Of a stretch of 33,797 nt of DNA, positions 1-33,797 are shown one piece after another; within the stretch, counting starts at the first letter, position 1; every line of letters begins with the position of its first letter. The notes under the pieces were generated by a model that was not told the DNA's origin, searched no databases, and saw only the letters and a list, made by a program, of their open reading frames with translations. The DNA lies in contig CAMOOV010000008.1 of assembly GCA_946621745.1 (NCBI GenBank), forward strand, positions 1 to 33,797. Reading direction: 5' to 3'. The DNA comes from an uncultured Ruminococcus sp. (GTDB lineage Bacteria > Bacillota > Clostridia > Oscillospirales > Ruminococcaceae). The translations under genes and the position numbers were made by a program.

Positions 1-841
1 AATCCTGTCCCATTTCCTTTCCGAGATTCGGGATATAGGTCGCTGCCTTATCAAGATACGCCTTGTCGCCGGTCGCGACATACAGCCAGTTTGCACACCA
101 GAACAGCTCGTCATAGAAATGGCTGGAGCGGTAGAAGCCCTTCGCATCGGAATCCTGATAGTAATCGTCGCTGCGGTCTGCATCGGCCATTTTGAACAGA
201 TTCTTCGCGTGCTTGACATAGTCATCCAGCACGCTCTGATCGACCTGACCTTTCAGTGCGGCAGCGCCGGCTGCAAGAGCAGCGCCCATTTCAGCGGTAA
301 CGGCGGAGCAGTTACGCCCGGCCAGATGTCCGCGGGGTTCCGTCTTGCCCTGATCCAGCATACCGTATTCGATCAGCTCGACAGGCCCCCACCAGCTGTG
401 GTCAACCTGTCCGAGACCGACCTGGAAGATCGCCTCGTCGCCGAGGTCACACTGTGCCAGATAATCCAGCGTCCATTTCAGATTGTTGACATAGTTTGTC
501 AGTTCGCCGCAGGCCTTCACGCCGTCAGCATACTCATAGAGTCCCCATGCGAGCATCGCAGCGGAATACGCCATCGGCAGATTGAATTTGACATGGTCGC
601 CCGCGTCATACCATCCGCCGTTCAGATCGTCATTGACGGTCGCATCGGCACGCCATTCGACGCGGTTCCATTCCGGCAGCGGGCCGGCCTGCTGACACTC
701 GTAGAAATAGAGCGACATTTGCAGTGCCTTCGCATAGTCATGTGCTGCTTCCGCAGAAGCATCCGCAGCCGGTACGAGCTGCGCCGTTCCCGCAAGCAGG
801 GCAGCCGCCGACAGGACAGCCGCCGTTCTCCATTTTTTCAT
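1..841 (-). CDS. Secreted glycoside hydrolase family 9 endoglucanase (5' part only)
   Basis: This is the N-terminal 280 residues of a GH9 cellulase, an inverting endo-beta-1,4-glucanase acting outside the cell. The gene continues beyond base 1, so the C-terminal catalytic Glu and any dockerin or binding module are not visible. I read a Sec signal peptide at residues 1-30 (MKKWRT, then a hydrophobic Ala/Leu stretch, ending ADASA). The mature start follows, with the GH9 hallmarks DYAKALQMSLYFYECQ, LPEWNRVEWR and GGWYDAGDHVKF (about residues 75-86). The Asp pair in DAGDH (79 and 82) is the conserved catalytic-base region. Later DHSWWGP is also typical of the family. The start is the ATG at 841, preceded by a GGGAGGG ribosome site and a good promoter. 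Family confidence is high; exact substrate is inferred. Confidence 0.93.
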   Translation of the reverse strand, partial: MKKWRTAAVLSAAALLAGTAQLVPAADASAEAAHDYAKALQMSLYFYECQQAGPLPEWNRVEWRADATVNDDLNGGWYDAGDHVKFNLPMAYSAAMLAWGLYEYADGVKACGELTNYVNNLKWTLDYLAQCDLGDEAIFQVGLGQVDHSWWGPVELIEYGMLDQGKTEPRGHLAGRNCSAVTAEMGAALAAGAAALKGQVDQSVLDDYVKHAKNLFKMADADRSDDYYQDSDAKGFYRSSHFYDELFWCANWLYVATGDKAYLDKAATYIPNLGKEMGQD

Positions 842-890
842 TTGAAATCCCTCCCGTTTTTTCACGGATATCCATATCCGCCTATTCTAT

Positions 891-919
891 ATTATGCCAC
901 AAAAAGGCGGCGTTGTCAA
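891..919 (-). promoter_or_regulatory. Sigma-A type promoter of the GH9 gene
   Basis: On the minus strand a perfect -35 TTGACA (914-919) is followed after 17 bases by -10 CATAAT (891-896). The start of the GH9 gene lies about 50 bases downstream. This separates the cellulase from the nitroreductase gene upstream of it. Confidence 0.75.
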
Positions 920-930
920 GCGTTCCGATT

Positions 931-960
931 GCGATTTTCTCACGAGATCATGCGATTTTC
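931..960 (-). promoter_or_regulatory. Pair of direct repeats upstream of the GH9 promoter
   Basis: GCGATTTTC occurs at 931-939 and again at 952-960 (plus-strand reading), 21 bases apart, i.e. about two helical turns on one DNA face. The nearer copy ends 11 bases upstream of the -35 box. The farther copy overlaps the stop codon of the nitroreductase gene. The geometry is that of an activator site, but no regulator is identified. Confidence 0.4.
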
Positions 961-1471
961 AAAGATAGGTCACGGTTTCGGAGAGCGGCTTTCTCTTTCC
1001 GTGATTCGGCAGCGGCCCTGCGCCCTCTGCGGCATAGCCGAGATCCAGCAGCATGAGGATTTCCTCCTGCTCCGGAAGCTGCATCAGCCCCGCCAGACGA
1101 TCGGGATCGAAATTGTTGATCCAGCAGCTGTTGACACCCGCATCTGCTGCGGCAAGCGTCAGATGCGTCGCAACGATCGCCGCATCCTCAATGCCGGAAT
1201 CGCGCTTCCCGCCGGGATATGTGAACACACTGTACTTATCAAAGGCAACGACCAGAACGGTCGGCGCTCCGTAGCGACAGGGCGTGACCGCGTCGATCTT
1301 CGCGAGTGCCTCCGCCGATTGCAGCACATAAATATGCTGCTCCTGCAAATTCTTCGCGGTCGGGGCAAGTCTGCCCGCTTCGAGAATCTGCGTCAGCTTC
1401 TCCGGCGAAACCTGTTCGCCGCCGTACTTCTTGCAGGAAAAACGCTCCCTGACTGCATCCGTAAATTCCAT
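959..1471 (-). CDS. Nitroreductase family FMN-dependent oxidoreductase
   Basis: This 170-residue protein looks like a small nitroreductase (flavin-dependent NAD(P)H oxidoreductase), a soluble cytoplasmic family that usually works as a homodimer. Visible marks are the N-terminal FMN-phosphate segment RERFSCKKYGGE, the following EKLTQILEAGRLAPTAKNLQ helix, and the central DAAIVATHLTLAAADAGVNS region that forms the dimer and flavin site. The length suits the shortest members of the family. The start at 1471 has an AGGAGG site at 1479-1484. It begins 19 bases after the acyltransferase stop, so it is probably the last gene of the two-component operon. The physiological substrate cannot be told from sequence. 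Confidence 0.85.
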   Translation of the reverse strand: MEFTDAVRERFSCKKYGGEQVSPEKLTQILEAGRLAPTAKNLQEQHIYVLQSAEALAKIDAVTPCRYGAPTVLVVAFDKYSVFTYPGGKRDSGIEDAAIVATHLTLAAADAGVNSCWINNFDPDRLAGLMQLPEQEEILMLLDLGYAAEGAGPLPNHGKRKPLSETVTYL

Positions 1472-1490
1472 GATAATTCCTCCTTTTTAT

Positions 1491-2525
1491 TTACTCCACT
1501 GCGGTGGATTGACGATGTTTAATGATATTCTGCACGGTCACGATCAATACTGCAATCACGACCGAGACCGCCGCGACGATCGGCGGCAGATACCATTCAT
1601 AAAAGCGCTGCGAAAGCGAATGCCGTTCACAGATCAGATATGCCAGAACGATCACCGGCATATGCCAGAGATACACATGAAGCGATGAAGCGCCGCCGAG
1701 CGCGGAGAGCGGCGGGATCAGCCGCAGCGCAGGCTTTTGCAGCGCAAACAGCATTGCCGAGACAGCCGCCGTGATCTTGAATATCTGCGAAATATTATAG
1801 CGGAACGGATCAAAGCATACGAGCAGGAATACGCAGATCAGCGACACGATCCCGCAGACCGCTGCCGCCTTCGCAGGTATCCGCATCAGCTGCTCCCGCT
1901 GCTCCGCCATGCAGTATCCGAGCAGCATCAGCGGAAGCGCCGCCGCCAGCACATTGCTGCAAATGCGCCAGTCGCCGTTCACGGCGTATTTATAGGTTTC
2001 CAGTCCGATTCGCAGAAGAATGAAAACCGGCATTGCGAATTTCGCGTATTTTTGCAGCCGCAGCCGGTACATCAGCCAGAAAATCAGATAGGCTTGCAGC
2101 AGCGCGAACAGAAACCAGAGCGGATCACCGTGGATCGGTTCGAGATCGCCCCAGAGCAGCAGCCGCAGATCATATTCCGGCTGCGTGAACGGGCGCAGAA
2201 AGCCGTGCATATTCCTGTGCGTCACATAGAATTCAACGGCAGTGACCAGCGCATAGACCGCGATTGCAATGAGCAGAATACAGAGATTCCGGCGGAATCG
2301 CTTCATCAGCTTCGTCCGCATCTTCTCCCCGTCACCGTATGCGTAATAGCCGCTGATGAGGAAAAACAGCAGTATGCCGCAGGAGCCGACCGCGCTGATG
2401 CATTTGCCGAATCTGCCGGGGAACGGGATATGTCCGAATACAACGCTCAGTGCGGAGACACCCTTGAAAAAGTCAAGACATCGGTTCCGCTCCGGCGCTT
2501 TCTTTGCTGTGACCGGTTCGCTCAT
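1491..2525 (-). CDS. Acyltransferase 3 family integral membrane protein
   Basis: This is a polytopic membrane acyltransferase of the type that O-acetylates surface polysaccharides or other envelope glycans. It opens with RNRCLDFFKGVSALSVVFGHIPFPG, the usual RxxxLDxxKGxxxxxVVxxH start of the family with the conserved His, and has about ten hydrophobic segments. LHVYLWHMPVIVL near the end is also typical. An in-frame ATG at 2540 overlaps the kinase stop as ATGA but lacks a ribosome site. The ATG at 2525 has AAAGGA seven bases upstream, so I chose 2525 (344 residues; 349 from 2540). The gene is tightly coupled to the histidine kinase, suggesting the two-component system controls an envelope modification. 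The acceptor is unknown. Confidence 0.85.
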   Translation of the reverse strand: MSEPVTAKKAPERNRCLDFFKGVSALSVVFGHIPFPGRFGKCISAVGSCGILLFFLISGYYAYGDGEKMRTKLMKRFRRNLCILLIAIAVYALVTAVEFYVTHRNMHGFLRPFTQPEYDLRLLLWGDLEPIHGDPLWFLFALLQAYLIFWLMYRLRLQKYAKFAMPVFILLRIGLETYKYAVNGDWRICSNVLAAALPLMLLGYCMAEQREQLMRIPAKAAAVCGIVSLICVFLLVCFDPFRYNISQIFKITAAVSAMLFALQKPALRLIPPLSALGGASSLHVYLWHMPVIVLAYLICERHSLSQRFYEWYLPPIVAAVSVVIAVLIVTVQNIIKHRQSTAVE

Positions 2526-2536
2526 AGGCTGTCCTT

Positions 2537-4972
2537 TCATTGAATGAGTTCGCCGGCCGCTTCCGGCGCAGATTCTTCCTCATCGGGATGATAGATCGGG
2601 AACGAAAGATATGCCTTGAACAGATCGCCGTCGGTACTCAGCCGCAGCGTGCCGCCCTGCAATGCCGTGAGGTCGCGTGCGATTGAGAGTCCCAGTCCGC
2701 TGCCCTCGGTATGCCGCGACGCATCGCCGCGCACAAAGCGCTCCATCAGCTCATCCGGCGAGACATTGAGCGGCTGCGCGGAGACATTTTTCAGTGCGAT
2801 CGTCACTTCCTCATCCGCCTGCCGGATATCGAGATAGACACGCGTACCGGTCAGCGCATATTTGCAGACATTGTTCAGGAGATTGTCAAAGACACGCCAG
2901 ATCTGCCGCCCGTCTGCGAGAATCATGACCTGCGTTTCCGGAACAGACTGCACGAGCGTCAGTCCCTTTTCCGCAAAGGCTTCATCGTATTCGCCCGCGA
3001 GCTGCGAGAGCAGCACACCCAGATCTGTCGGCATCAGCTCGACCGCGAGATTGCCGGTCGAAGCCTTGGATGCATCCACGAGGTCGATCGTCAGCTTTTT
3101 GAGCTTCGCAGCCTGCCGCCGCAGCACTTCGAGATACTCCTCTGCCGCATCGGACTGCATCGGCTCACGGCTCAGCAGATCGACATAGTTGACGATTGAG
3201 GTCAGCGGCGTTTTCAGATCATGGGAAACATTTGTAATCAGCTCTGTCCGCAGATGCTCCGCCTTTGTCTGCTGCGCAACAATCTCAGCGACCTTGCCGG
3301 TGATGTCATTCAGCGAGCCGTCAAAATCCGCGAAATCCGCACGCAGCTTCACAGGATGTGTCTGCGGTGAGAAATCGCCGGTCTCCATTTGCCGGACATG
3401 ACGGTGCAGCTCGAAATAGGAATAGATGCAGTAGGCTGCAAAGAGCAGGGCGAGCCCGTCCAGCACAACTGCGACAGCAACGCATTCCCGCGGCAGAAAG
3501 AGCAGTGCCGCATTGAAAAACAGCAGTCCGCCGAGGATCAGGAGCATCGAAGCAGTTGCCCAGAAGCGGCTGCGCAGCAGTCCGAACAGGAATCCGAAAA
3601 TACGGATGATGCCGAAGCTCCCCCAGAAGGATCCGGCCTTTGTCCGGACGGCGGTCGTATAGAGCCAGAGCATAAAGACTGACGAAATGCAAAAGATCAT
3701 GCCGATGCAGAAGATCGCGATCATGCGGTAGGGCGTGCCCTCATTCACAAGATAGCGCAGCAGGATCAGTGATGCGGCAATCGAAAGCGGCGGCAGAATC
3801 CAGAAGAATTCATACGGCAGTGTATGAATCCGCGAAAGCTGCACATGGCCGCTCCCGTCCTGTCCCGCGACCGAACACATCGCAATCGCCGAAACGACCG
3901 TCAGGATCATCAGCACGAACATCAGAATAACTGCCCATTCCGAATGCTGAAACAGAAACGCATAGATCGCATAGTTATTGCTGATCGCATCCTCGATCGG
4001 CATATTGACCGGCAGATAGGTGCGGACATAGCAGGCCGCTGTCTCATGACGCTGACCGCGGATCGTGATATCCAGCCCGCTCATGAGCTGCTTTTCCAGC
4101 GCTTCATCTGCGGCATAGATCTCCTGCCCCTCGCTCTTGCGGCGGTAGTAATCCTCCAGCGAGATCGTTTCCGCATTCGAGATCGTATAGGCCGTCACCT
4201 CGACAACGACCGAATGGCTGATATCCTCATCATGCGCCGCAGACTGCGCGGTCTCGGCGGCGATTTTCCATTCACAGTGCGGGCCGTAGGCCTTCTCGTA
4301 ATCAAAGCTCTCCGCCTCCGCTTCGGTATCGAAGAACATATAATCCGTGTATTCGCCGCCGTATCCGATGACATCCAGTCCGTCGTGATACGCCGCGTCG
4401 ATCTTCAGATCCGCAAAATACCAGAGCTGATAGTCATTCGGCGAATCAAGATACTGCGAGTTATCGCCGTAAACAATGCGCTCGAAATCGTTGATCGGAT
4501 CGTCGAAATGCTTCTGATTCTGGTAGCCGCGGGTATCCAGCTCCATCGTCGCCGTGCGGACATTCGTGGCGAGCAGCTGCTGATCGGTACCGTAAAGCGG
4601 ATCGTTCGTCAGCAGCAGCCTGCCGTCCGGATCGGTCACGGCAAAGCGGAAATTCGTATTCTGCGGATCAAAGTGCATTTCGTAGGTATGCAGATTCTGC
4701 GCAGCACCGACGCTGTCCGGTGATGCCTCGCCGGTCTCCTCCAGATAACGCTGATGCAGGACAAGCTGCATATAGTTGTCGAGCATTTTGCTCTCATTGC
4801 TTTCGGTCATACTGACAAATGCCGAACGGAAATCGGCATTGTTATCCGTAAAGCCAATGCCGAAATTCAGAATGACGACCAGCAGCGTAATGCCGAAGCC
4901 CCATAAAAATATGATAGATGCAGCAGCCGTTCCCGCGCGCTGAAGGCTTATTTTGAGTTTTTCGGATTGCAT
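2537..4972 (-). CDS. Membrane sensor histidine kinase with large extracellular domain
   Basis: This is the sensor of a two-component system, 811 residues. TM1 is at about 14-38, followed by an extracellular region of about 300 residues with no family I recognise, then five or so further membrane segments between about 344 and 545. The dimerisation and phosphoacceptor helix carries NVSHDLKTPLTSIVNYVDLL with the phosphorylated His at 584. The ATPase domain follows, with N-box FDNLLNNVCKY near 697 and G-box GSGLGLSIARD near 759. The ATG at 4972 has GGGGAG eight bases upstream. It lies 35 bases after the response regulator and overlaps the ORF start of the acyltransferase. Several membrane spans after the sensor domain, rather than one, are less common. 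The ligand is unknown. Confidence 0.92.
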   Translation of the reverse strand: MQSEKLKISLQRAGTAAASIIFLWGFGITLLVVILNFGIGFTDNNADFRSAFVSMTESNESKMLDNYMQLVLHQRYLEETGEASPDSVGAAQNLHTYEMHFDPQNTNFRFAVTDPDGRLLLTNDPLYGTDQQLLATNVRTATMELDTRGYQNQKHFDDPINDFERIVYGDNSQYLDSPNDYQLWYFADLKIDAAYHDGLDVIGYGGEYTDYMFFDTEAEAESFDYEKAYGPHCEWKIAAETAQSAAHDEDISHSVVVEVTAYTISNAETISLEDYYRRKSEGQEIYAADEALEKQLMSGLDITIRGQRHETAACYVRTYLPVNMPIEDAISNNYAIYAFLFQHSEWAVILMFVLMILTVVSAIAMCSVAGQDGSGHVQLSRIHTLPYEFFWILPPLSIAASLILLRYLVNEGTPYRMIAIFCIGMIFCISSVFMLWLYTTAVRTKAGSFWGSFGIIRIFGFLFGLLRSRFWATASMLLILGGLLFFNAALLFLPRECVAVAVVLDGLALLFAAYCIYSYFELHRHVRQMETGDFSPQTHPVKLRADFADFDGSLNDITGKVAEIVAQQTKAEHLRTELITNVSHDLKTPLTSIVNYVDLLSREPMQSDAAEEYLEVLRRQAAKLKKLTIDLVDASKASTGNLAVELMPTDLGVLLSQLAGEYDEAFAEKGLTLVQSVPETQVMILADGRQIWRVFDNLLNNVCKYALTGTRVYLDIRQADEEVTIALKNVSAQPLNVSPDELMERFVRGDASRHTEGSGLGLSIARDLTALQGGTLRLSTDGDLFKAYLSFPIYHPDEEESAPEAAGELIQ

Positions 4973-5007
4973 TCGCGGTTCTCCCCTCAGAGATGGAATG
5001 ATAGCGC

Positions 5008-5700
5008 TCAGGGCTTTTCGAGCTTATAGCCCTGTCCCCAGACGACCTTGATCTGCCGCGGCTCCTGCGGATTGATCTCCAGCTTTTCGCGCAGATGCCG
5101 GATATGTACCGCGACCGTATTTTCCGAGCCGATCGGGTTTGCCTTCCAGACTGCCTGATAGATCTCACGGGGCGGGAAGACCGTGCCGACATTGTGCATC
5201 AGCAGCGAAAGAATCTCGTATTCGATCGGTGTCAGCGGGACAGGAACGCCGTCCAGCGATGCAGAACGCGCTTTCATATCGAGCGAGATGCTGCCGACCG
5301 TCAGCACATTCGGATCGTCGGATTCCGCAGCGCCGAGCCGCAGATAACGCCGGAGCTGTGACCGCACACGCGCCACGACCTCCGCCGGCGAAAACGGCTT
5401 TGTGATGTAGTCATCCGCGCCGACATTCAGGCCGAGGATCTTGTCCGAATCCTCGGATTTCGCAGTCAGCAGGATCACCGGCACATTGCTGGTCTTGCGG
5501 ATTTCGGTCATAGCGGTGATGCCGTCAATCTCCGGCATCATGATATCCATGAGGATCAGATGTACTGTCTGCGTCCGTGCGATCTCGATCGCCTCTTTGC
5601 CGGAATAGGCGCAGACCGTCTGCCAGCCCTCGGCGCGCAGATAGATATTCAATGCGGATACAATATCCTTTTCATCATCGCAGATCAGAATGGTCTCCAT
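5008..5700 (-). CDS. OmpR/PhoB-family response regulator
   Basis: A 230-residue transcription regulator with an N-terminal receiver and a C-terminal winged helix. The receiver has the acidic pocket Asp8/Asp9, phosphoacceptor Asp52 (LILMDIMMPEIDG), Thr79 (VILLTAK) and Lys101 (DDYITKPFSP). The DNA-binding domain shows LTPIEYEILSLLMHNVGTVFPPREIY and ENTVAVHIRHLREKLE, the PhoB-type recognition helix, ending VVWGQGYKLEKP. Length is normal and all key residues are present. The gene is the first of an operon with the histidine kinase 35 bases downstream, its evident partner. It is read from a promoter at 5921-5949 through an unusually structured leader. Confidence 0.95.
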   Translation of the reverse strand: METILICDDEKDIVSALNIYLRAEGWQTVCAYSGKEAIEIARTQTVHLILMDIMMPEIDGITAMTEIRKTSNVPVILLTAKSEDSDKILGLNVGADDYITKPFSPAEVVARVRSQLRRYLRLGAAESDDPNVLTVGSISLDMKARSASLDGVPVPLTPIEYEILSLLMHNVGTVFPPREIYQAVWKANPIGSENTVAVHIRHLREKLEINPQEPRQIKVVWGQGYKLEKP

Positions 5701-5749
5701 TTCAACAGCCCCTTTTTTGACATTCTCTTACCTGACGGGCTCCCCCATC

Positions 5750-5920
5750 ATTCTATTGATGTCCCAACTATCTCTTGAAGATATCTGCTTGTCTTTTTGC
5801 CGTGATACTGCGTTAGAAATCCTTGCCTTGCGTCAGCAAGGCGGCGGCTTTCTGCCTTGTCTCACGACAAAAATCCTGCGCATCTATTCTTCAAGATTTA
5901 ATTGGTACATCAATACAATT
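5750..5920. repeat. Long imperfect palindrome (MITE-like or RNA hairpin element)
   Basis: About 171 bases fold on themselves around a centre near 5834. The outermost 32 bases of the two arms match at 27 positions; both carry the blocks TATTGATGT, CCAA and TCTTGAAGA. The apex is CTTGC-gtca-GCAAG (5827-5840), with further paired blocks TTTTTG.CGTGA and AGAAA between. There is no room for a protein. It lies between the FAD-oxidoreductase gene and the response regulator, just inside the start of the regulator's transcript. It may be a non-autonomous mobile palindrome or a structured leader. Confidence 0.7.
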
Positions 5921-5949
5921 ATTATACACGCTCCGGCACAAAGATGCAA
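5921..5949 (-). promoter_or_regulatory. Promoter of the two-component operon
   Basis: On the minus strand -35 TTGCAT (5944-5949) and -10 TATAAT (5921-5926) are separated by 17 bases. Transcription would begin near 5914, so nearly the whole palindrome would be copied into a leader of about 210 bases ahead of the response regulator. Confidence 0.75.
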
Positions 5950-5985
5950 GCCCTGAAACCTGAAGATTTTATGAATCCGCGCATT

Positions 5986-8046
5986 CTACCGCTCAGCAAG
6001 AATGGCCTCCGCACAGCGAATGCCGTCTGCCGCTGCCGAGACAATGCCGCCTGCATATCCCGCGCCCTCCCCGCAGGGATACAGTCCGGCAGCAGTCACC
6101 GCCTGCAATGTCGCCGGATCCCGCAGGATGCGCACCGGCGAAGAGCTGCGCGTTTCCGGCGCTGTCAGCACCGCATCCGGCTGCAAAAATCCGTGCAGCT
6201 GCCGCTCCAGCAGCGGGATTCCCTGCCGCAGCGACCGGCAGACAAACTCCGGCAGACAGCTCTCCGGCCGCGCAAAAACCGTTCCCAGCGGATAGCTTGG
6301 CTGCACATTTCCGAGCGCCGCAGACTGCTGCCCTTTCAGGAAATCCACAAGCAGCGTGACCGGCGCCTTGCCCGTTCCGCCGCCGGCGAGAAACGCTGCC
6401 CGCTCGATCTTCTGCTGCAATGCCGCGCCCGCGAGAATATCGTCCGATCCGAAATCCGCCGGCGTGATCCCGACCAGCAGCGCACTGTTTGCATTTTCGG
6501 CATTCCGCGCAAAATTGCTCATGCCGTTCGTGACGACCGTTTCCGGCTCGGATGCAGCCGCCTGCACGACGCCGCCCGGACACATACAGAACGAATACAC
6601 GCCGCGTCCCTCTGCCGTATGCGCCGCGAGCTTATAGCTTGCCGCACCGAGCGCGGGATGTCCCGCCGCATCGCCCCAGCAGAAGCGGTCAATATCCGCC
6701 TGCCGGTGCTCAATGCGCACGCCGAGTGAAAACGCCTTCTGCTCCATCGGCAAGCCCATTGCATTCAGCCAAGCAAACACATCGCGGGCGCTGTGTCCGA
6801 CCGCGAGAACCGCGTGATCGGTGCGCAGCGATTTCTGCGTATTTTCGTGCAGATATTCCACGGAGACCAGCCTGCCGTCCGCAACTGTAAGGCCGGTGCA
6901 TTTTGCATGGAACAGAACGGTTCCGCCTGCCTGTTCAATGCGCCTGCGCAGTGCCGGAATGCATTCCGTGAGCTTGTCCGTACCGATATGCGGCTTTGCC
7001 TGCCAGAGTATTTCCTCCGGCGCACCGCATTCCGCAAAGATCTGCAAGACCTGACGGATCTGCGGACTTTTCGTGCCGGTATTGAGCTTGCCGTCTGAAA
7101 ATGTTCCGGCGCCGCCCTCCCCGAACTGCACATTCGATTCCGGATCGAGCTGACCGGTCGCATAATAATGCTGCACATCACGGATCCGCTCGTCTGCGGG
7201 CTTGCCGCGCTCCAGCAGGATCGGCTCCGCACCCGCCTGCGCGAGTACCCATGCGGCAAACAATCCCGCAGGCCCCGCGCCGATCACGACGGGACGGTGC
7301 TGAAAAACTGTTTTCTGATACATCGGCATGACAAACGGCTTTTCGATCCGGATTCCGGCATTCGCGGGCAGCTTTCTCAGGATCGCCTGCGCATTGTCCG
7401 CCGAAACATCCGCTGTCACGATGAAATGCACATCTCGCCGCGCATCGGCCGCCCGCCGAATGAGCCTGATATCCCTGATATCCTGCGGCCGGATATGCAG
7501 CCGCTTTGCCGCCTGTTTCCGCAGCATCGCATCCGTATAATCCAGCGGCAGCGGGATATTCGGAATGCGCAGCAGCTCCGTTTGTTGCATTGCTTTTTCG
7601 ATCATGCGGATCTTCTGCCGATCCTGCTTCTGCCGGACATTTTTCCGGTAACCGTCCTTTTCCGATGCGCGGTAGACCTTCAGATAGTCCGGCAGATCTA
7701 AGAGCAGATACCGCACGCCCTGATCTTCCGCTTCGGGGATGCGTCCAATATCCACACCCGCGAACGGACGGAGATCTTCGAGCGATGCAAATGCCGCGTG
7801 AATGCCGTCCTTTTCAAATTCATGCTCCTGCGTATTTTCAAGCCGCCAGCCGTCAGACTGCATCAGCGCTTCGAGCCGATTCCATTCCGCATCCAGATAG
7901 ATTTCCGGCACAAGAATATCAATGTCATCGGGATCAAGTCCTGCGCCGAGCCGCCGCTCCAGTCCGAGCGAACCGAACAGCAGCGGCGTGATTTGCAGCT
8001 TTTGATTCAACAGTCCTGCAATATGCAGAAAGGCCGTATATTTCAC
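5986..8046 (-). CDS. COG2509-type FAD-dependent oxidoreductase fused to an N-terminal nucleotidyltransferase-like domain
   Basis: This single 686-residue reading frame has two parts. Residues 1-153 resemble a small nucleotidyltransferase-fold family: LLFGSLGLE (Gly25-Ser26) followed by DPDDIDILVP with acidic residues at 38-43. From about 155 the protein is a conserved uncharacterised FAD oxidoreductase: a short N-terminal alpha/beta domain, then PVVIGAGPAGLFAAWVLAQ with the dinucleotide GxGxxG at 256-261. VQFGEGGAGTFSDGKLNTG follows, and it ends in LYPCGEGAGYAGGIVSAA, which binds the flavin. The start is GTG at 8046 with AAGGAG seven bases upstream. It follows the transglutaminase gene by 68 bases and may be co-transcribed. 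Substrates of both domains are unknown; the fusion itself is odd. Confidence 0.85.
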   Translation of the reverse strand: MKYTAFLHIAGLLNQKLQITPLLFGSLGLERRLGAGLDPDDIDILVPEIYLDAEWNRLEALMQSDGWRLENTQEHEFEKDGIHAAFASLEDLRPFAGVDIGRIPEAEDQGVRYLLLDLPDYLKVYRASEKDGYRKNVRQKQDRQKIRMIEKAMQQTELLRIPNIPLPLDYTDAMLRKQAAKRLHIRPQDIRDIRLIRRAADARRDVHFIVTADVSADNAQAILRKLPANAGIRIEKPFVMPMYQKTVFQHRPVVIGAGPAGLFAAWVLAQAGAEPILLERGKPADERIRDVQHYYATGQLDPESNVQFGEGGAGTFSDGKLNTGTKSPQIRQVLQIFAECGAPEEILWQAKPHIGTDKLTECIPALRRRIEQAGGTVLFHAKCTGLTVADGRLVSVEYLHENTQKSLRTDHAVLAVGHSARDVFAWLNAMGLPMEQKAFSLGVRIEHRQADIDRFCWGDAAGHPALGAASYKLAAHTAEGRGVYSFCMCPGGVVQAAASEPETVVTNGMSNFARNAENANSALLVGITPADFGSDDILAGAALQQKIERAAFLAGGGTGKAPVTLLVDFLKGQQSAALGNVQPSYPLGTVFARPESCLPEFVCRSLRQGIPLLERQLHGFLQPDAVLTAPETRSSSPVRILRDPATLQAVTAAGLYPCGEGAGYAGGIVSAAADGIRCAEAILAER

Positions 8047-8084
8047 TGATTCTCTCCTTTTCCGGCAAATGACGGTATAGCGAT

Positions 8085-8108
8085 GCGGGCACGGTCATCC
8101 GCACCCGC
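8085..8108 (-). other. Intercistronic hairpin between transglutaminase and FAD-oxidoreductase genes
   Basis: Ten-base arms (8085-8094 and 8099-8108) with a four-base loop pair fully if two G-U pairs are allowed. No run of T follows, so it is more likely a processing or stabilising hairpin than a terminator. Confidence 0.35.
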
Positions 8109-8114
8109 ACTGCA

Positions 8115-10649
8115 TTATTTCACGATATGCCTGCCCCAGCGCAGCCAGAGCTTCCGCAGCGGCTTTGCTTTGCGGTACATTTCCGCAGCAAGCTGCTCCG
8201 CAGTTTTGCGAATGGTCTTTGCATCGGCAGCCGCGATACCGCTCCGGCTGAATACCGCCGTCTCCTGTATCTCGACGGCACGGAGGATTCTGCCCGGCGG
8301 CAGCAATGTGCATTGCTCCTCTGCCATTTCCGCATATTCGATATGGCCGAGCTGCTTCTGCTCAATGCCGTAAATGCGCAGCAGATGCACGATAAATTCA
8401 TACGACGCAAGCGCCGCCTTATTCGGATCCTTGTCATGCATCGCTTTGTCACGCCGCTCCGTAATGAGACGGTGCAGCAGCCAGTAAAGGAAGATGACAG
8501 CCGCGATGCCGAGAATCGTCAGGACAATATGCAGGATCTTCGACACCGTTTCCGGTGACAAACCGCCGTTGTTCTCCGGCACTGCACCGGGCGCGGTCGT
8601 GGTGGTCTGCGGCTGTGTCTGCGACTGCGGTGCAGTTGTCTCCGCAGCCGGTACCGGAACAGCAGTCGTGGTAGTCTCCGGCTGCACCTCCGAAACGACC
8701 GGTGCGGTCGTCTCAATCGGTCTATGCCACGACTCCATGACGGTCTCGGTGAATTCAAACGGGATCCAGCCGTAGCCCTTGACATAGATCTCTGCCCAGG
8801 CGTGTGCACGGTCATCGGGGATATAGACATCGTAGCCCTCGTCCTTTTTGCCCGTGATGAAATCATTCGTCGTCAGCACATAGCCCTGACAGTAGCGCGC
8901 AGGAATGCCGCAGATCCGGCACAGCACGACAGCCGCCGAAGCATAATGCGCACAGTAGCCGCGATGCCCCTGTGTGAGGAAATATTCGACAAAATCCTGA
9001 TCCGCAGGCTGCGCACCGGGCTGCATGGTGTATTCCGCACGCTCCCAGATGAAATCGCGGATCGCATTCAGCTGCTGATCGAGCGGCATCCCCGAAAGCG
9101 ACGACTGATACGGCGCGAACAGATTCCTGATCCGCTCAATCGCCTCGGTATTCGGCAGCTTGACATACTGCTCATCGGCCATGCCCTCATATTCCTCGAT
9201 CAGCGGATCCGGCGAAGGTCTCTGGTTTTCCGTAAACATCCGCCAGTTGACCGGTGCATTGTTCAGCAGCCAGTAGGAATATTCCTGCTGATTTTCCAGC
9301 TGCGATTCCGTATCATACCGGAATTTGGTTCCGGCCTCGGCCACATACTGATACGGCAGATAGTTGACATTCTCGAAATTCAGCGCCTGCACTCTGCACC
9401 GCACGACCGGGAATTTGCCGTCTGCGATGCGCAGCTCATCTGCGTGGTCGGAATGGAAGATTGTCTGCGGCATCCGGTTTGCCTTTGTCAGACGGCGGAA
9501 GAGCCGCTGATGCCGACGGTAAAAGCCGTTCGGTGTCGCCCAGCCTCTGCCGGTGTACTCCGAGCGAACAACACCCCGCATATAGTAATCATCCGGCGCT
9601 GCCGCACCGCCGATCTCCATATGCAGAACCGGTCTGCCGTCGAAGTGCAGATCGCTGTTTTTCATCAGATCGACTTCATCGGAGATCACATTGCCCTCGA
9701 AGATATCCGGCAGCGATTCAAAGAATCCGGCGATATCCTCGATCGTGATGCTCCGGTACCAGTTGACGATCGAATCGCGGCGCCTGTCGATCTCCTCACT
9801 GCGAACATAGCGCGATGTGGAAAAGAGCGTGCCTCCCATGATCGCGAGTGCCGCCGCAAGCATGAATGCAGCAGCCGCCTCATGTGTTCCGAAGCGTTTC
9901 TCATTCTGTGCGGAGAACTGCGCCTGCAATGCAGCGAAATCCCCCTGCTTCGATTCGACCTTATGCGGCGCGTGCTTCCGGCCGATCGCCAGCGAACCGA
10001 TCCAGAAAAATACCATCATAAAGACGGCGATACTGCTCGTCTCCAGACCGAAATACAGGCCGCATTCCAGAAACGGAAATGTCACCAGGAACCGGATCCA
10101 AAATCCGCTGCGGCTCGACTGCGTATGCGTCAGCAGCACATCGGAATATTCCAGCAGTGCCACAAGCGCCGCCGCGACCAGCACAAATACGAACCAGATA
10201 CACTTGTTCTCGTCCCATGTGCCGGCATACACCGGCGGAGTCTCCGGAAAAGTATTCTGCCAGAGAATCGTTTTCCGCATGATGTGATAGATTGCGCCCG
10301 CGCCGACAACCGCCGCCTCACGGTATCTCAGCAGCAGCAGCGGGATCGCCGCAAACGATGACAGGATCATAAAGAATCCCGCCTTCGCGGATACGGCACG
10401 CGCCGTGCGCATGATGACGGTCACGGCGATGATACCGGCAATGATTGGCTTCAGATTCACATTGAAATCGAAGAATCCGCGCATGACGACCAGTGTACCG
10501 ATGCTGCCGCAGAGTGCGATCAGCAGCCGGATGACCTTGTCGAAGATCAGCGGACGCTCCTTCGTCGAAACCTGCATCCCGTCCTGCACAAGAAGCCGGT
10601 TGTGCGGCGGATGATACGGCGGGGGCAGCGGCGGTCTCATCATACTCAT
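8115..10649 (-). CDS. Transmembrane transglutaminase-like protein (TgpA/DUF3488 type)
   Basis: This 844-residue membrane protein has about six N-terminal hydrophobic helices, an extracellular transglutaminase-like protease-fold domain, and a C-terminal membrane helix with a DUF4129-like cytoplasmic tail. The catalytic Cys is at 566 in HRGYCAHYASAAVVLCR and the His at 616 in RAHAWAEIYVKGYGW. The third position falls in IPFEFTE, with Glu where some relatives have Asp. A Thr-rich linker separates the core from the last helix. The start at 10649 overlaps the DUF58 stop as ATGA and has GGAGG upstream; an earlier ATG at 10757 lies inside the DUF58 gene and is rejected. It is the third gene of a moxR-DUF58-transglutaminase operon, a widespread set of unknown exact role. 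Confidence 0.9.
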   Translation of the reverse strand: MSMMRPPLPPPYHPPHNRLLVQDGMQVSTKERPLIFDKVIRLLIALCGSIGTLVVMRGFFDFNVNLKPIIAGIIAVTVIMRTARAVSAKAGFFMILSSFAAIPLLLLRYREAAVVGAGAIYHIMRKTILWQNTFPETPPVYAGTWDENKCIWFVFVLVAAALVALLEYSDVLLTHTQSSRSGFWIRFLVTFPFLECGLYFGLETSSIAVFMMVFFWIGSLAIGRKHAPHKVESKQGDFAALQAQFSAQNEKRFGTHEAAAAFMLAAALAIMGGTLFSTSRYVRSEEIDRRRDSIVNWYRSITIEDIAGFFESLPDIFEGNVISDEVDLMKNSDLHFDGRPVLHMEIGGAAAPDDYYMRGVVRSEYTGRGWATPNGFYRRHQRLFRRLTKANRMPQTIFHSDHADELRIADGKFPVVRCRVQALNFENVNYLPYQYVAEAGTKFRYDTESQLENQQEYSYWLLNNAPVNWRMFTENQRPSPDPLIEEYEGMADEQYVKLPNTEAIERIRNLFAPYQSSLSGMPLDQQLNAIRDFIWERAEYTMQPGAQPADQDFVEYFLTQGHRGYCAHYASAAVVLCRICGIPARYCQGYVLTTNDFITGKKDEGYDVYIPDDRAHAWAEIYVKGYGWIPFEFTETVMESWHRPIETTAPVVSEVQPETTTTAVPVPAAETTAPQSQTQPQTTTTAPGAVPENNGGLSPETVSKILHIVLTILGIAAVIFLYWLLHRLITERRDKAMHDKDPNKAALASYEFIVHLLRIYGIEQKQLGHIEYAEMAEEQCTLLPPGRILRAVEIQETAVFSRSGIAAADAKTIRKTAEQLAAEMYRKAKPLRKLWLRWGRHIVK

Positions 10650-11902
10650 ATCACCGCACCTCCGCGTTCCAGCACTTCCGTCTCGAAATCCGGCTCCGGC
10701 ATCTTGACGGGATTGACATTCGGATGCACCGGCTTTTGCAGCAAGACCGGAATGCACCGGAATGCATACGCATTCTCGGACGGCACATTTTCATCCTTCG
10801 GTGCGACCACGAAAAAGACCGTGATCCGCTCCGGATTCGGTGCAGAGATCAGCAGCTCGGTCAGCTCTCTGTCAAGCTGCGGCGTAAAGAGCAGAATGCG
10901 CTCATAGGCACCGCTGCCGCTCAGAAGCTCGTCCTCTGCGGAGAGCAGCGCAGGGCGTTCATCGGGGACGGCCGGCGGCTCCTTGACGATATGGCGCAGC
11001 CAATGCACGGCATCCTCAAGCGTCGTGAAGCGCTCCGACTCGGTAAAGCCATGCTCCTTGTGATAGCCGGCGACCGAAAATCCGAGCCCCTGCTCCGAAA
11101 GCTGTGCGGCTGCGGAGAAGAATGCCGAAAGCATCGTATCCACGCGCAGCGCAGATGCCGGCTTTTCACTGACATGACGGTAATCCGCCATCAGCAGACA
11201 GCCCGACGAAAGCGGCAGGCTGTATTCCTTGACCATAAGATTATCCAGCTTGGAGCTGAGCTTCCAGTGGATCCGCGAGATCAGATCGCCCTCGCGGTAG
11301 ATATGCATATCGAAGATCTCAGAGGGATCATCACCCTGCTGCGTCTTGGAGTATTCCGAGGAATCGGAATCGGGCTGCGGGACAGGCGGCCATTCCTCCG
11401 GCAGCATCACCGCCGGCTCCGGCATGACGACAACTGCATCCTCCAGATTCAGCCGGATCGTCCGGTGAAACAGGCGCAGTGCATCGAACACGACCAGCTT
11501 TGTCACGCGGAAATACATCACGCCGCAGGTGATCGTGTGAAAGATCAGCCGGACACGCTCGGTATCATGCGCCGCGATCGGCACGACATAGGTGATCTCC
11601 TCCGGATCGCCGGAAAGACTGTTGCGGTATTCGACCGTGACCTGTGCATTCGCACAGGAAAAAATGCTGCGGTTCGAGATTTGCAGGATCCACTGAAAGA
11701 CCTTGCCCTTCATGACCGGCCCGCGGCTGTGATACAGCCCGACCTTCAGCGAACGCTTCAGTATGATGACACTGATCCAGAGCGGGATCGGAAAGATCAG
11801 TGCAAAGATCAGCAGCTCCAGCGAAAGCCTTCCGCGATAGAGGATGAAAAAGAGAATCAGAATGACCAGCAGCACCGCATACAGCAGCTTTGCACGCTTC
11901 AT
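10646..11902 (-). CDS. DUF58 domain membrane protein
   Basis: A 418-residue protein with two adjacent N-terminal membrane helices (about 7-50), a beta-rich middle region and a DUF58 core. The DUF58 signature is visible as YREGDLISRIHWKLSSKLDNLMVKEY, about residues 208-233. The domain resembles a von Willebrand factor A fold and is normally partnered with a MoxR AAA+ ATPase, as here. The start at 11902 overlaps the moxR stop by four bases, and the stop at 10646 overlaps the transglutaminase start in the same way, so the three are translationally coupled. These sets are thought to assemble or mature envelope complexes; the target here is unknown. Confidence 0.88.
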   Translation of the reverse strand: MKRAKLLYAVLLVILILFFILYRGRLSLELLIFALIFPIPLWISVIILKRSLKVGLYHSRGPVMKGKVFQWILQISNRSIFSCANAQVTVEYRNSLSGDPEEITYVVPIAAHDTERVRLIFHTITCGVMYFRVTKLVVFDALRLFHRTIRLNLEDAVVVMPEPAVMLPEEWPPVPQPDSDSSEYSKTQQGDDPSEIFDMHIYREGDLISRIHWKLSSKLDNLMVKEYSLPLSSGCLLMADYRHVSEKPASALRVDTMLSAFFSAAAQLSEQGLGFSVAGYHKEHGFTESERFTTLEDAVHWLRHIVKEPPAVPDERPALLSAEDELLSGSGAYERILLFTPQLDRELTELLISAPNPERITVFFVVAPKDENVPSENAYAFRCIPVLLQKPVHPNVNPVKMPEPDFETEVLERGGAVI

Positions 11903-12876
11903 ACCTGCGCCCTTCTCAGACGCGGCACCGGTGTATGTTCAAGGATCTCGCCGATCACCTGCTCTGCCGTGACATTCTCCGTGCGGGCACGGGCACTGAG
12001 CAGCATCCGGTGTGCAAATGCCTCGACGACAATCACGCGGATATCATCCGGCGTGACAAAATCCCTGCCGCGCACAAGCGCCGTCGCACGGGCAGCGCTG
12101 CACAGCGCAAGCGAACCGCGCGGACTGACACCGAGCTTGACCATCGGATGATTGCGCGTTGCAGCGGAAAGCTCTGCAATATAGCGCAGAATCGCCTTAT
12201 CCACATAGACCTCTGCCGCCGTATCCTGTAACCTGAGAAGCTCGTCCTGCGTGATGACCGGCTGCAATTTGTCCAGCGGATTCTCATTGCTGCGCGCCTG
12301 CATGATCTGTACCTCGCTCTCAAGATCCGGATATCCCATGTGCAGCCGGAGCATGAAGCGGTCGAGCTGCGATTCCGGAAGCATCTGCGTACCGACGGAG
12401 CCGGTCGGATTCTGTGTTGCAAGGACACAGTAGGGTTCGGGGAGCGTATAGGTCGTGCCGTCCACCGTGACGGCGGATTCCTCCATCAGCTGCAAAAGCG
12501 CGGACTGCGTTTTCGGTGATGTACGGTTGATCTCGTCCGCGAGCAGCAGATTGCAGAATGCCGCGCCCTTCTGAAACTCCATCTTGCCGGAATCCTTGCG
12601 ATAGACCGAGAAGCCGGTGACATCGCTGGGCAGGACATCCGGTGTGAACTGGATGCGGTGATAGTCTAGATCGAGCGTGCGGGCAAAAGCAAGGGCAAGC
12701 GTGGTCTTGCCGACACCGGGCATATCTTCCAGCAGAACATGACCGCGGGCTAGCATCGCCAGCAGCACTTTCAGTATAATCATATCCTTTCCGACGACAA
12801 CGCTCTGCACCTCATGCAGAATCTGCTGCGAGAGTGCAGAGGCCTCCTTCGCCGAAAACAGTAAATTCTGACTCAT
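11899..12876 (-). CDS. MoxR-family AAA+ ATPase
   Basis: A 325-residue cytoplasmic AAA+ ATPase with chaperone-like function for its DUF58 neighbour. Walker A is PGVGKTT at 53-59, Walker B LLADEINR at 111-118, followed by TSPKTQSALLQLMEE; sensor 1 is VLATQNPTG. The C-terminal lid has SPRGSLALCSAARA with the sensor 2 arginine. I chose the ATG at 12876 because of AAGGAG ten bases upstream and because the family normally begins just here. An in-frame ATG 66 bases upstream (12942) adds a low-complexity stretch and lies at the expected transcription start. It is the first gene of its operon, read from 12951-12979. Confidence 0.93.
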   Translation of the reverse strand: MSQNLLFSAKEASALSQQILHEVQSVVVGKDMIILKVLLAMLARGHVLLEDMPGVGKTTLALAFARTLDLDYHRIQFTPDVLPSDVTGFSVYRKDSGKMEFQKGAAFCNLLLADEINRTSPKTQSALLQLMEESAVTVDGTTYTLPEPYCVLATQNPTGSVGTQMLPESQLDRFMLRLHMGYPDLESEVQIMQARSNENPLDKLQPVITQDELLRLQDTAAEVYVDKAILRYIAELSAATRNHPMVKLGVSPRGSLALCSAARATALVRGRDFVTPDDIRVIVVEAFAHRMLLSARARTENVTAEQVIGEILEHTPVPRLRRAQV

Positions 12877-12950
12877 GTTTGTATTACTCCTTCTGTTGTC
12901 CGCAGCGGATCGGGCATATCCGCCGCGGCATGGTTCGGGCACTGATTTCT

Positions 12951-12979
12951 ATTATACCATATTATCACGAAAAGTGCAA
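12951..12979 (-). promoter_or_regulatory. Promoter of the moxR operon
   Basis: On the minus strand -35 TTGCAC (12974-12979), a 17-base spacer and a consensus -10 TATAAT (12951-12956) precede moxR by about 70 bases. Confidence 0.75.
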
Positions 12980-13207
12980 TGGATTCAAACAAATTTCATA
13001 TCTGGCTTGTGTAGGAATGTCAATGATAGGTGACAGATTCCTTCCAAAAAAATGAAGCACCATATTTTGGAAGCCCAGCCTATAGAGGAACCCGAAGGTG
13101 ACCGGAATAGGCTGGGCTTTCCGGCACTCACATGACTGCCAGACTTCGATTTCTTCTGCCCATTCACGATGTCTCAGTTCTTTCTTTACTTCTCTGATCG
13201 TAGCCAT
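12965..13207 (-). pseudogene. Truncated IS66-type accessory tnpA remnant
   Basis: An 80-codon frame starts with MATIREVKKELRHREWAEEI, which resembles the N-terminus of the small IS66-family helix-turn-helix protein TnpA. After about 25 residues the similarity stops. The rest (about 55 codons) runs through two inverted repeats and shows no recognisable domain, so I regard it as a broken remnant. It keeps a strong GGAGGAG ribosome site and a TATAAT -10 box at 13244-13249 with a weak -35. No transposase (tnpC) or IS ends are seen nearby. The call rests on a short match, so confidence is moderate. Confidence 0.5.
13041..13119. repeat. Two adjoining perfect inverted repeats
   Basis: Arms 13041-13049 and 13065-13073 (CTTCCAAAA / TTTTGGAAG) form one hairpin. 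Arms 13071-13083 and 13107-13119 (AAGCCCAGCCTAT / ATAGGCTGGGCTT) form a second that shares three bases with the first. Both lie inside the tnpA remnant, just where its similarity to IS66 TnpA ends. Confidence 0.6.
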
Positions 13208-13313
13208 TTCTTCAACTCCTCCGGGTTAGACCCTTTTGGAACCATTATACCCCATTATGATTCTTCTGTGGAGGGCTGGGCGTGGTTGGCGTTTACTATG
13301 ATATGATACACCA

Positions 13314-13347
13314 AAAACGAGCCTATACATGCGTACAGGCTCGTTTT
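13314..13347. terminator. Bidirectional intrinsic terminator
   Basis: AAAACGAGCCT (13314-13324) and AGGCTCGTTTT (13337-13347) form an 11-base stem with a 12-base loop, flanked by A-rich and T-rich tracts on both sides. It would stop transcripts of the vitamin operon on the minus strand before they reach the IS66 remnant. Confidence 0.8.
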
Positions 13348-13467
13348 GTTTGTTCATAAATCATTTGGTACAGTTTCCTGCTCAGCGCTTTCTGTCCGTT
13401 ACAAATATAAGATCTTCTGTGAACATTGTGTTGACATAGGGGGATTCAGCTTCCGAAACATACAAGA

Positions 13468-13500
13468 AACCTGAGCTGAGGTTGGTACCTCGGCTTGGTT
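13468..13500 (-). terminator. Possible weak terminator after the ECF S-component gene
   Basis: An imperfect hairpin with paired blocks AACC, AGC and GAGGT, followed on the minus strand by TTTCTTGT. It begins 30 bases after the ECF stop codon. The internal mismatches make it weaker than the one at 13314-13347. Confidence 0.35.
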
Positions 13501-13529
13501 GCATTTGCATTCTTCCGGACGCATCACTT

Positions 13530-14045
13530 TTATGCAGGTATATTCGGATCGGAACGGCGCAGTCTGTGCAGCGCCGCTGCAGCGACCGCGTAAACGATCG
13601 ACGAGCCTGCCGCCTGAATGCAGTTGCCGGGAACCGTCCCGAGGAACTGTGCCTTCCAGCCGCCGTACAGAATCACTGCCGTGATCCAGTAACCGATCAC
13701 AGAGATCACGGCACAGACAATCAGTGCGGGAATGCGGCGTTTGTCGAGCAGTCCTTTTCCGCCGATCAGTGCAAATGCCGCTGCGAGCAGTCCCTTGATG
13801 ATGAATGTCGGCAGCGCATAGACCGGATAGCCGGAAAGCACATCCGCCAGCATTCCGCCGACTGCCGATGCACCGACCGCATAGGGCAGGGGCAGCATCG
13901 CCGCCGCAAGAAAGATCACCGCGTCGCCGCAGTGGATGTAACCGTTTCCGACCGGAATATGAAGCGTTGCAGTCAGCAATGCGGTCATCGCAGCAAATAC
14001 GCCTGCTTTGACCATATTCAGCAGCTTCTCATTCTCATGCTTCAT
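13530..14045 (-). CDS. ECF transporter S component, probably for a vitamin B6 or pyrimidine precursor
   Basis: This 171-residue membrane protein has the six hydrophobic helices of an energy-coupling-factor substrate-binding subunit. Visible marks are LLTATLHIPVGNGYIHCGDAVIF at about 23-45 and a central GGMLADVLSGYPVYALPTFIIKG at about 63-85, a pattern common to S components of the HmpT/ThiW/PdxU type. It would join a shared EcfA-A'-T module encoded elsewhere. Its start overlaps the end of the pyridoxamine kinase gene by 11 bases, so the two are coupled. That pairing suggests import of a B6 vitamer that the kinase traps by phosphorylation; hydroxymethylpyrimidine is the alternative. The substrate is inferred from context only. 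Confidence 0.82.
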   Translation of the reverse strand: MKHENEKLLNMVKAGVFAAMTALLTATLHIPVGNGYIHCGDAVIFLAAAMLPLPYAVGASAVGGMLADVLSGYPVYALPTFIIKGLLAAAFALIGGKGLLDKRRIPALIVCAVISVIGYWITAVILYGGWKAQFLGTVPGNCIQAAGSSIVYAVAAAALHRLRRSDPNIPA

Positions 14046-14874
14046 TGAACATCTCTCCTAACCTCCAGAGCAGCGGCTCAAAGAGGACGCCCTCCTCTAC
14101 CGGAGTATTCCGCCGCAGCGTCTCCTGCGTAACCGCAGAAAGGAAGTCGCCCGCTTTCTGCGCCGCCTCCTGAAGCGGACAGCCGCGCACGAGCGCACCG
14201 CACAGCACAGATGCAAACAAATCACCTGTGCCGGAAAACAGACATTCAGTCCGGTGGACAGAGGAAAAATGCATTTTTCCGCCGGTATCGGTCAGGTTGC
14301 CGATCGTATCATCCTGCACGATACCCGTGATCACAATATCCCTGCAGCCGAGCTTTTTCAGTGCATCCGCCAGCGCCGCCGACTCATCATGACACAAACA
14401 TTCGCCGCGGTATTCGGTGCCGGTAAGAATGCAGGCCTCCGTAATATTCGGCGTAATAATATCCGCATCTGAGACAAGCTCCCGCACCGCATCACAAAGC
14501 TCCTCGGTATAGGTGCTGTATCGTCTGCCGTCATCTCCCATGACCGGATCGAGCAGAATCCTGCACTGCGGATTCAGCTTTTTCTGCATCTCAAAAAACT
14601 GCCGTACCATACGGATCTGACCGAGTGAGCCGAGAAAGCCCGCATAAATCCAGTCAAACGGCAGATCCGACCAGCTCTCGAAATAAGCCGGCAGTGTGTC
14701 TGTCAGATCGGTAAAGGTATGCTGCGGAAAGCCGGTATGCTTGGAAAGCACAGCAGTCGGCACCGGACAAGCCTGTATCCCCATGACCGACAGCACCGGA
14801 AGCACTGTTGTCAGGGAGCAGCGTCCGAATCCCGAAATATCATTGATGCAGGCTACACGCTGGAGCGTTTGCAT
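14035..14874 (-). CDS. pdxY: Pyridoxamine/pyridoxal kinase
   Basis: This 279-residue cytoplasmic enzyme phosphorylates B6 vitamers with ATP in the salvage route to pyridoxal 5'-phosphate. It is a ribokinase-fold protein with the PdxK/PdxY start NDISGFGRCSLTTVLPVLSVMG (about 11-32) and the GTGDLFASVL motif near 215-224, where Asp218 is the catalytic base. LLDPVMGDDG (about 107-116) and the ITPNITEA helix are also typical. The length matches the family. The ATG at 14874 has AAGGAGG eight bases upstream. It is the first gene of a two-gene operon with an ECF S component. Assignment to the pyridoxamine kinase branch rather than ThiD is based on the N-terminal motif; the symbol is tentative. Confidence 0.88.
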   Translation of the reverse strand: MQTLQRVACINDISGFGRCSLTTVLPVLSVMGIQACPVPTAVLSKHTGFPQHTFTDLTDTLPAYFESWSDLPFDWIYAGFLGSLGQIRMVRQFFEMQKKLNPQCRILLDPVMGDDGRRYSTYTEELCDAVRELVSDADIITPNITEACILTGTEYRGECLCHDESAALADALKKLGCRDIVITGIVQDDTIGNLTDTGGKMHFSSVHRTECLFSGTGDLFASVLCGALVRGCPLQEAAQKAGDFLSAVTQETLRRNTPVEEGVLFEPLLWRLGEMFNEA

Positions 14875-14907
14875 CCATCAGACCTCCTTATCAGAATCGC
14901 TGAAAGT

Positions 14908-14936
14908 ATTATACCACGATTCCGACAGAAATGCAA
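14908..14936 (-). promoter_or_regulatory. Proximal promoter of the pyridoxamine kinase operon
   Basis: -35 TTGCAT (14931-14936), 17-base spacer, consensus -10 TATAAT (14908-14913) on the minus strand, about 35 bases upstream of the kinase start codon. Confidence 0.7.
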
Positions 14937-14949
14937 GCCTGTTTTCCGA

Positions 14950-14974
14950 CATATAAGCATATTGTACTTATATG
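14950..14974. promoter_or_regulatory. Operator-like inverted repeat between the tandem promoters
   Basis: CATATAAG (14950-14957) and CTTATATG (14967-14974) are perfect inverted half-sites nine bases apart. The site lies just downstream of the distal -10 box and upstream of the proximal -35 box, a position suited to a repressor. No regulator gene is adjacent. Confidence 0.4.
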
Positions 14975-14982
14975 TTTACTGT

Positions 14983-15011
14983 ATTATAGCACAGAGCAAA
15001 AAAGATGTCAA
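14983..15011 (-). promoter_or_regulatory. Distal consensus promoter of the pyridoxamine kinase operon
   Basis: Perfect -35 TTGACA (15006-15011) and perfect -10 TATAAT (14983-14988) with a 17-base spacer on the minus strand. It lies just after the lipoprotein gene that ends the pilus locus. Confidence 0.75.
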
Positions 15012-15063
15012 TGCTTTCAGCATATATTTTGATTTGATTACCGGATATCACAGAATTCCGCGC

Positions 15064-16398
15064 TCACGAAAGCTCAGAGCCGGCATCATCCGCAAAGAAC
15101 GAAATCTGCACGCCGTCCTCCAATGCAAACACATAGATCATCGTACCTTTGCCCGCCGGTGAACTGCTCCATGCCGCATAATCACCCTGCTTTTCGTCAG
15201 GACTTCCGTAGATTCCGGTCAATGTCTTCACCCAGTAGCTATAGTCGCTTGGGTTGCTGTCAAAATAGTTCACGCCCACAAGTCCAAGGCTCGTAAAGCA
15301 CAGAACGCCGTCACAGTTCTTTCCCTCATACGGCACATTCTCGTACTCCATAATCAGTTCCCACGGCTGTCCCGGCTCTGCCGTACGGTACTCGTAAAGC
15401 TGTGTATATCTGCTCATTTTGCTGCGTTCAGTTGACGGGCTTTCGTAGAACGACAGTCCGTTCAGCAGGAATGACTTTGTATGATCAACAGGCGGTTCAG
15501 TTGTCTTTGCATTGTTTGAACGATCCGCAGTCACTGTAGTAGTTGTCGCAGTCGTTCCGCTTTTAGAAGTAGATTTCGCAGATTCTTTGCGCAAAGGGTC
15601 GCCATCCTTGTTTGCAGCAGATGTCTCAGCAGGTATAATCGTTGTCACCGTCTCTCCGGCTTTATCAGTCACAGCTTCTCCGACCGGGTCTGTCACGGCA
15701 ACGATATAATTTCCGACCGGATCAGTGCCGATCACATTTGCTTCGCCCGCACGGTAAACTCTGGTTGTGACTGCCGCATTTCCGTTTTCATCTGCCGCTT
15801 TGTCATCGGCATTCTTATCATTCGCTTGATTGGCGGAAGTGACCGTTTCCACAGGCACGACAGGAGTCCGGATTTCCGGCGTGGGAATATATATATCGCC
15901 CTTTCTATCGTAGCTTTTATCCGGTGAATCCGCAGTCGCATAGATAGACACCTGCACGCCCTCTTCCAGATTGAACAGATAAATGGCCGTGTCCTTGCCT
16001 GCCGGATTGTTGTACCACGATGCCATGCCGCCGCTTTCCTCTGTTGGCAAACCATAGGTCGATTCCAGTGTGCTGTACCAATCTCTGTAATTCTGATTGC
16101 GGTCGATATCGTGATAATTGAACCCGATCAAGCCCGAATCTGTGAAACACAGCGTCAGATCGCAGTTATACTCAAACAGCGCCACATCTTCGTAGTCCTG
16201 CATAAGCTGCGTGACCGTCCCCTCACTCTCGCGCTCAGAAAGCAGCGTATAGCCGTCCATGTTCTCTTTCGCATCTTCATAGGAGGTAAACCAGTCGAGG
16301 TCAAGCATCGGCTTCATGGCGTTTTCAGAGATGTTCGCACACGATGACAGAACCGCCGCACACAGTGATGCTGCAAATAAAACAATGCTCTTTTTCAC
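15064..16398 (-). CDS. Lipoprotein with a tandemly duplicated domain, end of the pilus locus
   Basis: I do not recognise the family. The start is a GTG at 16398 with AAGGTGAG upstream, giving 444 residues; another GTG 21 bases earlier has no ribosome site. Residues 1-20 are a lipoprotein signal with lipobox VLSSC and lipidated Cys20. Two copies of a domain follow, about 31-165 and 310-444. They share the order NCD..LCFT..GL.G.NY, then (W)..TL...YG.P.E, then PAGK.T.IY.F.LE.GVQ.S. The linker between them is rich in Thr, Ala and Lys, with repeated DPVG. The gene follows the second sortase by 31 bases and is probably co-transcribed. It could be a surface accessory or chaperone for the minor pilin; that is inference. 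Confidence 0.75.
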   Translation of the reverse strand: MKKSIVLFAASLCAAVLSSCANISENAMKPMLDLDWFTSYEDAKENMDGYTLLSERESEGTVTQLMQDYEDVALFEYNCDLTLCFTDSGLIGFNYHDIDRNQNYRDWYSTLESTYGLPTEESGGMASWYNNPAGKDTAIYLFNLEEGVQVSIYATADSPDKSYDRKGDIYIPTPEIRTPVVPVETVTSANQANDKNADDKAADENGNAAVTTRVYRAGEANVIGTDPVGNYIVAVTDPVGEAVTDKAGETVTTIIPAETSAANKDGDPLRKESAKSTSKSGTTATTTTVTADRSNNAKTTEPPVDHTKSFLLNGLSFYESPSTERSKMSRYTQLYEYRTAEPGQPWELIMEYENVPYEGKNCDGVLCFTSLGLVGVNYFDSNPSDYSYWVKTLTGIYGSPDEKQGDYAAWSSSPAGKGTMIYVFALEDGVQISFFADDAGSELS

Positions 16399-16429
16399 GC
16401 TCTCACCTTGTCTTTCCACTTGATAAGAT

Positions 16430-17083
16430 CTACTCTTCCAGCCTGACCGCCCGAACCGTCACTCTGCTTTGGCCGCCAAGCGTACAGGTGAACAAGGTCA
16501 GATCCCAGTCATCTGCATTGCCGAATTTGATGTCCTCGACGGCTGTACCCGGTAACTGCTCAATATTGACCACACTGTACCGATGCTCTTGCCCGGTCAC
16601 CTCTGTGAAAATGATTTCAGAATCCGTGTGAAGCGTCCCGATTCTGCCGAAATGCGTGTTGTAGTTGTGGGCGCAGATGATGAGGTCATCTGTATCAATG
16701 CCGCCCACATACCGGCAAGGCGCAATTTTCAGATTCGGATAGCTCCAGTCAGCCAGCACCGGCAGTTCAATGCCAATCTCCGGAATGCTGATATAGCCGA
16801 TATAAACATCTCCGTCCAGAGTTATCGTTTCCAATGCCTGAGACTGCTCCGGTTCCTCTTCATACTCTGCAAAGAGATCATACTCTTCTGCGGCCGGCAT
16901 GGTTGCCGCAGGCTCTGTATACTCCGGAATCTCATCTTTCAGCGTGCGCAGTATCCTTTTCGCCTGCACCCCGCTTTGCCTGTCCTCATTTACATTGTGT
17001 ATAACAAGAAACAGCGCCGTCAAAAGCAGCGCCGTTCCCAATGTAAAGCAGGCAATCCTTGCCGCTTTCAGTTTACTCTTCAT
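16430..17083 (-). CDS. Sortase (second enzyme of the locus, paired with the PQTG minor pilin)
   Basis: A 217-residue membrane-anchored transpeptidase. One N-terminal helix (about 9-29) anchors it; an acidic stretch at 50-85 links to the sortase fold. Catalytic residues are His139 in LIICAHNY, Cys200 in TLFTC and Arg207 in SRVTVRA. There is no C-terminal membrane helix, unlike the class C sortase of the same locus. The ATG at 17083 follows GAGGGAC and overlaps the end of the minor pilin gene by 11 bases, so the two are translationally coupled. I infer that it recognises the APQTG signal of that pilin, either to join it to the fibre or to anchor it to the wall. The sortase class is uncertain. 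Confidence 0.88.
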   Translation of the reverse strand: MKSKLKAARIACFTLGTALLLTALFLVIHNVNEDRQSGVQAKRILRTLKDEIPEYTEPAATMPAAEEYDLFAEYEEEPEQSQALETITLDGDVYIGYISIPEIGIELPVLADWSYPNLKIAPCRYVGGIDTDDLIICAHNYNTHFGRIGTLHTDSEIIFTEVTGQEHRYSVVNIEQLPGTAVEDIKFGNADDWDLTLFTCTLGGQSRVTVRAVRLEE

Positions 17084-18125
17084 CGTCCCTCTTTCTGAGC
17101 GTCAAACCAACGCCAATGCACAGCAGTCCGCCTGCCGCCAATGCCGGAACCGGCCACCATAATTGTCCGGTCTGCGGCGCCTTGTCTGTTGTTGTAGAAG
17201 GCGGCGGAACGGTCGTGGTCTTTGTGGTAACAGTAGTTGTACCGGATGTACCTACGGTCGTTTCTGTTACAGTTGCGGTCGTCGTTGTTTCGGCCGTATC
17301 GCCCTCATAGGTGTTGACAATCAGAAACTGCGTATGGTTTTCCTTGTAAGCTACCGTGTAATTCTCCGGAATAACCTTTTCATAGACAAACCAGATATGA
17401 TTATCCGTATCATCCCAATAATATGTCCAGTCATTCTCCTCGTTCAGTTCGATTTCGTCAAAATACCGGTTGTCACGATACCGCTCAACTGTGATTGATA
17501 CCGCTCTGTTCTGCGGCTGATTCTCGTCATTCTCCCACACCTTGCGAACAGAATACCGTTCATCGCTGTCACTGAGCGTCCGGCAAATGATCTTCGGGTA
17601 GGCATTCAGAATGTCTGCTGTTTCTCCGTCCATCTCAAAGAAAACAGCGGACGGAATATAGGTCTTATTCTCAACGACCAGAATATCGCCCCAGACGAGA
17701 TACAAACCTTTCTCCAGACCGTCAAAAGTCACGGCACCGGAACTGTTCGTGTAGCCTTCATCCCGTTTCCCGATCCCGTCCGCGATTGTCTTGCGTTTCA
17801 GTGCCTCACCGACAGATGCGACTGTCTCCGCATCCCATTCCAGCATGGACTTTGTCCGATCGCCGAGTGTCACACGGTAATCTGCAAAATCGCCCTCGAA
17901 CACAAAGTCGCTGTCCGCTCTGTGACCGACGCGATAAAGCTGCCAGTGCATATTCACAACGACATCCTCGTCCTTGACACACCGCAGCGTCATGGAACCC
18001 GTCGTCTCCTCCGCAGATGCCGGCAGAATACCGGCCATACAGCAGAGAACCAGCGCTGCCGCCAGGAAGAGGGCAGAAATCCTGTGCAGTTTTGATTTGC
18101 TTGTACTATGAAGTGCGTTACTCAT
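17073..18125 (-). CDS. Minor pilin or surface protein with Cna_B domain and PQTG sorting signal
   Basis: 350 residues. A signal peptide ends at about residue 38 (LPASA). An N-terminal beta-rich pilin domain runs to about 185 and includes GLEKGLYLVWGDI. A Cna_B domain spans about 190-275, with YSVRKVWENDENQPQNRAVS and WTYYWDD followed by IWFVYEKVIPENYTVAY. A Thr-rich linker at 278-312 precedes the sorting signal APQTG (316-320). The membrane segment begins QLWWPVPALAAGG and ends in a KR-rich tail. The PQTGQ.WP pattern is a recurring sorting type in clostridial pilus loci. It has its own promoter just upstream and AAAGGAGGG before the ATG, and overlaps the following sortase gene. Confidence 0.88.
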   Translation of the reverse strand: MSNALHSTSKSKLHRISALFLAAALVLCCMAGILPASAEETTGSMTLRCVKDEDVVVNMHWQLYRVGHRADSDFVFEGDFADYRVTLGDRTKSMLEWDAETVASVGEALKRKTIADGIGKRDEGYTNSSGAVTFDGLEKGLYLVWGDILVVENKTYIPSAVFFEMDGETADILNAYPKIICRTLSDSDERYSVRKVWENDENQPQNRAVSITVERYRDNRYFDEIELNEENDWTYYWDDTDNHIWFVYEKVIPENYTVAYKENHTQFLIVNTYEGDTAETTTTATVTETTVGTSGTTTVTTKTTTVPPPSTTTDKAPQTGQLWWPVPALAAGGLLCIGVGLTLRKRDDEE

Positions 18126-18147
18126 GCCTTCGCCCTCCTTTTACATT

Positions 18148-18176
18148 ATTATAATACATGATCGGCAGTTTGTCAA
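18148..18176 (-). promoter_or_regulatory. Internal promoter of the minor-pilin/sortase module
   Basis: Perfect -35 TTGACA (18171-18176), 17-base spacer, perfect -10 TATAAT (18148-18153), lying between the class C sortase and the minor pilin. The core and spacer closely match the main pilus promoter at 32045-32073. An inverted repeat CAGTT-tgtc-AACTG overlaps the -35 box. Confidence 0.75.
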
Positions 18177-18185
18177 CTGTCCTGA

Positions 18186-19055
18186 TTATTCCGGCTTTTT
18201 CGGAAGATTATGAATCGTGTCAACGGTGATACGGATTCGCCCGCGCTTGGCTGTGATTCTCCAATATACTATCATCAGCACCAGCAGCGGCACGAACACC
18301 ACAGGAATGACCTTCATCGAATCAATCTGCAAGGCATCAGCGCCGACCTTGATTTTCTTGTCGTAAATTGTAGCTATCCTGTGCCCTCTGATCAGCAGTC
18401 TGTGACTGTTCACACCATACGGCGTACAGGTCATGAGCGTAACAATATCCTCGCCGGGAAAGATCGCCAGCTTGTCGGTCTCATTCGGCAGAATAATCAG
18501 AATCCGCTCGACCTCGTAGGTATAGACCTCATTCAGCACATTGATCGTGAAAATATCGCCCTCGACGATCTGGTCTAAATCGGTGAAAAGCCGTGCTGAC
18601 GGCAGTCCTCTGTGTCCGGAAATGACCGCGTGTGTAGATGCGCCGCCGACCGGGAGACTCGAACCCTGAATATGTCCGCTGGCGATCTGCAAAACGCCCT
18701 CGCTTGTACCGTGATAAATCGGCAGCTCGACATTGATACTCGGAATAGACACATAGCCCATGATGCCCGTGCCGGAGATGTTCAGAATATCATCATAGCC
18801 GGGAATATCATTGAAATTGTTGAACGGTGCATAGAGCTTTGAGAGCTTCTGGTTATAGTCGTGCGCTTCGGCAAGGATTCTTTCGGTTTCGCTGTTGTCC
18901 ATTTGGGCAACCTCTTCTTTGTAGCTCGCCACGGCTCTGGTCTGGTGGCGCTGATTCCACCAGTTTGAAAAAGTGGGATAAAGCATCACGGAGAGACCCG
19001 CAAGGAAAATGAAGCCGAAAGCCAAAGTCATTATGATATCGCGTTTCTTTTTCAT
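18186..19055 (-). CDS. Class C pilus-assembly sortase
   Basis: A 289-residue transpeptidase that polymerises the LPSTG pilin outside the membrane. The N-terminal anchor helix is at about 8-27. A lid-like region at 72-92 precedes the sortase fold (GIMGYVSIPSINVELPIYHG). Catalytic residues are His148 in VISGHRGLP, Cys210 in TLMTCTPYG and Arg219 in HRLLIRG. A C-terminal membrane helix (about 243-265) is characteristic of class C. The usual lid motif DPW/DPF is not obvious; DDI is the nearest. The ATG at 19055 has AAGGAG. It follows the major pilin gene after a strong intercistronic hairpin. Confidence 0.92.
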   Translation of the reverse strand: MKKKRDIIMTLAFGFIFLAGLSVMLYPTFSNWWNQRHQTRAVASYKEEVAQMDNSETERILAEAHDYNQKLSKLYAPFNNFNDIPGYDDILNISGTGIMGYVSIPSINVELPIYHGTSEGVLQIASGHIQGSSLPVGGASTHAVISGHRGLPSARLFTDLDQIVEGDIFTINVLNEVYTYEVERILIILPNETDKLAIFPGEDIVTLMTCTPYGVNSHRLLIRGHRIATIYDKKIKVGADALQIDSMKVIPVVFVPLLVLMIVYWRITAKRGRIRITVDTIHNLPKKPE

Positions 19056-19083
19056 GGCTTCTCCTTGTGGATTTCTCCCTGAC

Positions 19084-19112
19084 CGCCTCCGCAGGGCATC
19101 CCCACGGAGGCG
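19084..19112 (-). other. Intercistronic hairpin between major pilin and sortase
   Basis: CGCCTCCG (19084-19091) and CGGAGGCG (19105-19112) form a perfect GC-rich stem with a 13-base loop. No T-run follows on the minus strand, so it probably protects or trims the pilin mRNA rather than fully terminating it. Confidence 0.55.
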
Positions 19113-19194
19113 CAGGTTTTCAGTTTACAAAGTGTTTCTGTTCTTTTGCATGATCGTTCTCAGCGCTTCTGTTTCAGCTCTGCGAACGAAGCAA

Positions 19195-21393
19195 TTACTG
19201 AGCGTCCTCTTCCTTTGTGCGCTTCTTGGAAACCAGATACACACCTGCCAGAACCGCAGTCAGGCCGCCGCCTGCGATGAACAGCTTGGTGCCCATGCCG
19301 CCGGTGCTGGGGAGGGTGGTACTCTTGCTGTTCTGGATTGTGCCAGAGACACCGCCATTTGCACCACGAGTATTACTATTTACTGTTCCTGCATTAAGAA
19401 CAGCCATATCTTCAGAAGCAAGTTCACCGGCAATCGCTTTCAGTGCATCAGAAGGAGTACCAGACCAGTTCTGATCGTTTTCGGTGGTTGCAGTCAGCTC
19501 AAGCGTAAAGTCAGCCGCTGTCCCTGTAGGAGTAGGATATCCATCCGGAGCCTTGGTCTCAGTGAGCGTGTATGTACCGTCATCCAGACCGATGAGCTTG
19601 AACAGACCATTTGCATCGGATTTCAGTGTAGTAGTAACACCAGCTGTCAAAGTCTGATCCGCAACTGTATAAGTGCCGTTACCATTGTCAATGAACTTGA
19701 TAGCCGTAGAGCCGCTCTTCAGCTGGAACTCAGCACCTGCAAGATTAACCTTGGTATCAGCATCAATCTTGTTAACGTCAGCCTCGTAGGTGAACACAAC
19801 AACCTTATCTTCCGGTGTAGTATCAGTACCCTGCTCATCAGTAGGTGCATTTGGCTGGTCATCGTTGGTAACAGGCTTGTATTCAGTGTTAGGATTGTTG
19901 GAATAAGTAAGGTCAACCTTGTTCTCCTGACCGGAGAGACCGATAACAGCAGTAGCATTCAGCTTTGCCAAGTAATTAACTGTAACAATCGTGTCCTTAT
20001 CAACATTTGCATAAGCCTTGATGTTCTCAAAGGAAACAGTCAGCTTACCATTAGTTGAATCCCATGCCACACGGCAGTTACCGTCAGTACCCTTATCCTC
20101 AGCTCTTACAGGCACAGCAGGAGTATCAATGACAGTTTTCGACTTAATATAATCACTCACGTTCTTATCTGATGTGTAGCCCTGTGCAACCAGTGCTCCG
20201 CCTTCTGCCGTGAGGGTGTTCCAGTTAGTCTGTACATACTCTAACTTCCCTTGATCAGTCATAGAATCCCAGCCATCAACCGTGGAAAGAGCATCATTAA
20301 TTTGTGTCATAAACGTAGATGTTGCAATCAGTTCAGTGTGCGTTACCGCAGCAATTGCAGTAGTATTTTCCGTTAAATAACCCGATGCAAGTTCGTACTT
20401 ACTTGTTGTACTATTCCAAGTAAATGTCATAGCATCATTTGTGCCAACCTTTACTGTAACACTCTGAGGCTGGTCAAACTTATTGGAAAGTGTATCAGTA
20501 AACAGATAGTAGTATGCATCATAGTCAGCGAGTGTCTCAGGCATAGAACCATAAAGCTGGAACGGAACATTACTGCCAATGCAATAGTCGGCTACATCAT
20601 TCCACTTCGACTCATTCTGAACAGCGGTCTGAAGAGCGGTCTTGGTACCAGTATAATCAGTAGTTGTCTTTGCATTCTCCTGAACCTTCTTAATAACCTC
20701 AGGGTAAGACTTCTTCGGAACAATCTTAATGCCATTTGCATCCTTTGTGCCATTAACCTTGAGGATAAACTTGGAAACTGCATCAGGTTTTTCATTGTTA
20801 GGCGAATCAGCATTAGGAGTATATGAATCAGTAATGAGATAATAACCTTCTGCAAGATCAGCACCATTTGAAATATCAGTACCGTCAGTAGATGCCAGTG
20901 CTGTACCCATAATCTCTGCGAGTTCCTCTGCCTTAGCTGTACCATCTCCGACATCTGTCAAAAACTGAGCAAGAGCAGATGCTTTCTGCGCATCTGTCGG
21001 AGATGCACCAAGTGCATCAATAACATCACCAATCGACTGCCCAAAATCATCATCAACCTTGTATGCACGGAAAGCTGAATTAGTCAAAAGTGTATTTGCG
21101 GCAGTACCCAAGCCAGTTACCTTCAGCTCATAGTCAGCATCATCCGTAGAGCTTTCTGCTTTACCGGATTTCAGCGTCCAAGTACCCGTTAATATCTGAT
21201 ACGCTTGGTACTTATGTGTTGCATTATCCTTGTCAGGTGTCACAGTTGTCACATCATTTGCCATAGAGCCATCTTTTACAACAGAAACTGGAACATTCGC
21301 CGCACTCGCACTCATCATAACGCTCGGCACTGCCATCGTTGCTGTCATTGCCAGGGCAGCGATCATCGCTGCGATTCTTCTTGTCTTTTTCAT
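19195..21393 (-). CDS. Major pilus shaft protein (LPSTG backbone pilin)
   Basis: 732 residues. The signal peptide spans residues 1-31 (MKKTRRIAAM to SASA). The next region, about 35-235, is an N-terminal pilin domain with repeated AEGYYLI-type strands. A likely pilin-motif lysine lies in KKSYPEVIKKVQEN. The middle holds a D2-type isopeptide domain (GSNVPFQLYGSMPETLADYDAYYYLFTDTLS). Near the C-terminus is a Cna_B/SpaA-like domain: ADVNKIDADTKVNLAGAEFQL, then GLDDGTYTLTETKAPDGY. The sorting signal is LPSTG at 694-698, followed by a membrane helix and KKR tail. I chose the ATG at 21393 because of AAAGGAG and the signal peptide; an in-frame ATG at 21480 lies in the upstream intergenic region. The class C sortase downstream is its assembler. 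Confidence 0.93.
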   Translation of the reverse strand: MKKTRRIAAMIAALAMTATMAVPSVMMSASAANVPVSVVKDGSMANDVTTVTPDKDNATHKYQAYQILTGTWTLKSGKAESSTDDADYELKVTGLGTAANTLLTNSAFRAYKVDDDFGQSIGDVIDALGASPTDAQKASALAQFLTDVGDGTAKAEELAEIMGTALASTDGTDISNGADLAEGYYLITDSYTPNADSPNNEKPDAVSKFILKVNGTKDANGIKIVPKKSYPEVIKKVQENAKTTTDYTGTKTALQTAVQNESKWNDVADYCIGSNVPFQLYGSMPETLADYDAYYYLFTDTLSNKFDQPQSVTVKVGTNDAMTFTWNSTTSKYELASGYLTENTTAIAAVTHTELIATSTFMTQINDALSTVDGWDSMTDQGKLEYVQTNWNTLTAEGGALVAQGYTSDKNVSDYIKSKTVIDTPAVPVRAEDKGTDGNCRVAWDSTNGKLTVSFENIKAYANVDKDTIVTVNYLAKLNATAVIGLSGQENKVDLTYSNNPNTEYKPVTNDDQPNAPTDEQGTDTTPEDKVVVFTYEADVNKIDADTKVNLAGAEFQLKSGSTAIKFIDNGNGTYTVADQTLTAGVTTTLKSDANGLFKLIGLDDGTYTLTETKAPDGYPTPTGTAADFTLELTATTENDQNWSGTPSDALKAIAGELASEDMAVLNAGTVNSNTRGANGGVSGTIQNSKSTTLPSTGGMGTKLFIAGGGLTAVLAGVYLVSKKRTKEEDAQ

Positions 21394-21439
21394 AATAAAT
21401 TCTCCTTTATCAATCAAATTTGTCGTTATGTCCGGGGTT

Positions 21440-21473
21440 GGGGAGTCAGGCAGTTTCCTCTGCCTCACGCCCC
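21440..21473 (-). other. Strong hairpin ahead of the major pilin gene
   Basis: Fourteen-base arms (21440-21453 and 21460-21473) pair at 12 of 14 positions around a six-base loop; the inner six pairs AGGCAG/CTGCCT are perfect. It ends 46 bases upstream of the pilin start and has no T-run on the minus strand. It overlaps the last codons of the 38-codon small ORF. Confidence 0.55.
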
Positions 21474-21562
21474 TCGCCACGAACTGGGCTTCTGATTCTT
21501 CTTTTTGATTTGCGCTTTTGTGGTCTTTGGGTTGGCGCCGAATTCGTCCGGTGTCTATTCAT
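21446..21562 (-). CDS. Predicted 38-residue basic small protein, coupled to the adhesin stop codon
   Basis: Not recognised. The ATG (21560-21562) lies directly ahead of the adhesin stop codon, sharing the string ATGAATAG, and has a strong GGAGG at 21570-21574 with 7-base spacing. The product begins MNRHRTNSAPTQRPQKRKSK and has 12 Lys/Arg in 38 residues, ending GREAEETA; there is no signal peptide or membrane helix. Its last codons run into the hairpin at 21440-21473 that precedes the major pilin. It may be a leader peptide coupling adhesin and pilin translation rather than a functional protein. The ribosome site is the main evidence; a chance ORF is possible. Confidence 0.4.
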   Translation of the reverse strand: MNRHRTNSAPTQRPQKRKSKRRIRSPVRGEGREAEETA

Positions 21563-24500
21563 CTGACCACCTCCGGCGCTTTGAGTAGGTGTATCCGGCT
21601 GCCGCGAGCATCAGCAGTATGCCGCCGAAAACATAATAAATCTTCGTGCCGGTGCTGCCGGATTCGGGGAGTTCGACTGATGACGGAGACTCCGTTGGAG
21701 TGTTCTTGATCGTAATCAGCGGATTTGATCCCGGATTTGCTGCATTGATGCTGTAATCCGTTTCGCTGTCGCCGTCTGTGAAGCTGTAGCTTACAGTATA
21801 TCCGGCAACAGGCATTCCGTTGACCTTGATCTCCTCCGCCCAGTAATAGTAGCTTTGCAGCGTGCCGTCAGCGTTCACCTTGTAAACAGGCAAGCCTGTT
21901 AGCTGCTTCTGCCAGCTATTTGATGATGTTAGTGTGATGTCCATGTAGCCGCTTTCGTTGAAGTTTGCGGATTCTGTAGGTGTTGGGGTTTCGGCTTCAA
22001 TGTTTAGCGGTAATGCCGTGTATTCAAGTGCCGCACTGAGGCGTAGGTTAGCGGCGTTGAAGCGAGAGAGGATTTGGCGACTGTTAGCAGATTGGATAGT
22101 ATCGGTTGCATAAATGACAGAATATTCAATGCTGGTATTACTTCCTTCCTTCCAACTTGTCACCTCAAATTGATCAACGCTTAGTGAATCAGGAAATGTG
22201 ATTGTCAATGTAGTCCCAGTGTTATCACCATTGAAAGAATAATAGTATGTGTTCCCCCAGAGTTCACCTGTAGAATGGGAAGGCAAATATGACTCATCAA
22301 TCTTTGAATTATTCGCCTCAACAAACAAACCATCTATTAAGTCATAATTTGCCAATGGATACATACCAATTTTAACATATACATCATCTGTAAATTTAAT
22401 TATTGCATCCGGCCATTCAGCAGCATTGCCATTATATCTCAATGTAATAGATTTGATACTGTCGTCCAGTTTGACTGTTGTCTTTTCTGTTAATGTGCTA
22501 CTTGAACTGTCACTTCCACTCGAAGAATTATTTACAGTGTAGCTCTCAAGTTTAAGCTCCGATTTGTCCAAATCAGACGAACCTTCATTCCAGCCATCAC
22601 TTTTATAATTCCACAAGTCAATATGCTCAAGTGTCGTTGCTGTATTAACAGTGATATTCAACGTAACCATACCATCTTGATCTGCATACTCTTCGGCACA
22701 CATAGATGTCTGATCATTTAATGCAACTTGTACTAATTTTCCTGCCTGAGCTCCAGAAACAACTATGCTTACAGTTGAACCTGCGGGTATCTGTTCACTT
22801 GGATTCAAGTAGTACTTATAATTTCCGTATTGATCCATTGTAAAGTTAATGGTACTATTTTCAATAACATTTACATTAACATCTACATATTTGTCATCAT
22901 CTCTTGTGACACGAACCGCATTTTCATATGTTCCAGCCACGCTACCAGTAACGATACCATTCGCATTTACAGAAATCTTATCCGTATATCCTTCATTAAC
23001 AGAGTAAGTGAATGTACCAAAATTAGGATTAGGCGTCAACAGTACCCCTGCACTATCTTCCTTCACTACTGTGACAGGAGAAACACTAAACGTCTTCGGC
23101 AATCCAACATTTACAACAACAGTATCTTTCATACCTTGATAAGATGCCTGGATTGTAGATTCACCCGGCTGTAAAAGCGTAATTGTACCGTCGTCTGATG
23201 TTACACTCACAGAATTTCCGCTAAGCACCTCATAGGTAGCCCCTGATGTCACCACATACTCCGTTTCGCCCGAAGGCGTGTATTTCAGCGTTAATGTCGG
23301 AGCCGTGTCATCCAGTGCCGGAGCACCATCTGAAATACTGAGTGTCAACACAGGATTATCCACAATCTTTACCTTAAACGAATACGTCTGATTGTCGCCG
23401 TCTGTAAATGTCATTGTTATCTCATCGCCAACACTTGCAGTTCCCGGTTTAATTGTCCATGTCTTTGAACTTAGACCGGAAGTTGAGCTAACAAGTTCTA
23501 ATGTTCCTGTCTGTCCCAAAATTCCTGCTTTATTCGCAGTAACTTGAATTCCGGTTGTTGAGCCGATGGGCAGCAAAAGCGTTCCGTTTCTAGCAACATC
23601 CATTGTCAAAATCAGCGGATTCTGCCGTGCGTCATTGGAATCTGCGACCGTATCACGATGTACCCGGACAGTGATAGAATCTCCGGTATGATCGTTTTCA
23701 TCGTCCCATACCTTCTGCAATTTCAGCTCGGCAGTCTTGATCGTGTTGCGAATCGTAACTGTACCGCTGTCTGCTGCAAGCTGACCGTTATGCTCATAGG
23801 TCACTGCGCTAATGTATTTATTGCTGTCACCAGATATCGTATAGAACGTACCGCCGCTGTCAAGTACGTGTGTACCGACCTCCTTTATATAGTAGACATA
23901 ATCTACGCCGAGCGAATTCTTTTCAGGAAGATCTGAAATACCAAGCTGATACCCATTAGATTTTTCCAGCGTGTAAGTGCCATAGAGCGTTCCGCTGAAT
24001 TGTGATGAAATATCAGCATCATTCCCCGGCATCGAAATATCAGTAGGAATTTCTCGTGTTGTTGCATCAGCACCCACATAGATTTTATTGATCTCCGTGT
24101 AGAATGCGTTTGCAATTGCTTGATATCCTGCTTCATTAGGGTGACATCCGTCAACCAGATTGTCTCCCACCGCCGTATATACATCCACCAACATGATCTT
24201 CTTGCCTTGCTGCTTGTATTCATTGACAAGATTTGTCAGCATCGTGTTGTAGCTGGCTACCAGTGTATCCCACTGTGCCTGGATCTCAGCTTCCTGTGCA
24301 GCTGTTTTTCCATATGCCTGTTCAATATTTCTGCTATTACTCCAAGTCAGCGCAGTAAACCTTGGTATTTTGCCTATCATCAATATGGCATTCTGATTTG
24401 CACCATTATCTCCGATAAAGCCTTCGATTAACTGCCGCATTTTCGTTTCAAGAGAATCTCCTGACTCAGATGTAACTGCTACATTTGAATTGATGATGTC

Positions 24501-27500
24501 GTTTGTTCCGGCAATCACACAAATTATGTCGGCTGTTGAGATGTTTGAATCATACTGAATTTGATTTTTAATATCATCAATCAGACGTCCACTCTCAGCA
24601 ATCTTATACACTGTTGAGCTGCTATAGCCGTTCTCAGATGTCAGGTAAGCACTTTGCAACACATTAGGATATGTCTTTGCTTCTGCTATATTATTGATCG
24701 TACCCTTTGTAATAGAGTCACCATATGCCGCTACTTTGATTGATGTCGGCTTATCCAGATGCAGCTCTCCGGCAATCGTCTCTTCCTTCAGTTTCTGGTA
24801 AACCTGAACCTGAATCGAATCCGGAAGTGCTCCCGCCTTAACGCTGTCATAACCGGCTGCAGTAGGATTTGTTATGATGGTATTTCCTTCTGCATCCAAC
24901 CATATCTTTTGAACTGTCAATTCTGTGGGAAGACTGTTTGTGATTGTGGTAGTCTGTCCAGCAGATGTCGTCGTTCTATTGTAAGTTACTGTGTAATCAT
25001 TCGGCACAGCCTTCTCCACAACGTAGTAGTAGTAATTGTTATCACCATCGCTGTAGGGAAGTGCTGTCCAAGTGTGTTTCCAAACGACGCTTTCATCCTC
25101 TTGTTTGCCAAGCGTCACCTCATAGTCGATAACAGAGACTGTGATTTCCTTTGTGGCTTCGTTTGCAAACGTGATTGTGATATCGCCATTTGTAATGCTA
25201 TTACCATTTAATGTAAGATTTTTTCCTTCGTGTGATTCTGTTACACCTGTCGGTAATCCGCTCACACTTGTTATATCATTCTCAAATGTCAGTGTGATGG
25301 AATGTCCCTTTTCAATCAGCTTTACAGCATCACTCGACTGAATGCTGCTTCCGGTATTTACACCGGTTATTGCAGTATCACCGGCAATTTGCATGAGCTG
25401 CTCATCTGTCAAATCGGCAGTGGAGGACTGCACAAGCATCATTGTCAGCGTATCATTGCTATGATCTACTCCACCATCCTTCCATACCTTTTGTACGACT
25501 GCATTTGTTGTATCAGAACTGATGTCAGTATTGATGATTTCCAGCACACCCGTTCCGTTTTCAATGATTCGATTTGTTTGCGGTGCCAGATATTTTGCAT
25601 ACATCGAGATTCTCTGCTCTTCTGTCAAATTCTCTTTGATTTCAAAATTCTCAAAATCAGTTAGTTCGTAACTGTTACCTTCCTCATCCTGAACCGTAGT
25701 TGGAAGGATGTATTGGTAATTGTTACTGCTTGAAAGCGTTTTGACAGGTAAATCGAGCTTTATTTTATTGCTGCCCTGCACACCGTAAACCGTAAAGCCG
25801 ACTGCCATGTCTGTGTCGGAACCGACTTCCTTGGCGGGAGGCACCGGCCTGCCATCCAAATCAACCCACAGTTTCTTTACCACAATGCCTTCGGAATTAT
25901 TTACATTGACTGTTGATTCGTCAACATTCGTGCCGTTTCCGGTATATACCGGTTTGAACGGACCTTCATGACCATTGTTAAGGTACTTGCCGGAGGATTC
26001 ATCATAAGTGTACAGTGTTCCATTTTTATCCTTATAGCTGTATTCACGGACAAAATAGTAAACCGCACTTCCCATGTAGCCTGTTGGCAAATCATTCCAC
26101 GATGCCGAATTGGTCTCATTGGATGTTTTATAGGGAATTGTTCTTACGGGGTCAAAATCCGATGCAACATTGATGTTTTCTCTTGTAACCAGCTTCATGC
26201 CGGTTCCCTTTTTGTTATTTGCCCAATACAATTTAAATGTTACTTCGGACTGTACCGGAAGAACCCCATCTGAGCCACTGAATGTCTTTTCTACATTCAC
26301 CTTGATATTTTTACTGTTTTTGATGTTGACTCGTTTTCCTGCATTGATGATATTGATATGACCTTCCGCCTCACTTGGTGCCTTAGTCTGATCAAAGTCA
26401 TCATAAGCGTAATAGAAAACAAAATCCATATTATCCGTCAATGTATGGTTCGTCCAATTCGGCTGTGTATACCCAGGTGGTGCAACAATCTCCACAAATT
26501 TGTAAAGCGTGTTGTTATGCAGATCAAATTCATGGATATTTTCTTTGTCATTCGCTGTAGAAGCATCATCCTCCTTTGCAAACTTCAGCAGTGCTGTATT
26601 TGCGGGATATGTATCATTTGATTCCAAATATCCAGTATAAGGTGAATCAGGGAATGTCAGTTCACGACGACTCTTTTCATTGATAGTTCCTTCATCAGTT
26701 GTTATTGTTTTGATGCTTTGCAGATATACCCATTTATTGGATTCCACATCATACTTAGCAACTGCAAAGGATGCGCTCAGATAATCCAGATTATCGTTAC
26801 CATACTCTGTTTTGTAAATCGTCGGATAACGTTTTGCATTAACCTTCGCACCGGACGTATTAACCCTATTTTCATCCACACTCGAATCACCGTCACCGTT
26901 TTCAGATGCAAATGATGCCAAATTTCCGAATTTAATCACATCATCATTTGCCGGATTACCTGTGGAGTTAGGCTCCCAGCCTTCAATGCGGTAAGAGTAT
27001 TCGATATGAACCGGTGTTTCATCAGGAACGGTTAATGTGAGGAGGGCGGGAGCATCTTTGGTAATAGTAGCCGAAAGAATTTCAAATGGACTTTGATAAT
27101 CATTCAGCTCATATACATTTGCCTCGCTGGAAGTAGGAACAGATATGTCTACTTCTACTATGCCACTTTCATCCAACTGTAATGCATTGTAATTATAAGC
27201 CACTTCTCCTTTATTATTACCATATGTATTATATTGATTTGTGAGTTTTGCAAAAAAATGAAGTTCATTATTCGATGATGAAGAGGGATACTTCAGTTTT
27301 AAATGAAGTCTGTCGCCTGGAGAAAGATCTGCTGTTCTCCATTTTGTTCCGTTACTATCAAACTTGCTCCATTTCGATACATCCATCCTCTGTTCAATTG
27401 TTGCGCCATAATCAATCGTGTACCCAAGCTGTGACTTGATAGAATTGCTCAAATCAGGTTCACCGTCAACGAGGGAGAACATATCAATTTTTTCAAGTTC

Positions 27501-30500
27501 AAAACTCAAACTGTCAAGTGGAATTGCAACGTCCTGACCGCCTGACTTTCTTGTGCCTCCTAAGTAAGTTAGTGCATCTGTAATATCTACTGTTCCGGTA
27601 CCTGAAAGTTTCTTGCCAGTTGGATTGAAGTCAATGCTGTACTTGATAACCCCCTGCCCAGCCGCTTCTGCTGATTTGGTAATTGGTTCTGATTCAACAT
27701 CCGGCATTTCGCCATTCACTTTAAGTGTAGCTTCAAATGGTGTACCTCCCTCTTTAGAAACCTTATTAATCAGGTTTCCTTCCGCATCAAGACTCGTCTC
27801 TAATAATGAAACAGGTATTGCCGTATAATAGTCAAGAAATAGTATTCTATTATCAACCATTCGTATGGACAGAAGATTATTATTTTGCGTTATGTCCATA
27901 ATTTGCCAGCCTGCATTAATTAAAAAATATTGTGTATCTGAATAATATGCTTTAGGTACATAATTACTCAGTCCGCTTTCAGACCCAGATACATAGACAG
28001 CGTTTGTAGGCAGTATATCGGTATACACACTTGTTATGTCAGCAGGAGTTAAAAATATACGCCATGAAAACATATAGCACTTTGTAGGAGTTCCGTCAAT
28101 GTTGATTGTTTCAACAGGTACAGCTGAACTATCTGACAGATTCACCTGCGTAATACGGTTACCGCTACTGTCTACAGCAACCTTACCAAAATTTGTTGTG
28201 GATGTATTGGTAAGCGTAAAGGTCTTATCTGACTCAGCCTTGACTGTGTCAAGATTAGCGGTTAGCGTGTAACCTGTAACGGGTTCCTCTTGTATCTTGT
28301 AATAATAATAGGTGATTTTATCATGATCCGCATCATATTTCCATCTTGGGAAGTTATAGTCCAATGTGAAGTTATCTTCTTCACTTGCATCACTTGCTGC
28401 CAGTGTGAACCCATCTTCGTTCGGATACGGAACCCATGTGGGGCTTGCAGGCAAATTGCCATCTTCTCCGGCTTCTGCCTGTAGCACCTTCACTGTAATC
28501 GAATCAGGACGGGTTCCTAATGCGTTTTTGTTATCACTCCATTTCTTATTCAAGTTCAGATGAACATTTTGTACTTCGTTTGGATTTTCTCGCTTAAATG
28601 TAAGACCTGGTGTTGTTTTAGGAACACCGTTAAAAGTGTAATTATTAGAGAATGCAACCTGTTGTCCAAATCGAATCGCAGAGGTTTTCGCCGTTGTCTG
28701 ATAATCAATATACACATGGTGGTAAGATGCAAGAGTTGAATTTGATTTGAAAATCACCTTGAACCCTACAGCATTCTCATCGACTCCTGCTTCCTGTGTC
28801 AAGTTACTGTCTTTGTAGAACTTGACCTCATACATTTCAGATGTCAGTGGAGTCGTGTTTCCACGGGAATTGTTCTCGCCTGTCGTTACTGCTCCCTCAA
28901 TATGACTTGTGATATAACTGCGCTGATCCGGCGCAATGTAATGTGGAACATCAGATTCACCTATGAATACATCATAATACTCGTTTCCTTCTTGGAATCC
29001 GGTATCCTTGACCATAGATACAGACCAGTTGAGAATACGATCTGCGGTGTTCTCATTTCCAAGAACGCTTTCATACGCATTGCCAGAATAACTTTTATTC
29101 GCTTCAATACGCTGCTGGATGTCCCGACCTACTTTGCCAGAATCCGCAGACAATGTATCGTTTTTATTCTTAGCAGATGCCTGATTGTATAAGCCTACCT
29201 TCTGTCCGTTTTGATACTTCTCATAATCCGTACTGGAAAGATAATCCTGAATTGTCGTATTATAGTACAGCTTTAATGTGTTAAGCGGTCTGTCTTTATT
29301 GTACGCTGCATCATCTTCATTAAAAGAAATTTTTATTGTGTCATCCGATGTTTTTGTTATTTGGAAACCGTATTTGTTTTTGGTATCATCCTGGCTGTTG
29401 ACTTGAATATCATTTCCAAAATATGCATTATACCCTAAAGATGCTACCTGTTCCGAAGACAACTTCTTGAAGGCTTCATCTGTGATAGTATATTCGTTGA
29501 GACTTTCTTTCGCATTTTGAATTGTACTCAGCGTAAACTGCCATTCAAATGTACCGGTATCCTGATTCAGGCCATTCAACTGTTTTACGAGACTCAAATT
29601 ACGGGAATAGTTGATTCCGCCTTGACCTGACGTTTCGTCGAAATCCGGCCTTGAAGCTACAACGCTATTATTGTTCCAGCCCGAAATTGCGTTGCCCCAA
29701 AATACAACCTTCACTTCTGACGGGATAGTGCTGTCATTTGCAAACGTAAGTGTTGCACCATCAACTGTATATTTGGATTTGTCAATCACATTGCCGTTTA
29801 TGTCATATACTGTCACATTATCTGAACTGCCAAACGTCCCACTGTTCTGCTCTGTCAAAACAACATTGTTCAGGCTGTCGCCCTGCTTATGTTTTACATC
29901 TATCTCCCATTGAATTTTATCATTGGCTCCGGACTGTATCTCATAATCAGGGGTACCTTTTTTTGTAACAGTAACGCCATTCTCAATTGTAACCGGATAC
30001 TCTGCCGGAATAGAGATATCACCTTTTGTAAGAGTGGATTTGTTTGTGGTACTTGCTCCAAGGCTGGATGAAGTACGATATGTCAGTATAATATGCTTTG
30101 GTTTTTGCTCATCATTTCCATATTGTTTAAACTTCAATGTTGTTCCATCTAAATACATACTATCAACTGGTTCAACATTGTAGCTTTGCTGAGACCAGTC
30201 GATTGGGCTATCGTTCAATACATCAGCAAAGCTGTATGTACTCATATCCACATAGCCCGTTGTTTCATCAATAGTAACAGTCCAGTCAATATAGTAATTA
30301 TCACCCTCGTGAACCACTGAACCACTTTTGGAGATTTCGGGCTTTGTATCGTCGAATTTAAGGGTTACTTCAGTTTTGCCAAATTCAAACGTTTGATCGC
30401 CCCGTTCGTCTTCATTACGATCCACTTTTGCATTAAAGTAAATCGAACCTGTCATGCCATTGCTTGCAGCTAAATAATTTATATAATCCGAAGTATAATG

Positions 30501-31034
30501 AAAAACGATCAGACCACTAGTATTAATTGAATAATATCCAGCAGTTGTCAAACCATCATTCCAATCAGGATCAGTAAAACTAAGAGTACTGCCTGAATAA
30601 TTATTTTGTGGCACAAGTTTGGAATCCAACTGATAGTACGCAAATGGAGTTGACAGTAGTCCTGTTAAATCATCCTTATCAAGTTCGTAGTTAAATTCAA
30701 TCCTGATGGAAGCAGGATCTGCATCAGCCGCATCGATCACAGCACTATCGCCTTTAATTGTCACTTCCTGTTGCTGTCCTACAGTAAATTTGCCTGTGAT
30801 AAAATTAGTGTAATCTGTAAATCCTGCAGTGCTTCCACTATAAGGTCCATCAAAATAATCAACACCATCATTCAAATTATTACTGGTAATCGCCATCCCC
30901 GGCTTCACCAGATCCAGCGGGACGAAGAAAGCACACAGCAGACTAAACACGATTGTGATTGCCGTTACTCTGTGATACCATTTTCGCACGGTTATCTTCT
31001 CATTTATTCTGTTGTTTACATCATTCAGTTTCAT
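21555..31034 (-). CDS. Giant LPXTG-type tip adhesin with multiple Cna_B domains and an inserted SGNH hydrolase
   Basis: 3159 residues. An N-terminal signal (YHRVTAITIVFSLLCAFFVPL, about 20-40) is followed by several tandem Ig-like adhesin domains (about 230-820; recurring I.W...I pattern). Cna_B-type domains follow near 820-943, 1415-1540, 1578-1715 and 1717-1840. Three more, starting near 1843, 2037 and 2434, are each interrupted. The first holds about 100 residues of unknown fold. The second holds an SGNH hydrolase (about 2099-2311: AYGDS, Ser2107; GTND, Asn2178; DGCHPN, Asp2295/His2298). The third holds about 560 residues of Ig-like, BIG2-like and possibly carbohydrate-binding modules. The sorting signal is LPESG at 3122-3126, then a helix and KRRR tail. 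The ATG has AAGGAGAG upstream. Its place ahead of the shaft pilin and its size suggest the pilus tip. Confidence 0.92.
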   Translation of the reverse strand: MKLNDVNNRINEKITVRKWYHRVTAITIVFSLLCAFFVPLDLVKPGMAITSNNLNDGVDYFDGPYSGSTAGFTDYTNFITGKFTVGQQQEVTIKGDSAVIDAADADPASIRIEFNYELDKDDLTGLLSTPFAYYQLDSKLVPQNNYSGSTLSFTDPDWNDGLTTAGYYSINTSGLIVFHYTSDYINYLAASNGMTGSIYFNAKVDRNEDERGDQTFEFGKTEVTLKFDDTKPEISKSGSVVHEGDNYYIDWTVTIDETTGYVDMSTYSFADVLNDSPIDWSQQSYNVEPVDSMYLDGTTLKFKQYGNDEQKPKHIILTYRTSSSLGASTTNKSTLTKGDISIPAEYPVTIENGVTVTKKGTPDYEIQSGANDKIQWEIDVKHKQGDSLNNVVLTEQNSGTFGSSDNVTVYDINGNVIDKSKYTVDGATLTFANDSTIPSEVKVVFWGNAISGWNNNSVVASRPDFDETSGQGGINYSRNLSLVKQLNGLNQDTGTFEWQFTLSTIQNAKESLNEYTITDEAFKKLSSEQVASLGYNAYFGNDIQVNSQDDTKNKYGFQITKTSDDTIKISFNEDDAAYNKDRPLNTLKLYYNTTIQDYLSSTDYEKYQNGQKVGLYNQASAKNKNDTLSADSGKVGRDIQQRIEANKSYSGNAYESVLGNENTADRILNWSVSMVKDTGFQEGNEYYDVFIGESDVPHYIAPDQRSYITSHIEGAVTTGENNSRGNTTPLTSEMYEVKFYKDSNLTQEAGVDENAVGFKVIFKSNSTLASYHHVYIDYQTTAKTSAIRFGQQVAFSNNYTFNGVPKTTPGLTFKRENPNEVQNVHLNLNKKWSDNKNALGTRPDSITVKVLQAEAGEDGNLPASPTWVPYPNEDGFTLAASDASEEDNFTLDYNFPRWKYDADHDKITYYYYKIQEEPVTGYTLTANLDTVKAESDKTFTLTNTSTTNFGKVAVDSSGNRITQVNLSDSSAVPVETINIDGTPTKCYMFSWRIFLTPADITSVYTDILPTNAVYVSGSESGLSNYVPKAYYSDTQYFLINAGWQIMDITQNNNLLSIRMVDNRILFLDYYTAIPVSLLETSLDAEGNLINKVSKEGGTPFEATLKVNGEMPDVESEPITKSAEAAGQGVIKYSIDFNPTGKKLSGTGTVDITDALTYLGGTRKSGGQDVAIPLDSLSFELEKIDMFSLVDGEPDLSNSIKSQLGYTIDYGATIEQRMDVSKWSKFDSNGTKWRTADLSPGDRLHLKLKYPSSSSNNELHFFAKLTNQYNTYGNNKGEVAYNYNALQLDESGIVEVDISVPTSSEANVYELNDYQSPFEILSATITKDAPALLTLTVPDETPVHIEYSYRIEGWEPNSTGNPANDDVIKFGNLASFASENGDGDSSVDENRVNTSGAKVNAKRYPTIYKTEYGNDNLDYLSASFAVAKYDVESNKWVYLQSIKTITTDEGTINEKSRRELTFPDSPYTGYLESNDTYPANTALLKFAKEDDASTANDKENIHEFDLHNNTLYKFVEIVAPPGYTQPNWTNHTLTDNMDFVFYYAYDDFDQTKAPSEAEGHINIINAGKRVNIKNSKNIKVNVEKTFSGSDGVLPVQSEVTFKLYWANNKKGTGMKLVTRENINVASDFDPVRTIPYKTSNETNSASWNDLPTGYMGSAVYYFVREYSYKDKNGTLYTYDESSGKYLNNGHEGPFKPVYTGNGTNVDESTVNVNNSEGIVVKKLWVDLDGRPVPPAKEVGSDTDMAVGFTVYGVQGSNKIKLDLPVKTLSSSNNYQYILPTTVQDEEGNSYELTDFENFEIKENLTEEQRISMYAKYLAPQTNRIIENGTGVLEIINTDISSDTTNAVVQKVWKDGGVDHSNDTLTMMLVQSSTADLTDEQLMQIAGDTAITGVNTGSSIQSSDAVKLIEKGHSITLTFENDITSVSGLPTGVTESHEGKNLTLNGNSITNGDITITFANEATKEITVSVIDYEVTLGKQEDESVVWKHTWTALPYSDGDNNYYYYVVEKAVPNDYTVTYNRTTTSAGQTTTITNSLPTELTVQKIWLDAEGNTIITNPTAAGYDSVKAGALPDSIQVQVYQKLKEETIAGELHLDKPTSIKVAAYGDSITKGTINNIAEAKTYPNVLQSAYLTSENGYSSSTVYKIAESGRLIDDIKNQIQYDSNISTADIICVIAGTNDIINSNVAVTSESGDSLETKMRQLIEGFIGDNGANQNAILMIGKIPRFTALTWSNSRNIEQAYGKTAAQEAEIQAQWDTLVASYNTMLTNLVNEYKQQGKKIMLVDVYTAVGDNLVDGCHPNEAGYQAIANAFYTEINKIYVGADATTREIPTDISMPGNDADISSQFSGTLYGTYTLEKSNGYQLGISDLPEKNSLGVDYVYYIKEVGTHVLDSGGTFYTISGDSNKYISAVTYEHNGQLAADSGTVTIRNTIKTAELKLQKVWDDENDHTGDSITVRVHRDTVADSNDARQNPLILTMDVARNGTLLLPIGSTTGIQVTANKAGILGQTGTLELVSSTSGLSSKTWTIKPGTASVGDEITMTFTDGDNQTYSFKVKIVDNPVLTLSISDGAPALDDTAPTLTLKYTPSGETEYVVTSGATYEVLSGNSVSVTSDDGTITLLQPGESTIQASYQGMKDTVVVNVGLPKTFSVSPVTVVKEDSAGVLLTPNPNFGTFTYSVNEGYTDKISVNANGIVTGSVAGTYENAVRVTRDDDKYVDVNVNVIENSTINFTMDQYGNYKYYLNPSEQIPAGSTVSIVVSGAQAGKLVQVALNDQTSMCAEEYADQDGMVTLNITVNTATTLEHIDLWNYKSDGWNEGSSDLDKSELKLESYTVNNSSSGSDSSSSTLTEKTTVKLDDSIKSITLRYNGNAAEWPDAIIKFTDDVYVKIGMYPLANYDLIDGLFVEANNSKIDESYLPSHSTGELWGNTYYYSFNGDNTGTTLTITFPDSLSVDQFEVTSWKEGSNTSIEYSVIYATDTIQSANSRQILSRFNAANLRLSAALEYTALPLNIEAETPTPTESANFNESGYMDITLTSSNSWQKQLTGLPVYKVNADGTLQSYYYWAEEIKVNGMPVAGYTVSYSFTDGDSETDYSINAANPGSNPLITIKNTPTESPSSVELPESGSTGTKIYYVFGGILLMLAAAGYTYSKRRRWSDE
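24102..24740 (-). other. SGNH/GDSL hydrolase domain inside the tip adhesin
   Basis: All four blocks of the SGNH esterase/lipase superfamily are present in order. Block I is KVAAYGDSITKG (Ser2107), block II AESGRLIDDI, block III VIAGTNDI (Gly and Asn2178), and block V DGCHPNEAGY (Asp2295, His2298). Family members deacylate polysaccharides, lipids or other esters. On a pilus tip a carbohydrate O-acetylesterase is a reasonable guess, but the substrate is not determined by the sequence. Confidence 0.88.
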
Positions 31035-31077
31035 CTGTTCTGCACTCTCCTTTCCTGATTATTATCGTCATATTATC

Positions 31078-31653
31078 TCACACCAGCCCAATACTTTTAA
31101 ACGGCAAAACTCTGAAAAACACCACACCGATGATATTCTCCTCTGCGATGCAGCCAATACTCGTTGATCGACTGTCAATTGAAATTCCGCGGTTGTCGCC
31201 ACAGACGAAAAAACGAGATTCCGGCACCTGATACGGCAGCTGAATATCGCACTCACCCAGCGCCAATTCTGAAACATACGGCTCGTCATGCACCTCGCCG
31301 TTCACATAGACCGTGCCGTCCTCTGAAATATCAATCACATCGCCCGGCAGCCCGATCACGCGTTTAATCAGAACCTTATTATTATAGTAGAAAGCAACAA
31401 TGTCTCCCTGCTTGATGTCGGCGAGCTTATTGCAGAGCAGAACCTGATCGTTCTGCAAGGCCGGCGTCATGCTGGTTCCCGTCACGCGGAGCACCGGCAG
31501 GAGCAGCATGGATATCAGCACCGCCGCCGCTGCTGCGACAATCAGTCCGGAAACCGTGCTTCGGAGCGAGCTGCGGAAGCGTTCACCGTAACGCAGGCGC
31601 TTCATCTCTGCCGCAAACTGTTCGGTCGTCGGTAAATCTCTGCGTTCACTCAT
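31078..31653 (-). CDS. Signal peptidase I of the pilus locus
   Basis: A 191-residue type I signal peptidase that cleaves signal peptides of secreted proteins, probably the pilins of this operon. One N-terminal membrane helix (about 34-55) precedes the catalytic Ser61 (TGTSMTPAL) and Lys97 (VLIKRVIGLPGD). The conserved GDNRGISIDSRSTSIGCI block (Box E) follows. The Ser/Lys dyad marks it as a bacterial P-type enzyme, not the archaeal/SipW Ser/His type. The start overlaps the stop of the small coiled-coil gene as ATGA, and the adhesin gene begins 43 bases downstream. Signal peptidases within pilus operons are known from other Gram-positive bacteria as assembly helpers. Confidence 0.95.
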   Translation of the reverse strand: MSERRDLPTTEQFAAEMKRLRYGERFRSSLRSTVSGLIVAAAAAVLISMLLLPVLRVTGTSMTPALQNDQVLLCNKLADIKQGDIVAFYYNNKVLIKRVIGLPGDVIDISEDGTVYVNGEVHDEPYVSELALGECDIQLPYQVPESRFFVCGDNRGISIDSRSTSIGCIAEENIIGVVFFRVLPFKSIGLV

Positions 31654-31886
31654 CGTCTTTTTTTCTTACCCTTGTTCTGTTTTACCGGTGCAGGAGGCTG
31701 TGCTGCGGATTCGGCAGTCTGCATTTGGCCGGCTGTCTGTACGGCAGCGGCATTCATGACAAATGCATCGAGCTTTTCCCGGAGCTTTCCGTTTTCCTCC
31801 CGCAGCTCATCATTTTCTCGGCTCAGATAATAAAGAATCTCGATCAGATCCGACCGTTTGAGCCTTCGGAGTTCTTTATCCGTCAT
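31650..31886 (-). CDS. Small coiled-coil protein, first gene of the pilus operon
   Basis: 78 residues, cytoplasmic, no signal peptide. MTDKELRRLKRSDLIEILYY is followed by a Glu/Lys/Arg-rich coiled coil at about 12-45 (RENDELREENGKLREKLD), then an Ala/Gln/Pro-rich tail ending in KGKKKRR. I recall similar short proteins next to signal peptidases in clostridial pilus loci, but no function is established. The ATG at 31886 has AGG seven bases upstream. It overlaps the signal peptidase gene by four bases. A hairpin sits directly ahead of its ribosome site. The basic tail and coiled coil could mediate membrane or nucleic-acid contact; that is speculation. Confidence 0.75.
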   Translation of the reverse strand: MTDKELRRLKRSDLIEILYYLSRENDELREENGKLREKLDAFVMNAAAVQTAGQMQTAESAAQPPAPVKQNKGKKKRR

Positions 31887-31895
31887 ATTTTTACC

Positions 31896-31919
31896 TATTC
31901 GAGGAACGAAAGTCGAATA
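31896..31919 (-). promoter_or_regulatory. Leader hairpin abutting the first ribosome site of the pilus operon
   Basis: TATTCGA (31896-31902) and TCGAATA (31913-31919) form a 7-base stem. On the transcript the 3' arm runs straight into the AGG ribosome site of the 78-codon gene, so folding could hide that site. Confidence 0.4.
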
Positions 31920-32044
31920 TTACAGAATGTATACAGCATCCGTACCTGCGCGATCATCATTCCAATCATCACACAGCAGAGATACTAAAAGTATATTCTG
32001 TGCGTTCCCTGTAATTTGTGGTTTGTTGCTTTTTGCATGGGATT

Positions 32045-32073
32045 ATTATAGCACATTATCCTCAGTTTGTCAA
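32045..32073 (-). promoter_or_regulatory. Main promoter of the pilus operon
   Basis: Perfect -35 TTGACA (32068-32073) and -10 TATAAT (32045-32050) with a 17-base spacer on the minus strand, giving a leader of about 150 bases. The core and spacer match the internal pilus promoter at 18148-18176 closely. Confidence 0.8.
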
Positions 32074-32241
32074 TCCGATTATCACGATTTTGATGCAACT
32101 TCGATAATTTTATAATGAATGCACAATTCAGATACACCGTTATTATGCAACCATACAAAATCGCACATAGTATTTTCTTGCGATGGCGTTTCTATTATGG
32201 AATACCGAAGATCCAGTTTTTACAATCTGTAATATAGCCTC

Positions 32242-32273
32242 AAAAAAATACGCAGTTTACTGCTGTAAACTGC
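32242..32273 (-). terminator. Intrinsic terminator of the spoVA genes
   Basis: On the minus strand GCAGTTTAC-agca-GTAAACTGC, a perfect 9-base stem (arms 32265-32273 and 32252-32260), is followed after three bases by seven T (32242-32248). It lies 50 bases after the spoVAE stop codon. Confidence 0.9.
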
Positions 32274-32322
32274 TAGTGTGCTAATTTGATTATAGATTAA
32301 AGTACTTTTAACAAATTGGTTT

Positions 32323-32679
32323 TCAGCTCTGATCCCTTGCGCGGAACAGTATCGCTGCGAGCAGCCCGAACAGCATCGCCGCAGTAATGCCGCAGGCAGA
32401 GGATGTCAGTCCGCCGGTCAGGATTCCAAGCAGACCGTCCCGTGCAACGCCCTCGCGGATGCCCTTCGCAAGCAGATTGCCGAAGCCCGAAAGCGGAACG
32501 GATGCGCCCGCGCCCGCAAATTCCGTCAGCGGCTCATAAAGCCCCAGTCCGCCGAGGATCACGCCCGCAACGACATAGCCGACGAGGATCCGCGCCGGCG
32601 TCAGCTTCGTGTAGTCGATCAGAAGCTGTCCGATCACGCAGAGCAGCCCGCCGATCACAAATGCCCAGAGAAAATTCAT
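32323..32679 (-). CDS. spoVAE: Stage V sporulation protein AE (SpoVAEb type)
   Basis: A 118-residue membrane protein of the SpoVA channel, which moves dipicolinic acid into the forespore and out again at germination. It has about four hydrophobic segments, beginning MNFLWAFVIGGLLCVIGQLLIDYTKLTPARILVGYVV and including the Gly-rich GAGASVPLSGFGNLLAKG, both typical of the family. Its start overlaps the spoVAD stop by four bases (ATGA), so the two are translated together. Length is normal. A strong terminator follows, so this is the end of the operon. Confidence 0.93.
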   Translation of the reverse strand: MNFLWAFVIGGLLCVIGQLLIDYTKLTPARILVGYVVAGVILGGLGLYEPLTEFAGAGASVPLSGFGNLLAKGIREGVARDGLLGILTGGLTSSACGITAAMLFGLLAAILFRARDQS

Positions 32680-33701
32680 TTCCGCTTCTCCTTTCCCGAT
32701 TCATACGAAAAATGCACCGCATGGCAAATGCCGGGGATGCTCTCGCCCTGCTGACAGAGCATCGGCGAAAGCAGTGCGCCGGTTGCCGCATACAGCACAT
32801 GACGCAGTTCACCCGTCCGCAGCTTCGGCAGGAAATAGCCGCAGATGATACTCGCGGAGCAGCCGCAGCCGGAGCCGCCGGAATGCGTATCCTGCCGCTT
32901 ACAGTCAAACATCATCGCGCCGCAGTCCCGGTGAACACCGCGCAGATCATAGCCGTTCTGCTCCATGAGCTTCAGCAGCAGACGGCTGCCGACAATGCCG
33001 AGATCGCCCGTCACAATCGCATCGTAATCCGAGGGGCGTGTGCGCGTCGCGGAAAGATAGCGCGCAATCGTATCCGCCGCCGCGGGCGCCATTGCCGCGC
33101 CCATATTGCTCGCATCGGTCTGGCCGGCATCGCGGATGCGCCCGGGGAGAATGCCGCGGATATAGGGCGGGCCGCCCTGCGGTTCGATCAGCGCCGCACC
33201 CGCCGCCGTACAAGTCCACTGTGCATTCGGCGTGCGCTGGCCGCCGTAGGAAAGCGGAAAGCGGAACTGACGCTCCGCGCTCGAAAAATGCGAAGATGTC
33301 AGCACGGCTGCACGCGGCAGCTCCATCCCGCAGACCGCCATAACGCCGAGCTCCAAGCCCTCCGCAAAGGTCGAGCAGGCGCCGTAAATGCCGTAATACG
33401 GGATATCAAAACCGCGCAGCGCATAGGTCGAGCCGCTGCACTGATTGATGAGGTCACCCGCAAAGAGCGCGGCAATATCTGCCGCCTCGCAGCCGCCGTG
33501 CTCCAGCAGAAGATTGAGCGTCCGGCGCTGCAATTCGCTCTCTGCCTGCTCCCATGTCATCTGCCCGAAGTGGCTGTCCGCCTCGGTCAGATCGAAGCAT
33601 TTGCCGAGCGGCCCCTCGCTTTCTTTTTTGCCGGCGATACTTGCCCACGCCGTCACGGAGGGCGGGCGGCGCAGCCGGATCAGGGATTCATATTCGTTCA
33701 T
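32676..33701 (-). CDS. spoVAD: Stage V sporulation protein AD (SpoVAD)
   Basis: A 341-residue thiolase-fold protein that binds dipicolinic acid and works with the other SpoVA proteins at the inner spore membrane. Recognisable segments are VTAWASIAGKKESEGPLG near the start, FAGDLINQCSGSTYALRGF (about 79-97), YGIYGACSTFAEGLELG, and GSGCGCSASIICGYFLPKL near 278-296. The length matches the family. The ATG at 33701 has a modest GGTGA site. CATGATA at 33715-33721 (minus strand) resembles the sigma-G -10 consensus, without a clear -35. Its usual partner spoVAC is not visible in the 96 bases left upstream. Confidence 0.94.
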   Translation of the reverse strand: MNEYESLIRLRRPPSVTAWASIAGKKESEGPLGKCFDLTEADSHFGQMTWEQAESELQRRTLNLLLEHGGCEAADIAALFAGDLINQCSGSTYALRGFDIPYYGIYGACSTFAEGLELGVMAVCGMELPRAAVLTSSHFSSAERQFRFPLSYGGQRTPNAQWTCTAAGAALIEPQGGPPYIRGILPGRIRDAGQTDASNMGAAMAPAAADTIARYLSATRTRPSDYDAIVTGDLGIVGSRLLLKLMEQNGYDLRGVHRDCGAMMFDCKRQDTHSGGSGCGCSASIICGYFLPKLRTGELRHVLYAATGALLSPMLCQQGESIPGICHAVHFSYESGKEKRK

Positions 33702-33769
33702 TTCATCACCATTCTATCATGTGTTGCGAAACCAAACCGGAATTTAGTGGTGTCTCCGACGGATTTATA

Positions 33770-33786
33770 TTGGGGCTCCGCCCCAA
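33770..33786. repeat. GC-rich hairpin at the window edge
   Basis: TTGGGGC (33770-33776) and GCCCCAA (33780-33786) form a perfect stem with a 3-base loop, flanked by further C-runs. It resembles short GGGGC-type dispersed palindromes that I recall from Firmicute genomes. The element runs on toward the end of the window and cannot be fully judged. Confidence 0.45.
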
Positions 33787-33797
33787 ACCCCGCCCAA

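Follow-up and report, generated by a model that had tools for sequence, protein, structure and literature searches.

In a stretch of 33,797 nucleotides (the window) from a fibre-digesting gut bacterium we describe a gene whose product we read, with moderate confidence, as the subunit at the tip of a pilus assembled by sortase, with an active SGNH esterase, most likely an O-acetyl-esterase of plant cell-wall carbohydrates, lodged in a loop of one of its Cna_B domains. Comparison of the sequences establishes the intactness of the domain, its insertion in Cna_B, the operon, the conservation of catalytic and presumed isopeptide residues and the recurrence of the arrangement across genera.

The SGNH domain belongs to a giant protein with Cna_B domains and an LPXTG-type end, the Gram_pos_anchor profile scoring 18.5, slightly below its cut-off of 20. 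Its gene is read from the minus strand; across 24102-24740, the coordinates rightly assigned to the SGNH domain in the preliminary description, the plus-strand frame is interrupted by several stops. That description had also placed an LPXTG-type protein of 3159 residues ahead of a shaft pilin and a class C sortase, and the open reading frame, the LPESG motif and the neighbouring genes agree with it. A DNA search of a plasmid collection returned no match. The operon comprises the following features:

31078..31653, minus strand: SipA-like type I signal peptidase, with which the operon begins (Pfam and gene order)
21555..31034, minus strand: giant LPXTG protein, presumed tip pilin, 3159 aa (open reading frame, Pfam, gene order)
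21657..21671, minus strand: LPESG sorting motif of the giant protein, aa 3122-3126 (protein sequence)
19195..21480, minus strand: shaft pilin with an LPSTG end (SpaH/EbpB family model, 54.6 bits, under the cut-off of 95)
18186..19055, minus strand: class C sortase (NF033745, 275 bits vs a cut-off of 160)
17073..18125, minus strand: base-type pilin with Cna_B, an AYPK motif and an APQTG end (Pfam and motif scan)
16430..17083, minus strand: second sortase (profile match)

The preliminary description had recognized an SGNH domain from its four blocks and named four residues; these are present as claimed, in blocks that are kept in relatives:

24714..24716, minus strand: codon of the catalytic Ser2107, in GDSITKG (protein sequence)
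24501..24503, minus strand: codon of Asn2178, block III, in GTND (protein sequence)
24150..24152, minus strand: codon of Asp2295, block V, in DGCHPN (protein sequence)
24141..24143, minus strand: codon of His2298, block V, in DGCHPN (protein sequence)

A profile search and a structure prediction, both suggested there as checks, support the assignment. Pfam matches Lipase_GDSL (PF00657) to residues 2102-2311 with an E-value of 7.6e-16 (59.3 bits vs a cut-off of 23.6) and Lipase_GDSL_2 (PF13472) with 35.7 bits (cut-off 32.9), both above the curated thresholds, and the SGNH match of the giant protein is far beyond chance. The fold model (m75cc137dd55e, mean pLDDT 81) is of SGNH type: Foldseek returned 142 matches with an E-value of at most 0.001, the best being 4rw0, with TM-scores normalized by target of up to 0.76. 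When a profile of the tip SGNH domains was compared with PDB sequences, the best match was 2vpt (E 8.9e-17), titled as a family 3 carbohydrate esterase of Clostridium thermocellum, and acetyl xylan esterases are among the stronger PDB matches. The AxeA1 acetylxylan esterase model (NF042968) gave 26.8 bits for the SGNH domain, far under its cut-off of 700, and the domain is placed here in no carbohydrate esterase family.

The enzyme sits inside a Cna_B domain. The DNA alignment of this slot is uninformative across the insert, and the comparison was made with protein sequences instead. Two congeneric orthologues (G008 and G009) share this Cna_B and its flanks but lack the SGNH domain, and the corresponding stretch of G008 alone is recognized as Cna_B (24.9 bits vs a cut-off of 22.3). 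Insert and host are delimited as follows:

24768..24929, minus strand: host Cna_B, part 1, aa 2036-2089, with the presumed isopeptide Lys2043 (alignment)
24048..24767, minus strand: SGNH insertion, aa about 2090-2329, missing from both orthologues (limits set by eye on protein sequences)
23733..24047, minus strand: host Cna_B, part 2, aa 2330-2434, with the presumed Glu2385 and Asn2430 (alignment)

The SGNH domain thus occupies the Cna_B loop between Lys2043 and Glu2385/Asn2430. The three host residues are invariant in all 10 aligned SGNH-bearing tips, and strands are predicted at model residues 4-11 and 390-397, so that the Lys lies in the first strand and the Asn in the last; an isopeptide bond between Lys2043 and Asn2430 is accordingly predicted from residue conservation and position. 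The insertion within Cna_B, the recurrence across genera and the additional catalytic cargo were points absent from the preliminary description.

SGNH-bearing tip proteins were found 13 times, and the arrangement occurs in at least six genera of the window's family. All 10 aligned tips hold the SGNH domain in the same Cna_B loop, and an eleventh (L070) does so by eye. Genes for a shaft pilin and a class C sortase adjoin 10 of the 13, the remaining three being on short contigs. Across genera the order signal peptidase, giant protein, shaft and class C sortase recurs, usually followed by the base pilin and the second sortase. SGNH is merely one among several tip contents: a sample selected by sortase contained it in two of 16 tips, a sister tip (G405) carries a GH9 cellulase inside its last Cna_B, two sister tips carry CBM77 and three CBM4_9.

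Eleven tip SGNH domains form one group in both trees, which are unrooted. The first tree (35 rows) joined them with support 100/100 and with a long free row (L002, branch 3.01) lying within the group; in the second (33 rows), built without the long rows L002 and L008, the eleven tips make up one side of a branch with support 100/99, found in 100% of 200 bootstrap trees. Duplicate loci (L001, L003, L006, L007) and second tip copies (L040, L048, L053) were left out of the trees, as were stretches with an E-value above 1e-4 or a length outside 140-330 residues. Mapping of the tip label on the first tree needs four changes, at least three of them forced; the SGNH domain was thus acquired by tips of this kind on more than one occasion. 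In the sortase tree, clustering of the SGNH label is only weak, at a level equalled by 33 of 500 shuffles. Outside the family, a pilus reading was set aside for the giant SGNH-bearing frames of the order search, namely L124, L125, L127, L128 and L126 (1431 aa), which contain a single Cna_B-like motif or none and did not match the window pilus genes in BLAST. L129-L132 and L175 likewise have no such motif and no match to these genes. The absence of Cna_B in these frames is a motif count and not a Pfam result. The SGNH domain of L129 was not found again among the listed open reading frames.

That the giant protein is the tip pilin, as the preliminary description had proposed, is supported mainly by its size, its sorting signal and the recurring gene order. 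A scan for acceptor lysines adds only weakly to this part of the claim. The YPK-type motif is lacking in all 32 giant proteins save for two loose VPK matches and is present in 14 of 22 base pilins; the scan is nevertheless weak evidence because the motif is missing from nearly all shafts too ([YVF]PK in only two of 32). The invariant shaft lysine, Lys256 in 32 of 32 shafts, sits in a different pattern that was not part of the tip scan. The protein might instead act on its own as a fibrillar adhesin anchored to the wall and bearing an esterase, next to a shaft pilin that builds pili without it. It has an LPXTG end of its own, the lysine motifs separate tips from shafts poorly, and L174, a member of the tip SGNH group from outside the order, carries the enzyme in a Cna_B of an LPNTGG protein, around which neither a sortase nor a pilin gene was found within 19.9 kb (BLAST of all neighbours against the window pilus genes; Pfam for nine of 11). 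However, the gene order shared across genera speaks against such a protein, and we regard this explanation as doubtful.

The preliminary description had offered three substrates, acetylated xylan, sialic acid of mucin and lipid of the host. Among these we favour acetylated plant polysaccharide, because the source genome contains 113 dockerin matches and dockerin-bearing SGNH proteins (e.g., L155), and because sister tips carry GH9, CBM77 and CBM4_9; the paralogue L155 is only 22% identical to the window SGNH and falls outside the tip SGNH group. SGNH enzymes that act on mucin sialic acid or host lipid exist, and the PDB matches include, weakly, a chain that bears the name sialate O-acetylesterase (6njc, E 0.008). 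The dockerins and the cargo of the sister tips speak against a host substrate of either kind, as do the stronger matches to family 3 carbohydrate and acetyl xylan esterases, and both host substrates find little support; we consider deacetylation of sialic acid or action on host lipid improbable. Acetylated plant polysaccharide would thus be the probable substrate.

The C-terminal part of the giant protein was inspected for further modules:

21705..23726, minus strand: last Cna_B, aa 2437 to about 3110 (end approximate, by eye), interrupted by a long insert made up of Ig-like and beta-sandwich modules
22521..22862, minus strand: beta-sandwich module in the last Cna_B, aa 2725-2838, weakly CBM-like (Foldseek)

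Among the 50 Foldseek matches listed for the first C-terminal module, carbohydrate-binding modules account for 29 and galectin-10 for 11. Since none of all Foldseek matches reaches E 0.001, the module is not called a CBM. The beta-sandwich region has no PDB sequence match, and a search of 297 family genomes returned the region itself and one further match (E 3.5e-4) and nothing else. A Tae4 match in the C-terminal region (16.6 bits vs the Pfam cut-off of 27) was taken as chance.

Tip pilins are usually regarded as binders, and the SGNH fold might have been turned into a binding module that is no longer an enzyme. The adhesin setting fits this, as does one tip SGNH (L058) that lacks the catalytic Asp. 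Yet none of the 13 tip SGNH domains has lost the catalytic Ser, Asn or His, and 12 of the 13 retain the Asp, although identity to the window SGNH is as low as 28-32% for seven of the nine relatives aligned. This conservation in spite of divergence argues for an intact enzyme and not a relic, and the repeated gain of SGNH by tips points in the same direction; loss of the enzymatic function is thus quite unlikely. Of the earlier esterase claim, the intact enzyme is well supported, and esterase activity itself is predicted from the conserved residues. An assembly artefact of the fragmented source genome (307 contigs, 88.8% complete, 4.2% contaminated) can practically be dismissed, as the same arrangement is present in 11 tip proteins, one with 77% identity across the domain, from nine assemblies.

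In the model that we propose, the host Cna_B would fold around the inserted SGNH domain, and Lys2043 and Asn2430, assisted by Glu2385, would form an isopeptide bond that closes the chain into a covalent ring enclosing the enzyme. Given the predicted bond, pulling force may pass by the enzyme, which the Cna_B ring would shield. The class C sortase would link the tip to the shaft pilin, and the shaft would terminate on the base pilin, itself fixed to the wall, so that the tip could grip fibre with its other modules and strip ester groups at the point of contact. As relatives hold an SGNH domain or a cellulase in similar positions, such pili may process plant fibre besides gripping it. A presumed tip with a conserved hydrolase, and sister tips from operons of the same type with a cellulase or plant-polysaccharide-binding modules, would let a single polymer both adhere to fibre and attack it. 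More tentatively, and somewhat short of an even chance, we suggest that isopeptide-locked tip Cna_B domains of gut fibre degraders are natural enzyme rings, in which an SGNH esterase or a GH9 cellulase can be swapped in the loop and is displayed, covalently closed and force-shielded, at the end of a pilus, independently of the dockerin-cohesin cellulosome.

The insert is a von Willebrand A domain in the pilin RrgA and a thioester domain in Spy0125. RrgA and Spy0125 are named among pilins whose CnaA or CnaB fold carries a large inserted domain (PMC12617251), and the window protein resembles them in having a foreign domain in a pilin loop between isopeptide residues. According to that source, inserts at this place are usually isopeptide or adhesion domains, whereas the insert of the window protein is a hydrolase and that of a sister tip a GH9. 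Inserted adhesion domains are already known; an enzyme within a pilus-tip Cna_B was not found in print in a search of open-licence PMC papers. 2vpt and other SGNH hydrolases share the conserved blocks, catalytic residues and fold of the window enzyme, which differs from 2vpt in being inserted in the Cna_B of a pilus protein, neither separate nor dockerin-borne. Like SpyRing enzymes, it would be held between the partners of a spontaneous isopeptide bond, here a predicted one. SpyTag/SpyCatcher derives from a CnaB2 domain (PMC7900414), and SpyRing enzymes are engineered and cyclised, whereas the Cna_B-SGNH arrangement is natural; it would be a natural example of a CnaB that forms an isopeptide bond around an enzyme, an approach that the SpyRing authors stated in 2016 was not known in nature (PMC4748275). 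Ruminococcal cellulosomes likewise present CAZymes and carbohydrate esterases on the surface of a fibre degrader, with ScaE anchored there by sortase, but they rely on dockerin-cohesin pairing (PMC4081043), whereas the window enzyme belongs to the pilin polypeptide itself.

The SGNH domain of the window is encoded within a giant-protein gene that is bordered on one side by a signal peptidase gene:

21555-31034, minus strand, giant LPXTG protein of 3159 residues, an open reading frame with Cna_B domains and LPESG close to the C-terminus
31078-31653, type I signal peptidase gene

Genes for the shaft pilin, a class C sortase, a base-type pilin and a second sortase lie on its other side, and the N-terminus of the giant protein is hydrophobic and signal-like by eye. 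We infer that the giant protein is the pilus tip, mainly from operon order, size and sorting signals. Shaft pilins carry an invariant Lys (32 of 32; K256 in the window's shaft, 19195-21480), followed four residues later by Pro in 31, a pattern that replaces YPKN; YPK or FPK occurs in 14 of 22 base-type pilins. A scan for YPK-type motifs, which did not cover the shafts' own Lys pattern, returned nothing in 32 giant proteins except two loose VPK matches, and as [YVF]PK is found in only 2/32 shafts, the contrast in lysine motifs between shafts and giant proteins is weak. The motif distribution fits a tip-shaft-base chain, though only weakly. Around the operon, a SpoVAD gene (32676-33701) lies upstream, and transglutaminase-like and MoxR-type ATPase genes (8115-12942) lie downstream. 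After the second sortase, 15064-16419 encodes a protein of unknown family with two halves that look similar by eye, without a match in Pfam or NCBIfam; a gene of similar length occupies the equivalent position at locus L015.

Pfam Lipase_GDSL matches the giant protein at residues 2102-2311 (E 7.6e-16), and the protein sequence confirmed Ser2107, Asn2178, Asp2295 and His2298, the four SGNH residues named in the preliminary description. A model of the Cna_B-SGNH unit (399 residues, 10 sequences, mean pLDDT 81, pTM 0.60) gave 142 matches at E 0.001 or better when searched whole against PDB structures, led by GDSL-type proteins such as 4rw0 and 8ik1 and including the acetylxylan esterase Axe2 and the Clostridium thermocellum family 3 carbohydrate esterase 2vpt. 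The latter is also the best PDB match by sequence profile (E 8.9e-17). Since the window's SGNH scores far under the cut-off of the NCBIfam acetylxylan esterase model AxeA1, we claim no esterase family for it.

Residues 2030-2435 were used as query against 30 genomes of the genus, and five matched, the window's own counted. In two of them (G005, G006) only the SGNH part matches, the matched frames being 395 and 667 aa long. In G009 only the flanks match (query 1-56 and 301-403, almost adjacent in the DNA), and in G008 only one flank (query 293-405). The tip orthologues, 2830 aa in G008 and 2892 aa in G009, have this same Cna_B domain but no SGNH, and the stretch from G008, scored by itself, passes as Cna_B (24.9 bits against a cut-off of 22.3). 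In the window's giant protein, the insert spans roughly residues 2090-2329, flanked on both sides by the presumed isopeptide residues of the host Cna_B (Lys2043, Glu2385, Asn2430). As read from these sequences, the SGNH domain is an insertion into Cna_B.

The SGNH domain alone, searched against 396 genomes of the family at E 1e-8, yielded 27 matches in 19 genomes. Ten of these, from 8 genomes in 6 genera, fall in open reading frames 2687-4524 aa long; the other 17 fall in frames of at most 660 aa. All ten giant proteins hold SGNH in the same Cna_B loop, with the Cna_B Lys, Glu and Asn and the SGNH Ser, Asn and His invariant and the catalytic Asp kept in nine. Together with L070, from a contig titled Ruminococcus, and with L137 and L151, found by sortase-guided reading, they form a set of 13 SGNH tips, in which Ser, Asn and His are kept throughout and Asp in 12. 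Shaft pilin and class C sortase adjoin the gene in 10/13; the contigs of the remaining three (L059-L061, one genome) are too short to show neighbours. In L151 the SGNH occupies a different Cna_B loop, and in L137 it precedes the final strands of the last Cna_B, a domain for which no first strand was located. A single genome, G163 (contigs C4-C66), has four giant proteins with SGNH and five matches to class C sortase.

In a tree of 33 SGNH domains, 11 of the 13 tips fall on one side of a branch with support 100/99, recovered in 100% of the 200 bootstrap replicates. Outside this group stand L137 and L151; the partner of L151 (100/99) is an SGNH from the genome of the window, in a 732-aa frame that also has a dockerin match (L161, G000:C117). 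In an earlier tree that included two long rows, one of these, L002, falls inside the tip group, and there a label marking all 13 tips requires four changes, at least three of them forced. Sortase P0003 has matches in 84 of the 396 family genomes (E 1e-60). A tip gene is visible at 16 of the 20 P0003 loci read and bears SGNH in two; SGNH is therefore one of several tip contents. In a tree built from 28 sortases, six changes are required to explain the SGNH label, of which well-supported branches force at least three, and 33 of 500 label shuffles did equally well: the module is gained, lost or swapped. In the window's tip, the first 1000 residues are 66% identical to the tip of G373 (L056), filed in another genus, and only 32-39% identical to those of own-genus G003, G008 and G009; the gene may have moved between genera, or a genome may be misfiled.

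An order search matched 51 of 394 genomes; its long frames showed no Cna_B-SGNH arrangement outside the family. In another family of the order, four giants of ~3120-3330 aa (L124, L125, L127, L128) each contain three SGNH-like stretches, and pilus genes are absent. In the class, the Cna_B-SGNH profile matched 15/391 genomes, and both matches in long frames outside the order were read. That of G851 has no Cna_B-like motif. That of G1022 (L174, contig C97) is a 2859-aa LPNTGG protein whose SGNH, within a Cna_B, joins the tip group (12 rows, 100/99); no sortase or pilin genes were found among its neighbours.

Nineteen SGNH-less tips were scanned, revealing Cna_B in 15, Big_2 in four, CBM77, CBM4_9 and an ice-binding-like adhesive domain in two each, and GH9 in one; CBM4_9 and Cbm74 occur once each among the 13 SGNH tips. 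The GH9 (residues 1793-2222, E 1e-85; best PDB match endoglucanase 2yik, E 3.9e-78) belongs to L138 (G405:C99), a tip of the same operon type. There the last Cna_B is split: GH9 comes after its first strand, and its final strands close off the insert, with further modules in between. CBM77 is found in the tips of G209 and G268 (L148, L150), in L148 likewise within the last Cna_B. The window's own last Cna_B contains Ig-like repeats and beta-sandwich modules. One such module, modelled at pLDDT 77, has as best Foldseek hit the family 2 carbohydrate esterase 2waa (E 2.2e-3), and carbohydrate-binding modules make up 29 of the 50 hits shown, none at E 0.001. This slot changes fast: the window's beta-sandwich modules (22080-22832) are not those present in G008, G009 and G373, whereas the Ig-like stretch ahead of them is shared with G008 and G009.

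The window's genome has 19 Lipase_GDSL_2 matches. Dockerins match 113 times at E 0.001, with 110 of these above the curated cut-off (150 of 196 candidates scored), which suggests a fibre degrader with cellulosomes. Contigs carrying the domain's closest relatives are titled Oscillospiraceae bacterium, with roe deer duodenum and goat rectum as sources, or uncultured Ruminococcus; one group of contigs is labelled 'Lapin', which we take as rabbit.

PMC12617251 and PMC7900414 describe the CnaB isopeptide bond as linking the first and last strands; a domain between these strands would therefore lie inside a covalent ring. The insert is predicted to be held in this ring, and pilin tension would be expected to pass through the isopeptide bond. 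According to PMC12617251, CnaA and CnaB folds both accept inserts, mostly isopeptide or adhesion domains. An enzyme as insert, as predicted for Cna_B-SGNH, corresponds to the engineered SpyRing (PMC4748275), an approach that its authors in 2016 stated was not known in nature. Each element is familiar by itself: SGNH enzymes, pili built by sortases, and inserts in Cna_B. Searches of an open-licence literature library found no report of the combination seen here, in which presumed pilus tips house a conserved hydrolase group in one Cna_B slot and a sister tip has a cellulase within its last Cna_B.
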